Part shown: in pieces, positions 1-64,000 of the stretch | Layout: each line of letters opens with the position of its first letter | How positions within the stretch are numbered: position 1 is the stretch's first letter | DNA from: Pseudomonadota bacterium | Lineage (GTDB): Bacteria; Pseudomonadota; Gammaproteobacteria; Steroidobacterales; Steroidobacteraceae | Direction: 5' to 3' | DNA: 64,000 nt | Assembly: GCA_025351005.1 (NCBI GenBank) | Contig: JANXWS010000017.1 | Span: forward strand, 1-64,000 | The notes under the pieces: model-generated | What the model was told of the DNA's origin: nothing | Databases searched by the model: none | What the model saw: only the letters and a program-made list of their open reading frames with translations | Translations under genes and position numbers: made by a program

Positions 1-486
1 GCGATCCTGGGCGAAGTCCACCGGGGATTCGAGGTCGCCAACGCTTGGCTTGGCGCCACGCGCCTGCAAGTGGCCGCGACCTGCCTCGGGCGCGCGGAGC
101 GGGCGCTCGAGCACGCGACGCAGTGGGCGGTCGACCGGCGCCAGTTCGGACAGCAGATCGGCAAGTTCCAGGGCGTGTCGTTCAAGCTCGCCGACATGGC
201 GGTGGAACTGCGGGCCGCGGAGCTGCTGACGCTCGAGGCGGCGTGGAAGTTCGACCAGAAGCTCTCGACCGACATGGACATGGCGATTGCCAAGCTCAAG
301 TCGACCGAGATGCTGGCCATGGTGGCCGACGAGGCGCTGCAGATCCACGGCGGCATGGGCCTGATGTCCGACCTGCCGCTCGAGCGCATCTGGCGCGACG
401 CGCGCATCGAGCGGATCTGGGAAGGCACCAGCGAGATCCAGCGCCACATCATATCGCGCGGCCTGCTCAGGCCACTCGGCGGCTGA
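1..486 (+). CDS. Acyl-CoA dehydrogenase, C-terminal part (cut by window edge)
   Basis: The reading frame is open from base 1 and ends at TGA 484-486, so only about the last 161 residues are present. They form the C-terminal helical domain of an FAD-dependent acyl-CoA dehydrogenase. The visible family signatures are RRQFGQQIGKFQ, the segment QIHGGMGL and the closing IERIWEGTSEIQRHII. The last normally carries the catalytic-loop Glu in short-chain enzymes and the FAD contacts. The family introduces a 2,3-double bond into acyl-CoA thioesters and passes electrons to ETF. The substrate cannot be read. The carnitine-type operon 11 kb away makes a gamma-butyrobetainyl-CoA (CaiA-like) role possible but unproven. 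The next gene follows after 16 bases on the same strand. Confidence 0.93.
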   Translation, partial: AILGEVHRGFEVANAWLGATRLQVAATCLGRAERALEHATQWAVDRRQFGQQIGKFQGVSFKLADMAVELRAAELLTLEAAWKFDQKLSTDMDMAIAKLKSTEMLAMVADEALQIHGGMGLMSDLPLERIWRDARIERIWEGTSEIQRHIISRGLLRPLGG

Positions 487-502
487 CGCGGGCCCGCCCC
501 GG

Positions 503-1891
503 ATGCCGCTCGACGCAGCCAGCAACGCGGAGCTCGCGGCCCTCGTGGGCCCGGGCGGGCTGCTGGGCGCGGCCGAACTCGCCGCCCGCGATCCCGGCAA
601 CGACCCGCGCAACTTCGGCGCCGGCCTGCTGGCGCGGCCCGCCTCGACCGCCGAGGTCGCACGCCTGCTCGCCTACTGCCACGAGCGGCGCATCGGCGTC
701 GTCGCGCAGGGTGGCCGCACCGGGCTCTCGGGTGGCGCCGAGTCGCGACCGGGCGAGCTGATCGTCTCGCTCGAGCGGCTCGACGCGATCGAAGCCTTCG
801 ACCCGGTAAGCCGCACGGTGGTGGCCGGAGCGGGCGTGCGGCTCGCCACGGTTGCGGCGCTCGCGGTGACGCGTGGCCTGAGTCCGGGCATCGACCTGGG
901 CGCCCGCGACAGCGCGACGCTGGGCGGCCTCGTCTCGACCAACGCCGGCGGCCTGGCGGCCTTCCGCTACGGCACGATGCGTGACCGCGTGCTCGGGCTC
1001 GAGGCGGTGCTCGCGGACGGTACCGTCATCGGCGAGGCGGCGCGCGTTCGCAAGCGCAACGAGGGGCTCGCGCTCGAGCAGCTGTTCATCGGCGCCGAGG
1101 GCACGCTCGGAATCGTTACCCGGGTCGCGCTCGGGCTCGTTCCGGAGGCGGAGTGGGCCGCGACCGCGCTGGTCACGGTGGCGGACCTCGCGGCCGCGGT
1201 CCAGGTCTGCGATGCGCTGCAGGCGTCTTCCGCATTTGCGGCCGCGGCATTCGAGCTGATGTCGGGGAACCATGTGGCCGCGAACGCGCGCCAGCCGGGC
1301 CTTGCCGAGTTCGCGGGCCTCGCGCGGGCTCCGTGGCTGCTGCTCCTCGAGGTGACGGCACCTGCCGCGGCCGTCGCCGAGGCCGGGCTCGTCGAGGCGC
1401 TCGCGCTCCTCACCGAGCGCAGCGTCGTGGGCGAGGCCATGCTCGCCCAGAACGACTCCCAGCGGCGCTCGATGTGGCGGCTGCGCGAGGACTGGCAGAT
1501 CGACCGCGAGCGGCCGGGGGCGCTCTGGTACGACGTTTCGGTACCGCTCGCAGAGGTGCCGGGCTATCTGCGCTCGCTCGAGCAGCGCATCGCGGACCAC
1601 GACCCGAGCCTTCGCCTCGTGGTGATCGGGCACCTGGCCGACGGCAACCTGCACGTGACGGTGAACGCGGCAGCGCCGCTCGTGGGGCGCTATGAGGAAG
1701 TCGCCGCGCTGGTCACGGCGGGGCTCGCCGCGGTCGGCGGGTCGTTCTCGGCCGAGCACGGGATCGGCCTCGAGAAGAAGGCGACGCTCGCGCGGCTCGC
1801 TAGTCCGGCCAAGCTCCGCCTGATGCGCGGGGTCAAGGCACTCTTCGACCCGCGCGGCATCATGAATCCGGCCAAGGTCATTCCGGACTGA
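503..1891 (+). CDS. FAD-linked oxidase, GlcD / D-2-hydroxyacid dehydrogenase family
   Basis: This 462-residue protein has the two-domain layout of PCMH-type flavoproteins. An N-terminal FAD-binding half carries the pyrophosphate-loop motif GGRTGLSGG (about residues 73-81) and SATLGGLVSTNAGG. The C-terminal FAD-oxidase half carries the metal-site patterns GHLADGNLH and AEHGIGLEKK near residues 370-430. That combination is typical of D-2-hydroxyglutarate or D-lactate dehydrogenases and glycolate oxidase GlcD. It should oxidise a D-2-hydroxyacid with electrons going to ETF or quinone. No GlcE or GlcF partner is adjacent, which favours a stand-alone D2HGDH-like enzyme. Its 3' end overlaps the convergent MFS gene by 14 bases. 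It may share an operon with the acyl-CoA dehydrogenase upstream. Confidence 0.9.
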   Translation: MPLDAASNAELAALVGPGGLLGAAELAARDPGNDPRNFGAGLLARPASTAEVARLLAYCHERRIGVVAQGGRTGLSGGAESRPGELIVSLERLDAIEAFDPVSRTVVAGAGVRLATVAALAVTRGLSPGIDLGARDSATLGGLVSTNAGGLAAFRYGTMRDRVLGLEAVLADGTVIGEAARVRKRNEGLALEQLFIGAEGTLGIVTRVALGLVPEAEWAATALVTVADLAAAVQVCDALQASSAFAAAAFELMSGNHVAANARQPGLAEFAGLARAPWLLLLEVTAPAAAVAEAGLVEALALLTERSVVGEAMLAQNDSQRRSMWRLREDWQIDRERPGALWYDVSVPLAEVPGYLRSLEQRIADHDPSLRLVVIGHLADGNLHVTVNAAAPLVGRYEEVAALVTAGLAAVGGSFSAEHGIGLEKKATLARLASPAKLRLMRGVKALFDPRGIMNPAKVIPD

Positions 1892-3152
1892 CGGCCCGGA
1901 GCCCGCGGCGGGCGGCCCTCCAGTCGATCGGCTCGATCCGGGGAAGTATCCAGAGCCACCCCACGAGCCCGAGCACATTGACGAGTGCCGCCACGGCGAA
2001 GCCGCCCTCGTAACGGCCATGACCCATGACGATCATGAGGCCGGTGATGTACGGCGCGAAGATGCCGGCGACGTTGCCGAGGGCGTTCTGGATGCCGACC
2101 CACCGCCCGGTGGCGGTCGGGCCCGCGAGGACCTGCGAGATCGCGAACACGCCGGGCGAGGAGACGCCCATCACCACCTCGTAGGCGTACAGGCACGCGA
2201 TCGCCAGCCGCTCCGGCAGCAGCACGAGCCCGGCCATGCAGAAGATCGAGAACAGGTGGTTGAGTCCCATCAGGGACTTGTAGGCAAGCGTCGGCGAGCC
2301 ACCGCGCTTGACCCAGCGGTCGGTCGCAACGCCCGCGCCGAATGCGCTGAGCGCGTTGATGATGTAGGCGCCGACCGCGATGGCTCCCATCTTCGCGGGC
2401 GAAAAGCCGCGCTGCGACTCGAGGTAGCTCGGCAGCCAGAACAGGATGAAGTAGAAGTTGTAGTTCGAGGCGAAATGCCCGAGCGAGGCGCCCCACAGGC
2501 CCCGCTGGGCGAGGATCTCGCGGTAGCCCGGCGCGTCGGCGGCCGCCGGATCCTCGCGGTGGGCGAGCACGGGCTCGTGCACGCGGATCATGAGCCACGG
2601 GATCAGCCACAGCAGCGACAGGCCGCCAAAGGTGATGAACGTCGAGCGCCAGCCATAGCGCGTCAGCAGGACCGTGCCGGCCGCGACCCCGATCGCTGGA
2701 CCCACCATGTAGCCGAACGCAATCGCACCGTTGGCCGTGCCGGCGTGCGCGACGTCGAGCTGGCCCGCCATCATTTTCGACGTCGCCGGGAAGGCGACGC
2801 TCTCGCCGATTCCGAGCAGCAGCCGCAACGCGAAGATCGCGGCGAAGGCGCCTGCGTAGCCCGTGAGCAGGGTGGCGAGCGACCAGATCGCGACGCCGAC
2901 CGCGAGCACCGGCTTCGCACCGTAGCGGTCGGACAGCCAGCCGGCCGGGATCATCGCCAGCACGTAGGTCACGAAGAATGCCGAGCCGAGCAAGCCGAAC
3001 CTGTCTTCCGGCAGGTTCAGGCTGGCCATGAACTGCGGCCCGACCACGGCCAGGTTGCCGCGGTCGATGTAGTTGATCAGCACCGAGGCGGACATCAGCA
3101 CGACGATCCAGGTGGCCGACGTCGGCCGTCGCGTGCTTGGGTGCTGCTGCAT
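1878..3152 (-). CDS. MFS transporter, anion:cation symporter-like
   Basis: This is a 424-residue, twelve-helix major facilitator. Helix 1 has the pattern NYIDRGNL, and the first cytoplasmic loop has the MFS signature GWLSDRYGAKPV, both usual in the ACS/ExuT-type family for organic anions and sugar acids. The ATG at 3152 was chosen over an upstream in-frame start because it follows a strong GGGGGAGG ribosome site at good spacing and begins directly before the first hydrophobic helix; the extra 52 residues upstream are Arg-rich and look non-coding. It lies 180 bases downstream of the dimethylglycine-dehydrogenase gene on the same strand, so it may import a substrate or export a product of that enzyme group. 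The substrate is not evident from sequence. Confidence 0.88.
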   Translation of the reverse strand: MQQHPSTRRPTSATWIVVLMSASVLINYIDRGNLAVVGPQFMASLNLPEDRFGLLGSAFFVTYVLAMIPAGWLSDRYGAKPVLAVGVAIWSLATLLTGYAGAFAAIFALRLLLGIGESVAFPATSKMMAGQLDVAHAGTANGAIAFGYMVGPAIGVAAGTVLLTRYGWRSTFITFGGLSLLWLIPWLMIRVHEPVLAHREDPAAADAPGYREILAQRGLWGASLGHFASNYNFYFILFWLPSYLESQRGFSPAKMGAIAVGAYIINALSAFGAGVATDRWVKRGGSPTLAYKSLMGLNHLFSIFCMAGLVLLPERLAIACLYAYEVVMGVSSPGVFAISQVLAGPTATGRWVGIQNALGNVAGIFAPYITGLMIVMGHGRYEGGFAVAALVNVLGLVGWLWILPRIEPIDWRAARRGLRAVSPE

Positions 3153-3332
3153 TTGATCCTCCCCCGATCCCGGGCGACTGTACGTGACGGGCGGGGGGGA
3201 CCGCCACGGACGGTGGCCGGACGCCCGGCGGCAGCGCGCTGCGACGGGCATTGCGATTGACGAGGGTCGTGTAACCGATGGAAGGTCCGCCGCACCGCGC
3301 CGGCGCACGCCGGTGACGGCGGAGAGCGTGTC

Positions 3333-5744
3333 TCAGGCCCGCATCCGGGTGCCGGCCGGGTCGAACGCGGAATCCCTCAAACGCGTGGCACTGCGCCGCT
3401 CGCCAATCAGCTCGACCTCGAAGCCGCTCGTGTCCTCGGCGACCGCCCGCTCGACGTAGCCGAGCGCGAGCGACTTGGCCACCGTGTGGCCGTAGCCACC
3501 GGACGTCACCCAGCCGACGACCTTGCCGTCGTGGTAGATCGGCTCGTCGCCGATCGCGTCGGCGTCGTCGGCGTCGACCTCGAGCATCACGAGCCGGCGC
3601 AGGCCGCCGCTCGCCTTCTCGGCCTCGGCCGCCGCGCGGCCGATGAAGTCGCCCTTCTTCAGGTCGATGAAGCGGCCGAGACCGGCTTCGTACGGGCCGT
3701 AGATGGGGCGGAACTCGCGCGCCCAGGTGCCGAAGCTCTTCTCGAGCCGCAGCGAGTTGAGCGCCCGGCCGCCGATCAGCGTGAGGCCGAAGCGCCGGCC
3801 CGCGGCGAGCAGCAGGTCGTAGAGCGCGCGCTGGTAGTCGGTCGTGACCCACATCTCGTAGCCGAGGTCGCCGGTGAATGACACGCGCCCGACGAGCGCC
3901 GGCACCATGCCCACGTCCATCTTCCGGAACGACATGAACGGGAAGCTGCTGGTCGACAGGTCCTCGGTCACCAGTCCCTGCAGCAGCTCGCGCGCGGCGG
4001 GCCCGGCGACCGAGAGGCCGACATACTCCATCGCGACCGGGCGCACGGTCACGCCCGTGCCCGGCAGGCTGCGCTCGAACCAGCGCATGTAGAAGGCCTC
4101 GGCGGCGTAGGTACCGACGACGAAAAAGCGCTCCTCGCCGAGCCGCGCGATCGTGAAGTCGCCGATCAGGCGGCCCTGCCCGTTCAGCATGGGCGCGAGC
4201 ACCATGCGGCCGATCGCGGGCACGCGGTTGGCCATCACCCGGCCGAGCCACTCGGCGGCCGCCGGACCCGAGACCTCGAACTTGCCGTAATTCGAGATCT
4301 CGAGCAGGCCCGCGCTCGCGCGCACCGCGCGGCACTCGGCGGCCACGTGCGCGTGCGCGTTCGAGCGCCGGAACGTGACCTCCTCGTGGGGCTTCGTACC
4401 CTTGGGCGCGAACCAGAGCGCGTGCTCGAGGCCGCAGTAGTCGCCGTAGACCGCATTCTCGGCCAGCAGGCGCTCGTAGATTGGTGTCGTCCTGAGCGGC
4501 CGCGCGGCGTCGAGCTCCTCGTTCGGGAACCGGATCCGGAAGCGGCGCGAGTAGTTCTCGCGCACCTTGGCGCTCGTATAGGCGAGCGTCGCCCAGTCGC
4601 CGTAGCGCGCGACGTCCATGCCCCAGATGTCGGCGCCCGGATCGCCATCGATCATCCAGTGGGAAAGCGCGAGGCCGACGCCGCCACCTTGGCTGAAGCC
4701 GGCCATCACACCGCAGGCGACCCAGTAGTTGCGCAGCCCGCGCACCGGGCCGACCAGCGGATTGCCGTCGGGGGCGAACGTGAACGGCCCGTTGACGACC
4801 TTCTTGATACCGGCGCTTGCGAGCCTCGGGAAGTGCTCGAAGCCGACCTCGAGGCTCGGCGCGATCCGCTCGAGGTCGTTCGGGAGCAGGTCCTGGCCGA
4901 AGTCCCACGGCGTCGTGTGGGGTGACCAGGGCCGGCCTGCGCGCTCGTAGGTGCCCATCAGCATGCCGCCGCGCTCCTGGCGCATGTAGATCTCGCCCTC
5001 GAAGTCGATGCAGTGCAGCTGCTCCTTCTGGCCCTTGAACTCGGGGAGGTCCTCGGTGATCAGGTACTGGTGTTCCATCGCGAGGATCGGGAGCTCGAGT
5101 CCCGCCATGCGGCCGACCTCGCGCGCCCACAGCCCCGCGGCGTTGACGACGTGCTCCGCGTGCACGTTGCCCTTCTCGGTGATCACGTCCCAGCTGCCGT
5201 CGGTGCGTGGCCGCGTGTCGAGGACGCGCGTCTGGCGCACGATCTCGGCGCCGCCGATCTGCGCCGACTTCGCGTAGGCATGGGTCACGCCGTAGGGATC
5301 GACGTGGCCCTCGATCGGGTCGTAGATCGCGCCGACGAAGTGCGAGGGTTCCATCAGCGGATAGATCTTCTTGGTCTCCGCGACCGACAGCAGCTCGAGC
5401 TCCATGCCAAGGTAGCGGCCGCGTGCCTTGGCCATCTTGAGCCAGTCGAGCCGCTCGCGGGTACCCGCGAGCAGCAGGCCACCGGTGATGTGCACGCCGC
5501 AGGACTGCCCCGAGATCCGCTCGATTTCCTGGTAGAGGCCGATCGTGTACTGCTGCAGCTTGGCGACGTTCGGGTCGCCATTGACGGTGTGCATGCCGCC
5601 GGCCGCGTGCCAGGTCGAGCCCGACGTGAGCTCCGCGCGCTCGATCAGGAGCACGTCCTTCCAGCCGGCCTTGGTCAGGTGGTAGAGCACGCTCGCGCCC
5701 ACCACGCCGCCGCCGATCACCGCCACCTGCACGTGTGTCCGCAT
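3333..5744 (-). CDS. Dimethylglycine/sarcosine dehydrogenase-like FAD-folate enzyme (copy 1)
   Basis: The 803-residue protein has the full DMGDH layout. A DAO-type FAD domain (about 1-370) has GGGVVGAS at 11-18, acidic Glu35 and His46 in STWHAAGG, the expected covalent 8-alpha-histidyl FAD site. An FAO_M linker follows to about 430, then a GcvT-type folate-binding barrel and its C-terminal domain (about 430-795). Family enzymes oxidatively demethylate dimethylglycine or sarcosine, channel formaldehyde to tetrahydrofolate and feed electrons to ETF. The start at 5744 places Met just before the Rossmann strand; 82 upstream in-frame residues are Arg/Ser-rich and rejected. It sits 43 bases behind an MttB-family gene, suggesting consecutive or alternative demethylation steps. 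A close paralogue of 804 residues lies at 45355-47769. The exact N-methyl substrate is not proven. Confidence 0.93.
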   Translation of the reverse strand: MRTHVQVAVIGGGVVGASVLYHLTKAGWKDVLLIERAELTSGSTWHAAGGMHTVNGDPNVAKLQQYTIGLYQEIERISGQSCGVHITGGLLLAGTRERLDWLKMAKARGRYLGMELELLSVAETKKIYPLMEPSHFVGAIYDPIEGHVDPYGVTHAYAKSAQIGGAEIVRQTRVLDTRPRTDGSWDVITEKGNVHAEHVVNAAGLWAREVGRMAGLELPILAMEHQYLITEDLPEFKGQKEQLHCIDFEGEIYMRQERGGMLMGTYERAGRPWSPHTTPWDFGQDLLPNDLERIAPSLEVGFEHFPRLASAGIKKVVNGPFTFAPDGNPLVGPVRGLRNYWVACGVMAGFSQGGGVGLALSHWMIDGDPGADIWGMDVARYGDWATLAYTSAKVRENYSRRFRIRFPNEELDAARPLRTTPIYERLLAENAVYGDYCGLEHALWFAPKGTKPHEEVTFRRSNAHAHVAAECRAVRASAGLLEISNYGKFEVSGPAAAEWLGRVMANRVPAIGRMVLAPMLNGQGRLIGDFTIARLGEERFFVVGTYAAEAFYMRWFERSLPGTGVTVRPVAMEYVGLSVAGPAARELLQGLVTEDLSTSSFPFMSFRKMDVGMVPALVGRVSFTGDLGYEMWVTTDYQRALYDLLLAAGRRFGLTLIGGRALNSLRLEKSFGTWAREFRPIYGPYEAGLGRFIDLKKGDFIGRAAAEAEKASGGLRRLVMLEVDADDADAIGDEPIYHDGKVVGWVTSGGYGHTVAKSLALGYVERAVAEDTSGFEVELIGERRSATRLRDSAFDPAGTRMRA

Positions 5745-5787
5745 ACCCGTCCCCGCTCCCGTCGTTGCGTCGCTCCGTCGCCCGCGC

Positions 5788-7344
5788 TCAGCTGACCGGC
5801 GGCGCCCCGCCCTCGGCCTTGCGGCGCTGTACGTAGGCGTCGAGCGCCTCGACCACGGCCGGGTCGCGCGCCGGTGGCTGGAAGCGCGCGAGCGTCTCCT
5901 GCCAGAGCCGGTGCGAACGGTCGGTCGCGGTCTCGGCACCGGCCTCGGTCCACTGGCCGAAATTGCGCCAGTCCGACACGAGCGGCGCATAGAACGCGGT
6001 GCGATAGCGCTCCATCGTGTGCGCGCAGCCGAAGAAGTGCCCGCTCGGCCCCACCTCCGCGACCGCGTCGAGCGCGAGGTCCGCGGGTGTCGCGCCCAGC
6101 GGCTGGAAGACCTCGGCGAACATCTGCAGCATTTCGATGTCCAGCATGAACTTCTCGTAGGACGTCGTCAGTCCGCTCTCGAGCCAGCCGGCGGCGTGCA
6201 GCATGAAGTTGCAGCCGCCGAGCAGCGCGCCCCACAGGCTCATCTGTGACTCGTAGGCGGACTGGGCGTCCGGCGTGTTCGAGGCGGTCGCGTTCGACGA
6301 GCGCCACGGCAGGCCGATGTGGCGGGCCAGCTGGCCGGCCCCGAACGAGGACTTGACGTACTCGGGCGTGCCGAAGGCGGGCGAGCCGGACTTCATGTCG
6401 ACGTTAGAGGTAAAGCTGCCGTAGACGACCGGCGCGCCCGGCCGGACGATCTGCGCGAGCACGAGGCCGGCGAGCGCTTCGGCGTGCGCGAGCGTCAGCG
6501 CGCCGGCGATGGTCACCGGCGCCATCGCGCCCGCGAGCGTGAACGGCGTGATGATCAGCACCTGGCCGGCCTCGGCGAAGTTGATGATGCCGTCGGCCAT
6601 CGGGATGTCGAGCTGCAGCGGCGAGTTGGTGTTGATGACGCAGGCGGTGCGCGGGTGCGCCCGGAATTCTTCCGGCGTCAGCCCGTAGGCGATCCGGATC
6701 AGCTCGAAGTTGTCGGCGATCTGGCCGGCGCCGCGCGCGTAGACGAACGGGATCTTGTCGCTCAGCATCAGCATCGCGCGCGTGGTCTCGAGGTGGCGGA
6801 ACTGCACCGGCACGTCCTGCGGCTCGACGCCGCCGCCGAGCACGTGGATCACCTCGTAGCTCTGGCAGAGCTTCATGACGTTGCAGAAATCCTCGAACGT
6901 GCCGGCGCGGCGGCCGCGCTTCAGGTCCATGATGTTCGGCGGCCCGGAGGTCGGCGCGAACACCACGTGGCGGCCGTACATCGGCATGTGCCGTGCCGGG
7001 TCCTTGGCGTGCAGCGTGATCTCGCGCGGCGCGGAGGCGAGCGCGGCCGCGACCAGGCCGCGATCGATGCGCACCATCGAGGTCGACTCGTCGACCAGGG
7101 CGCCGCCCTGCGAATAGCGCCGGCGCGCCTCGGGCAGCAGCACGCGCATGCCCTGCGTCTCGAGAATGACCTGCGCCGCGTCGTGGATCGCGGCGACGTG
7201 GTCGTCCGAAAAGACCTTCAGCGGCTCGAACGGATTGGTCAGGTGGCGGTAGCTGCGCGTGCGGTCGATCGCGGGCTCGAGGCTCGCGGCGCCCGCCGGC
7301 CGGCGGCGGCCCTTGCGCTCAACTCGGTCTCCACGTTCTGACAT
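5788..7344 (-). CDS. MttB superfamily (trimethylamine methyltransferase-like), no pyrrolysine
   Basis: The 518-residue protein belongs to the MttB/MtgB superfamily of corrinoid-dependent amine methyltransferases. Recognisable segments are TPFTLAGAMAPVTIAGAL (about 266-283), GSFTSNVDMKSGSPAFGTP (309-327), DAQSAYE (359-365), HAAGWLESGL (383-392) and SGHFFGCAHT (434-443). It reads through without any in-frame TAG, so it resembles the non-pyrrolysine members such as glycine betaine methyltransferase MtgB, not true MttB. Those pass a methyl group from a quaternary amine to a corrinoid protein. No corrinoid-binding MtbC/MtgC gene or reactivase is in the window, and the immediate downstream partner is the FAD/folate enzyme. 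The substrate is likely a betaine, but whether it acts in the classical way is uncertain. A LysR gene lies 79 bases upstream on the same strand. Confidence 0.92.
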   Translation of the reverse strand: MSERGDRVERKGRRRPAGAASLEPAIDRTRSYRHLTNPFEPLKVFSDDHVAAIHDAAQVILETQGMRVLLPEARRRYSQGGALVDESTSMVRIDRGLVAAALASAPREITLHAKDPARHMPMYGRHVVFAPTSGPPNIMDLKRGRRAGTFEDFCNVMKLCQSYEVIHVLGGGVEPQDVPVQFRHLETTRAMLMLSDKIPFVYARGAGQIADNFELIRIAYGLTPEEFRAHPRTACVINTNSPLQLDIPMADGIINFAEAGQVLIITPFTLAGAMAPVTIAGALTLAHAEALAGLVLAQIVRPGAPVVYGSFTSNVDMKSGSPAFGTPEYVKSSFGAGQLARHIGLPWRSSNATASNTPDAQSAYESQMSLWGALLGGCNFMLHAAGWLESGLTTSYEKFMLDIEMLQMFAEVFQPLGATPADLALDAVAEVGPSGHFFGCAHTMERYRTAFYAPLVSDWRNFGQWTEAGAETATDRSHRLWQETLARFQPPARDPAVVEALDAYVQRRKAEGGAPPVS

Positions 7345-7423
7345 GGTGCTGCGGCTCTGGCGGGTGCTGGAGTTCGGTCAGGGTGCGCGGACGGGGCCGC
7401 GGCGGGGGCCGCGTCGCGGGAGG

Positions 7424-8389
7424 TCAGTCATTCGACACCGCGAGCCGCACCGGCAAGTCGCCGGCCTGCGGCCTGGGGCCGAAATGCTCGATCAGCCACG
7501 AGCGGAAGAGCGCGATCGCCGTGTCGCTGAGCGCGTCCGGCTGCGTGACCAGGTAGTAGCCGTAGCCCTCGTCCAGCGTGACCTCGAACGGTCGCACCAG
7601 CCGGCCGGCCGCGATGTCGTCGCGGAACAGGTTCAGGTCGACGAGCGCGAGCCCTTCGCCGGACAAGGCGTACTGCACGGCGAGCAGCGCCGTATCGAAC
7701 ACGAGTCCGCGCTCGAAGCTGACCGATGCGAGGTTGGCCTGCCGCACCAGCTGCGCCCACATGTGGTGGCGGGGCAGGTCGGCGATGCGGACGTGGATCA
7801 GCTCGTTGTCGCGGATGAATGTGCCCAGGTCCTTGCCGGCATGACGGCGGGCGAGGTCGGGGTGGCAGAGGATGCCGAGCTTGACCGGCCACAGCAGGTC
7901 GGAGACGAGGTCCGTCACCGTCGGTTTCGAGTACACGACGGCCACGTCGACGTCGTTCGGCGGCGGGCCGACGCCGTAGGGGCTGACGAGATCGATCTCG
8001 ACCTCGGCGTTGGCGCGGCGGAAGTCGCGCAGGATCGGCACCGCGAGGTGCCGCGCGAAGCTCGGCGGCATCTGCACGCGCAGCGTGCGCAGCGTCGAGG
8101 CGCCGGCATGGCGGATCTCGTCGAGGGAGTACTCGAGCCGGTCGAGCGACTTGGTCACGACCGGCAGCAGCTGGCCGCCGGCGCTCGTCAGCACCAGCGC
8201 GTGCGGGCGGCGCTCGAACAGCTGCACGCCGATCAGCTTCTCGAGCGAGATCACGTGCCGCGAGAGCGCGCTCTGCGAGATCAGCAGCGCGTTCGCGGCG
8301 CCGGTGAAGCTGCCGTGCTTCGCCACCGCCTCGAAGGCCCGGAGCGCGTTCAGCGGCAGCCAGCGTCGGTCGATCCGGACTCGGTCCAT
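7424..8389 (-). CDS. LysR-type transcriptional regulator, GcvA-like
   Basis: The 321-residue protein has an N-terminal winged helix-turn-helix (about residues 5-65; AFEAVAKHGSFTGAANAL followed by SQSALSRHVISLE) and a C-terminal periplasmic-binding-like effector domain. The overall look is that of GcvA/AmpR-type LysR proteins. Two in-frame ATGs lie six bases apart directly after AGGAG. The second one (8389) is preferred because the first abuts the ribosome site. It is the first gene of a minus-strand run leading into mttB-like and DMGDH-like genes and is divergent from an iron alcohol dehydrogenase, so it could control either side. The effector is likely an amine or betaine by context only. 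Confidence 0.9.
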   Translation of the reverse strand: MDRVRIDRRWLPLNALRAFEAVAKHGSFTGAANALLISQSALSRHVISLEKLIGVQLFERRPHALVLTSAGGQLLPVVTKSLDRLEYSLDEIRHAGASTLRTLRVQMPPSFARHLAVPILRDFRRANAEVEIDLVSPYGVGPPPNDVDVAVVYSKPTVTDLVSDLLWPVKLGILCHPDLARRHAGKDLGTFIRDNELIHVRIADLPRHHMWAQLVRQANLASVSFERGLVFDTALLAVQYALSGEGLALVDLNLFRDDIAAGRLVRPFEVTLDEGYGYYLVTQPDALSDTAIALFRSWLIEHFGPRPQAGDLPVRLAVSND

Positions 8390-8756
8390 CGCCATCTCCT
8401 GAGGGCCCCCTGCGCCCGGCGGCGGCGCCAATCCCCCGGCGTCTCCGGGGCCGCCATTCTACGGGCTCGGGGCGGGGGCGGCCGGCCGGCGGCGGCGACC
8501 AGGGTATGCCGAGCGTGGGCCAACGGAGGCACCCGTGCCAATGCCTTTTTCCGATGCCGGCGATCCAATTTATCGGCTTCTATGATCCCGCCGGCTGTGG
8601 AAATCTCCCTCCCTGCGCGCCGCCGCCGGCCGCTGGAGTACGCTAGCCGCGCGCCGCGGGACAGGCCGCAGCGCGGGTCGTGCGGCGGGGTGCGGCGCGA
8701 TCCGATGGCCAGCGGGTTCCGCGGCGCTGACCCCGCGCCGTTCTGTCGAGGGTGCC
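8390..8756. promoter_or_regulatory. Divergent intergenic region, LysR / iron alcohol dehydrogenase
   Basis: These 367 bases contain no convincing gene. The only AT-richer patch is near 8541-8586, holding CCGAT at 8551-8555 and ATCGG at 8572-8576 as an interrupted inverted repeat. TATGAT at 8581-8586 resembles a -10 element on the plus strand, but no good -35 box is found at the usual spacing. This is a reasonable place for LysR-type binding between divergent genes. The rest is GC-rich without clear structure. Confidence 0.35.
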
Positions 8757-9914
8757 ATGACCACCGTTCAGCTGGCGCGAGTCCCCGAGATCGTCCAGGG
8801 CGCGGGCGCGCTCGAGACGCTCGGCCAGACGCTTACCGGCCGCGTCGCGCGCGGCAGCGCCGTGCTCCTGGTCGCGGACCCCGCCCTGAAGGCGAGCGGC
8901 TTCGAGGACACCGGCCGCCAGGCGCTCTCCGGCGCCGGCTTCGGGGTCGTCGCCTTCGATGACATCCAGAGCGACCCGACCATGGCGCAGGTGGACGCCG
9001 CGGTCGCACTCGCCCGCGCCGAGCGGGTCGCGGCCGTGGTCGCGCTCGGCGGGGGCTCGGCGATGGACGTCGGCAAGACCATCGCCGGAATCGCCGGCGG
9101 CACCGAGGGCTCGGCGCACTACGGCCTCTGCGCCCACCCGTTCCCGGCGACGCGCCTCTACTCGGTCTGCATTCCGACCACGTCAGGCACCGGCTCCGAG
9201 GCGACCCGCACGGCAGTGCTCGCCGATCCGAACCATGCCAAGGTCTGGCTGTGGGGCGGCGAGCTCAAGCCGGCGCTGATCGTCCTCGACCCGGTCCTGA
9301 CGACGGGGCTGCCGGCGGCGCTCACGGCCGCGACCGGCATCGATGCGCTCGTGCATGCGATCGAGGCCTCGACCAACGCGAACGCCAACGCCGCCAACGA
9401 CCTCTACTGCCACCAGGCGATACGGCTCGTTGTCCAGCACCTGGTGCGGGCGGTCAACACGCCGCGCGACCTGCAGGCCCGCGCGGGCCTGCAGTGGGCG
9501 GCGACGCTCGCCGGGATCGCCATCGACAACTGCGGCACCGCGATCGCCCACAACGTCGGTCACGCGCTCGCCTCGCTCCGGCCCGTGCACCATGGCCGCG
9601 CGGTCGGGCTGGCACTGCGCGCAACGCTCAACTGGAACGTCGAGGCGGACGACGATGGACGCTTCGCCGCGGTGGCCGCGCTGATGGGCGTCGGGTCGAA
9701 CGCCACGGAGCTACCGGCGGCCTTCGACCGGCTGCTGCGGGCTTCGGGCGTCAAGGTGTCGCTCGCGGGCGAGGGCCACGACCAGGTCACGGCGGCGGAG
9801 CTCGCACTGCAGATGGGCCGGCCGGAGAACGAAGCGATGCGCCGCTCCAACAGGCGCACGGTCGCGGACGCGGACCTGCTGACCTTTGCGGCCGCGGTCT
9901 TGAGCGCGAGGTGA
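8757..9914 (+). CDS. Iron-containing (group III) alcohol dehydrogenase
   Basis: The 385-residue protein is a full-length group III NAD(P)-dependent alcohol dehydrogenase or maleylacetate-reductase relative. The nucleotide-binding loop GGGSAMDVGK is at 98-107 and the conserved PTTSGTGSEAT at 140-150. Metal ligands expected for the family fall at Asp196, His200, His269 and His279 with the usual spacing (DALVH, then GHALASLRPVHHG). It interconverts an alcohol or semialdehyde with its carbonyl form. It is the first plus-strand gene after the LysR divergent region and is followed after about 90 bases by an enolase-superfamily gene, so the pair may form a small hydroxy-acid or sugar-acid route. The substrate is unknown. 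Confidence 0.92.
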   Translation: MTTVQLARVPEIVQGAGALETLGQTLTGRVARGSAVLLVADPALKASGFEDTGRQALSGAGFGVVAFDDIQSDPTMAQVDAAVALARAERVAAVVALGGGSAMDVGKTIAGIAGGTEGSAHYGLCAHPFPATRLYSVCIPTTSGTGSEATRTAVLADPNHAKVWLWGGELKPALIVLDPVLTTGLPAALTAATGIDALVHAIEASTNANANAANDLYCHQAIRLVVQHLVRAVNTPRDLQARAGLQWAATLAGIAIDNCGTAIAHNVGHALASLRPVHHGRAVGLALRATLNWNVEADDDGRFAAVAALMGVGSNATELPAAFDRLLRASGVKVSLAGEGHDQVTAAELALQMGRPENEAMRRSNRRTVADADLLTFAAAVLSAR

Positions 9915-10006
9915 ACGAGCGTGGCTGACGACCGGCAGGTCGGCGATCGCTCGCCACCCGCGAGCGACCAGCACACCGCCCTGAAGACGATCGGGGCGGC
10001 GTGCGC

Positions 10007-11158
10007 ATGAATGCGCGACAGCAGTCGGTGGCCGAGGGTGCGAGCGTGCACCGGATCGCCGCGATCGAGGTCAGCCACCACCGCCTCCCGCTCGACCCGC
10101 CGTTCCACGCGAGCTGGGACTCGAAGCCCAGGGTCCACTTCGACGCCACCATCGTGCGCGTGCGCACCGACACGGGCCTCGAGGGCGTCGCCTCCGGCGA
10201 CCTGATGGTCGGCTTCGGCGGCCACGAATCGCTGTTCGTCGGCCACGACGTGCTCGCGCTCGAGCGCCACTACCGGGTGCTGTCGCACATTGACTTTCAC
10301 TACGGGCGCTGCTGGCCGCTCGACCTCGCGCTCTGGGACCTGGCCGGCAAGATCACGGGCCAGCCGTGCTGGAAGCTGCTCGGCGGGCTGTCGCGGCGGG
10401 TGCGCGCCTACGCCTCGAGCGGCACGCTGCGCGATCCGGGCCAAATGGCCGAGTGCGCCGAGCGGATGCTGGCCCAGGGCTTCCCGGCGATGAAACTGCG
10501 CTTCCACCGCGGCGACTGGCGCGAGGACATCCGCGCGCTCGAGGCGGTCCGGGCCCGGATCGGCGACCAGCTCGAGCTGATGGTCGACTGCAACCAGGGC
10601 TGGCGCATGGCGTGGGACACCGAGCCGCCGTGGACCCTCAAGGATGCGATCACGGTCGCGCGCGAGCTCGAGCGGCTCGGCGTCTATTGGATGGAGGAGC
10701 CGCTGCACCGTGGCGACCGGGCCGGCATGCGCGCGCTCAGGGCGATGACCGACGTGCGGATCGCCGGCGGCGAGATGACGCGCCAGCTGCACGAGTTCCG
10801 CGACCTGATCACCGAGGGCTGCCTCGACGTGCTGCAGCCGGACGTGGCACTGGTCGGCGGCATCAGCGGGCTCCGGCGCGTCGCGATCATGGCGCAGGAG
10901 CACAACGTGATGTTCACGCCGCACACGTGGACCAACGGCATGGGCGTCACCGCGAATGCACACCTGTCGGCCGGGCTCACCGACGCGCCGTTCATCGAGT
11001 ATCCCTACGACCCGCCGGAGTGGAGCGTCGAACGGCGCGACTTCGTGATGCGGCAGCCGCTCGGCGTCGATGCCGGCGGCTGGATCGACCTGGGCGATGC
11101 GCCGGGCATGGGTTACGCGCTCGACGAGGCGATGCTGGTGCGCACGCGGACGGGTTGA
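10007..11158 (+). CDS. Enolase superfamily dehydratase/racemase (mandelate racemase-like)
   Basis: The 383-residue protein shows the capping domain and the (beta/alpha)7-beta barrel of the mandelate racemase/muconate lactonizing group. Metal ligands appear as Asp194 (VDCNQ), a Glu in WMEEP (about 230-231) and Glu256 (AGGE). The acid-base candidates are Lys163 and His306 (FTPHTW). The second base of the usual KxK motif is Arg165 (MKLRF), which favours a His-dependent acid-sugar dehydratase over a racemase. A GTG six bases upstream (10001) is an alternative start; the ATG was preferred for its spacing from GGGGCGG. No gene for a downstream keto-deoxy acid aldolase is adjacent, so the substrate cannot be assigned. 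Confidence 0.88.
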   Translation: MNARQQSVAEGASVHRIAAIEVSHHRLPLDPPFHASWDSKPRVHFDATIVRVRTDTGLEGVASGDLMVGFGGHESLFVGHDVLALERHYRVLSHIDFHYGRCWPLDLALWDLAGKITGQPCWKLLGGLSRRVRAYASSGTLRDPGQMAECAERMLAQGFPAMKLRFHRGDWREDIRALEAVRARIGDQLELMVDCNQGWRMAWDTEPPWTLKDAITVARELERLGVYWMEEPLHRGDRAGMRALRAMTDVRIAGGEMTRQLHEFRDLITEGCLDVLQPDVALVGGISGLRRVAIMAQEHNVMFTPHTWTNGMGVTANAHLSAGLTDAPFIEYPYDPPEWSVERRDFVMRQPLGVDAGGWIDLGDAPGMGYALDEAMLVRTRTG

Positions 11159-11337
11159 GCGCCGGCCGCGCTCAATGCTCCGGATTCGCGGCACGCGTCG
11201 CCAGGGGGCCGGATCAGGCGACCACCGGTGGCCGACAGATGCCGGGCCTTGGATGCATACACAAGCAAAACAAACGGTTCCGGCGCTCGACCGCCGGCCG
11301 ACCGGCGTCCGGCCGGGACGAGCACCGCCGTGGGCAA

Positions 11338-11359
11338 GCCGGGCCGGTTCATGCCCGGC
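11338..11359. terminator. Possible bidirectional terminator hairpin
   Basis: GCCGGGC at 11338-11344 pairs perfectly with GCCCGGC at 11353-11359 around an eight-base loop, in the gap between two convergent genes. It lacks a real T-tract, only AAATTT shortly after. It could be a Rho-independent terminator of weak type or simply a GC-rich coincidence. The rest of 11159-11367 shows no gene. Confidence 0.35.
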
Positions 11360-11367
11360 CGCAAATT

Positions 11368-12147
11368 TCAGAAGCGCAGCGACAGGCAGCTGAGGCCGCC
11401 GTCCTGTCTCCGGAACTCGCTCATCGCGAACGGCAGCGGGTCGTAGCCCAGGCCCACGAGTGCCTCGAGGAAGCGTGGATAGCCCTCGGCCACCAGCACG
11501 CGGTCGTTGACGCGCACGCAGTTCGCGGCATAGCTCTCCTCCGGCGCGAGCGCCACCTGCTCGTAGCGCCCGAATGCCGGGAACGGCGGCAGTCCCGGCG
11601 CAACCGCGAGGCGGCCGTCGCCCAGGTAGGAGATGCCGGTCTTCAGGTGCAGCAGTCCGGCAGCGCCGCGGATGTCGAGGATCGTGGCACGGCGTCCCAG
11701 GTCGTTCAGGAGCCTGGCGAGCTGGCGAGCGCCCTCGGCGTTGGTGCGCGATGAGATGCCGATCAGTACTTCGCTGTCGGTCTCGCAGACGTCGCCACCG
11801 TCGACGGTGCCCGGCGACTCGATGGTTGCGAGCTCGCGGAAGTGCGTGCGCAGCGCGACCGCGACCGCAGCGGTCTCGCCCTCGCGGGTGACGGCGCCCG
11901 GGCGCGTCATGATCGCCGCGGCCGGCGTCACGATCGCGGTGTCCTCGACGAACGTGCCGTCCGGATAACGCGCATCGGCCGGCAGGACGGTAATCGCGAG
12001 GCCGAGGGACGCGAGCCCGGTGGCATAGCAGCCGTGCTGCCCGAGCGTGGCGGCGAAGTCCGGCGCCCCTGCGGCCGCGGTCGTGATGCCGGAGGCGAAG
12101 TTTTCGCCCGGCAGCCTAAGCAGCGCGCGTGTGAAGCGCGTGCTCAC
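11368..12147 (-). CDS. Dimethylarginine dimethylaminohydrolase (DDAH) family
   Basis: The 259-residue protein matches the DDAH branch of the guanidino-modifying fold in length and motifs. FVEDTAIV (66-73), TVDGGDV (114-120), His167 in LLHLKTGISYLGD and the C-terminal nucleophile Cys254 in GGLSCLSLRF are all present. In the Pseudomonas enzyme the equivalent pair is His162/Cys249, a constant five-residue offset. DDAH hydrolyses asymmetric dimethylarginine or monomethylarginine to citrulline plus dimethylamine or methylamine. The start is GTG at 12147, one base after the stop of the CaiD-like gene, making it the last gene of the carnitine-type operon. Release of dimethylamine fits the methylated-amine theme. 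A related ornithine/arginine hydrolase specificity cannot be excluded. Confidence 0.85.
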   Translation of the reverse strand: MSTRFTRALLRLPGENFASGITTAAAGAPDFAATLGQHGCYATGLASLGLAITVLPADARYPDGTFVEDTAIVTPAAAIMTRPGAVTREGETAAVAVALRTHFRELATIESPGTVDGGDVCETDSEVLIGISSRTNAEGARQLARLLNDLGRRATILDIRGAAGLLHLKTGISYLGDGRLAVAPGLPPFPAFGRYEQVALAPEESYAANCVRVNDRVLVAEGYPRFLEALVGLGYDPLPFAMSEFRRQDGGLSCLSLRF

Positions 12148-12148
12148 C

Positions 12149-12925
12149 TCAGCGGCCTTTCCACTCGGGCTTGCGTTTCTCGGCGAACGCGCGGGCGCCC
12201 TCCAGCAGGTCCTCCGAGTGCAGCACCTTCTGCACCGCGCCGAGCGCATCGTGGACCTCGAACGCGGGGTGCTCGGCGACCATCTCGGTGTGCTGCAGCA
12301 GCTGCTTGATGGCCGGGAACAGCAGCGGCGGCCCATCGGCCAGCATGCGTGCGACCTCGCGCGCCTTCGCAACCGCGGTGCCCTGCGGCACGACCCAGTT
12401 GGCGAGACCCCAGTGTTTCGCCTCCGCCGCGTCCATCGGCCGGCCGGTCATCAGCAGCTCGACCGCGACGTGATAGGGGATCCGGCGCCTGAGCTTGATG
12501 CCGGCCGCGTCGGGCAGCACGCCGACCTTGATCTCGGGCAGCGCGAAGCGCGCCTGTTCCTCCATGACGATCAGGTCGGTCCCGAGCACCATCTCGAAGC
12601 CGCCGCCGTAGGCGATGCCGTTCACCGCCGCGATCACCGGTTTGTCGAGGTTGCGCGGATGATTCAATCCCGCGAAGCCGCCGCTGCCCCAGTCGGAGTC
12701 GCTGGGCTCGCCGGTGGCGGCGCCCTTGAGGTCCCAGCCGGCCGAGAAGAACTTCTCGCCGGCGCCGGTCAGGATGCCGATCCGCGCGCTGCCGTCCTGC
12801 TGGAACTGGGTCCAGACCTCGTTCAGGCGCCGGCTGGTCTGCAGGCTGATGGCGTTGGCCTTCGGCCGGTCGATGGTCACGAGCCAGATGGCGCCATCGC
12901 GCTCGACGCGGATTCCGTCAGTCAT
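12149..12925 (-). CDS. caiD: Carnitinyl-CoA dehydratase-like enoyl-CoA hydratase (CaiD-like)
   Basis: The 258-residue crotonase-fold protein resembles E. coli CaiD along its length from memory of that sequence. It shares DRPKANAI, GAGEKFFSAGWDLK, NLDKPVIAAVNG and the ending AFAEKRxPxWKGR. The two acid-base residues of CaiD fall at identical numbers, Glu111 (GGGFE) and Glu131 (LPEIK). CaiD hydrates crotonobetainyl-CoA to L-carnitinyl-CoA, reversibly. The ATG at 12925 follows GGGAG at seven bases; an in-frame TTG 18 bases upstream was rejected. It overlaps the acyl-CoA synthetase gene by eight bases. Neither CaiB (CoA transferase) nor CaiC is in the operon, so the synthetase upstream is the likely CoA donor. 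General enoyl-CoA hydratase activity is the alternative. Confidence 0.85.
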   Translation of the reverse strand: MTDGIRVERDGAIWLVTIDRPKANAISLQTSRRLNEVWTQFQQDGSARIGILTGAGEKFFSAGWDLKGAATGEPSDSDWGSGGFAGLNHPRNLDKPVIAAVNGIAYGGGFEMVLGTDLIVMEEQARFALPEIKVGVLPDAAGIKLRRRIPYHVAVELLMTGRPMDAAEAKHWGLANWVVPQGTAVAKAREVARMLADGPPLLFPAIKQLLQHTEMVAEHPAFEVHDALGAVQKVLHSEDLLEGARAFAEKRKPEWKGR

Positions 12926-14987
12926 GTTGTCGCTCCCTTGCAAGTCGGATCAGCACGTCGACCGCGACCACGCCCTGTCCCAACGGCCGGACGATTAACG
13001 GATTGACGTCGAGCTCGGCGAGCTCCTCGACGTGCGCATGCGCGTAGCGGGTCACGGCGAGCACGGCGTCGACCAGCGCCGGCACGTCGCCCGCGGGCTT
13101 GCCGCGGAAACCCGCCAGCAGCCGCGCGACCCGGAGGCGGCCGAGCGCGCGCCGCACCGCCTCGGCGGTGAACGGCGGCAGCAGGCTGGTGGTGTCATCG
13201 AGGTACTCGGTCATCACGCCGCCGCTGCCGAGCACCAGCACCTGGCCGAACTGCGCGTCGACCACGATGCCGACCAGCACCTCGGCGACGCCGTCGGCAA
13301 CCATCTGCTCGACCAGAACCCGGTCGGCGAGGCTCGCCAGACGCTGAGCCGCCGCGGCGGCCTCGGCGGCGCTGCGGACGTTCAGCACGACGCCACCGAC
13401 CTCCGATTTGTGGGCGAGCGCGGCCGAGAGTGCCTTGATGACGACGGGGAAGCCGAGCGCTTCCGCCGCGCGCGCGGCCTCCGCCGGTGGCACCGCGCGT
13501 GCGAGCGGCACCGGCAGCCCGAACGCGGCGAGCGCCGCCTTGCCGGCATTCTCGGCGAGCGTGACCGCGTCGGCGACCGGCCGCGTCGGCCTCACGAGCG
13601 CGGGCGCGCCGCCCGCGCGCCAGGCGGCGCCCACCTGCGCCGCCTGGTCGAGAGCCTCGAGCGCCTCGCGCTGACCCTGCAGCGGCACGACGCCGGCCGC
13701 CAGCAGTCTCTCGCGCAGGCGCTTAAAGAGCGTCTCCGGCAGCGCCGCGACCAGCGCCGCGCGGGTTGGCGCGCCGCGGCTCGCCTCGATGAACTGCTCG
13801 ATCGGCATCATGAAGCTCGACACGTCGGCGCAGTCGTCCGGCGGGCAGTCGAGCATGTAGGCGGCGACGTCGAAGCCCGCGTGCAGGACCGTGTCGAAGG
13901 TCGCGCGCAGCCGCTCCCGGTCGAACCACGTGTAGGTGTGGACGTCGCAGGGGTTGGCGATCGTGACGCGCTCGCCGAGGATCGTGGCAAGGCGCGCCGC
14001 CACCGGCGCCGCGAACGGCGGGAACTCGAGCGCGGTATGGCGCGCGAGGTCGGTGATCATCGCCATGTCGCCGCCCGAGGGCCCGAACACGAGCGTCTTG
14101 GGGCCCGCGAGCGGACCGCCGGCGTGCAGCACCTTCAACGTCTCGCAGAGCGCGCTCAAGGTTTCGCAGCGGGCGATGCCGGCGTCCCGGCAGAACGCGT
14201 CGAAGACCGCGTCCGAGCCCGTGAGCGCGCCGGTGTGGGTGGCCGCGACCTGCGCCGCGGCGGCCGTGCGGCCGGCCTTGACGAGCGCCACCGGCTTGCC
14301 ATGGGCTCGCGCCTTGGCGATCGCCGCCGCGAAGCGGCCGACGTCCTTGACACCTTCGAGGTAGAGGCCGAACGCGCTCACGCGGGGGTCGTCGCAGAGT
14401 GCCTCGATCAGGTCCTCGACCGCGAGCCGGTCCTGGTTGCCCAGCGAGATCAGGTAGCCGATCGGCAGCGAGCGGCCGTTGAAGGTCAGCGTCAGCGAGA
14501 TCGTGCCGCTCTGACACAGCAGCGCGACGCCGCGCTCTGGCCGGCCGCCGACGACCTGGTCCGGCCAGAGCGCGACGCGGTCGAAGAAGTTGATGAGCCC
14601 GTAGCAGTTGGGACCGGTGAAGGGCAGGGTGCCCGCGCCCGCGGCGAGCGCGGCCGCGAGCTCGCGGCCGCGCGGCGTGCGGGTCTCGTCGAAGCCGGAC
14701 GCGAAGCAGACGAAGCCGCCGGCGCCGCGACGCGCCAGTGCGGCCGCGATCGAGGGCACCTCGGCGGCCGGCGCCGCGACGAAGGCGGCATCCGGGACCC
14801 CGGGCAGCTCGTCGACCGAGCGGTAGTAGCGGGTCGTGCCGTCCGAGTCGCGGCTCGGGTGGATGCGCCAGGTCTCGCCCTGGAAACCGATCTTGCGCCC
14901 CGCGGCTGCGACCGCGTCGGTCCAGGCGCCGCCGATCAGCGCAATGGTGCGCGGCGCGAGCAGCCTGGCTAGGCGGCCGAGGCTCAT
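12918..14987 (-). CDS. Acyl-CoA synthetase (NDP-forming), fused alpha-beta type
   Basis: The 689-residue protein has the full order of ADP-forming acetyl/acyl-CoA synthetases: CoA-binding Rossmann domain, succinyl-CoA-ligase-like domain with the expected phospho-His motif THTGALTGS (His251), and a C-terminal ATP-grasp domain with FPVVIKALSAALAHKSEVGG. It makes an acyl-CoA from a carboxylate, CoA and ATP through a phosphohistidine. By position between the betainyl-CoA thioesterase and the CaiD-like hydratase it probably activates carnitine, crotonobetaine or gamma-butyrobetaine, standing in for CaiC/CaiB; this is inference. Its start is one base from the thioesterase stop and its end overlaps the hydratase start, so the genes are likely co-translated. 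Confidence 0.9.
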   Translation of the reverse strand: MSLGRLARLLAPRTIALIGGAWTDAVAAAGRKIGFQGETWRIHPSRDSDGTTRYYRSVDELPGVPDAAFVAAPAAEVPSIAAALARRGAGGFVCFASGFDETRTPRGRELAAALAAGAGTLPFTGPNCYGLINFFDRVALWPDQVVGGRPERGVALLCQSGTISLTLTFNGRSLPIGYLISLGNQDRLAVEDLIEALCDDPRVSAFGLYLEGVKDVGRFAAAIAKARAHGKPVALVKAGRTAAAAQVAATHTGALTGSDAVFDAFCRDAGIARCETLSALCETLKVLHAGGPLAGPKTLVFGPSGGDMAMITDLARHTALEFPPFAAPVAARLATILGERVTIANPCDVHTYTWFDRERLRATFDTVLHAGFDVAAYMLDCPPDDCADVSSFMMPIEQFIEASRGAPTRAALVAALPETLFKRLRERLLAAGVVPLQGQREALEALDQAAQVGAAWRAGGAPALVRPTRPVADAVTLAENAGKAALAAFGLPVPLARAVPPAEAARAAEALGFPVVIKALSAALAHKSEVGGVVLNVRSAAEAAAAAQRLASLADRVLVEQMVADGVAEVLVGIVVDAQFGQVLVLGSGGVMTEYLDDTTSLLPPFTAEAVRRALGRLRVARLLAGFRGKPAGDVPALVDAVLAVTRYAHAHVEELAELDVNPLIVRPLGQGVVAVDVLIRLARERQHD

Positions 14988-14988
14988 G

Positions 14989-15465
14989 TCAGCGACGCGC
15001 GAGCGCGAGCGCCCGCGAGCGCGGGCCCGGCCAGGCAGCGCCGTCGAAGGCGGCGCCGAGCACCGCGATGGCGCTCAGCGCCGCCGGCGGGAACGGCGCG
15101 CTGCCCGCCGTTGGCCCCTGCTGCACGTGCAGCAGCATGAACTCCGCCGTCGCAACGGGCTCGAGGCCGCCAGCGATGCGCACGTCGCAGCCGAGGTGCA
15201 GGCGCTTGGCGTCGGTGCCGAGCACGATCGCATCGATCTCGAGCGTCGCGCCGGCCTTCACCTCGTGGCGCCAGTGCATGTGCATCTCGAGCGTGTAGAG
15301 GGTGCAGCCGGTGCGGGCGCGGTAGTCGGCGCCGAGCCCGGTCCGGTCCATCAGCGCGTCGATTGCGCTGCTGAGCACGACGACGTAGTACGCGTCCCGC
15401 AGGTGGCCGTTGTAGTCGATCCACTCCGGCAGCACGGCCGCGCGGTATATCGTCGTGCCCGCCAT
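14989..15465 (-). CDS. cdhB: Hotdog-fold thioesterase, betainyl-CoA thioesterase-like (CdhB-like)
   Basis: The 158-residue protein is a single 4HBT-type hotdog domain. The active-site start has the usual pattern PEWIDYNGHL (Asp17, His21), followed by MHWRHEVKAG on the long strand. In pseudomonads CdhB hydrolyses betainyl-CoA to glycine betaine directly after the CdhC cleavage step, and here the gene directly follows a CdhC-type gene with nine bases between them. That context is the main reason for the specific call; sequence alone shows only a thioesterase. The CoA released could be reused by the neighbouring synthetase. Confidence 0.78.
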   Translation of the reverse strand: MAGTTIYRAAVLPEWIDYNGHLRDAYYVVVLSSAIDALMDRTGLGADYRARTGCTLYTLEMHMHWRHEVKAGATLEIDAIVLGTDAKRLHLGCDVRIAGGLEPVATAEFMLLHVQQGPTAGSAPFPPAALSAIAVLGAAFDGAAWPGPRSRALALARR

Positions 15466-15474
15466 GGCGCGGCG

Positions 15475-16374
15475 TCAGCCGAGCCCGAGCCGCTCGCGGA
15501 CCTCGGCCGGCGACAGGATCCGTGCTCCCATCGCCTCGACGATGCCGCGGGCCTTTGCCACCAGCTGCGCGTTGCTCGCGTAGACGCCCTTGCTCAGGTA
15601 GAGGTTGTCCTCGAGGCCGACGCGCACGTTGCCGCCGCAGAGCACCGCTTGCGCGGCCCAGGGCATCTGCATGCGGCTGATCGCGAAGGCTGTCCAGATG
15701 GCGTCCGCGGGCATCGTGTTGACCATCGCGAGCAGGTGGCCGGTGTCGGCCGGCATGCCCCAGGGAATGCCCATGCAGAGCTGGACGAGCGGCGGTGCGA
15801 CCACCAGCCCTTCCCTGATCAGTTGTTTCACGAACGACAGGTTGCCGGTGTCGAAGATCTCGAACTCCGGCTTGACGCCGAGCTCCTTGCAGATCGCGGC
15901 GCCCTCGCGCAGGTAGCCCGGCGTCGAGATGTAGGCGCGGTTGGCGTCGCCGAAATTGAGGCTGCCGCTGTCGAGCGTGCAGATGTCGGGGCGATACAGG
16001 CCTTCGTGGCACAGGTCGATCACATGGCGCATGCGCTCCCGCTGGGTGCAGAAGTCGCTGCCCGGAGCCGGCGTGTCCTCGAGGCCGTGCTCACCGATGA
16101 CGATGTAGCCGCCCATGCCGCAGGTCAGGTTGACGAGCACGTCGCTGCCGCTGTCGCGGATCGCCTTGACCACCGCGCGGTAATGGCGCGTCTCCATGCT
16201 GAACACGCCGCTGTCGGGGTCGCGCACGTGGATGTGGACGATCGCCGCGCCCGCCTCGGCCGCGGCGATCGCGGCGGCCGCAATCTCGGCTGGCGTCACC
16301 GCGCAGTGCGGGCTCCGGGTCACCTTGCTGTCGTCGCCGGTGATGGCGCAGGTGATCATCACATCGGTGTTCAT
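15475..16374 (-). CDS. cdhC: Beta-keto acid cleavage enzyme (DUF849), dehydrocarnitine type
   Basis: The 299-residue protein is a BKACE (formerly DUF849) TIM-barrel. The zinc motif HIHVRD gives His47 and His49, and the late VRVGLEDN supplies the third-ligand region. These enzymes condense a beta-keto acid with acetyl-CoA and cleave it to acetoacetate plus a new CoA ester. The CdhC branch converts 3-dehydrocarnitine to betainyl-CoA and acetoacetate. The neighbouring thioesterase and CaiD-like gene support that branch. Met at 16374 (MNTDVMITCAITGD) was preferred to a start ten residues upstream. It is the first gene of the operon and faces an AruI-like gene across an inverted repeat. No carnitine 3-dehydrogenase (CdhA) gene was found in the window. 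Confidence 0.87.
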   Translation of the reverse strand: MNTDVMITCAITGDDSKVTRSPHCAVTPAEIAAAAIAAAEAGAAIVHIHVRDPDSGVFSMETRHYRAVVKAIRDSGSDVLVNLTCGMGGYIVIGEHGLEDTPAPGSDFCTQRERMRHVIDLCHEGLYRPDICTLDSGSLNFGDANRAYISTPGYLREGAAICKELGVKPEFEIFDTGNLSFVKQLIREGLVVAPPLVQLCMGIPWGMPADTGHLLAMVNTMPADAIWTAFAISRMQMPWAAQAVLCGGNVRVGLEDNLYLSKGVYASNAQLVAKARGIVEAMGARILSPAEVRERLGLG

Positions 16375-16402
16375 GGCGCTCGCCTCCCGGCGTCGGTCCA
16401 TC

Positions 16403-16423
16403 ATATTATCGCGCCCATAATAT
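16403..16423. promoter_or_regulatory. Perfect inverted repeat in divergent promoter (operator candidate)
   Basis: ATATTAT (16403-16409) and ATAATAT (16417-16423) form a perfect 7-bp inverted repeat around the spacer CGCGCCC. It lies in the 124-base gap between the divergent cdhC-like and aruI-like genes, in otherwise very GC-rich DNA. GATAAT at 16470-16475 looks like a -10 element for the plus-strand gene, with GGGGAGG at 16486-16492 as its ribosome site. The repeat would suit a dimeric repressor controlling both directions. No regulator gene is adjacent. Confidence 0.5.
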
Positions 16424-16498
16424 TTACGCCACCAGCGCCGGAAGCCCGCCGGCGGCGCGGGCGGCGTGGGATAATCGGCCCCACTGGGGAGGATGGCG

Positions 16499-18100
16499 AT
16501 GAAGAAGACGCTCGGCGGCTACCTGGTCGAGGCGCTCGAGGCGCACGGCGTGCGGCACGTCTTCGGCATCCCGGGCGTCCACAACCTCGAGCTCTACCGC
16601 GGGCTCGCCGCCTCCGGGATCCGCCACGTCGCTGGCCGCCACGAGCAGGGGCTAGGGTTCATGGCCGACGGCTATGCGCGTGTCTCGGGCCGCCCCGGGG
16701 TTTGTTTTACGATCACCGGTCCCGGCCTCACCAACATCACGACCGCGATGGCGCAGGCCTACGGCGACTCGATCCCTCTCGTCGTCATCTCGAGCGAGAA
16801 CAAGACGGTTGAGCGCGGCACCGGCCGCGGCTTCCTGCACGAGCTCCCCGACCAGCTGGGGGTGGCCGCGCGGGTCGCAGGGCAGAGCCATCGCGTCGAA
16901 CGCCCGGAGGAGCTGCCGGGCGTGCTGGAGCGCACCTTCGACGGCCTCGCGGCCGGCCGGCCGCGGCCGGCCTACATCGAGATCGCGCGCGACGTGCTCT
17001 CAGCCGACGCCGCCGGCTTGCCGCTGCCGGCGGCCGGGGCACGTGCAGCGCCGCCGGCCGCGAGCGCTCTGGCCATCGGCGCCGCGGCACGCAGCCTCGC
17101 CCGCGCGCGCTCGCCCGTGATCCTCGCCGGCGGCGGCGCGCTCAAGGCCGCGGCCGAACTCCGCCGCCTCGCCGAGGCGCTCGGCGCGCCGCTCGTGATG
17201 ACGGTCAACGCCCGCGGGCTGCTGCCCCCCGGGCACCCGCTCGCGGTGCCGATGAGCCCGTCGCTCGATGCGGTGCGCGCGCTGATCGCCGCCGCCGACA
17301 CCGTGCTCGCGGTCGGCACCGAGTGCGGACCGACCGACTACGACATGTTCTCGGTGAGCGAATTCCCGTCCCCGCCGGACCTGATCCGCATCGACATCGA
17401 CGCGGCGCAGCTCGAGCGCAGCGTGCGGGCGGGGCAGCCGCTGCACGCCGACGCCGCGCAAGCGCTCGGCGCGATCCTGGCGCACGACCTGGGCGCCGCA
17501 CGGCCCGGCCACGGCGCGGCGCGTGCGGCCGCGGCGCGCGCGGCGGCACTCGCCTCGCTGGCGGCACCGATGCGCCGCCAGATCGCGTTTCTGGACGCGA
17601 TCCGGGACGCGGTGCCCGGGGTCACCATCGTCGGCGACTCCACCCAGGCGGTGTACGCCGGCAACCTCGGCTTTGCTGCGGCGGCACCCGGGAGCTGGTT
17701 CAACAGCGCCACCGGCTACGGCACGCTCGGCTACGCGCTGCCGGCCTCGACCGGCGCCTGGCTCGCCGCGCCCGAGCGCCCGGTCGTGTGCCTGGCCGGC
17801 GACGGCGGGCTGCAGTTCTCGCTCGGCGAGCTCGCGGGCCCGCGCGACGTCGACGCCTGGTCGGCGATCGTGGTCTGGAACAACCATGGCTACCGCGAGA
17901 TCAAGGCCTCGATGCTTGCGGTCGGCATCGAGCCCGAGGGCGTAGACGTGCAGCCGCCGGAGTTCGACCTGCTGGCGCGCGCCTACGGCTACGCCCACCG
18001 CGCGATCGACGGGCCGGAAGCGCTCGAGCGCTCGCTCCGGGACTTTGCCCAGGGCCGCCAGGTGGTCGTGCTCGAGGTCCTGGCCGAGGCCTTCGAATGA
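16499..18100 (+). CDS. aruI: ThDP-dependent decarboxylase, 2-ketoarginine decarboxylase-like (AruI-like)
   Basis: The 533-residue protein has the three-domain acetolactate-synthase/decarboxylase layout. The catalytic Glu49 lies in GRHEQGLGFMADGYARVSG, a central NAD/FAD-like domain follows, and the ThDP/Mg motif runs from GDGGLQFS to WNN at about 433-462. The partner gene, overlapping by ATGA, is an AruH-like aminotransferase. In Pseudomonas AruH makes 2-ketoarginine and AruI decarboxylates it to 4-guanidinobutyraldehyde. The pairing is what points to that role; IlvB-like or other 2-oxoacid decarboxylase functions remain possible. Of two in-frame ATGs after GGGGAGG the second (16499) has proper spacing. 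No acetolactate-synthase small subunit is present, against a role in branched-chain synthesis. Confidence 0.75.
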   Translation: MKKTLGGYLVEALEAHGVRHVFGIPGVHNLELYRGLAASGIRHVAGRHEQGLGFMADGYARVSGRPGVCFTITGPGLTNITTAMAQAYGDSIPLVVISSENKTVERGTGRGFLHELPDQLGVAARVAGQSHRVERPEELPGVLERTFDGLAAGRPRPAYIEIARDVLSADAAGLPLPAAGARAAPPAASALAIGAAARSLARARSPVILAGGGALKAAAELRRLAEALGAPLVMTVNARGLLPPGHPLAVPMSPSLDAVRALIAAADTVLAVGTECGPTDYDMFSVSEFPSPPDLIRIDIDAAQLERSVRAGQPLHADAAQALGAILAHDLGAARPGHGAARAAAARAAALASLAAPMRRQIAFLDAIRDAVPGVTIVGDSTQAVYAGNLGFAAAAPGSWFNSATGYGTLGYALPASTGAWLAAPERPVVCLAGDGGLQFSLGELAGPRDVDAWSAIVVWNNHGYREIKASMLAVGIEPEGVDVQPPEFDLLARAYGYAHRAIDGPEALERSLRDFAQGRQVVVLEVLAEAFE

Positions 18101-19278
18101 CCCGCCGCTTCGCCCCGTTCGTGGAGCGGATCGCCCACGAGGGCGGCAACGACCCGTGGGCGCTGCACTGGGAGGCGCGCCACGCGGCCGCGCGCGGCGA
18201 GGACGTGATCGTCCTCAGCGTCGGCGACCCGGACCTGTCGACGCCGGTACCGGTGGTCGAGACCGCGGTCGCGAAGCTGCGCGCGGGCGACACGCACTAC
18301 ACCGAAAGCGGTGGCCGCCCGGCGCTGCGCTCGGCGATCGCCGCGCAGCACCGGCAGCGCACCGGCCAGGCGGTCACCGCCGACAACACGGTCGTGCTGT
18401 CCGGCACGCAGAACGGCCTCTTCGTGGCCTCGCTCTGCCTCGCCGGGCCCGGCGACGAGGTGATCGCGATCGACCCGATGTACACGACCTACCCGGCGAC
18501 GATCCGGGCCTCCGGCGCGACGCTGGTGCGCGTGCCGGCAACTGCGTCGGCCGCGTTCCGCCCGGACCTCGCGGCGCTCGAGGCGGCGGTCACCCCGCGC
18601 ACGCGCGCGGTGTTCCTCGCGACGCCCAACAACCCGACCGGCGTGGTCCTGTCGGTGGCCGAGGTCGACGCCCTGGCCTCGATCGCGCGCCGCCACGGAC
18701 TGTGGCTGGTTTCCGACGAGGTCTATGCGGGCGTCGTCGACGGCGGCTCCGTGCCGAGCCTCGCGACGCGGCTGCCCGAGCAGGTGCTGACGGTCGGCAG
18801 CCTGTCGAAGACCCACGCAATGACCGGCTGGCGCGCCGGCTGGATCGTGGGCCCGGGCGATTTCATCCGCCACGCCGACGCGCTCGCGCAGTGCATGCTC
18901 TACGGCCTGCCGGGGTTCATCCAGGAGGCCGCGATCACCGCCCTTGCAATGGCGCATGCGGCCGAGGCCGAGGTGCGCGACTACTGCCGCGTGCGTCGCG
19001 AGCTGTTCTTCCGGGAGCTCCGCGACGTGCCCGGCATCCGGGCGTACTGGCCGGACGCCGGCATGTTCATGCTGCTGGACGTGCGCGCGAGCGGACTGCC
19101 GACCGCGGACTTCGTGCGCCGGCTGTACGCCGCCGAACACGTTTCGCTGCTCGACGGTGCCGCCTTCGGCCGCGAGACCGAGGGCTTCGTGCGCGCCTGT
19201 TACGCCGCCGACGAGGCCGCGCTGGTCGAGGCGGCGCGGCGCATCCGGCGCTTCTGCGTCCGGCTGGCCGCCGGCTGA
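18097..19278 (+). CDS. aruH: Class I aminotransferase, arginine:pyruvate transaminase-like (AruH-like)
   Basis: The 393-residue PLP enzyme belongs to fold type I. Lys238 in LSKTHAMTGWR is the Schiff-base residue, NNPTGV and SDEVYAG are the usual PLP contacts, and the late Arg-containing strand is FVRACY. The segments LSVGDPD, THYTESGG, CMLYGLPGFIQ and VSLLDGAAFG match AruH of Pseudomonas aeruginosa as I remember it. AruH moves the alpha-amino group of L-arginine to pyruvate. Overlap with the decarboxylase gene (ATGA at 18097-18100) implies coupled translation. Given a dimethylarginine hydrolase in the divergent operon, methylated arginine may also be a substrate; that is speculation. Confidence 0.8.
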   Translation: MTRRFAPFVERIAHEGGNDPWALHWEARHAAARGEDVIVLSVGDPDLSTPVPVVETAVAKLRAGDTHYTESGGRPALRSAIAAQHRQRTGQAVTADNTVVLSGTQNGLFVASLCLAGPGDEVIAIDPMYTTYPATIRASGATLVRVPATASAAFRPDLAALEAAVTPRTRAVFLATPNNPTGVVLSVAEVDALASIARRHGLWLVSDEVYAGVVDGGSVPSLATRLPEQVLTVGSLSKTHAMTGWRAGWIVGPGDFIRHADALAQCMLYGLPGFIQEAAITALAMAHAAEAEVRDYCRVRRELFFRELRDVPGIRAYWPDAGMFMLLDVRASGLPTADFVRRLYAAEHVSLLDGAAFGRETEGFVRACYAADEAALVEAARRIRRFCVRLAAG

Positions 19279-19299
19279 GGGCGCCGGCGGCGGTTGCTC

Positions 19300-21834
19300 T
19301 CAGAGCCTATAGGTCGCCGTGATCCCGATCGTGCGCGGCCGGAACGTGAACCGGTTCTGCTGTACCGAGGTCGCCAGCGGCGGCGTGTTTGCGGCATAGG
19401 ACGGCGCGTTGATGTCGGTCTGCACGAGCGCGTAATTGAGAGTGGTGCGCGAGTCGAACAGGTTGTCGACGAACATGTTGACCGACCAGGAACGCAGGTT
19501 GACGCCCGCGCGCAGCGAGGCGAATGACGTTGCCGGCAGCGTGGTGGAATTCGGGTTGAACTGGGTCGTGTTGGCGGGATCCTGGACCGCGGCCAGCCAC
19601 GGATTGCGGCTCGCGTATTCCCAGTCGAAGCGCACGAAGCTGTCGAACCCGGCGGCGGTGAAGTTGTACTGGGCGCCGGTCGCGACGTTCCACGGCGCAT
19701 TCGTGCCGGGGCTGTAGTTGATGGCCGCCTCCCCGGATATGGCGTCGCCGGCCTGCGCCAGGGCCGACGTCGGCGACACCGAGGTCTTCGAGTAGCGCGC
19801 GTTCGTGTAGCCGACCGACATGTCGAGCGAGAAGCCCGCGCCGAGCACGGCTTCCGCCTGGATGTCGAAGCCCTTTGCGACCGCCGTACCGGTGTTGTCG
19901 GTGTACTGGAAGCCGCATTGACCGGGCACGTAGACGTTCTGCTGGATCTGGTTCCACTTGATGTAGTAGACGCTCGACGCGACCCGCAGCTTGCTCGTGA
20001 AGCTGTTCTTCGCACCGAGCTCGTAGCTCTGGGTGGAGTCGGACTTGAAGTCGAGCGGCGTCACGCCGCACAGCGCCACCGGCAGCGGCGCATTGACTCC
20101 GCCGGGCCGGAAGCCCTTGGCGTAGGTGGCGTAGTACAGGTTGTTGGGGTCGGCCTGGAACGACGCGCCCAGTTTCGGGGTGAAGGCGTTTTCCTCGTAG
20201 TTGCCGGCGTGCGTGCCCGGACCGCTGTTCTCGAAGCCGTTGGCGATGTGGTTGAGGTCGAAGGACATCTTGGCGAAACGGCCGCCGGCCGTCAGCTTGA
20301 AGCGGTCGGTAACGCTGAAGGTCGCTTCGCCGAAGCCCGCGATCTGGCGGTCGTGGCTGGTGTTGTGGTTGTAGTAGATGTCGCAGGCCGGGAAGCCCAG
20401 GTTGCTCGGACCGACGCCGTTGCAGTAATACCAGTTGCCATTGCCGCTGGCGTCCTGGAACAGCGGGTAGTTGTGGGGATCGATGCCGAACAGGGCATTC
20501 CAGAACGGCACGATCTGCGGGTCGTTGAGTTCTTCGATGCTGAGCTCCTTGGCGAGCGACCAGAACGCACCAACCGTCCACTTCCAGCGGCTCGAGTCCG
20601 AGGTCGACTGCAGCCGGATCTCCTGGGTGACGCTCTCCTGCTGGTTCGTCATCTTGTTCGGCGTCGCGTAGCCCGGGAACAGCAGCTGACCCGTGGTCGG
20701 GTCCTTGAGCGGGTGGATGCCATTCGCGTCGAGCAGCGGATACCACGAGCAGCCGCTGGTCGGCGAGAACGGTGTGCTCGAGGCCGAGCCGCAGGAGCCG
20801 ATGTTCCACACCTGCGACTGGTAGTAGGCGAGGTCGTAGACCGTTCCAAGGTAGGCAGTCTGCTCGGCGCGGTGGTAATACGAGGTGTTCGACACGAGCC
20901 GGGCCGTGCCGATGTCCACCTCCACCTTCAGCGACGGCAGATAGAACTCGTCCGGCACCGGGTAGCGTTCCGGCGAGCCGTTCACGAGGCGGCTGCCGGA
21001 GGAGTACGCCGGCCAGTACGTCGACTGGTCGTGCTTGCGGACGTCCTGGTACATCACGGCCGGCGTGATCGTGACGCCCTCGACCGGCCGGATGATGAAC
21101 GCGAGCCGCCCGGCGACCGAGCTGGCGTGGTTGGCGTTGTGGTCGACGACCGCGAGCGTATCCGGGTTGATGCGGTCTATGTAGCCGCCGTCGTAGCGAT
21201 ACCAGATGCTGGCCCGGTAGCCGAGCACGCCGTCGACGATCGGGCCGCCGTGCGCGATGCCGCCTTCGTAGCTCGGATCCCCGCCGCGCGTGCTCGACAC
21301 CTCGGCGCGCGCGTAGGTCGACTCCTTGGTCAGGCTCGGCTGCGTCATGATGTAACGCACCGTGCCGCCCTCGGAGCCCGCCCCGAACAGGGTGCCCTGC
21401 GGCCCGCGCAGCACCTCGATCCGGTCGAGGTCGAAGGCCTTCGGCAGCGTGTCGTCCGGGTTGAAGCCGAGCGCGCGCATCTGGATCGGCGTGTCGTCGA
21501 TGTAGATCCCGGTCGTGCCGGCGCCGCCGGACGAGGAGATGCCGCGGATCGAAATCGCGTTGGTGCCGGAGGTGTCGATCGTGACTCCGGGCGTGAAGCG
21601 CACCACGTCGGTGAAATCCTTGATGCCCTTGGCGTCGAGCGCGTCCTGGGTCAGCGCCGTGACGCTGAGCGGCACCTTGCTGAGCGACTCCTCGTGGCGC
21701 GTCGCGGTGACTACGATTTCCTCGATCTCGCCCTTGCTGTCGGTCGCCAGCGCCGGCGCCGCGAGCATGCACGCGGCCGCGCCGCTCGCTGCGACAATGA
21801 GACCGAAGCTTCGACGTCCGCTGTAATGCGTCAT
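19300..21834 (-). CDS. TonB-dependent outer membrane receptor
   Basis: The 844-residue protein has a signal peptide (about 1-30, hydrophobic stretch then APALA), a TonB box-like EEIVVTATR just after it, a plug domain with VPLSVTAL, IRGISSSGG and LRGPQGTLFGAGSEGG, and a long beta-barrel ending in an aromatic terminus (ATYRL). It is of the type common in Sphingomonas and Steroidobacter relatives that import siderophores, B12 or organic nutrients. The start at 21834 is set by the signal peptide; nearly 400 further in-frame codons upstream are a shadow of the PotG-like gene. It lies 77 bases behind the PotG-like gene and probably in the same transcript, so its ligand may be the amine or vitamin needed by that gene group. 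Confidence 0.93.
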   Translation of the reverse strand: MTHYSGRRSFGLIVAASGAAACMLAAPALATDSKGEIEEIVVTATRHEESLSKVPLSVTALTQDALDAKGIKDFTDVVRFTPGVTIDTSGTNAISIRGISSSGGAGTTGIYIDDTPIQMRALGFNPDDTLPKAFDLDRIEVLRGPQGTLFGAGSEGGTVRYIMTQPSLTKESTYARAEVSSTRGGDPSYEGGIAHGGPIVDGVLGYRASIWYRYDGGYIDRINPDTLAVVDHNANHASSVAGRLAFIIRPVEGVTITPAVMYQDVRKHDQSTYWPAYSSGSRLVNGSPERYPVPDEFYLPSLKVEVDIGTARLVSNTSYYHRAEQTAYLGTVYDLAYYQSQVWNIGSCGSASSTPFSPTSGCSWYPLLDANGIHPLKDPTTGQLLFPGYATPNKMTNQQESVTQEIRLQSTSDSSRWKWTVGAFWSLAKELSIEELNDPQIVPFWNALFGIDPHNYPLFQDASGNGNWYYCNGVGPSNLGFPACDIYYNHNTSHDRQIAGFGEATFSVTDRFKLTAGGRFAKMSFDLNHIANGFENSGPGTHAGNYEENAFTPKLGASFQADPNNLYYATYAKGFRPGGVNAPLPVALCGVTPLDFKSDSTQSYELGAKNSFTSKLRVASSVYYIKWNQIQQNVYVPGQCGFQYTDNTGTAVAKGFDIQAEAVLGAGFSLDMSVGYTNARYSKTSVSPTSALAQAGDAISGEAAINYSPGTNAPWNVATGAQYNFTAAGFDSFVRFDWEYASRNPWLAAVQDPANTTQFNPNSTTLPATSFASLRAGVNLRSWSVNMFVDNLFDSRTTLNYALVQTDINAPSYAANTPPLATSVQQNRFTFRPRTIGITATYRL

Positions 21835-21911
21835 GGCCTTGACCCCCACCCTGATGTTGTGTCGATTCCGCGATCGCGGCCGCCGCACCGATGGCGGCGG
21901 CCGAACATGTC

Positions 21912-23057
21912 TCACGCCTGCAGCAGCACCGCTGCGTCCGCGTCCCAGCTCAGGTACACCTCGTCGCTCCAGTCGATCGTCCATTCGAGCGTGCGGCGCT
22001 CGTTCTGCGCGAACGCCGTCAGCAGCTTGCCGCTTGCGGTCTTGATCTGGTAGGTCGAACGGTTGCCGAGGTAGCCGAGCTCCCAGACCACGCCTTTCAG
22101 CTGATTGCTCGAGCCGTCGCCGGCCGGCGTCTTGGTGAGACGGATCTTCTCCGGCCGCACCGCGACCCAGACCTGCTGGCCGACGCTGCAGTGGCCGCCG
22201 TTGTCGACGCTGAGGTCGCAGCCGAGCTCGGCGCTGTGCACGGTCACGAGCCCGGGCGCCGAGCCCGTCACGGTGCCCTCGAGCAGGTTGGCATTGCCGA
22301 AGAAGTCTGCGACGAAGCGCGTCTTCGGGAACTCGTAGACCTCCGCCGGCGTTCCCACCTGGATGACGGCGCCGTGATCCATGACCGCGATGCGGCTGGA
22401 CAATGCCATCGCCTCGTCCTGGTCGTGGGTGACGACGATGAACGTGATGCCGACCTCGTACTGCAGGTCCATCAGCTCGAATTGTGTGCTCTCGCGCAGC
22501 TTCTTGTCGAGCGCCGACAGCGGCTCGTCGAGCAGCAGCACCTTGGGCCGGCGGATGAGCGCCCGCGCGAGCGCGACGCGCTGCCGCTGACCGCCCGACA
22601 GCTGGTGCGGCTTGCGGCTGCCGAAGCCGCCCAGCTGCACCATCTCGAGCGCCTCGGCGATGCGCTGCGCGCGCGTGGCCGGGTCGAGCCCGAGGCGCTT
22701 CAGGCCGTAGCCGACGTTCGCCTCGACCGACATGTGCGGGAAGAGCGCGTAGGACTGGAACATCATGTTCACGGGCCGCTCGTAAGGCGGCACGTCCGTC
22801 ATGTCGACGTCGTCGATGACGATGCGGCCGGCAGTCGGGGTCACGAAGCCGGCGAGCATCCTGAGCAGCGTCGTCTTGCCGCAGCCCGAGGCGCCGACCA
22901 GCGCGAACATCTCGCCCCGGTAGATCGAGAGGCTGACGCTGCCGACCGCGGCGAGGGCACCGTAACTCTTGCCGATGCCCTCCAGCACGATCTGCGGCCG
23001 CGCCGCCGGGTCGAGCCACGGCCGATCGACGCCGGCCTGTCTCTGTGAGGCGATCAC
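21912..23057 (-). CDS. ABC transporter ATPase, PotA/PotG (polyamine/opine) type
   Basis: The 381-residue protein has Walker A GASGCGKTT (55-63), the Q-loop FQSYALFPHM, signature LSGGQRQRVALARAL, Walker B VLLLDEP, switch His in VVTHDQ, and a C-terminal TOBE regulatory domain. This is the CUT1/PotA-PotG class. GTG at 23057 was preferred to a GTG seven codons upstream because of an AGGGGGG ribosome site. No permease or binding protein gene is next to it. Two PotH/PotI-type permeases lie 12 kb away at 35455-37247 and lack an ATPase, so these are plausible partners. It follows the GcvT-like gene by 84 bases. Confidence 0.9.
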   Translation of the reverse strand: MIASQRQAGVDRPWLDPAARPQIVLEGIGKSYGALAAVGSVSLSIYRGEMFALVGASGCGKTTLLRMLAGFVTPTAGRIVIDDVDMTDVPPYERPVNMMFQSYALFPHMSVEANVGYGLKRLGLDPATRAQRIAEALEMVQLGGFGSRKPHQLSGGQRQRVALARALIRRPKVLLLDEPLSALDKKLRESTQFELMDLQYEVGITFIVVTHDQDEAMALSSRIAVMDHGAVIQVGTPAEVYEFPKTRFVADFFGNANLLEGTVTGSAPGLVTVHSAELGCDLSVDNGGHCSVGQQVWVAVRPEKIRLTKTPAGDGSSNQLKGVVWELGYLGNRSTYQIKTASGKLLTAFAQNERRTLEWTIDWSDEVYLSWDADAAVLLQA

Positions 23058-23141
23058 CGCGGAGGCCCCCCTGCGCACGCGCGGCGTTTGCCGCGCCTGA
23101 TCGAGCCTACCGGAGCCGTGGCCATCGTGGCAGCTCCGCGC

Positions 23142-24350
23142 CTAGCGATCCGCCGGCGGCGTCAGGCGCCGCCGCTCGGGCGCGAAGAACGGCCGCTCGA
23201 CCACCTGCGCCCTGACCATGCGCCGCTCCCAGACCAGCTCCCGGTTGAGGTAGATGTCGGCCCAGACGGCGTGGCCGGGTGCGAAGCAGGGCGCCTCCAC
23301 CATCGCGAGCGCGATGTTGCGCTTGCAGGTCGGCGACCACGCCGCGGACGTCACGCTGCCGACCTCGCGGCGGCCGCCGGCGTCGGCGTACAGCAGCGCA
23401 TGGTGCGCGGGCTTGTTGCCGCCGACGTCGAGCCCGACCAGCTGGCGGCGCGGTCCGCGCTGCCGCTCCGCGAGCAGCGCCCGCCGGCCGTTGAAATGCG
23501 GCTTGTCGAAATCGACCAGCCAGCCGAGGCCGAGCTCGAGCGGCGAGCGGTCGCGGCCGACGCGCACCGTGTGCTCGGCAGAGACGAAGTCGACGTTCGG
23601 CAGCAGGAAGCCGGCCTCGATGCGAGCCAGGTTCAGCGCCTGCGAGCCGATCGCGCGGATGCCGCGGCTCTGGCCCGCCGCCATCAGCTCGTCCCACGCG
23701 GTGAGTGCGTCGGCCGGGCGCATCCACAGCTCGTAGCCGAGATCGCCCGTGAAGCCGGTGCGCGAGGCCAGCAGCGGCCTTCCGCGGACCACGAACTCGC
23801 CGAGCTCGAACGGCTTCAGCCGCTCGATGCCGCTGAGCCCGAAGCGCTTGAGCACGCAGCAAGACGTCGGGCCCTGCACCGCGAGCGCCGCGATGGCCTC
23901 GGTGACCTCCTCGATCTCGACGTCGAAGCCGAGCGCCGAGTCCGAGAACCAGTCGAGCTGGCGCTCGGCCGTGCAGACGCGGAAGTCCTGCGCCCCGAAG
24001 CGGAACACCGTGCCGTCGTCGATGATGTGACCGGAGTCATTGCACCAGACGACGTAGCTGACGCGCCCGACCTTGAGCCTGCGGACGTCGCGGGTGACCA
24101 GCCGGTTCAGGTAGCGCTCGGCGTCCGGGCCCGAGACGCGGTACTTCACCATCGGCGTCAGGTCGTAGAGCGTCACGGCGTTCCTGATCGCGAAATACTC
24201 CTGCTCGACGCTCGTGAACACGTCGACCGTGGTGTAGCCCGCCCAGGCGACGAACTGGTCGTTCTGCTGCAGCGCGCGGGTGCGGGCGTCGAACGGCGTC
24301 TCGAGCAGCGGCTTGCGGAAGTGGTGCAGCGGCAGCGGTTCGGCGCGCAT
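23142..24350 (-). CDS. Stand-alone GcvT-fold aminomethyltransferase/demethylase-like protein
   Basis: The 402-residue protein consists only of the folate-binding GcvT barrel and its C-terminal domain: WAGYTTVDVF near the start, VKYRVSGPDAERYLNRL, RTGFTGDLGYELWM, and LNLARIEAGFLLPNVDF. The GcvT family includes the glycine-cleavage T protein, DMSP demethylase DmdA and vanillate demethylase LigM, all moving one-carbon groups to tetrahydrofolate. No glycine-cleavage H or P gene is nearby, so it is probably a specialised demethylase. It is part of an operon with two flavoproteins and an aminotransferase, and its ATG lies one base beyond the flavoprotein's stop. Its substrate is unknown. Confidence 0.85.
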   Translation of the reverse strand: MRAEPLPLHHFRKPLLETPFDARTRALQQNDQFVAWAGYTTVDVFTSVEQEYFAIRNAVTLYDLTPMVKYRVSGPDAERYLNRLVTRDVRRLKVGRVSYVVWCNDSGHIIDDGTVFRFGAQDFRVCTAERQLDWFSDSALGFDVEIEEVTEAIAALAVQGPTSCCVLKRFGLSGIERLKPFELGEFVVRGRPLLASRTGFTGDLGYELWMRPADALTAWDELMAAGQSRGIRAIGSQALNLARIEAGFLLPNVDFVSAEHTVRVGRDRSPLELGLGWLVDFDKPHFNGRRALLAERQRGPRRQLVGLDVGGNKPAHHALLYADAGGRREVGSVTSAAWSPTCKRNIALAMVEAPCFAPGHAVWADIYLNRELVWERRMVRAQVVERPFFAPERRRLTPPADR

Positions 24351-24351
24351 C

Positions 24352-25926
24352 TCAGGCCGCCTCCGCGAGCACGCGGCGCGCCGCGTTCCGCCCTGCGATG
24401 CCCATGACGCCGCCGCCCGGATGGCAGCTCGCCCCGCACAGGTACAGTCCCGCGACCGGCGTCTGGTGCTGGGCCGCGCCCGGTACCGGGCGCACCATGT
24501 AGAACTGGTCGAAGGCGAGCTCGCCGTGGTGCCAGTGGCCGCCGGTCGCCCCGAACTCGCGCTCCAGGTCGGCCGGCGTCAGCAGCTCCTCGGCGAGGAT
24601 CAGAGCGCCGATCCCGGGCGCGTGCGCCTCGAGCACCGCGCGGATCGCCGCGGCGAACCCCGCGCGCTCGCCGGCCCAGCCGCCCTCCGGCGCGTACGGT
24701 GCGTACTGCACGATCGCCGACAGCACGTGCCGGCCGGCCGGCGCGAGCGCCGGGTCGTTGAGGGTCGGCACCGTGATCTCGAGCGCCGGTGCCCGCGACC
24801 ACTCGCCGTACTTGCTGTGGTTCCAGGCGCGTTCGACGTAGTCGAGCGAGGGCGCGACCAGCAGCCGGCCGCCGAGCGCGTGCCGCCCGACGCCGGTGAA
24901 CACCGGCGCGCGCTCGAGCGCGAGGTGGAACTTGGCCGCGAGCCCGCGGCTCCGGTAGTGGTCGACGCGGCGCACGAAACCGGTGTCGAGATGCTCGGGC
25001 CCGAGCAGGCGCAGGAACGTGGTCCTGGCATCGGCGTTGGAGATCACGCGGCGGGCGCCGAGCGTCTCGCCGGACTCGAGCACGACGCCGCTGGCCCGGT
25101 CGTTGCTGACCTCGATGCGCTTCACGGCGGCGCCGGTGCGGATCGTCGCCCCGGCGTGCCGCGCCGCGTTCGCGAGCGCCTCGCTGACCGCGCCCATGCC
25201 GCCGACGGGCTGGGCGAGCGCGGCGCTGCCGGCGGCCCGCGTCGCCGCAAGCCGGTAGAGGAGCGTCAGCACCGTGCCGGGAGCCCGCGGCCCGAAGTTG
25301 GTGCCCAGCACGGCGTCGAGTCCGAGCGCGCCCTTGAGGAGCGGCGTCCCGAACTCGTCGTCCAGCAGATCGTAGGCGTTCATGCCGATGATGCGCAGGA
25401 ACTCGCGCATGTCGCGCCGACCGAGCAGCCGGAGCCTGAGCGCGAGCGTCCCGAGCGCGCGCCGGTCGCTCCACGACGCGGTGCCGAGGCGGGGCGGCGG
25501 CAGAGCCAGCAGGCCCTGCAGCAGGCCCGCAAAGCGGCCGAGCCGGGCCTCGAACGCGGGCCAGGCGCGCGCGTCGGCGGCCGAACAGGCGTCGAGCGCC
25601 GCGCGCTCCCCGAGCGCGAGCGGCCGGCCGTCCTCGCTCAGCGCGGTGCTCGGCAGCGCGCGACCCGCGAGCCTGAGTCCGTGCTCGGGCAGGCCGAGTT
25701 CGGCGATGAGCGCGGCCGGCATCTGGTGCAGCAGGTGGGCGCCGGCCGACACCCGGAATCCCGGCGCGAACTCGCGCGTCACCGCGAGTCCGCCCACCCG
25801 CTCCGCGGCCTCGAGCACGAGCACCGAGCGCCCGGCGCGGGCGAGGGTCGCGGCACAGACGAGCCCGTTGTGGCCGGCGCCGATGACGATCACGTCGTGC
25901 GGCGACGACGGGGCGGCGGCGCTCAC
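24352..25926 (-). CDS. FAD-dependent amine oxidase / phytoene desaturase-like oxidoreductase (A)
   Basis: The 524-residue protein has the N-terminal dinucleotide fold VIVIGAGHNGL (13-22), the GG doublet motif and ERVGG of the phytoene desaturase/PYROXD2 branch, and a C-terminal FAD-closing motif LYLCGASCHPGGGVMGIAGRNAARRVL. It likely oxidises an amine or C-C bond with FAD. Start is GTG at 25926, overlapping the upstream gene's stop (GTGA). It is clearly related to the next flavoprotein, sharing the last ~25 residues and the central LGTxxGPRxPG motif, so the pair arose by duplication and may form a heteromer. I do not recognise a characterised orthologue. Confidence 0.85.
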   Translation of the reverse strand: MSAAAPSSPHDVIVIGAGHNGLVCAATLARAGRSVLVLEAAERVGGLAVTREFAPGFRVSAGAHLLHQMPAALIAELGLPEHGLRLAGRALPSTALSEDGRPLALGERAALDACSAADARAWPAFEARLGRFAGLLQGLLALPPPRLGTASWSDRRALGTLALRLRLLGRRDMREFLRIIGMNAYDLLDDEFGTPLLKGALGLDAVLGTNFGPRAPGTVLTLLYRLAATRAAGSAALAQPVGGMGAVSEALANAARHAGATIRTGAAVKRIEVSNDRASGVVLESGETLGARRVISNADARTTFLRLLGPEHLDTGFVRRVDHYRSRGLAAKFHLALERAPVFTGVGRHALGGRLLVAPSLDYVERAWNHSKYGEWSRAPALEITVPTLNDPALAPAGRHVLSAIVQYAPYAPEGGWAGERAGFAAAIRAVLEAHAPGIGALILAEELLTPADLEREFGATGGHWHHGELAFDQFYMVRPVPGAAQHQTPVAGLYLCGASCHPGGGVMGIAGRNAARRVLAEAA

Positions 25927-27533
25927 TGCAGCGCCCCGCGGCCGAGATCGGCGAGCACGCGGCGTGCGGCGTTGGCGCCCGGCGCGCCCATCACGCCGCC
26001 GCCCGGGTGAGTGCAGGAGCCCGACAGGTACAGGCTCCGCACCGGCGTGCGGTACTGCGCGTAGCCGGGCACCGGGCGGTTGAACAGCAGCTGGTCCATC
26101 GTCAGCTCGCCCTGGAAGATGTTGCCCTCGGTGAGCCCGACCTCGTTCTCGATATCCCAGGGCGTGCGGATCTCGGCGTGCAGGATCAGGCTCTTGAAGT
26201 CCGGGCTTTGTCTTGCGATCGCGTCGATGACGGTGGCACCGAATTCCTGCCGGCGGGCGTCCGTCCAGGGGCCGGCGGCCAGCCGGTAGGGGCAATACTG
26301 CACGAACACGGACATGTAGTGCTTGCCGTCGGGCGCCATCGTCGGGTCGATCTGCGAGGGGATCAGCATGTCGACGTACGGCGCCGCCGACCAGCGGCCG
26401 TCCTTCCAGTCGTCGTAGGCGCGCTCCATCATGGCAATCGAGTCAGTGATGTGCAGGTCGCCACGGATGCAGGGCGAGCCGGCCGGGATCGCCGGGAAGG
26501 TCGGCAGGCCATCGAGCGCGATGTTGAGCTTGCCCGACGAGCCACGGATCTTGAAGCGCCGCACCGCCGTCAGGAACTCCTCGGGCAGGTGCTCGGGTGC
26601 GACGGCGTCGAGGAAGGTACGCTTGATGTCCAGGTTCGAGATCACGGTCGAGGCCTCCAGCTCCTCGCCGCTCGCGAGCGCGACGCCGCGGGCGCGACCG
26701 TTGCGGACCAGGATCTGCGCGACCGGCGCCCCGGTCCGCACCGCGCCACCGCTCGCCGCCAGCGAGGCCGCGAGCGCGCCGCTCACCGCCCCCATGCCGC
26801 CGCGCGCGAAGCCCCAGGCGCCGACCGTCTCGTCGATGTCGCCCATGTAGTGGTGCAGCAGCACGTAGGCGCTGCCCGGCGAGCGCGGCCCGAGCGCCGT
26901 GCCGATGATCGAGCTGCCGGCGAAGTGCGCCTTGACGATCTCGGTGTCGAAGTACTCGTCGAGGAAGTCGGCCGCGCTCATGGTCCAGAAGCGGATCGTG
27001 TCGTACATCCGCTGCTCGCCGACGCGGTACAGCCGCTGGCCCAGGTAGAGGAGCTCGCGGATGTCGCGCGGCCGGAACGAGGTCGGGTCGGGCGGCTCGT
27101 GCAGCAGGAGCGGCTTGATGAACTTGCACTGCCTGAGGACGTCGCGCGAGAAGCGCGTGTAGGCCTCGGCGTCGCGCTGCGAGTGTCGGGCGATCTCGCG
27201 CCTGAGCGCGTCGTGGTTGTCGTACAGCGCGAGGTGGCCACCGTCCCGCATCATCGTGCAGCCGCCCTCGTAGGGGATGATCTGCAGCCCGAAGCGCGGC
27301 AGCTCGAGCGTTCGCATGATCTCGGGCCGGAGCAGGCTGCAGACGTAGGAGCAGTTCGAGTAGGTGAAGTCCCGGTACAACCTGCGGCTGACGGCAGCGC
27401 CGCCGACGTAGTCGTTCTGCTCGAGCACCAGCACGTCGAGACCGGCGCGCGCCAGGTAGCAGGCGGCGACCAGCCCGTTGTGGCCGGCGCCGACGACGAT
27501 GACGTCGTGGCGTCGGCGGCCGGCGGCGGGCAT
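25923..27533 (-). CDS. FAD-dependent amine oxidase / phytoene desaturase-like oxidoreductase (B)
   Basis: The 536-residue flavoprotein has VIVVGAGHNGLVAACYLARAG at the N terminus, GGAAVS after the ribose-binding Glu, and the closing motif LYLSGSCTHPGGGVMGAPGANAARRVL. It is the same PYROXD2/desaturase-like class as the downstream copy. It starts at ATG 27533, 23 bases after the aminotransferase stop. The upstream in-frame extension is an out-of-frame shadow of the aminotransferase. In carotenoid producers such enzymes are desaturases, but no crtB, crtE or crtY gene is here and the surrounding genes deal with amines, so amine or betaine oxidation is more likely. The substrate is unknown. Confidence 0.85.
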   Translation of the reverse strand: MPAAGRRRHDVIVVGAGHNGLVAACYLARAGLDVLVLEQNDYVGGAAVSRRLYRDFTYSNCSYVCSLLRPEIMRTLELPRFGLQIIPYEGGCTMMRDGGHLALYDNHDALRREIARHSQRDAEAYTRFSRDVLRQCKFIKPLLLHEPPDPTSFRPRDIRELLYLGQRLYRVGEQRMYDTIRFWTMSAADFLDEYFDTEIVKAHFAGSSIIGTALGPRSPGSAYVLLHHYMGDIDETVGAWGFARGGMGAVSGALAASLAASGGAVRTGAPVAQILVRNGRARGVALASGEELEASTVISNLDIKRTFLDAVAPEHLPEEFLTAVRRFKIRGSSGKLNIALDGLPTFPAIPAGSPCIRGDLHITDSIAMMERAYDDWKDGRWSAAPYVDMLIPSQIDPTMAPDGKHYMSVFVQYCPYRLAAGPWTDARRQEFGATVIDAIARQSPDFKSLILHAEIRTPWDIENEVGLTEGNIFQGELTMDQLLFNRPVPGYAQYRTPVRSLYLSGSCTHPGGGVMGAPGANAARRVLADLGRGALQ

Positions 27534-27556
27534 GGGCGCGGGAGCCTGCTGCCTGC

Positions 27557-28882
27557 TCAGGCCGGGACCCTGTCCGCCCGGCGGCTGCGCAGCGTCAGGT
27601 CGACCGCAACCTGGAAGCCGCGCAGCGTGTCCGCGAGGCAGGAGTCGTCGTGCGCCGCCGAGATGAACCACGGCTCGCGCGAGTCCGGCTCGCACAGCAC
27701 GCCCTCGTCGTGCAGCAGCTGCGCCAGAGCGTCGTAGAACGCGTAGTCGCTGCTCTTCCAGGCGCGATAGTTGCGCGGCGGGTCGGCCGCGAAGTACAGC
27801 CCGAACATCGACGGGTGGCCGACGAAGCTGTGCGGGATGCCGCGCGCCGCGAGCACCGTCGCCATGCCCTTCATCAGGCGCCGGCCGTAGTCGGCGATGC
27901 GCTCGAGCGCATCCGTCTCGTCGAGGATCTCGAGGCACTTCTCGGCCGCGGCGAGCGACACCGAGTGGGCGGTGTAGGTGCCGCCGTGAGCGACGCCGCG
28001 CCCGAGCTTGCGCATGATGTCCGTGCGCCCGGCGAGCACCGAGATCGGGTAGCCGTTTGCGACCGCTTTCGCGAAGGTGCAGAGATCGGCGTTGACGCCG
28101 TAGAGCTGCTGCACGCCGCCGCGCGCGACCCGGAAGCCGGTCTTGACCTCGTCGATGAACAGCAGCACGCCGTGGCGGTCGCAGAGCGCGCGGGCCGCGC
28201 GCAGGTACTCGGGCTCCGCGGCAATGCCGAGGCAGTTGCCCATGATCGGCTCGATCAGCATGCAGGCGATCTTGCCGGCGTTGCGCCGGAAGGTGTCCTC
28301 GAGCTGGTTCAGGTCGTTCGCCTGCACGAAGTGCGCGAAGCTGCGGACGCCGAGTGGGATGCCCTGGCTGTACGGACGCACCTCGGGCTCGCCGACCTGG
28401 CCCCACTTCTCCATCGGCGTGTACCACATCGCGGCGTCGAACAGGCCGTGGTAGCTGCCCTCGAGGATGATGTAGTCGTCCTTGCCGGTGTAGGCGCGCG
28501 CGAGCCGGAGGCCCGCCATCACCGCCTCGGTGCCGGAGTTCGAGAAGCGCACCAGCTCGGCGGCCGGCACCATCTTCGCGATGCGCTCGGCGACGCGGAA
28601 CTCGCGCTCGGTGGAGAGCGCGAACACGCCGCCGACCTGCATGCCCTCGCGCGCCGCCGCATCGACGCGCGCATCGGCGTAGCCGAGGATCGCGGGGCCG
28701 TAGCCCAGCCGGTAGTCGACGTAGCGGTTGTCGTCGAGATCGGTGATGCGTGCGCCGCGCCCCTCCTTGACGTAAATGGTCTTGTCCTCGCCCCAGTAAC
28801 GGAAGTTCGAGGCGACACCGAGCGGCAGCCGCGTGACCGCCTTCTTCCAGTGCGCGTTGCTCTTCGTCAGGTTGCGCGGCAT
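27557..28882 (-). CDS. Class III PLP aminotransferase, glutamate-1-semialdehyde aminomutase-like
   Basis: The 441-residue enzyme has the fold-type I class III signatures: phosphate-binding SGTEAV (116-121), GSYHG (142-146), DEVKTGFR (244-251) with the PLP-ring Asp, and the Schiff-base Lys272 in FAKAVANGYP. The N-terminal part (NFRYWGEDKTIYVKEGRG) resembles GSA-aminomutase relatives that act on unusual amino acids. HemL function is unlikely because of the operon context and lack of haem genes. It is the first gene of the minus-strand run, with an AT-rich regulatory region and perfect palindrome upstream. It probably starts the pathway by removing or exchanging an amino group. Confidence 0.88.
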   Translation of the reverse strand: MPRNLTKSNAHWKKAVTRLPLGVASNFRYWGEDKTIYVKEGRGARITDLDDNRYVDYRLGYGPAILGYADARVDAAAREGMQVGGVFALSTEREFRVAERIAKMVPAAELVRFSNSGTEAVMAGLRLARAYTGKDDYIILEGSYHGLFDAAMWYTPMEKWGQVGEPEVRPYSQGIPLGVRSFAHFVQANDLNQLEDTFRRNAGKIACMLIEPIMGNCLGIAAEPEYLRAARALCDRHGVLLFIDEVKTGFRVARGGVQQLYGVNADLCTFAKAVANGYPISVLAGRTDIMRKLGRGVAHGGTYTAHSVSLAAAEKCLEILDETDALERIADYGRRLMKGMATVLAARGIPHSFVGHPSMFGLYFAADPPRNYRAWKSSDYAFYDALAQLLHDEGVLCEPDSREPWFISAAHDDSCLADTLRGFQVAVDLTLRSRRADRVPA

Positions 28883-29178
28883 GGCGGGTCCCTCGGTCTG
28901 GCCGCAGTGCCGGCGGCGGGTCGGCTCGCGGGGGCGGCGGCGGCGAATGAATGCAGAGATTTTATATGATCATATAACTGCACGCGAGCCTGCACTGCAG
29001 CATCTGCGTCGGCGCGAGCGGTCGTCCTTGGTCTGCTGTATAAGAATCATAACTAACTGTTTTATAACATTAAAAACTGATCATTTTGGCACCGGTCCGG
29101 ACTCTATCCGGGCTTGCCCGGCAGGGCCTTTCAGGCGTAAATTGAATATTCGTACAACAGATGACAGGGGCGCGACGG
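28883..29178. promoter_or_regulatory. AT-rich divergent promoter region between aminotransferase and Rieske genes
   Basis: This 296-base gap is the most AT-rich stretch of the window. Besides the palindrome listed separately it contains GTTTT (29059-29063) and AAAAC (29073-29077) as a second inverted repeat. TATAAC at 29063-29068 could serve as a -10 element towards the Rieske genes. Near 29134-29160 there is another AT-rich patch just ahead of the coding start. The strong composition drop fits a tightly regulated bidirectional promoter. No small gene is evident. Confidence 0.5.
28962..28977. promoter_or_regulatory. Perfect 16-bp palindrome (operator candidate)
   Basis: TTATATGATCATATAA is a perfect palindrome 80 bases upstream of the aminotransferase start. 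Short AT-rich palindromes centred on GATC of this type are typical of FadR/VanR-subfamily GntR repressors; that family link is an inference from operator shape only. No GntR gene is in the window. It is distinct from the interrupted repeat at 16403-16423. Confidence 0.55.
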
Positions 29179-30345
29179 ATGGCCACCGCAGCACACCGTG
29201 ACAGCGATCGGGCGGACGCGCCGGCGGCGCGCCGCGCGTTGCCGGCGTGGGTCTACGACCACCCCGAGATGACCCGCCTCGAGGTCGAGCGCATCCTGCG
29301 GCCGAGCTGGCAGATCGGCGCGCACGTGAGCTCGGTGCCGCACCCGGGCGACTTCGTGACCTTCGACCTCGGCGCCGACAGCATCGTCGTGCTGCGCGAC
29401 AAGCAGCGGCAGCTGCGCGCCTATCACAACGTCTGCCGCCATCGCGGCGCGCGCCTGCTCGACGGCAGCGGCCGCTGCCCCGGCACGATCGTCTGCCCGT
29501 ACCACGGCTGGTCGTACACCTACGACGGCGCGCTGCTCGGCGTGCCGGGCCGGGACACGTTTCCGGACCTCGACCGCGCGAGTCACGGGCTGAAGCCGGT
29601 CAAGGTCGAGGTGCTGCTGGGCTTCGTGTTCGTCTGCCTCGCCGGCGACCCGCCGCCGCTCGCCGCGCGCTTCGAGCCGTTCCTCGAGGAGCTCGCGCCC
29701 TACCGCTTCGAGGCGATGGTGCCGCTGACGCCGGTCACGCACGAGGAGTGGGACGTCGACTGGAAGATCGCGATGGACAACTACCTCGAGTCCTACCACG
29801 TGCCGATCGGCCACCCGGGACTCAACCGGATGTTCACGCCCGACTACGACGACCAGAAGGGCGCGAGGGGCATCGCCCGCGGCACCAGCTGGCTGCGCGA
29901 GCAGCCTTCGCGACGCTGGAGCGAGCGCCTCTACCAGCAGCTGGTCGGCCCCACGGTCACGCACCTGCCCGAGGAGCTGCGCCGCGCCTGGCGGTTCTAC
30001 AGCCTGCTGCCAAACCTCGGCATCGACGTCTACCCCGAGCTCATGGACTTCTTCCAGGTGCTGCCGCGCGGCCCGGGCAAGTGCTCGATCCGCTACGCGA
30101 TCTTCGGCCTGCCGGACGAGCGTCGCGAGATGCGCGTGCTGCGCGCGCTCAGCAACCGCATCAACAACCAGGTCAACAACGAGGACCGGGCGCTGTGTGC
30201 GCGCGTGCAGCGCGGCCTGCAGTCGCCGAGCTACACGCCGGGACCGCTGTCGAGCATCGAGACGTGGATGACCGAGTTCCACGCGCTGCTCGAGCGCAAC
30301 ATACCGGAGATCCGGTTGCCGACGCCGCCGGCGCGCTTCGCCTGA
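29179..30345 (+). CDS. Rieske ring-hydroxylating-type oxygenase alpha subunit (1)
   Basis: The 388-residue protein has a Rieske domain with Cys86-x-His88 and Cys106-x2-His109 (NVCRHRG, CPYHGW) and a catalytic domain with the mononuclear-iron motif DNYLESYHVPIGHPG (His207, His212) and the acidic third ligand in NNEDRALC. The GbcA/carnitine/stachydrine class of Rieske oxygenases demethylates or cleaves betaines; this protein fits that size and pattern. The first ATG at 29161 has no ribosome site, whereas 29179 follows CAGGGG, so the latter was chosen. A second Rieske gene follows after 21 bases. No reductase subunit gene is nearby, so electrons must come from a general ferredoxin reductase. Confidence 0.88.
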   Translation: MATAAHRDSDRADAPAARRALPAWVYDHPEMTRLEVERILRPSWQIGAHVSSVPHPGDFVTFDLGADSIVVLRDKQRQLRAYHNVCRHRGARLLDGSGRCPGTIVCPYHGWSYTYDGALLGVPGRDTFPDLDRASHGLKPVKVEVLLGFVFVCLAGDPPPLAARFEPFLEELAPYRFEAMVPLTPVTHEEWDVDWKIAMDNYLESYHVPIGHPGLNRMFTPDYDDQKGARGIARGTSWLREQPSRRWSERLYQQLVGPTVTHLPEELRRAWRFYSLLPNLGIDVYPELMDFFQVLPRGPGKCSIRYAIFGLPDERREMRVLRALSNRINNQVNNEDRALCARVQRGLQSPSYTPGPLSSIETWMTEFHALLERNIPEIRLPTPPARFA

Positions 30346-30366
30346 CGGACGCCAGGTCTGCGACGA

Positions 30367-31560
30367 GTGGACGCCCAGAGGCCCGACGATCCGACCGCCG
30401 GCGACTGCAACGGCCTCGGGCGGCTGGAGCGCACGCTGCCGAGCAGCTGGTACTTCGATCCGGTGCAGCATGCGCGCGAGCTCGAGCGGATCTGGTATCG
30501 GCACTGGGTCTACCTGTGCCGCGCCGCGACGGTCGCCGACGTGCAGTCGTACCGGACGTTCACGATCGGCAGCCAGCCGCTCGTCGTGGTGCGCGGCGAG
30601 GGCGGCGTGCTGCGGGCGTTCTACAACACGTGCCGTCACCGGGGCGCGACGCTGTGCCCGGAGCCCGCCGGCCGCCTGCCGGCGCGCTCGATCACCTGCC
30701 CGTACCACGGCTGGACCTACCGGCTCGACGGCGGGCTCGCGCGGATCCCGTCGGCCGGACGACCGCACTACGTGGATGTGCAGGGCACGCGGCTGTACGA
30801 GGTGGCGCTCAAGGTGTGGCGCGGATTCGTCTACGTCAACCTCGGCGACCCGGAGCGCACGCTCGCTGACAACTTCAATGCCAACCTCGAGCAGTTCGCG
30901 CGCTGGCCGCTCGAGGAGCTCGTGATCGGCCGCAGCCTGACGAAGCGCCTGCGCTGCAACTGGAAGGTATTCTGGGAGAACTACAACGAGTGCCTGCACT
31001 GCCCGGGCGTGCACCCGGGGCTCACGGGGCTCGTGCCGATCTACCGCCGCGGCATCATGGAGCCACGCGACGACCCCGCGTTTGCGGAGCACGCGGGCAG
31101 CCCCGACCCGCTGCACCGGGGCGGGCTCAGGGCGGGCGCCGCGACCTGGTCGATGGACGGCCGCTCGCTCGGCCACGAATTCGCCTCGCTCTCGCCCGAG
31201 GAGCGGCGCGTCGGCTACCACTACATGACGAGCCTGCCGTCGCATTACCTGGTGCTGCACGTCGACCACGTGCGCTCGTCCCGGCTGCTGCCGTTGGGCC
31301 CGGAGGAGACCGAACTCAGCATCGAATGGCTGTTTCCGGCGGAGACGCTGGCCGACCCCGCGGCCGACATCGCGCGTGTCTGCGACTTCTCGGCCCAGGT
31401 GATGGCCGAGGACGGCGCCGTCTGCGAGCTCGCGCAGCGCGGGCTGCACGCGGCGGCCCACGAGCGCGGCATGCTGATGCCCGAGGAGTACGACGTCTAC
31501 CGCTTCGAGCAGTGGGTCCGGGACGCACTCGCGCCGGCGCCCGTCAATCCCGATCGCTGA
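30367..31560 (+). CDS. Rieske oxygenase alpha subunit (2), glycine-betaine-monooxygenase-like
   Basis: The 397-residue protein starts at GTG 30367. Rieske ligands are Cys89, His91, Cys111 and His114 (NTCRHRG, CPYHGW). The mononuclear iron site is ENYNECLHCPGVHPG with His211 and His216, and the acidic ligand is in AEDGAVC near residue 365. The NYNECLHC form is close to that of glycine betaine monooxygenase GbcA and choline monooxygenase. A likely reaction is oxidative demethylation of glycine betaine to dimethylglycine plus formaldehyde, matching the DMGDH paralogues elsewhere in the window; this is inference. The two Rieske genes are too different in the active-site helix to be simple duplicates. 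Confidence 0.88.
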   Translation: MDAQRPDDPTAGDCNGLGRLERTLPSSWYFDPVQHARELERIWYRHWVYLCRAATVADVQSYRTFTIGSQPLVVVRGEGGVLRAFYNTCRHRGATLCPEPAGRLPARSITCPYHGWTYRLDGGLARIPSAGRPHYVDVQGTRLYEVALKVWRGFVYVNLGDPERTLADNFNANLEQFARWPLEELVIGRSLTKRLRCNWKVFWENYNECLHCPGVHPGLTGLVPIYRRGIMEPRDDPAFAEHAGSPDPLHRGGLRAGAATWSMDGRSLGHEFASLSPEERRVGYHYMTSLPSHYLVLHVDHVRSSRLLPLGPEETELSIEWLFPAETLADPAADIARVCDFSAQVMAEDGAVCELAQRGLHAAAHERGMLMPEEYDVYRFEQWVRDALAPAPVNPDR

Positions 31561-31870
31561 AGGCGGCCGCGACTGCCGCCGCAGTCGTGTCCTTCACGGC
31601 ATCACCCGATCGAGCCGCGCGGTGGCGTTGCGCCGCGCCGCCCACGGGCGCACGACGTCCGTGGTCCACGGTTGCGCCGCGCGACGAGCGCACGTCTCCC
31701 GGCTGCAACCGGGCACCGGGAACCCGCGCCCGGACGAGCGTCGGGAGCACGACGTCCGCGCGACTGCCGATCCAGGTCCCGACGCAGGCCTGGCGGTCCC
31801 GGCGACAGCCTCGCAACTCAGCCCGGGTGCCGGCCAACGCGGCCGCGCCCGGGTGTCGAGGCGCCCCTCG
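31561..31870. other. Non-coding gap after the Rieske genes
   Basis: This 310-base stretch holds the hairpin at 31570-31587 and otherwise nothing I can identify. A 97-codon open frame on the minus strand is Arg/Ala-rich, has no ribosome site and shows no known motif, so I did not call it. Confidence 0.6.
31570..31587 (+). terminator. Terminator-like hairpin after Rieske gene 2
   Basis: CGACTGC (31570-31576) and GCAGTCG (31581-31587) form a perfect 7-bp stem with a four-base loop, nine bases after the stop codon. Only TGTCCTT follows, so there is no true T-tract. Its position and stability make it a plausible transcript end. Confidence 0.45.
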
Positions 31871-32086
31871 CTACTTGGCGGCCTCGTACTTGAACGACAC
31901 CTTGACCTTGGCGCGGTAGGCCTTGATCTTGCCGTTCTCGATCAGCAGGTCGAGCTCCCCTATCTCGGCGACCCGCAGGTCGCGCAGGGTCTTCGCGGCT
32001 CGCTGCACCGCTGCGGCAGCGGCCTTTTCCCAGGACTGCGTGCTCGTCCCGACCAGTTCGATGACCTTGTAGACGCTCTCAGCCAT
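31871..32086 (-). CDS. Dodecin family flavin-binding protein
   Basis: The 71-residue protein has the complete dodecin pattern: MAESVYKVIELVGTS, then SWEKAAAAAVQRAAKTLRDL and IGELDLLIENGKIKAY. Trp at about residue 18 lies in the usual place for stacking on flavin. Dodecins form hollow dodecamers that store or buffer FMN/FAD and protect against free flavin. The ATG at 32086 follows GGGGGGA at nine bases; the 13-residue upstream extension was rejected. It lies between a Rieske operon and an aldehyde dehydrogenase in a window rich in flavoenzymes, several with covalent FAD or FMN, which may explain a flavin-storage need. No partner is implied. Confidence 0.92.
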   Translation of the reverse strand: MAESVYKVIELVGTSTQSWEKAAAAAVQRAAKTLRDLRVAEIGELDLLIENGKIKAYRAKVKVSFKYEAAK

Positions 32087-32276
32087 GGTCGTGTCCCCCC
32101 GGTAATGTTGTGGCGGCCCGGTCATCCGCTTCGCCGGACCGCTCCTCGCATGATGCGCTTAGCCTGCGCCCAGAATAAAGTTGCCGTCACCCGTCCGGCC
32201 GCCCGTCGGCACGGTCCCACGGCACGCGGCTCCGCTGCCGCGGCACCCGGTCCCACCGCGTCGGGCGGCCGCCGGC

Positions 32277-33770
32277 CTAGCCCAGATGGATCCAGGCCGA
32301 CTTCGTCTGCGTGTAGCCGAGCAGGCTCTCGAGGCACTTGTCGCGTCCCTGGCCCGACTGCTTGTAGCCGCCGAACGGCTGGGTCATGTCGCCGTGGTCG
32401 AAGCAGTTGACCCAGATGACGCCGGCCTCGAGGTCGCGCACCGCCTTGTGCGCCTTGTTGAGGTCGCGGGTCCACACCGAGGCGGCAAGCCCGTAGGTCG
32501 AGTCGTTCGCGACCCTGAGCGCCTCCTCGAGGCCGTCGACGACGATGGTCGCTGCGACCGGTCCGAAGATCTCCTCCTGGGCGATCGTCATGCGGTTCTG
32601 GACGCCTGAAAAGAGCGTCGGGTTGACGTAGCTGCCCGGCAAATCCGGGATGTCGCCGCCGAACTCGAGCCGCGCCCCCTCGCGCTTGCCACGCTCGATG
32701 TAGCCGACGACCCGCGAGCGGTGCGCGGCGGTGACGAGCGGTCCCAGGTTGGTGGCCGGGTCGAGCGGGTCGCCGGCGCGGTAGGCCGTGCGGCCGCGCT
32801 CGATGAAGCGCGCGACGAAAGCCTCGGCGATCGGCTGGTCGACCAGCAGCCGCGACCCGGCGTTGCAGACCTCGCCCATGTTGCCGAAGATGCCGTTGAT
32901 CGCGTAGCTCACTGCACGGTCGAGGTCGTCGAGGTCGGCGAGGAAGATCTGCGGCGACTTGCCGCCGCACTCGAGGCTGACACGCTTCATGTTCGACTGG
33001 CCGGCGTACACCAGCATGAGCTTGCCGACCTCGGTGGAGCCCGTGAAGCCGATCTTGTTGACGTCGCGGTGCAGCGCGAGCGGCGCACCGGTGGCCTCGC
33101 CGAGGCCATTGACGACGTTGAAGACGCCGGCCGGACCGCCGGCCTCGATGAAGAGCTCGGCGAGCAGGAGCCCCGACAGCGGCGACTGCTCGGCCGGCTT
33201 CAGCACGACCGAGTTGCCGGCGGCGAGCGCCGGTGCCACCTTCCAGGCAGCCATCAGCAGCGGGTAATTCCACGGCACGATGCAGCCGACGACGCCCAGC
33301 GGCTCGCGCAGGATGTAGTGAAACGCGTCGGCCGCGGTCGCGGTGACGGCGCCGTCGATCTTGTCGCTGAGCTCGGCGAAGTAGGCGAAGGTCGTCGCCG
33401 CCGCGGGCACGTCGCTCGCCAGCATGTCGCTGATCGGCTTCCCCATGCAGAGCGTGTCGAGCAGCGCGAAGCGTTCGCCATTCGCATCGATCAGGCCCGC
33501 GAGGCGCGTCAGCACGCCGAGCCGCTCGCGGGGCGCCATGCGCCGCCACGTGCCGCGCGCGAACGCGCGGCGTCCGCTGGCGACCGCCCGGTCGACGTCG
33601 GCCGCGGTGCCCGCGGACACCTCGCAGAGCACGCTGCCGGTTGCGGGGTTCGTGACCGTGAAACGGCCGCCGCCGCCCAGCACGTGCTCGCCGTCCAGGA
33701 AGTGGCCGGTCGGGTAGGACAGCGCGCCCGCGCGGGCGTGCCATTCGCGGGTGCTGTGGGCAGTGGTCAT
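32277..33770 (-). CDS. NAD(P)-dependent aldehyde dehydrogenase, betaine/aminobutyraldehyde type
   Basis: The 497-residue protein has all ALDH catalytic residues: Asn168 in PWNYP, Glu267 in LECGGKSP, and the nucleophile Cys302 in GEVCNAGSR. FTGSTEVGK is the NAD pocket. By look it belongs with gamma-glutamyl-gamma-aminobutyraldehyde (PuuC) and betaine-aldehyde dehydrogenases. It follows the TetR-Rieske fusion gene with an ATGA overlap (33767-33770), so regulator and enzyme are co-translated. Given the BetI-like regulator domain and the choline-dehydrogenase-type GMC gene 4 kb away, betaine aldehyde is a reasonable substrate, with aminoaldehydes from polyamines as the alternative because PotH/PotI-type permeases are divergent. 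Confidence 0.9.
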   Translation of the reverse strand: MTTAHSTREWHARAGALSYPTGHFLDGEHVLGGGGRFTVTNPATGSVLCEVSAGTAADVDRAVASGRRAFARGTWRRMAPRERLGVLTRLAGLIDANGERFALLDTLCMGKPISDMLASDVPAAATTFAYFAELSDKIDGAVTATAADAFHYILREPLGVVGCIVPWNYPLLMAAWKVAPALAAGNSVVLKPAEQSPLSGLLLAELFIEAGGPAGVFNVVNGLGEATGAPLALHRDVNKIGFTGSTEVGKLMLVYAGQSNMKRVSLECGGKSPQIFLADLDDLDRAVSYAINGIFGNMGEVCNAGSRLLVDQPIAEAFVARFIERGRTAYRAGDPLDPATNLGPLVTAAHRSRVVGYIERGKREGARLEFGGDIPDLPGSYVNPTLFSGVQNRMTIAQEEIFGPVAATIVVDGLEEALRVANDSTYGLAASVWTRDLNKAHKAVRDLEAGVIWVNCFDHGDMTQPFGGYKQSGQGRDKCLESLLGYTQTKSAWIHLG

Positions 33771-35362
33771 TCGGCGTCTCCAGGGTTGCGGGCGCCGCCC
33801 GGCAGCAGCCGGGCGATCGTCTGGCGAAAGGCCACGAGCAGGGCAGGCGCGGTCGCGACCGCCCCGGGCCGGTAGTCCGGGGATTCTAGGCCGCGCTGCA
33901 CGGATTCCGCGAATGCGACCTCGTCGCGGAGCCGCGCCCGCAGCAGGCGCGCGCCCAGGTAGGCGAGCGCGCGCTCGGGCGGCATGGCGGCGGCACGCGG
34001 ATACAGGTGGGCCCGCAGCCGGCAGCGGCCAGGGGCCTCCGGCACGGCTTGCAGCACGACCAGGCCGCCCGGCCCGGTCTCGAGCCACTGGTTGGGAGCC
34101 ACGAACGCGGCGGCGGCCGGCCGCGATGGCGCGAGCGGGGCGATGCTGGCCGCGCGTTCGGCGCTCCACGAGCGCGCCGGCCTGCGCTCGAGCCACTGCT
34201 CGACCACGACCTTCCAGTCGGCGGCGACGCTGCACTCGCGGATCGTCGGCGCGCCCAGTCCGGCGCCGCCCAGCGCCTCGAGCGCCTGCGGCCAGGCAGC
34301 GTCCCGGCTGCCCGGCGCGCGCACGAACCAGAGGCCGTGGACGTCGGCGAGCTCGAGCGGCGCGAGCGGACCACCGGGCGTCTCGCCGTGCGCCGTGCCG
34401 TCGAGGTCGTACTCGAGCGCATGCAACGGGCAGGCGAGCGGCGCGCTGATGCGACCGCTGCGCTTCATCACCAGCGCGTGCGGGCGCTGCCGGCACTCGT
34501 TGTGGAACGCGCGCACGACGCCGGCGCCGTCCCGGAGCACGAGTGCGCGCTGCCCGGGGCCGTCGAGGGTCAGGAAGGTGCCGGCCTTGGCGAGCTCGAA
34601 GGCCGCGCCCGCGAACTGCCAGGCACCACGGAACAGCTGCTGCCGCTCGGCGTCGTAGAGCGCAGCGCTCGCATATGCCGTCGCCGGCAGCGGCGCGCCG
34701 GGCGTCGCGAGCGGACGCGCGAACGCCGCCGGGAACACCGAGCGCAGGTAGGCGAGCGCCCGGCGCCGCGCCGCGTCGCGGTCGATCGCCGACTCGGTCT
34801 GGAACGCGAAGCCCTGCCAGAGCATCTCGAGCACGCCGATCAGCCCGAGCGCGATCGCGTCGGCGTCGAGCTGCAGTGCGCGGCTACGCTCGATCAGGGT
34901 GCCGATCAGCTCGCGCACCAGCGTCTCGAACTTGCTGTCGCGCGTGCCGCAGATCTCGAAATACTCCGCTCGCGAGCTCGCCTCACCCCAGAACGAGTAC
35001 CACACACTCACCTTGCGCGCGCTCGCGATGCCGGCGCCGAGGTAGATCGCGACCAGCCGCTCGAGCGCAAGCACCGGGTCGTTCTTCAGCGCCGCCACCG
35101 GCACGAGCAGCAGCTCCTCGAACTCCGCGGCCAGGAACTCGAGCGAGGCGACCAGCATCGCGTCCTTCGACTCGAAGTAGAACCTGACGATGCCCGGCGA
35201 CATGCGCGCGATCGCGACCACCTTGCCGACGGTGGTCTTGGAGGGGCCGTGCACGTGCAGCGCCGAGATGCAGGCCTCGATCAGACGCTGGCGTTGACGG
35301 GCGCGCGTGGCTCGCGGATGGGTCGGCAACGCAGCCGCGGCCTTGCGTCGCGTCCGGCTCAT
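33767..35362 (-). CDS. TetR (BetI-like) regulator fused to a degenerate Rieske oxygenase domain
   Basis: One uninterrupted 531-residue frame joins two families. Residues 20-210 are a TetR protein of BetI type: helix-turn-helix TTVGKVVAIARMSPGIVRFY (43-62) and a BetI-like C-terminal domain with WYSFWGEA. Residues 225-530 align with Rieske oxygenases, from LPATAY to VQRGLESPDYRPG, but are degenerate. The Rieske site keeps Cys290, Cys311 and His314 while the first His is Gln292 (ECRQR). The iron helix EQWLERRPARSWS has Pro395 and Ser400 where two His are expected, and the carboxylate is Glu481. Catalysis is therefore very unlikely; the domain may sense the oxygenase substrate or product. The gene is ATGA-coupled to an aldehyde dehydrogenase and divergent from two permeases, its probable targets. 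A sequencing fusion seems unlikely. Confidence 0.87.
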   Translation of the reverse strand: MSRTRRKAAAALPTHPRATRARQRQRLIEACISALHVHGPSKTTVGKVVAIARMSPGIVRFYFESKDAMLVASLEFLAAEFEELLLVPVAALKNDPVLALERLVAIYLGAGIASARKVSVWYSFWGEASSRAEYFEICGTRDSKFETLVRELIGTLIERSRALQLDADAIALGLIGVLEMLWQGFAFQTESAIDRDAARRRALAYLRSVFPAAFARPLATPGAPLPATAYASAALYDAERQQLFRGAWQFAGAAFELAKAGTFLTLDGPGQRALVLRDGAGVVRAFHNECRQRPHALVMKRSGRISAPLACPLHALEYDLDGTAHGETPGGPLAPLELADVHGLWFVRAPGSRDAAWPQALEALGGAGLGAPTIRECSVAADWKVVVEQWLERRPARSWSAERAASIAPLAPSRPAAAAFVAPNQWLETGPGGLVVLQAVPEAPGRCRLRAHLYPRAAAMPPERALAYLGARLLRARLRDEVAFAESVQRGLESPDYRPGAVATAPALLVAFRQTIARLLPGGARNPGDAE

Positions 35363-35454
35363 CGCGCCGCCGCTCCGGCGGCCGCCCTTCCCGAGCGGGC
35401 GTGCGTCGGGCAGACTGCAGCCGCGTGGCAGGCTGGCGGCAGGGGAGCGGACGC

Positions 35455-36414
35455 GTGGCGCGGCTCAGCGACAGGAACGGCATCGGCGCGGCGGGTCGCG
35501 CGCCCGGTGCGCGCGGCCGCCTCGGGGCACTGGTCGCCCGCCACGGCCGCTGGCTGATCATCGCGCCGCCGCTCCTGTTCCTGCTGGTGTTCTTCCTGAT
35601 TCCATTCGGCTTCGCGCTCAAGATCAGCTTTGCCGAAGCCGCGCTCAGGATCCCGCCGTTCAGCGATGTCTTCAGCGTGTCCGCCGATCACCGGCTGCAT
35701 CTGTCGCTCAGCCTCGCCAACTACAAGTACCTTCTGACCGACGAAGTGTATGCGGTTTCGTACCTGTACTCGATTCGGACGGCCTTCTTCTCGACGCTGC
35801 TGTGCCTGCTGATCGGCTACCCGATGGCCTACGCGATGGCCAGGGCCTCGAAGGGCGCGCAGGGCATCCTGATGCTGGTGATCATCCTGCCGTTCTGGAC
35901 CTCGTTCCTGCTCCGCGTCTACGCGCTCGAGGGCATCATTCGCGACAATGGCCTGCTGAACAGCGCACTGCTGTGGCTCGGGATCATCGAGCACCCGCTC
36001 CGGATCATGCGCACGACCCTGGCGGTCTACCTGGGCATCGTCTACTCCTACCTGCCGTTCATGATCCTGCCGCTGTACGCAACGCTCGAGAAGCTCGACC
36101 GCACGCTGCTCGAGGCGGCTGCCGACCTCGGCAGCAAGCCGTGGCAGGCGTTTCGCGACGTGACGCTGCCGCTGTCGATGCCCGGCATCATCGCGGGATC
36201 GATGCTGGTGTTCATCCCGGCGATCGGCGAGTACGTGATCCCGGCACTGCTCGGTGGCCCGGACAACCTGATGATCGGCCGCGTGCTGTGGGACGAGTTC
36301 TTCGCGAACCACGACTGGCCGGTGGCGGCGGCGGTGTCGATCGCGTTCCTGGTGCTGCTGGTCGGGCCGATCGCGGTGCACCAGCACTACCGCGTCCGAC
36401 AGCTCGAGCACTAG
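35455..36414 (+). CDS. ABC transporter permease, PotB/PotH type
   Basis: The 319-residue protein has six predicted membrane helices after a basic N terminus and the cytoplasmic EAA loop EAAADLGSKPWQAFRDVTLP typical of polyamine/opine permeases. The GTG at 35455 follows GGGGAG at seven bases; a GTG 18 codons upstream was rejected. It starts 92 bases from the divergent TetR-Rieske fusion gene, so that regulator probably controls it. The second permease begins two bases after its stop. No binding protein or ATPase is next to the pair; the ATPase at 21912-23057 is a possible partner. Confidence 0.9.
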   Translation: MARLSDRNGIGAAGRAPGARGRLGALVARHGRWLIIAPPLLFLLVFFLIPFGFALKISFAEAALRIPPFSDVFSVSADHRLHLSLSLANYKYLLTDEVYAVSYLYSIRTAFFSTLLCLLIGYPMAYAMARASKGAQGILMLVIILPFWTSFLLRVYALEGIIRDNGLLNSALLWLGIIEHPLRIMRTTLAVYLGIVYSYLPFMILPLYATLEKLDRTLLEAAADLGSKPWQAFRDVTLPLSMPGIIAGSMLVFIPAIGEYVIPALLGGPDNLMIGRVLWDEFFANHDWPVAAAVSIAFLVLLVGPIAVHQHYRVRQLEH

Positions 36415-36416
36415 CG

Positions 36417-37247
36417 GTGGACCGGCGCAACTCACCGTTCCTGATCTCCGTACTGTGCCTGGGGATCGCGTTCCTGTACCTGCCGATGGCGGTGCTGATC
36501 GCCTATTCGTTCAACGCTTCGGCGCTCGCGAGCGTGTGGGGCGGCTTCTCGACCGCGTGGTACACGGAGCTGGTGCACAACCGGCAGATCCTGAGCGCCG
36601 CGGCGCTGTCGCTGCAGGTCGCGGCGCTCGCCTCGACCGGCGCGCTCGTGCTGGGGACGCTGGCCGCCATCGCGCTCGTGCGCTTCACGAAGTTCCGCGG
36701 CCGGCTGCTGCTGGCCGGCATGGTCAACGCGCCGCTGGTGATGCCCGAGATCATCACCGGCATCACTCAGCTGCTCCTGTTCGTGTCGATGCTGCAGCTG
36801 ATCGGCTGGCCGAGCCGCGGCATGACGACGATCGTGATCGCGCACGTCGCGTTCTGTACCGCCTACGTGACGGTCACGGTCCAGTCGCGGCTGCAGAGCG
36901 CCGACCGTTCGCTCGAGGAAGCGGCGATGGACCTGGGCGCGAGCCCGTTGCAGGCCTTCGTGGACGTGACGCTGCCGATCATCCTGCCGGCGCTCGTCTC
37001 GAGCTGGCTCTTGAGCTTCACGCTGTCGCTCGACGACCTGGTGATCTCGAGCTTCGTGTCCGGGCCGCGCTCGAGCACGCTGCCGATGGTGATCTACTCG
37101 AAGGTCAAGCTCGGCGTCAGCCCCGACATCAACGCGCTCGCGAGCCTGATCATCACCGGCGTCGGCGCCTGCGTACTGATCGCGGGCTACGTGCTGCGCC
37201 GGGCCGAGCGAGGGCGGCAGGCGGAGGTCCTGCAGGCCGCCGGCTGA
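36417..37247 (+). CDS. ABC transporter permease, PotC/PotI type
   Basis: The 276-residue protein is the second inner-membrane subunit: six helices and the EAA loop EAAMDLGASPLQAFVDVTLP. SFTLSLDDLVISSFVSGP is characteristic of PotC/PotI. Start is GTG 36417, two bases after the stop of the partner permease, with weak ribosome site, so translation is probably coupled. Polyamine-type importers of this class also carry opines, putrescine and compatible solutes; the local genes favour a methylated amine. The next gene is convergent 11 bases away. Confidence 0.9.
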   Translation: MDRRNSPFLISVLCLGIAFLYLPMAVLIAYSFNASALASVWGGFSTAWYTELVHNRQILSAAALSLQVAALASTGALVLGTLAAIALVRFTKFRGRLLLAGMVNAPLVMPEIITGITQLLLFVSMLQLIGWPSRGMTTIVIAHVAFCTAYVTVTVQSRLQSADRSLEEAAMDLGASPLQAFVDVTLPIILPALVSSWLLSFTLSLDDLVISSFVSGPRSSTLPMVIYSKVKLGVSPDINALASLIITGVGACVLIAGYVLRRAERGRQAEVLQAAG

Positions 37248-37258
37248 CCCGTCGGGCG

Positions 37259-37840
37259 TCACGCGGGGTCTGCGCCGACGTAGCGCGGGTCGAAGGCCGG
37301 CCGCGTGAAAACCTCGCGCACCAGTGGCTCGAAGCTTGCGAGCGGCGCGGTCGCATAATCCGGGTCGAACGACGCCTGGTCCCAGCGCTCGCAGAACGAC
37401 GCGCAGGCGTCGAACCAGCGGTGGCCGCGCAGGCGTTCGCGGCCGTGGCGGTCGCGGCCGTGGTGGTGGGCGTAGTAGTAGCTCTGGAAGAGGCCGTGCT
37501 GCAGGACGATCCAGGTCACTTCGGGGCGCACGTACGGGCGCAGCACGCCGGCCGCGACCTCGGCGTGGTTGCAGGGCGCGATGTCGTCGCCCAGATCGTG
37601 CAGCAGCGCGGCCACCACGAGCTCGATGTCGGCGCCGTCGCTGCGCGCCCGCGTCGCGGTCTGCAACGAGTGCGTCAGGCGGCTGACGGGGTAGCCCTGC
37701 AGGCCGTCGCCGAGCCGGTTGAGGGCCGTGAGCACGCGCTCCGGCAGCGTCCCCAGGTAAGTCTTCTCGAGCGACTCGAGGAGTTCGTAGTCGGCGCGCG
37801 TGCCGTGCTGCATCTGGCGAAAGCTGACGGTGCCGGTCAT
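37259..37840 (-). CDS. HD-domain protein, PhnZ/TmpB-like diiron oxygenase candidate
   Basis: The 193-residue protein has an HD fold with candidate metal ligands His57 (THSLQTA), His81-Asp82 (ALLHDLGD), His92 (NHAEVAAG), His115 (LQHGLFQ) and a later Asp (144 or 154). The 24-residue step from the first His to the HD pair equals that in PhnZ, the mixed-valence diiron oxygenase that cleaves hydroxyphosphonates, and in TmpB, which yields glycine betaine. The two PhnZ gating residues (Tyr24, Glu27) are replaced here by Leu48 and Tyr50, so the substrate probably differs. A plain phosphohydrolase is the alternative. Of two ATGs after GGGGAG the second (37840) has proper spacing. It follows the GMC gene by 50 bases on the same strand. 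Confidence 0.7.
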   Translation of the reverse strand: MTGTVSFRQMQHGTRADYELLESLEKTYLGTLPERVLTALNRLGDGLQGYPVSRLTHSLQTATRARSDGADIELVVAALLHDLGDDIAPCNHAEVAAGVLRPYVRPEVTWIVLQHGLFQSYYYAHHHGRDRHGRERLRGHRWFDACASFCERWDQASFDPDYATAPLASFEPLVREVFTRPAFDPRYVGADPA

Positions 37841-37890
37841 CGACATCTCCCCGCGGTCCGGAGGCCTGCGCCCGGCGCCGGCCCGTGCCG

Positions 37891-39504
37891 CTAGTCTGCC
37901 ATGATCAGGTCGGCCGCCTTCTCGGCCACCATGACGGTCGTGGCGTTGGTGTTGCCGGAGGTGAGCTGCGGAAAGACCGAGGCATCGGCGATGCGCAGCC
38001 GGCCGACCCCGTGGACGCGCAGCCGCGCATCGACGACCGCGGTCTTCGGGTCCGGCCCCATCCGACAGGTGCAGGACGCGTGGTAGACCGAGGCGGCGCG
38101 CGCCCGGAAGTCCGCGAGCACGCCCTTGTCGCCGCTGACGGCGGGCCCTGGGATGAACTCCGACTCGATCACGGCCGCGAGCGGCAGGGCGCCGGCGATG
38201 CGACGCAGCACGCGGGCGCCCTCGTAGACGTCGGCGATGTCCTCGGGCGTGCTCAGGTAGTGGGTGCGGATCGCGGGCGCGACGGACGGGTCGGGCGAAC
38301 GGATCGTGACCGAGCCGCGACTGGTCGGCCGGCAGCTGTTGAAGGACATCAGGAACGCCGGGTACGGGTCCGGGCGCGTCATCCCGCGGCGCCGGCCGGC
38401 GGCACCTTCGGTGTAGCTCAGCGGGTTGAAATAGACGTGCAGGTTGGCGCGCCCGAGCGTCGGGCGGCTGCGCAGGAAGGCGCCCGCCTGGTTGACGCTG
38501 AGCGCGAGCGGGCCGCGGCGCCCGAACGCGTAACGCAGCACGGCCCGGAGCTTGCCCGCGAGCGGCCGCAGCTCGTCGTTCAGCGTCGGCACGCGCGATC
38601 GGTAGTAGTACGACACCGCGAGATGATCCTGCAGGCCCAGGCCTACCGCCGGCAGTGAGCGGACGACCGGGATGCCGAGCGGACCCAGCAGCGCCGCATC
38701 ACCGATGCCGGACAGCTGCAGGAGCTGCGGGGAGTTGATTGCCCCCGCGGCGACGATCACTTCGCGGCGGGCGGTCGCGGTCGCGAGGACGCCGCCCCGC
38801 CGGTAGCAGACGCCGGCGGCGGCGCTGCCCTCGAACAGCACGCGCGTGGCGTGGGCGCGGGTCAGGACCTGAAGGTTTGGCCGGCCGCGGGCGGGCCGCA
38901 GGTACGCGGAGCCCGTCGACACGCGGAGCCCATGCCGTATCGTCAGCTGCCAGAGGCCCGCGCCCTCACCCTCCGCGCCGTTGAAGTCCGCATTGTGCGG
39001 CACGCCCTGCGACTCGCAGCTCGCGATGAACGCCTGGCAGAGCGGGTGGGCGTCTGCGTCGATGTTGCGGACGTGCATCGGCCCGCCGCGGCCGTGGTAC
39101 GCAGATTCCATGCCGTCGTAGTCCTCGGACTTCCTGAAGTACGGCAGCACCTCGCGATAGGACCAGCCCGGGTTGCCAGCCGCCGCCCAGTCGTCGAAGT
39201 CCGCGCGCTGGCCGCGCACGTAAACCATCGCGTTGATGGCGCCGGAGCCGCCGAGAACCTTGCCGCGCGGACAGAACGCGGCGCGGCCGCCGAGCGCGGG
39301 GTCGGGCTCGGTCTCGTACATCCAGTTGAAGCGCGGGTCCCGGAAGGTGCGGCCGTAGCCGATCGGGACCTGCAGCCAGGGGCTCCGGTCGCTGCCGCCG
39401 GCCTCGAGCAGCAGCACGCTGTGGCGGCCGCTTTCGCTCAGCCGTGCCGCCAGAACGCAGCCGGCGGTGCCCGCGCCGACGATCACGAAGTCATGCTCGC
39501 TCAC
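37891..39504 (-). CDS. GMC oxidoreductase, choline dehydrogenase (BetA) type
   Basis: The 537-residue flavoprotein has the GMC N-terminal motif VGAGTAGCVLAARLS, the first signature GGSGAINAMVYVRGQ, second signature GAINSPQLLQLSGIG, and the catalytic His in VYHASCTCRMG (about 474) with the partner Asn in TSGNTNATT (about 520). BetA oxidises choline to betaine aldehyde; other GMC enzymes oxidise different alcohols with the same motifs, so the exact substrate is inferred from the amine-rich context. Start is GTG 39504. It lies 30 bases downstream of a 3-hydroxyisobutyrate-dehydrogenase-type gene, and an aldehyde dehydrogenase suitable for the next step lies at 32277-33770. Confidence 0.88.
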   Translation of the reverse strand: MSEHDFVIVGAGTAGCVLAARLSESGRHSVLLLEAGGSDRSPWLQVPIGYGRTFRDPRFNWMYETEPDPALGGRAAFCPRGKVLGGSGAINAMVYVRGQRADFDDWAAAGNPGWSYREVLPYFRKSEDYDGMESAYHGRGGPMHVRNIDADAHPLCQAFIASCESQGVPHNADFNGAEGEGAGLWQLTIRHGLRVSTGSAYLRPARGRPNLQVLTRAHATRVLFEGSAAAGVCYRRGGVLATATARREVIVAAGAINSPQLLQLSGIGDAALLGPLGIPVVRSLPAVGLGLQDHLAVSYYYRSRVPTLNDELRPLAGKLRAVLRYAFGRRGPLALSVNQAGAFLRSRPTLGRANLHVYFNPLSYTEGAAGRRRGMTRPDPYPAFLMSFNSCRPTSRGSVTIRSPDPSVAPAIRTHYLSTPEDIADVYEGARVLRRIAGALPLAAVIESEFIPGPAVSGDKGVLADFRARAASVYHASCTCRMGPDPKTAVVDARLRVHGVGRLRIADASVFPQLTSGNTNATTVMVAEKAADLIMAD

Positions 39505-39534
39505 TGGCAGCGGCGCCGCGCCCGGCGTGCCGGC

Positions 39535-40521
39535 TCAGGCATCGCGAGCGGTGCGAGCGCGGCCGCGCGGCACCACCTCGTGGCCGGTGGCGGGCGGCTC
39601 CTCGTCGACCATCTGCGCCGGGAAGCCCTCGCCCAGCACGCGCACGCCGCAGGCGTCCTCGAGCCGCCGGATGATGTTCGGCGACAGCTCGCGCGGGCCG
39701 TAGCGGCGGGCGCCGTCCTTGAAGATGTCGACGATCAGCGGCGAGAGCTCGAGCGGCACGTGGTGGGACCGCGCGATGGCGTCGAAGAGCCCGATGTCCT
39801 TCAGCACCAGGTCCATCGTGAAACTGATGTCGCGGCTGCCGTTCAGAATCACCTGCGACTCGGTCTCATGGACGAATGAGTTGCCGGACGAGATACGGAT
39901 CGCCTCGTAGGCCGTGTTCAGGTCGATGCCGGCGACCTTCATCGTCGTCAGCGCCTCGGCGAGCGCGACCAGGTGCACCGTGCACAGGTAGTTGGTCATC
40001 ACCTTGAGCACCGAGGCCGAGCCGACCGGCCCCGTGTGCAGGATCCGCCGGCCGAGGATCGACAGCACCGGCAGCACGCGCAGGAACGCCTCGCGGCTGC
40101 CACCCGCGAATATCGAGATGTTGCCGGTGGCCGCCCGGTGACAGCCGCCCGACACCGGGCAGTCCATCGCGGTCGCGCCGCGGGCCTCGACCGCGGGCGC
40201 CAGGCGCTTGATCTCGGCCTCGTCGGTCGTGCTCATCTCGAGCCAGACCTTGCCGGGCGCGAGGCCCGCGAGGATGCCGTCCGGGCCCTCCATGACCGAC
40301 GCGGTCGCCGCGGGCGAGGGCAGGCAGGTGATGACGATGTCGACCTGTTCGGCCATGGCCCGCGGCGAGGCGGCGCTTTTCGCGCCGCGGGCGACGAAGC
40401 CTGCAACCACTTCGTCATCCAGATCCCGGACCGTAAGGTCGACCCCGTGCTCGAGCAGGTTGCCGGCCAGGCTGCCGCCGACGTTGCCCAGTCCGATGAA
40501 ACCGATCCGCGCGTTCTCCAC
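39535..40521 (-). CDS. 3-hydroxyisobutyrate dehydrogenase family NAD(P)-oxidoreductase
   Basis: The 328-residue protein has the Rossmann motif FIGLGNVGGSLAGNL at the N terminus, the substrate-site loop DCPVSGG (120-126), and the catalytic Lys173 in LKVMTNYL. This beta-hydroxyacid dehydrogenase family oxidises or reduces beta-hydroxy acids and semialdehydes. Start is GTG 40521 following a GGGGGG ribosome site. It heads the minus-strand run with the GMC and HD-domain genes. It is not CdhA-like (carnitine dehydrogenase belongs to another family), so it does not fill that gap directly. The substrate is unknown. Confidence 0.88.
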   Translation of the reverse strand: MENARIGFIGLGNVGGSLAGNLLEHGVDLTVRDLDDEVVAGFVARGAKSAASPRAMAEQVDIVITCLPSPAATASVMEGPDGILAGLAPGKVWLEMSTTDEAEIKRLAPAVEARGATAMDCPVSGGCHRAATGNISIFAGGSREAFLRVLPVLSILGRRILHTGPVGSASVLKVMTNYLCTVHLVALAEALTTMKVAGIDLNTAYEAIRISSGNSFVHETESQVILNGSRDISFTMDLVLKDIGLFDAIARSHHVPLELSPLIVDIFKDGARRYGPRELSPNIIRRLEDACGVRVLGEGFPAQMVDEEPPATGHEVVPRGRARTARDA

Positions 40522-40730
40522 CGCAGTCCCCCCGCCGGCGTCAAGAAATGGCGCCCGACGCGCCCGAAGCCATTAACATGGGTGGTCGGCGCGGTACGCC
40601 GCGGGCCGCCTCGGCGGGCGCCCGCCCGCGCCGGACATCGTCGAACTAGTCACATTTTTTCGTAGAAGAGTCAAGGGCTTTGGGCGGTGGCCGCCGTGGA
40701 AACGAAGCCCTGGCCCGACCGCGGCGCCGC

Positions 40731-40736
40731 CATAAT
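40731..40736 (+). promoter_or_regulatory. Possible -10 element ahead of the MFS gene
   Basis: CATAAT at 40731-40736 stands alone in GC-rich DNA 71 bases upstream of the MFS start. No convincing -35 hexamer is at 16-18 bases. The divergent gap 40522-40807 also contains an AT-rich stretch with TTTTTT at 40652-40668. Confidence 0.3.
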
Positions 40737-40807
40737 AGGGCGGACGACCGGGGCCGCGCCGGGCTTCGGGACCGACCAGAACCATCGCTCCGGGGGGTCA
40801 TTGCGAC

Positions 40808-42118
40808 ATGACGGCCAACTCGGTACCGCTCGACGCTGACACCACGCCGTCCGTGGCCGCGCGCTGGTACGTGCTGATGATGATGGTGCTGGTCTACACG
40901 CTCAGCATCGCCGACCGCTACGTCGTCTCGACGGTGCTCGAGCCGATCCGCCTCGAGCTGCATTTGTCCGACTGGGGCGTCGCCTTCCTGACGAGCGTCG
41001 GCCTCGCACTCTTCTATGTGTTCTTCGGCTTCCCGATCTCCTCGTTGATCGATCGCAAGAGCCGCCGCAACATCATCTCGATCTCGCTGATCATCTGGTC
41101 GGCGATGACGACGCTGACCGGGCTTGCCCGCACGAGCTCGTTGTTCCTGCTGGCGCGGATCGGCGTCGGCATCGGCGAGGCCGGCGGCACGCCCGGCGCC
41201 AACTCGATACTGTCCGACTACTTCCCCGCGGTGCGCCGGCCGATGGCGCTGACCGTGTTTTCGCTCGGCGCGCCGATCGGTGCCTGGATCGCCGCCCAGG
41301 TCGCGGGCCAGATCGCCGATCACTACGGCTGGCGCAGCGTGTTCCTCTGCCTCGGCGTGCCGGGCGTGATCGCCGGGCTGCTCGTGTTCTTCACGGTGCG
41401 CGAGCCACGCCGCGGCCAGCTCGACCACAAGGACGAGACCGAGGCGCCGACGTTCATCGAAACGATGCGCTTCCTGTGGCGGCAGCGCTCGGCGGTGCAC
41501 GTGATGATCGGCAGCGCGGTGACCGCGCTGTGGGGCTGGGGCCTCGTGTACTGGCTGCCCACCTACCTGCTCCGCGCCTTCGGCCTCTCGCCCGGCGCCT
41601 CGGGCGACATTCTCGGTCCCATCCACCTGATCGGCGGCGTCGGCGCGACGCTCTTCACCGGCTGGCTGCTCGTCTGGCCGACGATGGCGGACCCGCGGCG
41701 CATCGTGAAGCTGCTCGGCTGGTGGGTCGGGCTCGCGACCATCGTCTCGATCGCGATTCTCTACACCCATTCGCTCGCCACCGTGAAGATCCTCTGCTGG
41801 CTCTTCATCCCGTCGATCTATTTCTACATCGGGCCGTGCTTCGGGATCCTGCTCAACCTCGCCCAGCCGCGCATGCGGGCGATCTTCTGCGCCTCGACGT
41901 TGTTCGTCGCCAACGTCGGCAACCTGATCGTCGCGCCGAACATGGTCGGCTTCCTGAGCGACTGGTTCGCGACCACCGCAGCGGGCCCCGACGCCGCGTC
42001 GCTCAGGCTCGCGATGCTGTGCCTCGCGCCGACCGGCCTCTGGGCGACCGCGCACTACTTCTGGTCGGTGAAGGACATCGTCGGCGACCAGGAGCGCGCG
42101 ACCGGCATCCCGGTCTAG
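40808..42118 (+). CDS. MFS transporter, spinster-like
   Basis: The 436-residue protein has twelve predicted helices, helix-1 pattern SIADRYVVSTVLEPI and the motif-A loop SSLIDRKSRRN, with RIGVGIGEAGGTPGA in helix 4. This look is shared by the large spinster-type MFS group common in high-GC proteobacteria, usually carrying lipids, aromatic or organic acids. It is the first plus-strand gene of a group with an aldehyde dehydrogenase and an enolase-family protein, so it may import their substrate. The substrate itself is not readable. Confidence 0.88.
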   Translation: MTANSVPLDADTTPSVAARWYVLMMMVLVYTLSIADRYVVSTVLEPIRLELHLSDWGVAFLTSVGLALFYVFFGFPISSLIDRKSRRNIISISLIIWSAMTTLTGLARTSSLFLLARIGVGIGEAGGTPGANSILSDYFPAVRRPMALTVFSLGAPIGAWIAAQVAGQIADHYGWRSVFLCLGVPGVIAGLLVFFTVREPRRGQLDHKDETEAPTFIETMRFLWRQRSAVHVMIGSAVTALWGWGLVYWLPTYLLRAFGLSPGASGDILGPIHLIGGVGATLFTGWLLVWPTMADPRRIVKLLGWWVGLATIVSIAILYTHSLATVKILCWLFIPSIYFYIGPCFGILLNLAQPRMRAIFCASTLFVANVGNLIVAPNMVGFLSDWFATTAAGPDAASLRLAMLCLAPTGLWATAHYFWSVKDIVGDQERATGIPV

Positions 42119-42237
42119 ACGAGCAGATTCGCCTCGCCCCGGTGGCCTGACGCTCCGTCGCCGCCGCGGACGCGGCGCGGGGAAGGTTTCCGCCAGGAGC
42201 CATCCGCGGCACCACACGACGGAGCCGGAGTTCGACC

Positions 42238-43671
42238 TTGAAAACCCTGCAGCATTACATCGCCGGCCGTTTCACGGCGCCGGCCACCGACGGCGGCCGC
42301 TTCCCGGTCATCAACCCCGCGACTGAGGCCGTGGTCGCCGAGATCCAGATGGGCGGCGCCGAGGACGTCGCGCGTGCGGTCGCGGCCGCGCACGCGGCGT
42401 TCGCGGCATGGGCCGCCACGCCGCTCGCAGTGCGCATAGCGCACCTGCAGCGACTGCTCGCGGTGTTCGAGCGACGCTACGCCGAAATCGCCGACGCGAT
42501 CACGACCGAGATGGGCGCGCCGCGCACGCTCGCGCACGAATCGCAGGCCGCCTGCGGGCCCGGCCACATCAAGGCGACCATTGCGGCCGCCCAGGAGCTC
42601 GACTGGGAGGTCAGGAGCGGTGCCGGCGGCGCGGTCATGCGCGAGCCGGTCGGTGTCTGCGCCCTGATTACGCCGTGGAACTGGCCGATGAACCAGGTCG
42701 CGGCGAAGGTCGCGCCGGCGCTGCTCGCCGGCTGCACGGTCGTGCTCAAGCCCTCCGAGCAGAGCCCGCTGTCGGCCGCGCTGTTCGCAGAGTTCGTCGA
42801 CGAGGCCGGCATCCCGGCCGGCGTGTTCAACATGGTGCATGGCACGGGGCCGACCGTTGGCCACGCGCTCGTCATCCACCCGGACGTCGACATGGTCTCG
42901 TTCACGGGCTCGACTCGCGCCGGCGTCAGCATCGCGAAGTCGGCCGCGGACTCGGTCAAGCGGGTCGCGCAGGAACTCGGCGGCAAGTCGCCGAACATCG
43001 TCTTTGCCGACGCCGACCTCGAGGCGGCGGTGAAGCGCGGCGTCCGCCACTGCTTCGGCAACAGCGGCCAGTCGTGCAACGCACCCACCCGGATGCTGGT
43101 CGAGGACCCGGTCTACGACCGCGCCGTCGCGATCGCCGTCGCGGCCGGTGCCGCGGTCGAAGTCGGTGACCCGACCAAGCCCGGCAGCCACATCGGCCCG
43201 GTGTCCTCGAAGATGCAGTTCGACAAGATCCAGCGCTGCATCCAGCAGGGGATCGCCGAGGGCGCGCGGCTGGTACTCGGCGGCCCGGGCCGGCCGGACG
43301 GCTACGCGAAGGGTTATTTCGTGCGGCCGACGATTTTTGCCGACGTCGACAACCAGATGAGCGTCGCCCGGGACGAGATCTTCGGACCGGTGCTCTCGAT
43401 ACTGCGCTTCAGGACGCTCGACGAGGCGGTCGCGATCGCCAACGACACGCCCTATGGACTCGCTGCCTACGTGCAAACGACCGATCTCGACAAGGCGCGG
43501 CAGGTCGCGCGGCGGCTGCGCGCCGGCAGCGTCCACCTGAACGGCGCCGGCCAGGACTGGGGCGCGCCGTTCGGCGGCTTCAAGCAGTCCGGCAACGGCC
43601 GCGAGTGGGGCAAGTACGGTTTGCTCGAGTACCTCGAATTCAAGGCGATCAACGGCTACTACGCGGCCTGA
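42238..43671 (+). CDS. NAD(P)-dependent aldehyde dehydrogenase (second copy)
   Basis: The 477-residue protein has Asn148 (PWNWP), Glu246 (QELGGKSP) and nucleophile Cys280 (GQSCNAPTR). It starts at TTG 42238 after GGAG. Sequence style differs from the copy at 32277-33770: shorter N terminus and Gln in place of Leu/Ser before the catalytic Glu, as in the broad ALDH group acting on aliphatic or sugar-derived aldehydes. It lies 8 bases ahead of an enolase-superfamily gene, suggesting a joint route from a hydroxyacid or aldehyde. The exact substrate is unknown. Confidence 0.9.
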   Translation: MKTLQHYIAGRFTAPATDGGRFPVINPATEAVVAEIQMGGAEDVARAVAAAHAAFAAWAATPLAVRIAHLQRLLAVFERRYAEIADAITTEMGAPRTLAHESQAACGPGHIKATIAAAQELDWEVRSGAGGAVMREPVGVCALITPWNWPMNQVAAKVAPALLAGCTVVLKPSEQSPLSAALFAEFVDEAGIPAGVFNMVHGTGPTVGHALVIHPDVDMVSFTGSTRAGVSIAKSAADSVKRVAQELGGKSPNIVFADADLEAAVKRGVRHCFGNSGQSCNAPTRMLVEDPVYDRAVAIAVAAGAAVEVGDPTKPGSHIGPVSSKMQFDKIQRCIQQGIAEGARLVLGGPGRPDGYAKGYFVRPTIFADVDNQMSVARDEIFGPVLSILRFRTLDEAVAIANDTPYGLAAYVQTTDLDKARQVARRLRAGSVHLNGAGQDWGAPFGGFKQSGNGREWGKYGLLEYLEFKAINGYYAA

Positions 43672-43679
43672 GCGCGGCG

Positions 43680-44864
43680 ATGAAGCTCACCGACATCGCG
43701 ACCTATGTCGTCGGCAACCCGCCGCCGCACTACGGCGGCCGGTATTTCGTGTTCGTGAGGCTGACGACCGACGGCAACGTCGCCGGCGTCGGGGAGGCCT
43801 ATTGCGTGCCGTTCGAGCCGCACCTGGTCGCGAAGATGATCGAGGACGTGTTCGCGCGCTACCTGCAGGGCGAGGATCCCCACAACATCGAGCGCATCTG
43901 GCGGCGCGTGTACTCGGCGGGCTTCACGCAGCACCCGGACCTGACGCTGATGGGTGTCCTGAGCGCGCTCGAGATGGCCTGCTGGGACATCATCGGCAAG
44001 GAGGCAGGCCAGCCGGTCTACAACCTGCTCGGCGGGCGGGTCCACGAGCGGCTGCGCTCCTACACCTACATCTACGCGCGGCCCGGCGACAAGACCGACG
44101 TCTACCAGGATCCAGAGCTTTCGGCCGAGCGCGCCGTCGAGTACGTACGGCAGGGCTTCACCGCGATCAAGTTCGACCCGGTCGGTCCGTACACGGCCTT
44201 CGACGGCCGGCAGCTGTCGCTCGCGGCGCTCGACCTGTCGGAGAAGTTCTGCCGGCTGCTGCGCGAGGCGGTGGGCACGACCGCCGACCTGCTGTTCGGC
44301 ACGCACGGCCAGATGACCGCCGCGGGCGCGATCCGGCTCGCGCGCCGCCTGGAGCGCTACGAGCCGCTGTGGTTCGAGGAGCCGGTGCCGCCGGATGCGC
44401 CTGAGGAGATGGCAAGGGTCGCGCGCGGCACCACGATCCCGATCGCGACCGGCGAGCGGCTCGCGACGAAGTACGATTTCCACCGGCTGCTGGCCGCCGG
44501 CGCGGCCGCGATCCTGCAGATGAACCTCGGCCGGGTCGGCGGCATCCTCGAGGCAAAGAAGATCGCCGCCATGGCCGAGGTGCACCACGTGCAGATCGCG
44601 CCGCACCTGTACTGCGGGCCGGTGGTCGGCGCCGCCAACATCCAGCTCGCAACCTGCAGCCCGAACTTCCTGATCCAGGAGAGCATCGAGCGCTGGCAAG
44701 GTTTCCACGCTGACATCCTGCAGCAGCCGATCCGCTGGGAGGAGGGCTACATCGTGCCGCCGACGGAGCCTGGGCTCGGCGTCGAGCTCGATCTGGCGTT
44801 CATCGCGAAGCACCCGTACACCGGCACGATGCTGCACCTCGACATGGCGGATCGTCCGCTTTGA
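43680..44864 (+). CDS. Enolase superfamily protein, galactonate-dehydratase-like, altered metal site
   Basis: The 394-residue protein has the mandelate-racemase-type capping domain and barrel. Lys164 lies in AIKFDP, Glu233 in WFEEP, Glu259 in ATGER and His309 in APHLY. Where galactonate and mannonate dehydratases have an Asp-x-His metal ligand motif, this protein has Gly207-Thr208-His209 (LLFGTHGQ), so the usual first Asp ligand is missing. I believe this GTHGQ form is shared by a clade of uncharacterised proteins, so it is probably not a recent mutation. It follows the aldehyde dehydrogenase after eight bases. Dehydration of a sugar acid is the family expectation but is uncertain with this site. 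Confidence 0.85.
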   Translation: MKLTDIATYVVGNPPPHYGGRYFVFVRLTTDGNVAGVGEAYCVPFEPHLVAKMIEDVFARYLQGEDPHNIERIWRRVYSAGFTQHPDLTLMGVLSALEMACWDIIGKEAGQPVYNLLGGRVHERLRSYTYIYARPGDKTDVYQDPELSAERAVEYVRQGFTAIKFDPVGPYTAFDGRQLSLAALDLSEKFCRLLREAVGTTADLLFGTHGQMTAAGAIRLARRLERYEPLWFEEPVPPDAPEEMARVARGTTIPIATGERLATKYDFHRLLAAGAAAILQMNLGRVGGILEAKKIAAMAEVHHVQIAPHLYCGPVVGAANIQLATCSPNFLIQESIERWQGFHADILQQPIRWEEGYIVPPTEPGLGVELDLAFIAKHPYTGTMLHLDMADRPL

Positions 44865-44934
44865 GCCCGGTCGTGACGCTGCGGCAGCCGGTGCCGTCGA
44901 CGGAGCAGGTCGCCGGGTCGACCGGGGAGTGCGC

Positions 44935-45339
44935 GTGACCAAGATCGCGGCCGGCAGCTGCCTGTGCGGGGGCGTGCGCTACGAGGTGCACGGGCCACTG
45001 CGTGAAGTCATCGCCTGCCACTGCTCGCAGTGCCGCCGCACCAGCGGACATTTCGTCGCGGCGACCGCGGCGCTCGCGACCGACCTCGACCTGAAGACGT
45101 CATCGACACTGCGCTGGTACCAGTCCTCCGCGACCGCCGAGCGCGGCTTCTGCGCGCGCTGCGGGTCGAGTCTCTTCTGGCGACAGACGGCGCCGGCGAC
45201 CGCGTGGACCAGCATCATGGCCGGCACGCTCGATGCGCCGACCGGGCTCCGGACCGGGGCGCACATCTACACCGCCGACAAGTCGGACTATTACGACCTC
45301 AGGGACGATGTGCCGACCTTTCCGCAGTGGCCGCGCTGA
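44935..45339 (+). CDS. GFA family zinc protein (formaldehyde-activating-like)
   Basis: The 134-residue protein has the GFA/Mss4-like zinc signatures: Cys9-x-Cys11 (CLCGGVRY), Cys28, Cys30 and Cys33 (CHCSQC), and Cys73-x2-Cys76 (CARCGSSL). The founder of the family was described as binding glutathione and formaldehyde, although many members have unknown roles. Oxidative N-demethylation by the nearby Rieske and flavin enzymes releases formaldehyde, which suits the name. GTG at 44935 follows GGGGAG; GTG at 44929 overlaps that site and was rejected. It converges on the second DMGDH gene 15 bases away. Confidence 0.88.
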   Translation: MTKIAAGSCLCGGVRYEVHGPLREVIACHCSQCRRTSGHFVAATAALATDLDLKTSSTLRWYQSSATAERGFCARCGSSLFWRQTAPATAWTSIMAGTLDAPTGLRTGAHIYTADKSDYYDLRDDVPTFPQWPR

Positions 45340-45354
45340 GGGGCGGCCGCCGCG

Positions 45355-47769
45355 TCAGCTGCGGAGCCTCTGGCCCGAGGGATCGTAGAGCGGCTCGAGC
45401 CTGATCGTCGCCGCACAGGTTGCGCCCAGGATGTCGATCTCGAAGCGCTCGCCGTCCTTCGCCAGCGCCGCCGGCACGTAGCCCGCGGCGAGGCTCAGGT
45501 CGATGCAGTGACCGTAGGCGCCGGACGTCACGTAGCCGACTGCGGCGCCGTCCTTGATGATCGACTCGTAGCCGACCACGTCGGCATCCTGCGCGTCGAC
45601 CTCCAGGACGACGAAGCGCCGCCGGGGGCCCGCCGCGCGCTCGGCTTGTGCCGCGTCGCGGCCGACGAAGTCCGGCTTGCTGAAGTCGACGAAGCGATCG
45701 AGCCCGGTCTCGCCGGGCGTGTAGTCGGGACGGAAGTCCTTGTTGAACGAGCCGTAGCCCTTCTCGAGTCGGAGCGACGAGAGCGCCCGGCCGCCGAAGG
45801 GAACGAGCCCCAGGTCCCGGCCGGCGTCCTGAAGCTCGTCGTACAGCGTCGCGAAGTAGTCGGGCGTCGTCCAGATCTCGAAACCCAACTCGCCGGTGAA
45901 ACCCGCGCGTGTGACGATCGAGGGCGCGAAGCCGACCGCGGTCTCGATGACCCGGAAGAGCTTGAAGCCCTGGGCGGAGAGATCGGCGCGCACCAGGCGC
46001 TGCACGAGCTCGCGCGCTTTCGGGCCCGCGACCGAGACGCCACAGAGGGTCGAGGCGGCGGAGCGCACGAAGACGTCGGCCGGGACCCCTGAGTCCCAGA
46101 ACCAGCGCAGGTGGAACTCCTCGGCGAAGCCGGAGCCCACGATCATGTAGCGATCGTCGGCGAGGCAGGCGATCGACAGGTCGCCGACGATGCGGCCGGC
46201 GGGGTTGAGCATCGGAGCGAGACCGAGCCGGCCCGGGGCCGGTATCCGGCAGGCGAACACCCTATCGAGCCAGGCGCGTGCGCCACGGCCGTTCACCTCG
46301 TACTTGCCGTAGTTCGTCGTCTCGTAGATGCCGACCGCGCCGCGGACCGCCCGGCACTCGGCGCGCACCACCGGGAAAGCCTCGGAGCGACGGTACGTCG
46401 GTGTCTCGGCGGGCCGCACGCCGGGTGGTGCAAACCAGAGCGCGTTCTCGAGCCCGACGTTCGCGCCCATCACGGCGCCGGCGGCGACCAGCCGGTCGTA
46501 GATCGGGGAGCGGCGCACCGGGCGGGCAGCCGCCAGCTCCTCGTTCGGGTAGGCGAGCCGGAACCGCCGGCCGTAGTTCTCGGGCACCTTGAGCGAGGTG
46601 TACTTCGGGGTCGCGAATGCGCCGTAGCGTGCGACGTCCATCGACAGGATGTCCTGGCCGGGATCGCGCTCCGCCATCCAGCGGGAGAGCACGAGGCCAA
46701 TGCCGCCGCCCTGGCTGAAGCCGGCCATGACCGCGCAGGCGACCCAGTAGTTGCGCAGCCCCCGCACCGGCCCGACCAACGGATTGCCGTCCGGGGCGAA
46801 GGTGAACGGGCCGTTGATCGCTTTCCTGATGCCGACCCGGCCGAGCGCCGGAAAATGGCGGAAGCCCACCTCGAAGTGCGGCGCGAGCCGCTCGAAGTCG
46901 TCGGGCAGGAGCTGCATCGAGAAATCGTCGGGCGTCCTGAGCGGCGCCCAGACGGTGCCGTTCGGCTCGTAGGTGCCGATCAGCGCACCGCGGCGCTCCT
47001 GACGCATGTAGATCTCACCAGCGTAATCGGTGGTGTTGACGATCTCCTGCTCGCGGCCGGCGAGCTCCGGGAGGTCCTCGGTGATCAGGTAGTGGTGCTC
47101 CATCGCGAGCACCGGCAGCTCGATGCCGACCATGTGGCCGAGCTCGCGCGCCCACAGCCCGCCGCAGTTGACGACGTGCTCGGCGTTCAGCGTGCCCTTG
47201 TCGGTGATCACGTCCCAGGAGCCGTCGCGGCGGGGGGACAGGGAAAGCACGCGCGTGAAGCGCTCTACCGTGGCACCGAGCGCGCGTGCCGCCTTCGCAT
47301 AGGCCTGCGTGGTGCCGGAGGGGTCGCAGTGGCCGCCGTCGGCGCGCCACAGCGCGCCGATGAAATGGCTGGTGTCGATCAGCGGGTTGAACTCGGCGGC
47401 TTGCGAGAGCGAGATCATCTCGGTCTCCATGCCGAGGTAGCGGGCGCGCGAGCAGATGAGTTTTAGGCTGTCGAGCTCGCCCTCAGTCGCCGCCAGCATC
47501 AGGCCGCCGTTCGCGTGCAGCCCGCAGGACTGGCCGGACAGCGCCTCGATCTCGCGGTACAGGTCGATCGTGTATTTCTGCAGTCGCGAGATGTTGGCCT
47601 CGCCGTTGAACGTGTGCATGCCGCCGGCCGCATGCCACGTCGAGCCGGAGGTCAGCTCGCCCTTCTCGAGCAGCACGACGTCGCGCCAGCCGATCTTGGC
47701 AAGGTGATAGAGGACGCTCGCGCCGACCACGCCGCCGCCGATGACGACGGCTCTCGCGGATGCCTTCAT
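45355..47769 (-). CDS. Dimethylglycine/sarcosine dehydrogenase-like FAD-folate enzyme (copy 2)
   Basis: The 804-residue protein has the same layout and landmarks as the copy at 3333-5744: GGGVVGAS at 11-18, Glu35, and the probable covalent-FAD His46 in STWHAAGG. The FAO_M segment and GcvT-type folate domains follow. It is ATGA-coupled to soxG (47766-47769), so in this cluster it most likely supplies sarcosine from dimethylglycine to SoxBDAG. Divergence from copy 1 is spread over the whole length, including substrate-facing loops (for example HCDPSGTTQ against HVDPYGVTH), which suggests different substrates or different operon use and not a recent duplication. Confidence 0.93.
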   Translation of the reverse strand: MKASARAVVIGGGVVGASVLYHLAKIGWRDVVLLEKGELTSGSTWHAAGGMHTFNGEANISRLQKYTIDLYREIEALSGQSCGLHANGGLMLAATEGELDSLKLICSRARYLGMETEMISLSQAAEFNPLIDTSHFIGALWRADGGHCDPSGTTQAYAKAARALGATVERFTRVLSLSPRRDGSWDVITDKGTLNAEHVVNCGGLWARELGHMVGIELPVLAMEHHYLITEDLPELAGREQEIVNTTDYAGEIYMRQERRGALIGTYEPNGTVWAPLRTPDDFSMQLLPDDFERLAPHFEVGFRHFPALGRVGIRKAINGPFTFAPDGNPLVGPVRGLRNYWVACAVMAGFSQGGGIGLVLSRWMAERDPGQDILSMDVARYGAFATPKYTSLKVPENYGRRFRLAYPNEELAAARPVRRSPIYDRLVAAGAVMGANVGLENALWFAPPGVRPAETPTYRRSEAFPVVRAECRAVRGAVGIYETTNYGKYEVNGRGARAWLDRVFACRIPAPGRLGLAPMLNPAGRIVGDLSIACLADDRYMIVGSGFAEEFHLRWFWDSGVPADVFVRSAASTLCGVSVAGPKARELVQRLVRADLSAQGFKLFRVIETAVGFAPSIVTRAGFTGELGFEIWTTPDYFATLYDELQDAGRDLGLVPFGGRALSSLRLEKGYGSFNKDFRPDYTPGETGLDRFVDFSKPDFVGRDAAQAERAAGPRRRFVVLEVDAQDADVVGYESIIKDGAAVGYVTSGAYGHCIDLSLAAGYVPAALAKDGERFEIDILGATCAATIRLEPLYDPSGQRLRS

Positions 47770-48353
47770 TCGTGTGGGTCTCCGGACAGGAAGGGGAGGG
47801 CCGCCGCTCGCTCGATCCCGAACGGCGCGGCCGTGTGCTCGAGCCATTCACCGAAATGCCGCGCGGTGGTCGAGGGTGTCAGCAACAGCACGCCCGCGCG
47901 CGTCGCGACGAGAATCACCGACACCTGGGCCATGACCGTCGCCGCGGCGCGACCGGGCGGGAAGATCGACGGGTCGAGGTCGAGGCGGCAGCCGCGCGCG
48001 AGCACCTCGCGCACGGCGGGCCCGGCGAGGTCGAGCGCCACGATGCCCGACGACAGGTCGACCGCGACGCCACGGCCGGCGCAGGCATCCGCCCATGCCG
48101 CCGCCGAGGCGCCGGGTGCGGCCGGCGGACCGAGCAGCAGCCAGCGCGCGGGTCGAACGCACACCGCGGCCCGGTCCGCCTTGAGCAGTGCGTGGCCGAA
48201 GGCTGGCAACGTCGTGCCGCGGCCGGCCGCGATCCGCTCGAGATCGCCGGCCCGACCGCTCAGCGCGGCGAGCTCGACGACGTCGGTCGCCGGGCGCCGC
48301 AGCCGCAGGCCCGGCATGGATCTCGCTGCCGGCTGCCGGTCAGGAATGGACAC
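47766..48353 (-). CDS. soxG: Sarcosine oxidase gamma subunit
   Basis: The 195-residue protein has the short, Ala/Leu-rich sequence and folate-enzyme-like fold of SoxG, recognisable mainly by size and position directly after soxA. Segments VDLSSGIVALDLAGPAVREVL and FPPGRAAATVMAQVSVIL are like the GcvT-fold part of known gamma subunits. GTG 48353 lies inside the end of soxA, overlapping it by 14 bases. In heterotetrameric sarcosine oxidase the gamma subunit helps shape the enzyme cavity that channels the methylene group to tetrahydrofolate. The gene overlaps the next by ATGA. Confidence 0.87.
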   Translation of the reverse strand: MSIPDRQPAARSMPGLRLRRPATDVVELAALSGRAGDLERIAAGRGTTLPAFGHALLKADRAAVCVRPARWLLLGPPAAPGASAAAWADACAGRGVAVDLSSGIVALDLAGPAVREVLARGCRLDLDPSIFPPGRAAATVMAQVSVILVATRAGVLLLTPSTTARHFGEWLEHTAAPFGIERAAALPFLSGDPHE

Positions 48354-51285
48354 GAGTGTTCTTCGGATCGAGGCGGTGCGGGCTCGCGATCTCGACTTCG
48401 ATCTGCTCGCCGTGGGTGGCTGCGACCGCGTGCAGTCGCTGCCCGATGCGCTGCCGGCCACCGGCGAGCAGCGCGAGACCGAACCAGCCGTCCTCCAGGA
48501 CGCACGGCGTCGAGGACGTGACGTAACCGAGGCCCGTGCCCGCGGCCCCGGGTGCGACCAGCTGGGCGCCGTTTCGCAGCCGCTTTGTGCGGTCGAGCGG
48601 ACGCACGCCCACCAGCTGCAGCCGGTCGGGCGCCGCGAGGCCCGGCCGCCGTGACAGCGTCCGGCCGATGAAATCGCCCTGTTTCTTCAGCAGCCGCCCG
48701 AAGCCGAGATCGTCCGCGCTGGTGTTGCCGTTGAGTTCGGCGCCGGTCACGTGGCCCTTCTCGATGCGGAGCGTGTTGAGCGCATCGAGGCCGTACGGCG
48801 CGATCTCGAAGGGCCGCCCCGCTTCGAGGACGGCGCGCCACGCGCCGGTCGCCTCGCCCGCCGGCACCGCGAGCTCGTAGGCAAGCTCGCCCGAGAAGGA
48901 GATCCGGAACAGGCGGCCGGCGAGTCCCGCGATCGTGGCCGCCGCCGCCGCCATGAACGGGAACGCCTCGTTCGCGAGGTCGATGCCCGGCACGACTGCG
49001 GCCACGATCTCGCGGGCGCGCGGCCCTGCGACCGCGAACTGCGCCCACTGGTCGCCGACGTCGGTCAGCACAACGTCGAGCTCCGGGCAGCAGGCCTGCA
49101 GGTGAAACTCCAGGTGCTCGAGCGCCGCGGCGCCGTTCGCAGTCGTGGTGGTGAGGATGAAATGCTCCGCCCCGAGCCGGGCCACGGTGCCGTCGTCGAA
49201 CAGCATGCCGTCCTCGCGCAGCATGATGCCGTAGCGAGCGCGTCCGACCGCGAGCGTCGAGATCGTGTTGGCGTAGACGAAGTCCAGGAACCGCGCCGCC
49301 CCCGGCCCCTGCACGTCGATCTTGCCGAGGCTCGAGACGTCGGTGACGCCGGCCGAGCGCCGCACGCGGCGGGCCTCCTTGAGCACCGGCCCCCAACCGG
49401 TCTCCGTCGAATAGACGAGCGGTCGCAGCCAGAGGCCGACGGCGACGAAGGTGGCGCCGGCCGCCGCGTGCGCATCGTGCAGCGGCAGGCGGCGCTTCGG
49501 CTTGAAGTGCGCACCGACGTCGCTGCCGGCGAGCGCCGCGAACGGCAGCGGCTGCAGGTACGGCCGCGGGCGCGGCTGGCCGACCTGCGCAACCGGCAGG
49601 CCGCGGGCGAGCGCGAGCACGGCGCTGCCGACCAGCCCGCCGATGCGGCCCTGGTCGGTCGCCATGCCGTGTGTCGTGAAGCGCTTCATGTGCTCGACGT
49701 GCTCGTAGCCCTCGCGGTGCGCAAGCCGGACGTCGTCCGTCGTCACGTCGTTCTGCAGGTCGACGAACGCCGGACCCCGCCCGCGCACCTCCCAGAGCGG
49801 CGCGATCGGCGTCACCTCTGCATCCTCCGGCAGCGCCAGCGCCGGGTCGACCGCGACCGCGACCGCGCTGCGCCCGAGCCCGGCCGCGAGCGCGCGGGCG
49901 GCCGCGTCGCCGTCCGCGGCCGCCCGGGCGAGCCCGAAGCAGCCGCGCGCGGCGCCGGCCACGCACCCGCTCGCAGCGTCGAGCGCGGGCGTGAACGCCG
50001 CGATCGACTCGTCCCAACGCAGGCTCGCGCCCGACTGGCTGGCGAGCGCGGTCCAGGGCGAGTGCCCGCCCGACACCAGCAGGCAGTCGGCCTCGAGCTC
50101 GCGGCTCCGGCCGTCGCGGTCGACGATCCGGACCGCGCGCACCCGTCCACGGCCGCGCGCCTCCTGGACGACGGCGCCGCCGTGGACGTCGAGCCCTTGC
50201 GCCCGGGCGCGCTCCGCCGCCCGCGACTCCGCGCGGGCGTCGATGACGACGATCGGTTCGACACCGGCTGCGTGCAGCGCGATCGCGGCTTCGTAGGCCT
50301 CGTCATTGTTGACGAAGAACGCCGGGCGGCGACCGACCGCGACGCCATAGCGGCGCAGGTACGACAGCGCGGCGCCCGCCTGCATTACGCCCGGCAGGTC
50401 GTTGTGGGCGAACGCGATCAGCCGCTCGATCGCGCCGGTGGTGAGCAGCACGCGCTGCGCGCGGATGATCCTGAACCGCTCCCGGAGCCCGCCGAAGGCC
50501 GCGGTCTCGGCGGGCGTCAGTGTCTCGAGCGCGGCGAACACGCCGTGTTCATAGGCCCCGACCACGCAGGTGCGGGTCAGGCAGCGTACCGATCCGAGGC
50601 GTCGAAGTCGGGCGTCCATCTGCGCCCGCCAGGTGTCCCAGCGCGCATCCTGCAGCGCGCCGCCACCGAGGACCTCGTCCTGCTCGGCGAGGATGACCCG
50701 CAGACCGAGGGTCCCGAGCCGGTGCGCAGCCGCGAGACCCGCGGCACCGGCACCGACGACCAGCACGTCCGCATGATCGTGGATGGTCTCGGCGGGAGCG
50801 GCCTGCGCGCCGGCGACCGGCTGCAGCCGGCCGAGGCCGGCCGCGCGGCGGATCAGCGGCTCGTACAGCCGCTCCCACGCCCAGCCGGGCGCCATGAACG
50901 TCTTGTAGTAGAAGCCCGCCGGCAGGAACCGGGAGAAGACCCCGTTGATCGACAGCAGATCGAAGGTCAGTGTCGGCCAGCGGTGCTGGCTTGCCGCGAC
51001 CAGGCCCTCGCCAAGCGGCAGCGTGGTCGCGGGGCGGTTGGGCTCGCGGCCGCCGGGGCCCACGACCTCGACCAGCGCCGCCGGCTCCTCCGGGCCCGCC
51101 GTCACGACGCCGCGCGGCCGGTGGTACTTGAAGCTGCGCCCGACCAGCCGGACGCCGTTCGCGAGCAGCGCCGAGGCGAGCGTGTCGCCGTGCTGCCCGA
51201 GGAAGCTGCGGCCGTCGAAGCGAAAGCCGACGGGCCGGTCGGGGTCGGTCAGCAGGCCGTTCGCGATACGGGCGGGGCCCGTCAT
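48340..51285 (-). CDS. soxA: Sarcosine oxidase alpha subunit
   Basis: The 981-residue protein has the full alpha-subunit order: an N-terminal 2Fe-2S-ferredoxin-like domain without iron ligands (about 15-100; PVGFRFDGRSFLGQHGDTLASALLANG), a NAD-binding disulfide-reductase-like domain (VLVVGAGAAGLAAAHRLG), and C-terminal GcvT-type folate-binding domains (about 600-975; FRISFSGELAYELAVP). It binds NAD+ and tetrahydrofolate, converting the imine intermediate to methylene-THF. Start at 51285 overlaps the soxD stop by ATGA; an 87-residue upstream extension was rejected. Length matches known alpha subunits of about 965-1005. Confidence 0.95.
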   Translation of the reverse strand: MTGPARIANGLLTDPDRPVGFRFDGRSFLGQHGDTLASALLANGVRLVGRSFKYHRPRGVVTAGPEEPAALVEVVGPGGREPNRPATTLPLGEGLVAASQHRWPTLTFDLLSINGVFSRFLPAGFYYKTFMAPGWAWERLYEPLIRRAAGLGRLQPVAGAQAAPAETIHDHADVLVVGAGAAGLAAAHRLGTLGLRVILAEQDEVLGGGALQDARWDTWRAQMDARLRRLGSVRCLTRTCVVGAYEHGVFAALETLTPAETAAFGGLRERFRIIRAQRVLLTTGAIERLIAFAHNDLPGVMQAGAALSYLRRYGVAVGRRPAFFVNNDEAYEAAIALHAAGVEPIVVIDARAESRAAERARAQGLDVHGGAVVQEARGRGRVRAVRIVDRDGRSRELEADCLLVSGGHSPWTALASQSGASLRWDESIAAFTPALDAASGCVAGAARGCFGLARAAADGDAAARALAAGLGRSAVAVAVDPALALPEDAEVTPIAPLWEVRGRGPAFVDLQNDVTTDDVRLAHREGYEHVEHMKRFTTHGMATDQGRIGGLVGSAVLALARGLPVAQVGQPRPRPYLQPLPFAALAGSDVGAHFKPKRRLPLHDAHAAAGATFVAVGLWLRPLVYSTETGWGPVLKEARRVRRSAGVTDVSSLGKIDVQGPGAARFLDFVYANTISTLAVGRARYGIMLREDGMLFDDGTVARLGAEHFILTTTTANGAAALEHLEFHLQACCPELDVVLTDVGDQWAQFAVAGPRAREIVAAVVPGIDLANEAFPFMAAAAATIAGLAGRLFRISFSGELAYELAVPAGEATGAWRAVLEAGRPFEIAPYGLDALNTLRIEKGHVTGAELNGNTSADDLGFGRLLKKQGDFIGRTLSRRPGLAAPDRLQLVGVRPLDRTKRLRNGAQLVAPGAAGTGLGYVTSSTPCVLEDGWFGLALLAGGRQRIGQRLHAVAATHGEQIEVEIASPHRLDPKNTRVHS

Positions 51286-51569
51286 TCGCGCGCGCCGTCC
51301 GGCGGGGGCGGCAGATGGTCGTCCGGCGCGCCGACCGCATGGATTGCGTGGCTGACGGTGTGGCGCGAGACCTTGAGCAGCCGGCGGCAGCCGCCCACGT
51401 GCAGCCACCACTCGAGGTGCCAGCCCCGCGGGTTGTCGCGCACGTAGGCATAGTCCGTGAACGCCGCGAGGCCGGCGTCGCCGCGCGGGCGGCGCACCGA
51501 CGCGTCGCCCCGGTAGCGAAACTCCGCCTCGTCGCGTACGCCGCACCAGGGACAGCGGATCCGGAGCAT
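51282..51569 (-). CDS. soxD: Sarcosine oxidase delta subunit
   Basis: The 95-residue protein starts MLRIRCPWCGVRDEAEFRY, with the CxxC zinc pair (Cys6, Cys9), and later carries HVGGC followed by VSRHT, giving the remaining zinc ligands. This is the full SoxD pattern. The small subunit stabilises the heterotetramer. It lies 11 bases after soxB and overlaps soxA by four bases. Upstream in-frame residues belong to an out-of-frame shadow of soxB. Confidence 0.93.
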   Translation of the reverse strand: MLRIRCPWCGVRDEAEFRYRGDASVRRPRGDAGLAAFTDYAYVRDNPRGWHLEWWLHVGGCRRLLKVSRHTVSHAIHAVGAPDDHLPPPPDGARE

Positions 51570-51580
51570 CGTGAATCGCC

Positions 51581-52879
51581 TCAGTGCGCGTACGGGAACG
51601 GCCCGAGCCCGCGCTCGTCGCAGGTGCGGCCGTCGGCGAAGCGATCGAGGTCGAGGTGCGCCGCGAGCGGGTGCGGTGTGCCGTGCGCGATCAGGTGCGC
51701 CGTGGTCATGCCGCCGGCCGGGATCGCCTTGAAGCCGCCGTAGCACCAGCCGCCGTTGATGATGAGCCCCGCGACCGGCGTCCTCGAGACGATTGGCGAA
51801 CCGTCCATCGTCATGTCCATGACGCCGCCCCATTGCCGCACGATCCTGAGCCGCGCGAGGCCCGGCATCATCGTGACTCCTGCCGCCGCGACCTCCTCCG
51901 CCATCGTCAGCGTGCCGCGCTGGCCGTAGCTGTTGTAACCGTCGATCGCGCCCCCGAACACCAATCCGCCCTTGTCCGACTGGCTGATGTAGAAGTGCCC
52001 GGCGCCGTAGGTCACCACCACATCGAGCAGCGGCTTGACGCTTTCGGTGACGAAGGCCTGCAGCACGTGCGTCTCGATCGGCAATCGCAATCCCGCCATC
52101 GCCGCGAGGCGCGACGAATGGCCGGCGACCGCGAGGCAGACGATGTCGGCGCCGATGACGCCCTGCGTCGTCTCGACGCCGGTCACGCGCCCGGCGACCT
52201 GCCGGATGCCGGTGACCTCGCAGTGCTCGACGATGTCGGCGCCGGCCGCCGAGGCCGCGCGTGCGTAGCCCCAGGCGACGGCGTCGTGACGCACCGTGCC
52301 GCCGCGCGGCTGCAGGAAGCCGCCGAGCACCGGATAGCGGCCGTTGTCGAGGTCGATGAGTGGCAGCAGCGAGCGGACTGCCCCGCGGTCGAGCGCCTCG
52401 GCATCCACCGACTGCAGTCGCATGCCATTGGCACGGCGCGTGAACAGGTCGCGCTGCGCCTCGGTGTGGAACAGGTTGAGCGTGCCGCGCTGGCTGACCA
52501 TCGCGTTGAAGTTGAGCGTGCGCTCCAGCTGCTCCCAGAGCCGGAGCGAATGGTCGTAGAAGCGGACGTTCTCCGGGCGGAAGTAGTTGGAACGGATGAG
52601 CGTCGTGTTGCGGCCGACGTTGCCGAGCCCGAGCGGGCCGCGCTCCAGCACCGCGACGTCGCCGATGCCGTACTCGGCGGCCAGGTAGAACGCGGTCGCA
52701 AGCCCGTGCCCGCCGCCGCCGACGATCACCACCTTGTAGCGTGGCCGCGGTGTCGCCTTGCGCCAGGCGTGGCTCCAGCCGCGCTGGCCGTTCAGTCCCT
52801 CGCGGAACAGGCGCAAGATGGAATAACGACCGCTCGAGCCGCGGCCCGCAATCGATCCGATCGGGCGTGTCGTCAGCAC
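51581..52879 (-). CDS. soxB: Sarcosine oxidase beta subunit
   Basis: The 432-residue DAO-type flavoprotein has VVIVGGGGHGLATAFYLA (50-67), RNTTLIRSNYF, and His198 in GGTVRHDAVAWGYA, the expected covalent FMN attachment site of heterotetrameric sarcosine oxidase. It carries noncovalent FAD and oxidises sarcosine, passing electrons to FMN then oxygen. Start is GTG 52879, giving an N-terminal extension of about 48 residues (YSILRLFREGLNGQRGW) seen in proteobacterial SoxB. It heads the soxBDAG-dmgdh run and is divergent from a quaternary-amine importer. Confidence 0.95.
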   Translation of the reverse strand: MLTTRPIGSIAGRGSSGRYSILRLFREGLNGQRGWSHAWRKATPRPRYKVVIVGGGGHGLATAFYLAAEYGIGDVAVLERGPLGLGNVGRNTTLIRSNYFRPENVRFYDHSLRLWEQLERTLNFNAMVSQRGTLNLFHTEAQRDLFTRRANGMRLQSVDAEALDRGAVRSLLPLIDLDNGRYPVLGGFLQPRGGTVRHDAVAWGYARAASAAGADIVEHCEVTGIRQVAGRVTGVETTQGVIGADIVCLAVAGHSSRLAAMAGLRLPIETHVLQAFVTESVKPLLDVVVTYGAGHFYISQSDKGGLVFGGAIDGYNSYGQRGTLTMAEEVAAAGVTMMPGLARLRIVRQWGGVMDMTMDGSPIVSRTPVAGLIINGGWCYGGFKAIPAGGMTTAHLIAHGTPHPLAAHLDLDRFADGRTCDERGLGPFPYAH

Positions 52880-53185
52880 CAGCCGTATCCGCGCTCGCCG
52901 TCAGTGGGGCAGGGCGGGTCCGCAGCGGGATGCGTGGCCCCTGCGTCGACTGTCGCCTGTGCGTTGCGCCGGCATCTCATCACGGCCGATCCGCGTTTAC
53001 AAGCGTTCGCAGACCGTTGCCCGCGCTCCCGCTCGTCGGCCGGGCGCCGCGGGCTTGACGCGCCGCGCCGCAACCGACAACGTGTCATTCGGGGGAGTGC
53101 CGCGGTCCGGGAGCGCGCGCCGCCGCGCTGCGCGGCCGGCGACCGCCGCCCGGACCGGGCGCCAGGGTCGGCACGGAGGTGCCCG
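52880..53185. promoter_or_regulatory. Divergent intergenic region, soxB / betaine importer
   Basis: These 306 bases hold no gene. TTGACG at 53055-53060 is a fair -35 box towards the importer with CAACGT at 17 bases as a poor -10. GACAACGTGTC at 53076-53086 contains a 4-bp inverted repeat. The placement suits joint control of uptake and catabolism. No known regulator site could be named. Confidence 0.35.
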
Positions 53186-54097
53186 GTGACCAGAGTGTGG
53201 AAGTCGCTGGCGCTCGCGATCGCGCTTCTGTCGGGCGCGCTCGCGCAGGCCGCGGCCCCGGTGGTCGTCTCGTCGAAGCTGTCGAGCGAGTCGGCGATGA
53301 TCGGCCACATGATCCGGCTGCTGCTGAATGCGAACGGCATCGAGACCGTCGATCGCATCACGCTCGGCGGCACGCCGATCATGCGCCGGGCCATCATCGC
53401 CGGCATGATCGACCTCTACGTCGAGTACACCGGCAACGCCGCGTTCTTCTTCAATGTGGCCGCCGACCCGGCCTGGAAGGACTGGCAGAAAGGCTACGAG
53501 CTGGGCGCGAGGCTCGACTACGAGGCCAACCGGATCGTGTGGCTGACGCCGGCGAACGCGAGTAACTCGTGGGCGCTCGCGGTGCGCATGGACGTGGCGA
53601 CGTCGAACCGGCTGAAGACCATGAGCGACTTCGCCCGCTACGTCACGGCCGGCGGCCCGGTCGTGCTCGCCTGTTCCGCGGAGTTCGTGAATTCCGCGAC
53701 GCTGCGCTCTCTCGAGAAGACCTACGGCTTCGCGCTCGCGCCCGAGCAGCTGATCGTGCTCGCGGGCGGCGACACGTCGGCAACGATCCGCGCCGCCGCG
53801 GAGCGCACCAACGGCACCAACACCGCGATGGTCTACGGCACCGACGGCGCGGTTCTTGCCGCCAACCTCGAGATCCTCGAGGACGATCGGCACGACGAGC
53901 CGGCCTACGCGCCGGTGCCGATCATCCGCGAGGCGGTACTGAAGGCCTACCCGCAGATCACGGCGATCGTGAAGCCGCTGATGGCGAGCTTCGACCAGGC
54001 AACGCTGCTCGAGCTCAACGCCCGCATCCAGATCAACGGCGAGCCGCCGACGTCGGTGGCCGAGGACTACCTGAAGTCGAAGGGCCTGCTGAGATAG
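53186..54097 (+). CDS. Quaternary-amine ABC transporter substrate-binding protein (OsmX/OpuCC-like)
   Basis: The 303-residue protein has a signal peptide (about 1-23, ending AQAAA) and the OpuAC-type fold: SSKLSSESAMIGHMIRLLL near the start, then IDLYVEYTGNA, the classic loop of OsmX/OpuCC/ProX-like binding proteins for glycine betaine, choline or carnitine. The mature protein has no lipobox Cys, so it should be free in the periplasm. Start is GTG 53186 with GGAGGT at five bases. It leads a four-gene importer operon transcribed away from soxBDAG, which strongly suggests that the imported betaine is degraded through sarcosine. Confidence 0.9.
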   Translation: MTRVWKSLALAIALLSGALAQAAAPVVVSSKLSSESAMIGHMIRLLLNANGIETVDRITLGGTPIMRRAIIAGMIDLYVEYTGNAAFFFNVAADPAWKDWQKGYELGARLDYEANRIVWLTPANASNSWALAVRMDVATSNRLKTMSDFARYVTAGGPVVLACSAEFVNSATLRSLEKTYGFALAPEQLIVLAGGDTSATIRAAAERTNGTNTAMVYGTDGAVLAANLEILEDDRHDEPAYAPVPIIREAVLKAYPQITAIVKPLMASFDQATLLELNARIQINGEPPTSVAEDYLKSKGLLR

Positions 54098-54165
54098 CTG
54101 ACCTGCCCCCGGGGCGGTCGGCCGGCACCGGCGCAGCCATCCGGGACACGAGGACTCCGCTCGCG

Positions 54166-55335
54166 ATGACTCCGACACCGCCGCCCCTGCACCGAATCGA
54201 CCGCCTGGGCGCGCTGCTGGGAACGGCATCGATCGCCGCCGTCGCGTGGCTGCCGTTCGTCACGTTCAAGGCGAACCGGATCGCCTCCGGCACGGCGCGC
54301 TCGCTGTTCGAGGTGTTGCCGTTCGGCACCGCGCTCGCGGTCGCCGGGATCGTGGTCGTCGTCGCCGCGGCCGCGATCGGCGTCGCGAGTCCGAGGAGCC
54401 GGCTCGCCGCCGCGATCGTCGGCATCGCGGTGGTCGCGCTCGCGCTTGCCGCCGCGGCCGCCGACCTGACGCCGCCCGGCAACCGGCTGGTGCGGGTCTC
54501 GCCCGGGGTCGGCTGCTGGGTGCTGCTGCTCGTCCAGGCCCTGCTCGCGACGGATGCGCTCGCCCGGCTGCGGCCGGGGCCGGGGCTGCGCGTGCTCTGC
54601 CTCGCGCTCACCGGCGCGGTCCTCTACGCGGCGTTCGCGCTCGGACTCTTCGATCAGCTCTCGATCATGCGCGAGTATGCGGTGAACGCGGGCACGTTCG
54701 CGCGCGAAGCGCGCCAGCACGTGCTGCTCGCGACCGGTTCGCTCGGCGCCGCCGTCCTGGTCGGTCTGCCGCTCGGGGTCCTCTGCCACAAGGTTCCGCG
54801 GCTCCGCGCCGCGACCCTGCAGGTGCTGAACCTGATCCAGACGATCCCGTCGATCGCGCTCTTCGGCATCCTGATGGTGCCGCTCGGCGCACTCGCGACC
54901 GCGGCGCCGTGGGCCCGCGAGCTTGGCGTGAGCGGCATCGGCGCCGCGCCCGCCGTGATCGCGCTCTTCCTGTACGCGCTGCTGCCGGTGGTCGCGAACG
55001 CAACCGTCGGCCTCGGGCGCGTGTCGCCCGCCGCCGTCGACGCCGCCCGCGGCATGGGGCTGACGGGCCGCCAGGTGTTGACCCAGATCGAGCTGCCGCT
55101 CGCGCTGCCGGTCATCGTCACCGGCATCCGCATCGTGCTGGTGCAGAACATCGGACTCGTGACCGTCGCCGCGCTCATCGGCGGCGGCGGCTTCGGTACG
55201 TTCGTCTTCCAGGGCGTCGGCCAGACGGCGATCGACCTCGTGCTGCTCGGAGCGATCCCGACGGTCGTCCTCGCGTTTTCCTCCGCCGTAGTACTCGACG
55301 CGCTCGTCGATGTCATGAGCAGGGCTCCGCAATGA
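54166..55335 (+). CDS. Quaternary-amine ABC transporter permease (OsmW/OpuC-like), long form
   Basis: The 389-residue protein has about four extra N-terminal helices before the standard OpuC-type permease core, whose EAA-like loop is DAARGMGLTGRQVLTQIELP. IQTIPSIALFG and GGGGFGTFVFQG are typical of OpuCB/OsmW permeases. ATG 54166 was taken as start, 68 bases after the binding-protein gene. It overlaps the ATPase gene by ATGA. The longer N terminus is as seen in some OsmY/YehY proteins. Confidence 0.9.
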   Translation: MTPTPPPLHRIDRLGALLGTASIAAVAWLPFVTFKANRIASGTARSLFEVLPFGTALAVAGIVVVVAAAAIGVASPRSRLAAAIVGIAVVALALAAAAADLTPPGNRLVRVSPGVGCWVLLLVQALLATDALARLRPGPGLRVLCLALTGAVLYAAFALGLFDQLSIMREYAVNAGTFAREARQHVLLATGSLGAAVLVGLPLGVLCHKVPRLRAATLQVLNLIQTIPSIALFGILMVPLGALATAAPWARELGVSGIGAAPAVIALFLYALLPVVANATVGLGRVSPAAVDAARGMGLTGRQVLTQIELPLALPVIVTGIRIVLVQNIGLVTVAALIGGGGFGTFVFQGVGQTAIDLVLLGAIPTVVLAFSSAVVLDALVDVMSRAPQ

Positions 55336-56267
55336 TCCAACTCGAATCCCTGACCAAGCAGTACGGGCCGACGACGGTCGTCGACGGCGTCACGCTGGCA
55401 ATCGCCTCCGGTTCGATCACCGTGATCGTAGGCACCTCGGGTTCCGGGAAGTCGACGCTGCTCCGGATGATCAACCGGCTGATCGAGCCGAGCGGCGGGC
55501 GGGTGCTGATCGACGGCCACGACACGTCGGCGACGCCCGTGCACCTGCTGCGACGGAAGATCGGCTATGCGATCCAGGGCCACGGACTCTTCCCGCACCG
55601 CACGGTGGGGGAGAACATCGCGACGGTGCCGCGGCTGCTCGGCTGGAGTGCCGCCCGCATCCAGGCCCGGGTCGACGAGCTGCTCAGGATCTTTCAGCTG
55701 GAGCCGGCCGAGTTCGCGGCCAAGTTCCCGCACCAGCTGTCGGGCGGCCAGCAGCAGCGCGTCGGCGTCGCGCGCGCGCTCGCGGCCGAGCCGGCGGTAC
55801 TGCTGATGGACGAGCCGTTCGGCGCGCTCGACCCGATCATCCGCGGCAAGGCGCAGCAGGACCTGCTCGACATCCAGCGGCGCTTCGGCACGACCGTCGT
55901 GCTCGTGACGCACGACATGGACGAGGCCTTCCACCTCGGCGACCACGTCGCCGTCATGAGCCAGGGACGGTTGCTGCAGTACGACCCTCCGGCCTTGCTG
56001 CTGACCCGCCCGGCCGATCCGTTCGTCTCGCGGCTGACCGGCACCGCCGACCGTTCGCTGAAGCTCCTGTCGCTGACGACGGCCGGGGAGGCCGCCGAGC
56101 CCGGCGTGGGAGAAGGCCCGTCGGTGCCGGCCGCGGCGTCGCTGCGCGAGGTGCTCTCGGATCTCGTCTGGAGCGGTGCCACCGCCGCGACCGTGATGCG
56201 CTCCGACGGCACGCCGGCCGGCCGGTTGACGCTGGCCGGCATTCTCGCGCGCGGCAGGGCGGGCTGA
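55332..56267 (+). CDS. Quaternary-amine ABC transporter ATPase (OsmV/OpuCA-like)
   Basis: The 311-residue protein has Walker A GTSGSGKST (34-42), Q-loop AIQGHGLFPH, signature LSGGQQQRVGVARAL, Walker B VLLMDEP and switch His in VTHDMDEAF. After residue 240 a short C-terminal segment (VLSDLVWSGATAATVM) looks like a single partial CBS repeat, less than the pair found in OpuA/OpuC ATPases that sense ionic strength. That may mean weaker osmotic control, consistent with nutrition more than osmoprotection; this is inference. It overlaps both neighbours by one to four bases. Confidence 0.92.
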   Translation: MIQLESLTKQYGPTTVVDGVTLAIASGSITVIVGTSGSGKSTLLRMINRLIEPSGGRVLIDGHDTSATPVHLLRRKIGYAIQGHGLFPHRTVGENIATVPRLLGWSAARIQARVDELLRIFQLEPAEFAAKFPHQLSGGQQQRVGVARALAAEPAVLLMDEPFGALDPIIRGKAQQDLLDIQRRFGTTVVLVTHDMDEAFHLGDHVAVMSQGRLLQYDPPALLLTRPADPFVSRLTGTADRSLKLLSLTTAGEAAEPGVGEGPSVPAAASLREVLSDLVWSGATAATVMRSDGTPAGRLTLAGILARGRAG

Positions 56268-57007
56268 TGCGGCGCCTGGGCCTGCTGCTCCGGCTCGCGG
56301 CCTTCAGCCTGCTGGTCGCGTTCCTCGTGATGCCGCAGCGTTTCGCGCCGCTGTTCGCCCCGTTCACCGAGTACGGCGCGCCGCCGATCTACGACCAGGG
56401 CAGCCTGCTTGCGCTCGCCGCGGCGCACCTCGGCACCGTGTTCCTGGCCGCTGCCGCAAGCACGGTGGTCGCGGTCTCGCTCGGCATCCTCGTGACGCGG
56501 CCGAGCGGTGCCGAATTCCTGCCGCTCTCGCGGACGCTCGTCGGCATCGGCCAGACGTTCCCGCCGGTCGCCGTGCTTGCGATCGCGGTGCCGCTGGTCG
56601 GCTTTGGCGAGACGCCGACGCTGATCGCACTCTTCGCCTACGGGCTGCTGCCGATCTTCGAGAACACCATCAGCGCGCTGCAGACCTGTCCGTCGTCCGT
56701 CATCGAGGCCGCCCGCGGCATGGGCATGAGCAGCCGGCAGCGACTGCTCGGCGTCGAACTGCCGCTCGCGATGCCGCTGATCCTCGAGGGGATACGGCTG
56801 TCGGTGGTCATCAACGTCGGCACAGCGACGATCGGCTCGACGGTCGCGGCCAAGGGCCTGGGCGAGGTCATCATCGCCGGGCTCCTCTCCAACAACACCG
56901 CGTTCATCCTGCAGGGCGGCCTCGTCACCGGGCTCATGGCGATGCTGCTGTACGACGGGATGGCGGGGCTCGAGAAGCGCCTGCTGCGCGCCGTTCATGT
57001 CGGCTGA
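56267..57007 (+). CDS. Quaternary-amine ABC transporter permease (OsmY/OpuC-like), short form
   Basis: The 246-residue protein has the six-helix core with EAARGMGMSSRQRLLGVELP as the coupling loop, IGQTFPPVAVLAIAVP and TIGSTVAAKGLGEVI. It is the second permease of the importer, its ATG overlapping the ATPase stop by one base (TGATG). The operon order binding protein, permease, ATPase, permease is that of Osm-type betaine transporters. Confidence 0.9.
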   Translation: MRRLGLLLRLAAFSLLVAFLVMPQRFAPLFAPFTEYGAPPIYDQGSLLALAAAHLGTVFLAAAASTVVAVSLGILVTRPSGAEFLPLSRTLVGIGQTFPPVAVLAIAVPLVGFGETPTLIALFAYGLLPIFENTISALQTCPSSVIEAARGMGMSSRQRLLGVELPLAMPLILEGIRLSVVINVGTATIGSTVAAKGLGEVIIAGLLSNNTAFILQGGLVTGLMAMLLYDGMAGLEKRLLRAVHVG

Positions 57008-57054
57008 CACCGTTGAACGGGCCGTGGTCGGCGGCGGCGGGCAATGACTTTGGC

Positions 57055-57108
57055 TACAATCCCGGCATGAAGGCCCCGCGACCGACAGTTCCGCTGCTGC
57101 AGCCGTGA
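57055..57108 (+). promoter_or_regulatory. -10 element with leaderless 13-codon mini-ORF ahead of desaturase
   Basis: TACAAT at 57055-57060 is a good -10 box. Six bases later lies an ATG (57067) that opens a 13-codon frame ending TGA 57106-57108. That stop overlaps the GTG start of the desaturase (GTGA at 57105-57108). The start of transcription would fall on the ATG itself, making the mini-ORF leaderless. It may couple translation to the desaturase or be chance; no -35 box is clear. Confidence 0.35.
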
Positions 57109-58082
57109 TCCCGGTCCGCGACCTGCCGGCCGAGCTGATCGAAAGACGCCCGGGGCTGCCGGTGGTCGAGCTGCCGACGCTTATGCTGATCCTCGCGACC
57201 TACGCCGGCTGGCTCGCGATCACGTTCGCGTACGGCCGCTGGCCGCTGTGGCTCGTGGCACCGGTCACGGCCGTGCTGCTGACGCTGCACAGCTCCCTGC
57301 AGCACGAGATCCTGCATGGCCATCCGACGCGCTGGCGCGGCGTCAATCACGTGCTCGCGGTCGTGCCGCTGTCGCTGTGGCTGCCGTACGAACGCTACCG
57401 GGAGAACCACCTCAACCATCACATCAACGACCGCCTCACCGACCCCCTCGACGATCCGGAGACCAACTACTGGACGCCCGAGGACTGGACCCGGCTGGGT
57501 ACGATCGGCCGCGGGCTCGTGCGGATCCAGCTGACGCTGGCGGGGCGGATGATCCTCGGCCCGTACTGGCGCATCCCGCGGTTCCTGCGCGGCGAGCTGT
57601 GGTCCGTGGTCGCGAACCGGCGCCGGACGCGCGCGATCTGGCTCGAGCACCTGCTGTGGTGCGTCCCGGTCGTGCTCTGGGTGACGCAGGTCTGCGGCAT
57701 CCCGTTCTGGCTGTACGTCGTCGCGATGGTGGCGCCCGGCAACAGCATCCTGCTGGTGCGGTCGTTCGCCGAGCATCGCGCCCGCCCGCCCGTGCGCGAG
57801 CGGACCGCGATCGTCGAGCGCTCGTGGCTGCTGGGGCCGCTGTTCCTCTTCAACAACCTGCACGCGATGCACCACGAGGAACCGCTGATGCCCTGGTACG
57901 AGTACAACGCCCGCTACCGCGCGATCCGCGAGCGCCTGATCGCGGCGAACGGCGGGCTCGTGTACGTCACTTACTTCGACGTCGCGCGCCGCTTCCTGTT
58001 CCGGGCGCACGATGCGCCGGAGCACCCGACCGGCCGGGTGCCGCGGCTCCGGCCCGCAACCGGCGTCGGTCGCACGGCTTAA
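57105..58082 (+). CDS. Membrane fatty acid desaturase
   Basis: The 325-residue protein has the three histidine clusters of the membrane desaturase/hydroxylase family: HEILH (67-71), HLNHH (102-106) and HAMHH (253-257). Several hydrophobic helices lie between them. Such diiron enzymes desaturate fatty acyl chains or hydroxylate or demethylate other lipids. It begins at GTG 57105. It stands between the betaine importer and a convergent PhnD-like gene. A role in membrane adaptation is likely, and an amine-linked hydroxylase is possible because related enzymes act on alkyl side chains. I cannot choose from sequence. Confidence 0.85.
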   Translation: MIPVRDLPAELIERRPGLPVVELPTLMLILATYAGWLAITFAYGRWPLWLVAPVTAVLLTLHSSLQHEILHGHPTRWRGVNHVLAVVPLSLWLPYERYRENHLNHHINDRLTDPLDDPETNYWTPEDWTRLGTIGRGLVRIQLTLAGRMILGPYWRIPRFLRGELWSVVANRRRTRAIWLEHLLWCVPVVLWVTQVCGIPFWLYVVAMVAPGNSILLVRSFAEHRARPPVRERTAIVERSWLLGPLFLFNNLHAMHHEEPLMPWYEYNARYRAIRERLIAANGGLVYVTYFDVARRFLFRAHDAPEHPTGRVPRLRPATGVGRTA

Positions 58083-58103
58083 GCGGCGCGTGCGCGCGAC
58101 CGC

Positions 58104-58919
58104 TCAGGCGGGCAGCGGGTAGCCGGCCGCCCGCGCCGCCCGGTCCCAATCGAGCGTCGTCGCAAAATGCTGCCGGTCGGCGGCGGCGAAACCCTCGATC
58201 AGCAGCTCGTCGCCGAAGGGCTTGAACCAGTCGCGCGATGCGGCCGCGACCAGCGCCGCCCGCAGCCGAGCCACGGTCTCCTCCGGCACGCCGGCGGCGG
58301 CTACGAAGGCGGGCATGGGCGCGAGGTCGGTCGAGGCGAGCACGCGCACGCCGGCCGTCAGCGCCGGCTCGTGCCGGGCGATCAGCAGGTGCCAGTAGGC
58401 ATCGAGGGGGCCCACGTCGATGCGGCCCTCGCGCACGGCGTCGAGCACCGCGCGCGCCGTCACGAGCCTGCCGACCATCCGGCCGTACAGCGCCGGCCGC
58501 TCCGCCGTGCGGAACCCGAGCAGGTGATGGCGGAACGCGTTGAAGCCCGAATGCGAGTGCTGCACGGTCCAGCCGGCCGTGCCGCCGAAGGTGTCCTCGA
58601 GCCGCCGGAACGGAGCGTCCGCCCGGACGATCAGGTCGGAACGATATACCGGCGACCCCTGCGCCCAGGGCGCGCGCGGGATCGGTGCCGCGATGGGCAC
58701 CACCCGCGCGAGCTCGAGCGCGATCGGGTAGCCGCACATCAGCACGCAGCCGACGTCGGGCCGCGTCCACAGGTCCTCGAGCGGCCGCGGCGCCGGATGG
58801 GGCACGTAGGTGAGCGGCACGCCGGCTTCATCCGCGACATGCTCGAGGAGCTTGCGCCATGCGCCCTCGACGTCGGCGCTCACCGCGTACATGCGGGCGT
58901 TCATGATCTGGTCGGTCAC
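58104..58919 (-). CDS. PhnD-like periplasmic-binding-fold protein without signal peptide
   Basis: The 271-residue protein has the PhnD/phosphonate-binding fold pattern: VGCVLMCGYPIALE, SDLIVRADAPFRRLEDTFGGTAGWTVQHSHSG, and DVGPLDAYWHLL. Its N terminus enters the domain directly, with no signal peptide, and no ABC permease or ATPase is next to it. GTG 58919 overlaps the mttB-like stop (GTGA), so it is co-translated with that enzyme. A cytoplasmic ligand-binding partner or chaperone for the methyltransferase is a possibility. A mis-set start that hides a signal peptide seems unlikely because the upstream gene ends there. Confidence 0.78.
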   Translation of the reverse strand: MTDQIMNARMYAVSADVEGAWRKLLEHVADEAGVPLTYVPHPAPRPLEDLWTRPDVGCVLMCGYPIALELARVVPIAAPIPRAPWAQGSPVYRSDLIVRADAPFRRLEDTFGGTAGWTVQHSHSGFNAFRHHLLGFRTAERPALYGRMVGRLVTARAVLDAVREGRIDVGPLDAYWHLLIARHEPALTAGVRVLASTDLAPMPAFVAAAGVPEETVARLRAALVAAASRDWFKPFGDELLIEGFAAADRQHFATTLDWDRAARAAGYPLPA

Positions 58920-60451
58920 AAGCGCGCGAGCTCCGCGCTGCGCCTCAGCACGTACGCGTCCAGCTCCTCCTTCACGGCCGCGTCGAGCGGCGGCGCCCGG
59001 TACTCGGCGAGCAGCTGCTTCCAGAGGGCGGTGGCGCGCCGGGTCGCGTCCTTCGAGCCCGCGTCGGTCCAGTTCTCGAAGTTGGACCAGTCGGACAGGA
59101 GCGGGCGGTAGAACGCGGTCTCGTAGCGCGCCAGCGTGTGTGCGCTGCCGAAGAAATGGCCCCCGGGCGCGACGCCCTTGATCGCGTCGATGCCGAGGTC
59201 GTCATCGTCGAACGCGACCGGCTTCAGCAGCTCCGCCCAGGTGCGCAGCAGCTCGGCGTCGACGATGATCTTCTCGAGCGAGGCCGACAGGCCGCCCTCG
59301 AGCCAGCCGGCCGCGTGGTTGATCAGATGGCTGTGGCTCAGGATCGCCGCCTGCAGCGAGAACGCGGTCTCGTAGGTCGACTGCGCGTCGACCGCGGGCG
59401 AGGCGTTCACCGCGCTCGTGCGGACCGGGATCCGGAGCCGGCGACCGATCTGCGCGCTGGCGAGTACGCCGTTGACGTATTCGGGAGTGCCGAACGCGGG
59501 CGAGCCGGTGCGCATGTCGACGTTGGACGTGAAGCTGCCGATCACGCACGGCGTTCCCGGGCGAAGCAGCTGGCAGAGCGCAACGATGGCGAGCGCCTCC
59601 GCCGTCTGCTGCACCAGCGCCCCGGCCAGCGTCACCGGCGCCATCGCGCCCATCAGCGTGAACGGCGTGATGACGACGCACTGGCCGTGCCGGGCCATGA
59701 CCATGATGTTGTCGAGGATCTCGGCGTCGACGCGGCGCGGCGAGTTGACGTTGGTCACCGACATCAGCGTGGGCCTGGCGGTGAGCGCCTCGACCGAACA
59801 GCCGTGCTCGATCGCCGACATCGCGATCGCGTCCTCCGCCTGCACCCCGCCGACGCCACGCGCCGCCCAGACGATGTCGGCGCACTCGATGTGCGCACGG
59901 TAGGCCGCGAGGTGGCGGGTCGCGACCGGCACGTCGACGGGCTCGACCACGATGCCGCCCTGCCAGTGCAGGATGCCGAGCCGGTGGGTGAGCTTCAGGA
60001 TGTTGCAGAAGGCCTCCAGGTCGCCGAAGCGCCGCCCGGACTCGAGATCGCTGATGTTCGGCGCGCCGTTGACCGGCCCGAAGTTGACGACATTGCCGCC
60101 GACGTGCAGGTGCCGGTCGGGATTGCGGGCGTGCAGCACGAAGCGTTCGGGAGCGGTCGCGAGCTGCGCGAGCACGATGTCCCGGCCGAGGCGGACCATC
60201 TGCGTCGCGTCGTCGACCAGCGCCCCGGCACGCCGGTAGACGTCGCGTGCGCTTGCGCTGCGGATCTCGAGCCCCGCCTCCTCGAGGACCCGGAACGCGG
60301 CATCCAGAATCCGCTCGACCTGCGCGGACGACAGCACCTCGAGCGGTGGCCAGGGATTGGTGAGGCGCGGCAGGGCCGCGAGCGTCGGGCCCATCGAGCG
60401 GGTCGTGCGGCTGCGGCTGCCGCGGCGGGAGTGGCCGGTGTTCTCGATCAC
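58916..60451 (-). CDS. MttB superfamily methyltransferase-like, no pyrrolysine (copy 2)
   Basis: The 511-residue protein has the same family blocks as the first copy (TPFTLMGAMAPVTLAGAL, GSFTSNVDMRTGSPAFGTP, DAQSTYE, HAAGWLEGGL, GGHFFGSAHT) and also no in-frame TAG. It differs from copy 1 throughout, so it is an old paralogue. No corrinoid protein or reactivase is near. It is followed by a PhnD-like gene with GTGA overlap. Start is GTG 60451. It probably binds a quaternary amine, but the methyl acceptor is unclear in the absence of a corrinoid protein. Confidence 0.91.
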   Translation of the reverse strand: MIENTGHSRRGSRSRTTRSMGPTLAALPRLTNPWPPLEVLSSAQVERILDAAFRVLEEAGLEIRSASARDVYRRAGALVDDATQMVRLGRDIVLAQLATAPERFVLHARNPDRHLHVGGNVVNFGPVNGAPNISDLESGRRFGDLEAFCNILKLTHRLGILHWQGGIVVEPVDVPVATRHLAAYRAHIECADIVWAARGVGGVQAEDAIAMSAIEHGCSVEALTARPTLMSVTNVNSPRRVDAEILDNIMVMARHGQCVVITPFTLMGAMAPVTLAGALVQQTAEALAIVALCQLLRPGTPCVIGSFTSNVDMRTGSPAFGTPEYVNGVLASAQIGRRLRIPVRTSAVNASPAVDAQSTYETAFSLQAAILSHSHLINHAAGWLEGGLSASLEKIIVDAELLRTWAELLKPVAFDDDDLGIDAIKGVAPGGHFFGSAHTLARYETAFYRPLLSDWSNFENWTDAGSKDATRRATALWKQLLAEYRAPPLDAAVKEELDAYVLRRSAELARL

Positions 60452-60562
60452 GGCGCTACCTTACCGCGCCGCCGGCCCGTCGGCACGCAGTCGGTGCGCG
60501 CGCGCCGAGCGACCAGCGTCCGCGGGCGGGGACCGGAATCCGATCCGGCCAAGTCCGCGCCA

Positions 60563-62833
60563 TCACGCCAGCGGGTGAACGCGATGGTCGACCAGGCCCT
60601 GCAGCGGGCCCAGGTATTTCTCGTAGTTCCGCCAGCGGCCGCTCGAGCCCGAATGGACCTTCTGCCGGACCTGCCACTTGCTGGCCGTGATCACGACGCG
60701 TTCGGTCTTGTGAAAATCGAGGCATCTGGAGTCCCACGGCAGCCCGACGAAGTCGAGCATCCGCCGCGTCCAGCCCTCCTGGTCCTCGATCAGCGCCTCG
60801 TACGGGACCTCGAGCAGCGCGCTCGCCGGCAGCAGCGCCCGCCAGTGATCGGTGATGCGGACGTATTCGCCGTAAAAGTGCGCCAGATCGTTGAGGTCGT
60901 GGGCGTAGGGCCCGATGTTGAAGAAGTTCTGGAAGTAGATCGAAAGGCACGTGTCGAACGGATGGCGCCGCATGTGGATGATGCGGGCGCGTGGCAGGGC
61001 GAAGTGGATCAGCCCGGCGTGCAGGAAATTGGCGGGCATCTTGTCGACGACGCGCGTGGCTCCGCCGGACATTGACTGCAGGCGACCAAGATAGTCCCGC
61101 GCCATGCCCGCGATCAGCTCCGGACCGGCTCGGGCCACGGGTTCCGCGTCCCGATATGCGTCGTAGGCCGCGTCCCAGAAGATCACTTCGCCGGCTCCGA
61201 ACGCGGATGGATGGGACGCCAGGATCTGCTCGGTCAGTGAGGTACCCGATCTCGGCATGCCGACGATCAGTATCGGCAGCTCGGCGGCCGAGGCGTCGTC
61301 CGGACGCCCGCGCATGAACGCCTCATCGAAGGTACGGATGATCTGGTCGACGCGGTCGGTCAGTTTCCTGCCGTCGTATTTCGCTCCCTGGCGCTTCGAG
61401 AGCTCGTTGGCTCGCCGGTAGTGACTGAATGCGTCGTCGTATTCCTGCACGTCGTCGAAGTACTTGCCGAGCGCATAGCGCAGGCTGATCTCGGTCGCGA
61501 GTGGCAACCGCTTGTCGAGCAACGCCTCGGCTCCCGCGAGCCACTGGCGATCGTCGCGCGTCATCTTTCGATGCGTCGCGATCCCGGAGTAGCCGAAGGC
61601 GAAGTCCGGCCTCAACTCGATCGCACGCCTGAACAGGGACTCTGCGTCGGCGAACTGGCCGCGGTCAGCCCGTAGCTCCCCCAGGAACGAGAGTGCTTCG
61701 ACGTAATTCGGGTCGATGGCCAGAGCGGCGGCGCAGCTCTTTTCGGCGTCGTCCGGACGCCGCTGCTGGCGCAGCGCAAGCCCGAGGCTCAGGTGGGCCG
61801 GGGCGTAGTCCGGCTGCAGCGCGAGTGCCCGGCTGAAACTCTCCGCCGCCTCGTCGACGTGCCGCAGTTCGAAGAGCACGGTGCCTAGATTGCAGTGGCT
61901 CTCGGCGCGCCGTGGCTCAAGCTCGATGGCCCGCTGGTAGAGGGACACCGATTCGCGACTTTCGCCCAGGTCCCGCAGCACGGCGCCGAGATTGTTGAGC
62001 GCGTCCACGTAAGCCGCGTTCAGCGTCAGGGCTTGCCGGTAGTGGGCGACCGCCTCCTCGCGACGCCCCAGGGCCGCGAGCACGAGTCCCAGGCTGTTGT
62101 GCGCGCTGCTCGACCGGGGATCGAGCCCGACCGCCCGCTCGCTGAGCGTCATCGCCTCACCGAGAAGGCCCTGCCGCACCAGCGCGTTGCCCAGGTTGCA
62201 GAGTATCTGCACGTCGTCGGGCTTCATGCCGAGCGCCGTGCGGTAGCAGCGCGCGGCTTCCGTGTACTGGCCGAGCTCGAGGAACGCATTGCCCAGGTTG
62301 TTCTGCGCCTCGACGAGCTGCGGGTTCCGCTGCAGCGCGCGTTCGTAGAGCGGAACCGCGTCGCGCGCCCGTCCGAGTCCGCGCAGTGAATTGGCGGCAT
62401 CGACCAGGGCCTCGACATTGCCCGGCTGGATCGCGAGCACTCGTCGCAGGCTCTCGAGCGCCGGCGCCCACTGCGCGCGGTCGTGCAGTGCCGCGCCCAG
62501 GTTAGCGTGCGCCTCGGCATCGTTAGGAAGGAGCTCGGCGGCCCGGCGCAGAGCCTGCAAAGCGTCCTTGCCCTGCCGCACGAGTGCGACGCCGAGGACT
62601 TTCCACAGCATCCCGGCGTTCGGTTGCGTCGCGAGCAGGGCGCGGGCCTTGAGCTCCGCCTCGCCGAGGCGGTCTTGGTTGACGAGTGTCACCAGCGCGC
62701 TCACCTCGTGCGGGTTCGCGGGTGACGGCGGCGTGGCGGGGGCGACCACCTGACCGTGGCAGTACTTGTATTTCCTGCCGCTGCCGCAGGGGCAGGGCTC
62801 GTTGCGACCCGGCCTGGCTCCGCCGCTATTCAT
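60563..62833 (-). CDS. SEC-C motif / TPR / sulfotransferase protein
   Basis: The 756-residue protein has three parts. The N terminus is a SEC-C zinc motif (Cys14, Cys16, Cys25, His26 in EPCPCGSGRKYKYCHG). Residues about 45-430 are some ten TPR repeats (for example NLGNALVRQGLLGEAMTLSERAVGL-type helices). The C terminus is a PAPS-dependent sulfotransferase with the 5'-phosphosulfate loop VGMPRSGTSLTEQILASHP (about 519-537) and the 3'-phosphate region RHPFDTCLSIYF. Such proteins may sulfate peptides or glycans. The gene overlaps its upstream neighbour by eight bases. The SEC-C addition to this architecture is uncommon in my memory. Confidence 0.88.
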   Translation of the reverse strand: MNSGGARPGRNEPCPCGSGRKYKYCHGQVVAPATPPSPANPHEVSALVTLVNQDRLGEAELKARALLATQPNAGMLWKVLGVALVRQGKDALQALRRAAELLPNDAEAHANLGAALHDRAQWAPALESLRRVLAIQPGNVEALVDAANSLRGLGRARDAVPLYERALQRNPQLVEAQNNLGNAFLELGQYTEAARCYRTALGMKPDDVQILCNLGNALVRQGLLGEAMTLSERAVGLDPRSSSAHNSLGLVLAALGRREEAVAHYRQALTLNAAYVDALNNLGAVLRDLGESRESVSLYQRAIELEPRRAESHCNLGTVLFELRHVDEAAESFSRALALQPDYAPAHLSLGLALRQQRRPDDAEKSCAAALAIDPNYVEALSFLGELRADRGQFADAESLFRRAIELRPDFAFGYSGIATHRKMTRDDRQWLAGAEALLDKRLPLATEISLRYALGKYFDDVQEYDDAFSHYRRANELSKRQGAKYDGRKLTDRVDQIIRTFDEAFMRGRPDDASAAELPILIVGMPRSGTSLTEQILASHPSAFGAGEVIFWDAAYDAYRDAEPVARAGPELIAGMARDYLGRLQSMSGGATRVVDKMPANFLHAGLIHFALPRARIIHMRRHPFDTCLSIYFQNFFNIGPYAHDLNDLAHFYGEYVRITDHWRALLPASALLEVPYEALIEDQEGWTRRMLDFVGLPWDSRCLDFHKTERVVITASKWQVRQKVHSGSSGRWRNYEKYLGPLQGLVDHRVHPLA

Positions 62834-64000
62834 CGCGGTAGCGGGTCAGGGCGTCACCGAGAGCGGCCTGCAGTGGGCCGAGCCATTGCTCGAAATTCGT
62901 CCAGTGGTCGAGCCCTTCGCGGAAGATCGGCTGGCGAACCTGCTCGGAGCTCGCGGTGCGCACGTTGCGCTGCGTCTTGTGAAACTCGACGCACTGCGGC
63001 TCGAACTCGAGGTTGCAGAAATCGAGCAGCCGTCGCACGTTACCCTCGAGATCATCGACCACATCCTCGTGCTGCACGCGCAGCACCCGTCCGGGCAGCA
63101 CCCGGTCCCAATGCCACATCAGCTCGAGGTACGTGCGGTAGTAGCGCGCGATGTCCTCGATGCTGTAAGTGAACTCCTGTCCGCGCGCGAACAGCTGCTT
63201 GAAATTGCTGAAGCAGCAGGCCATAGGCTCGCGGCGCGCGTCGATGATCTTCGCGTTCGGCAGCATCAGGTGGATGAGGCCCAGGTGCCGGAAGTTGTTC
63301 GGCATCTTGTCGATGAACAACGGCTTGCCGGTGCGGTAGACCCGCGTGGTGGCGAGGTACTTCTCGCCGAGCCCCCGGACTTCGTCGACAGTCAATTCGG
63401 CGAGAATGCGTGGATAGCGCGGGTTCTCCGGGTCGGGATCCCGGCCGCGCAGCGTGCTGACGATCTGCTGCACATTCGGCAGTTCCATCGTGCCCTCGAC
63501 CCGTGAGTGCGAGGCGAGGATCTGCTCGACCAGCGTCGAGCCCGACCGCGGCAGGCCGATGATGAAGATCGGATCCGGGTCCGGCGCACCCCAGCCGCGA
63601 CGGCCGGCGAAGAACTCGGCGGTGCAGACCTCGATCTGCTGGTGCGCCTTGTTCTCGATGATGCTCGGCCGATAGCCGCTGCTGGCGTGTTTCAGTGCGT
63701 TTCCGAGCTCGTAGAAACGGAACGATTCCGCAAAGTCGCGCTGGTCCTCGAGCGCCTTCGCGAGCGCAAAACAGACGTGGAAGCGGTCGACGGTCGCGAC
63801 CGAAGGGTCGGCTTGCAGCGCCCTGAGGCGCGCCAGTTCCTCGTCCGTGAACCGGTAGGTCTTGAGGTTGGCGAGGCTCCAGTAGGCATCGCCGAAGGCC
63901 GGCCGGCACGCGGCGGCTCGGTGGTAGGACGCTATCGCCTCGTCGCGGCGCCCCTGCGTCTTGAGCGCATGGGCGATCGACAGGTGCAGGTCGGCGTCCG
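62826..64000 (-). CDS. TPR-containing sulfotransferase (5' end beyond window)
   Basis: The frame is open from base 64000 down to the stop at 62826, so about 390 C-terminal residues are present. The first part has TPR helices (LHLSIAHALKTQGRRDEAI, then FGDAYWSLANLK). The sulfotransferase domain has IIGLPRSGSTLVEQILASH as the 5'-PSB loop and DARREPMACCFSNFKQ for the 3'-phosphate. It overlaps the SEC-C/TPR gene by eight bases. Tandem copies of this kind are common in some high-GC gammaproteobacteria. The substrate is unknown. Confidence 0.88.
   Translation of the reverse strand, partial: DADLHLSIAHALKTQGRRDEAIASYHRAAACRPAFGDAYWSLANLKTYRFTDEELARLRALQADPSVATVDRFHVCFALAKALEDQRDFAESFRFYELGNALKHASSGYRPSIIENKAHQQIEVCTAEFFAGRRGWGAPDPDPIFIIGLPRSGSTLVEQILASHSRVEGTMELPNVQQIVSTLRGRDPDPENPRYPRILAELTVDEVRGLGEKYLATTRVYRTGKPLFIDKMPNNFRHLGLIHLMLPNAKIIDARREPMACCFSNFKQLFARGQEFTYSIEDIARYYRTYLELMWHWDRVLPGRVLRVQHEDVVDDLEGNVRRLLDFCNLEFEPQCVEFHKTQRNVRTASSEQVRQPIFREGLDHWTNFEQWLGPLQAALGDALTRYRDE

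Follow-up and report, generated by a model that had tools for sequence, protein, structure and literature searches.

Regulators that combine a DNA-binding domain with a sensing domain derived from an enzyme are exemplified by the MocR/GabR proteins GabR and EnuR, which consist of a GntR winged helix and an aminotransferase-like domain (available sections of PMC6917764, PMC8739950 and PMC5320631). BetI is a choline-responsive repressor of the TetR family. Carnitine monooxygenase CntA and stachydrine demethylase Stc2 are group V Rieske oxygenases (PMC10952381, in excerpt). Redox control by a [2Fe-2S] cluster has a precedent in the Rrf2 family regulators IscR and RsrR, and the cluster ligands of RsrR are Cys, Glu, and His (PMC12594620, in excerpt). 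In the tetralin ThnA3/ThnY system, the regulation of a catabolic pathway receives input from that pathway's own Rieske-type ferredoxin (PMC3771892, in excerpt). The initial annotation of the present locus knew of no described regulator made of a TetR domain and an oxygenase, and none was found in the literature searched, where one keyword search matched largely unrelated words beginning with tetr- (tetralin, Tetrahymena). Here, we describe such a fusion in a window of 64,000 nucleotides, the whole stretch of DNA that was analysed.

The fusion gene and its domains

The fusion is encoded by one 531-codon frame that overlaps an aldehyde dehydrogenase gene by ATGA; frame, strand, length, overlap, and the pairing of a BetI-type TetR regulator with a Rieske oxygenase-like half are all as initially annotated. 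Its parts are as follows.

33767..35362, minus strand: TetR-pseudo-Rieske-oxygenase fusion gene, 531 aa; single frame with both domain types, recurrent
34721..35305, minus strand: BetI-type TetR half, residues 20-214; Pfam, and model against TetR structures at Z ~19-20
34328..34690, minus strand: Rieske-like subdomain, residues 225-345; Pfam Rieske 248-325, pLDDT mostly >90
34478..34495, minus strand: loop 1, Cys290-x-Gln292-x-Pro294-His295, with loss of the canonical His; His295 invariant
34421..34432, minus strand: loop 2, Cys311-x-x-His314; column conservation
34166..34189, minus strand: residues 392-399, where the helix and loop of the mononuclear-iron His-x4-His are missing; aligned against intact fusions and standalone oxygenases
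33803..34246, minus strand: oxygenase catalytic-domain remnant, residues 373-520; Ring_hydroxyl_A, model aligned with CntA and Stc2

The window protein was aligned with 38 open frames of one clade from one genome scan, giving 39 rows. In Pfam, the TetR_N helix-turn-helix (residues 28-72) scores 21.5 bits against a cut-off of 24 in the window protein and matches at E 0.01 or better in all 39 rows, and TetR_C_6 (residues 100-210; 37.4 bits, cut-off 27) is likewise present in 39/39. The second half contains a Rieske domain at residues 248-325 (29.4 bits, cut-off 20.3) and Ring_hydroxyl_A at residues 406-520 (43.2 bits, cut-off 24.9); by both domains and by fold, it belongs by descent to the Rieske oxygenase superfamily. 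The protein scores below the BetI equivalog TIGR03384 (61.3 bits, cut-off 201.3) and the glycine betaine monooxygenase GbcA model NF058607 (71.2 bits, cut-off 670), and a Pfam scan at E 0.1 gave no GntR helix-turn-helix and no aminotransferase-like domain. The nearest solved sequences to the second half are CntA and Stc2. The predicted model has a mean pLDDT of 89.7, and the best structural matches of its oxygenase half are CntA, Stc2, and NagG (Z ~26), so this half is predicted to be well folded and to resemble the quaternary-ammonium monooxygenases CntA and Stc2.

Gene neighborhood and proposed function

The genes around the fusion and the conserved upstream element are listed below.

32277..33770, minus strand: aldehyde dehydrogenase, ATGA-coupled to the fusion; Pfam Aldedh, likewise placed in some of the related loci
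35401..36414, plus strand: PotH-type permease, likely to start nearer 35500; PRK10683 aligns from residue 39
36420..37247, plus strand: PotI-type permease, start approximate; BPD_transp_1, synteny
29161..30345, plus strand: RO1, intact standalone Rieske oxygenase; in 35 of the 45 loci L036-L080
30367..31560, plus strand: RO2, second intact standalone Rieske oxygenase; in 11 of these 45 loci
27557..28882, minus strand: class III aminotransferase, GntE/HemL-like; domain and model matches
24355..27550, minus strand: two FAD amine-oxidoreductase-like genes, limits approximate; Pfam Amino_oxidase
23142..24350, minus strand: GCV_T folate-binding aminomethyltransferase-like protein; Pfam
21912..23078, minus strand: ABC transporter ATPase; Pfam ABC_tran, TOBE_2
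35387..35416, minus strand: conserved element from AGTCTGC, usually paired with GGAAG at constant spacing; candidate promoter or operator element, from upstream comparison

PotH/PotI, RO1, the aminotransferase, and the FAD genes form the conserved neighborhood of the fusion, which is divergent from the polyamine-type permeases as first described. Because the PotH model match starts at residue 39, the true start of that gene is probably downstream of the GTG listed at 35401. The earlier suggestion of 35363-35454 as a candidate operator region is reasonable, given the conserved element within it. AGTCTGC is found, ungapped, in 11 of the 39 upstream regions, all from close relatives of the window; there are two conserved upstream elements, each specific to a subclade, which are candidate operators. 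Upstream palindromes show a modest excess over shuffled sequences, at some spacings only.

The window protein has a near-even chance of being a repressor of the adjoining quaternary-amine locus, equipped with a pseudo-oxygenase regulatory module around a putative Cys2His2 metal site. Computed support for this proposal comes from the fusion, its recurrence, the loss of the iron site, the conservation pattern, the predicted fold, purifying selection, and synteny. From these we infer a BetI-type TetR repressor that would bind an operator and control, in the direction of repression, adjacent genes for the uptake and demethylation of a quaternary amine as the likely pathway substrate; its TetR half would bind both DNA and a quaternary ammonium effector. 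Its fusion partner would be a copied group V Rieske oxygenase like those in the pathway, with four putative metal ligands retained, Cys290, His295, Cys311, and His314. The site would most likely hold a modified [2Fe-2S] cluster and not zinc, and oxygen, redox, or iron-sulfur status may alter repressor activity through it. A sensor function of the oxygenase half is plausible.

The putative metal site

By column counts over aligned rows, Cys290 and His295 are each present in 38/38, Cys311 in 38/39, and His314 in 39/39. Position 292 holds nine residue types, ranks 207 of the 285 Rieske-half columns by conservation, and is His in 6 of 38 rows and not His in 32. The sole exception to the four-residue pattern is L076, in which loop 1 and Cys311 are lost together. 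Outside the 39-row count there are five more window-type fusions, none of them more than 77% identical to any of the 39 rows; all five keep C-x4-H and C-x2-H, and none has His292 or His-x4-His; L038, L052, and L074, which are broken or cut downstream, also keep the four residues.

Gln292 does replace the first His while Cys290, Cys311, and His314 are kept, as the initial annotation had it, and the window protein thus lacks the CxH plus CxxH pair of an active Rieske oxygenase. Rather than being simply broken, the Rieske site is altered: His295, three residues on, is invariant. This second His was absent from the earlier description, yet it matters. CntA, by sequence comparison, has His91 at this place beside the true ligand His88 (PMC7948474, in excerpt), and seven of eight fusions with intact ligands have an equivalent of His295; an older role other than as a ligand may therefore account for its invariance. 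For the same reason, His295 as a newly gained ligand is ruled out as worded. A remodelled Rieske cluster that gates the TetR half, with the first His ligand moved by three residues to give C-x4-H and C-x2-H, is put forward tentatively and is on balance doubtful; it would be a [2Fe-2S] switch responding to oxygen or redox state, evolved from an enzyme of the sort used in the pathway under its control, by way of TetR-oxygenase fusions, still present in relatives, whose active-site ligands are complete.

It is unlikely that the second half is a structural or ligand-binding pseudo-oxygenase, with zinc or fold stabilisation at the metal site and quaternary ammonium sensing or oligomerisation but no redox role. 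Cys2His2 spacing also fits zinc, the half resembles oxygenases of quaternary ammonium compounds (CntA, Stc2), and the TetR_C_6 half belongs to the BetI type, which binds choline; however, the stretch that is missing here holds the iron-site helix and the loop beside the substrate in true oxygenases, and no substrate-pocket signature was identified in the window protein.

Evolutionary history and selection

The search for further one-chain TetR and Rieske proteins, proposed at the outset, returned the 38 open frames from the window's clade. Eight relatives carry a TetR fused to an oxygenase in which every ligand is intact; the parts are therefore not always encoded separately. In a wider phylum sample, both parts occur only as separate genes among the matches listed; as three candidates per genome were scored in the class and phylum searches, absence of the fusion there is weak evidence. 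One common origin for every fused oxygenase half is rejected (AU test, p 0.004), as is one origin of the window-type clade and L089 alone (p 0.001), while one origin of the window-type clade and the L028 group is not rejected (p 0.225); these outcomes imply two or more fusions, or else a single domain exchange. On the TetR tree, L089 and L095 have long branches and their placement is unsure. The host family consists mostly of uncultured bacteria.

The TetR tree shows five or more changes of state in the metal loops, read as losses. Among the losses are L081-L085, five genomes that carry only TetR at a related locus and are nested inside the window-type clade; they are thus ruled out as the pre-fusion state, and the oxygenase half was lost there. 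Such repeated loss indicates that this half is dispensable to TetR. Remnants of it persist in L077-L080 and L095, L038 has an in-frame TAG, and the G910 copy contains stops. The oxygenase half is nevertheless under purifying selection, with omega of 0.19-0.46 for the 25 closest pairs out of 740 (NG86, uncorrected for strong GC bias), and evolves faster than the TetR half (0.06-0.21). RO1 gave 0.43-0.53 in three comparisons among L048, L057, and L066, against a median of 0.20.

The losses, remnants, and stops, together with the weaker constraint, would suit a passenger relic, in which a read-through fusion left an oxygenase half that decays slowly and is merely harmless to TetR. We consider this unlikely, as omega is well below 1, Cys, His, Trp, and Pro columns are invariant, the predicted fold is of high confidence, and the frames are open in all 39 rows.

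The mononuclear iron site

Between W383 and P423 the window protein has 41 residues, compared with 82-84 in intact fusions and RO1. The initial annotation rightly recorded the iron site as gone, but explained it by Pro395 and Ser400 in place of His; the His-x4-His stretch is deleted, so these are not ligand positions. Glu481, assigned to the carboxylate position, does lie opposite the acid, but its column is unconserved (E in 11/38). The window stretch has no His-x4-His and hence no 2-His-1-carboxylate site of an active oxygenase; with this site gone, the protein should not be an oxygenase.

The stretch spans 21-76 residues across the 39 rows, several of which are near full length with other residues replacing the iron-site His, and His-x4-His is absent in 37/39, the window included. 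L063 and L069 keep it, two residues closer to Trp383 than in intact forms, along with CxH, CxxH, and an Asp near the acid place. The clade is thus not uniformly dead, and a uniform deletion is ruled out by these two rows and the length range. Nor are the three ligand losses universal among relatives: eight fusions have every ligand, and His-x4-His persists in these two rows, which belong to the window's own clade.

A persisting enzymatic role of the fused half, in oxygenation or electron transfer and perhaps with RO1 supplying the iron site of a mixed trimer, would draw on the proximity of RO1 in most related loci, on the passage of electrons between subunits in CntA (PMC7948474, in excerpt), and on L063 and L069; with His-x4-His missing from nearly all rows and the canonical Rieske His from most, it is highly improbable. 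An artefact joining two genes in a draft genome of 90 contigs has a negligible chance, because the same open frame recurs in 38 relatives from other genomes, no stop falls at residues 210-230 in any of the 39 frames, where a stop or frameshift had been named as refutation, and nine contigs of L036-L076 exceed 200 kb.

Comparison with known systems

The gene-type set is very similar to that of a Shinella zoogloeoides plasmid (NZ_CP086611.1) with a BetI-like TetR and a Rieske oxygenase, although there the two are separate, unfused genes. The window protein shares TetR_C_6 with BetI, and choline-dehydrogenase-like and aldehyde dehydrogenase genes near it, but carries a second half. Compared with CntA and Stc2, it has neither the iron-site His-x4-His nor the first Rieske His. 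ThnA3 and ThnY differ in being separate proteins that act with a LysR-type activator and are not fused to TetR. IscR and RsrR are neither TetR proteins nor Rieske-derived, and the cluster of the window protein is only putative; if its Cys2His2 site binds a cluster, it would bring an Rrf2-like redox input into a TetR protein and test whether ligands of a Rieske site can shift position within the loop. From MocR/GabR, the window protein differs in DNA-binding family, in the enzyme, and in a possible metal site in place of PLP. It appears to be a pathway-type enzyme copy turned into part of a gene switch beside a methylated-amine pathway. Enzyme-derived regulators were already known; here, many stages can be compared within one family, in a series readable from separate TetR and oxygenase genes through fusions with all ligands and the near-complete L063 and L069 to iron ligands replaced, then deleted, remnants, and TetR alone.

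Domain Organization and Distribution of the Fusion

The TetR–Rieske gene is a single reading frame whose TGA stop shares an ATGA with the start codon of the aldehyde dehydrogenase (ALDH) gene:

33767–35362 (−): TetR–Rieske fusion, 531 codons in one open frame, start ATG

Pfam matches of the window protein (residues; bits vs. cut-off)
TetR_N: 28–72; 21.5 vs. 24, slightly below
TetR_C_6: 100–210; 37.4 vs. 27
Rieske: 248–325; 29.4 vs. 20.3
Ring_hydroxyl_A: 406–520; 43.2 vs. 24.9

The protein resembles BetI without being BetI (61.3 vs. 201.3 bits); nor is it a glycine betaine monooxygenase (71.2 vs. 670 bits).

Across 84,980 species genomes, a pattern-based scan found 51 loci: 38 open window-type fusion frames (L061 truncated by a contig end), one with an in-frame TAG (L038), three ending at contig ends (L052, L074, L086), four with TetR and remnants of the Rieske half (L077–L080), and five with TetR lacking the half (L081–L085). 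The L038 TAG (8931–8933) lies within the Rieske half, 3' of both metal loops. The window protein and the 38 open frames form alignment A1 (39 rows), in which TetR_C_6 and TetR_N match 39/39, Rieske 38/39, and Ring_hydroxyl_A 20/39 rows (E ≤ 0.01). By profile search, at least 39 of 217 family genomes, including the window's own and five with intact fusions (all metal ligands present), have a match spanning TetR through Rieske. In the class and phylum searches, three candidates were scored per genome. Among the matches listed, 369 class genomes gave three fusions (L087–L089) besides the window's own and 398 phylum genomes none besides it; in the phylum genomes, TetR and oxygenase match at separate places, as in G521, where about 7.5 kb lies between them. 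None of 72,556 plasmid records has a place covering 80% of the window protein. A further 25 stretches, taken as an independent check, yielded 24 called fusion frames, of which 16 duplicate A1 rows and 8 are new; the remaining stretch, L158, has stops inside.

Two other enzyme fusions were observed. L005 (1507–3558, +; C42:105571–107619), in the same genome outside the window, encodes 683 residues joining a BetI-type TetR to a betaine-aldehyde-dehydrogenase-like ALDH; 11 of 60 relatives, own genome counted, have a near-full-length match, and elsewhere the best match is the ALDH part alone. L098 (679–2568, +), in genome G128, joins a DUF3865 (haem-oxygenase-like) domain to a Rieske oxygenase in a single chain.

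Putative Metal Sites of the Rieske Half

An AlphaFold2 model based on A1 has a mean pLDDT of 89.7, with the Rieske half mainly above 90. In Foldseek and VIA-align comparisons of this predicted model, the half groups with the quaternary-ammonium oxygenases CntA and Stc2 and with NagG (Z ~26, rmsd 3.1–3.5, 286–314 residues), and TetR structures match the TetR half at Z ~19–20. A CntA report (PMC7948474) gives Cys86, His88, Cys106, and His109 as Rieske ligands, and His208, His213, and Asp323 as iron ligands with bridging Glu205.

The initial annotation took Pro395 and Ser400 for substituted iron-binding histidines. This is ruled out, since Trp383–Pro423, the expected place of the His-x4-His pair, spans only 41 residues vs. 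82–84 in five intact fusions and one copy of RO1, the first standalone oxygenase of the window. Across the 39 rows of A1 this segment ranges from 21 residues (13 rows) up to 76, and in near-full-length rows such as L053, L054, L059, L064, and L065 the histidines are substituted, not deleted. The pair is absent from 37 of the 39 rows. It is present in L063 and L069, where it sits two residues closer to Trp383 than the pair of intact forms does; both rows also carry His292 and have an Asp close to the acid place. L071 keeps one His of the pair. These three lie near the base of the window-type clade in the TetR tree; they may be intermediates and cannot be called dead. Glu481, proposed at the carboxylate position, does stand opposite the acid, but its column holds Glu in only 11 of 38 rows.

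The Rieske loops are conserved in A1 at Cys290 (38/38), His295 (38/38), Cys311 (38/39), and His314 (39/39). All four residues are also present in L038, L052, and L074, and are kept in all five window-type fusions among the eight new frames (L157, L159, L169, L172, L175), none of which has His292 or His-x4-His. Position 292, the canonical first Rieske histidine, is variable (R 10, Q 7, V 7, H 6, A 3, E 2, K 1, S 1, I 1), standing 207th among 285 columns by conservation. His295 itself is old, because seven of eight intact fusions (L028, L029, L087–L089, and L177–L179, the last three near L028 and with all ligands) and CntA (His91) already carry His there; L089 has Ser. The novelty of the window-type clade is that His295 stays invariant where His292 has been freed; His295 may have taken over as ligand. 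In L076, loop 1 is gone and Tyr occupies the Cys311 place; judged from this row, the Rieske metal site is lost as one unit.

History and Selection

In the TetR tree, the intact fusions fall outside the window-type clade, with L089 as its sister, and the TetR-only genes and remnants L077–L080 are nested within it. The metal loops (43 rows keeping, 11 lacking) require a minimum of five changes, which we read as losses, and position 292 switched between His and another residue at least four times. L095, from another family, also has a TetR with a shrunken remnant. Oxygenase-half trees reject a single origin of all fused halves and a common origin of the window-type and L089 halves; they do not reject a common origin of the window-type and L028-group halves. 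Among the 25 closest of 740 pairs, the Rieske half has an omega of 0.19–0.46 and the TetR half one of 0.06–0.21, so the former is constrained, but less than the latter; the RO1 median is 0.20 (17 pairs).

Gene Neighborhood

In nearly every locus with sufficient flank, L050 excepted, the permease genes PotI and PotH are transcribed divergently from the fusion. The other side carries RO1, an aminotransferase, and FAD genes, with ALDH in part of the loci and GCV_T and an ABC ATPase beyond. RO1 is found in 35 of the 45 loci L036–L080; of the other ten, seven end at a contig end, and L069, L071, and L078 truly lack it. Judged by what is established for glycine betaine breakdown, a single oxygenase step on a quaternary amine, demethylations by FAD enzymes together with a folate protein, and finally an aminotransferase and ALDH would be consistent with breakdown of an omega-trimethylammonio compound.

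Two further window genes lie here:

31871–32125 (−): dodecin (flavin-binding), between RO2 (the second standalone oxygenase) and ALDH
37259–37846 (−): HD-domain protein with weak, sub-cut-off PhnZ/TmpB-type oxygenase matches, adjoining PotI in many loci

In L081–L085 the locus is rearranged, with RO1, TetR, and PotH (and PotI where covered) on one strand. A conserved element, approximately ATTGTGC-N2-GATAAAcT, lies upstream of L044, L046–L048, L051, L055–L057, L066, L067, and L072, a subclade different from that of the window's own element.

Proposed Function and Comparison with Known Systems

The fused half of the window protein is tentatively regarded as a non-catalytic regulatory module around a putative metal site, a reading with nearly an even chance. 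The boldest reading, a cluster with a shifted ligand, is clearly less likely. Redox control by [2Fe-2S] clusters is documented for the regulators IscR and RsrR (PMC12594620). The repeated loss of the half speaks against such a role, so a regulatory Rieske half would adjust the activity of the repressor, not make it possible.

No paper on a TetR–Rieske regulator was found among the results listed (25 of 434 and 10 of 35 where a search gave any) from a library with few subscription journals, so this absence is provisional. Shinella zoogloeoides NZ_CP086611.1 has a set comprising TetR, an ABC transporter, an aminotransferase, two FAD oxidoreductases, an aminomethyltransferase, and a ring-hydroxylating oxygenase; unlike in the window fusion, TetR and the oxygenase are separate genes. 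The ThnA3/ThnY system of tetralin regulation is a looser parallel to the TetR–Rieske fusion.
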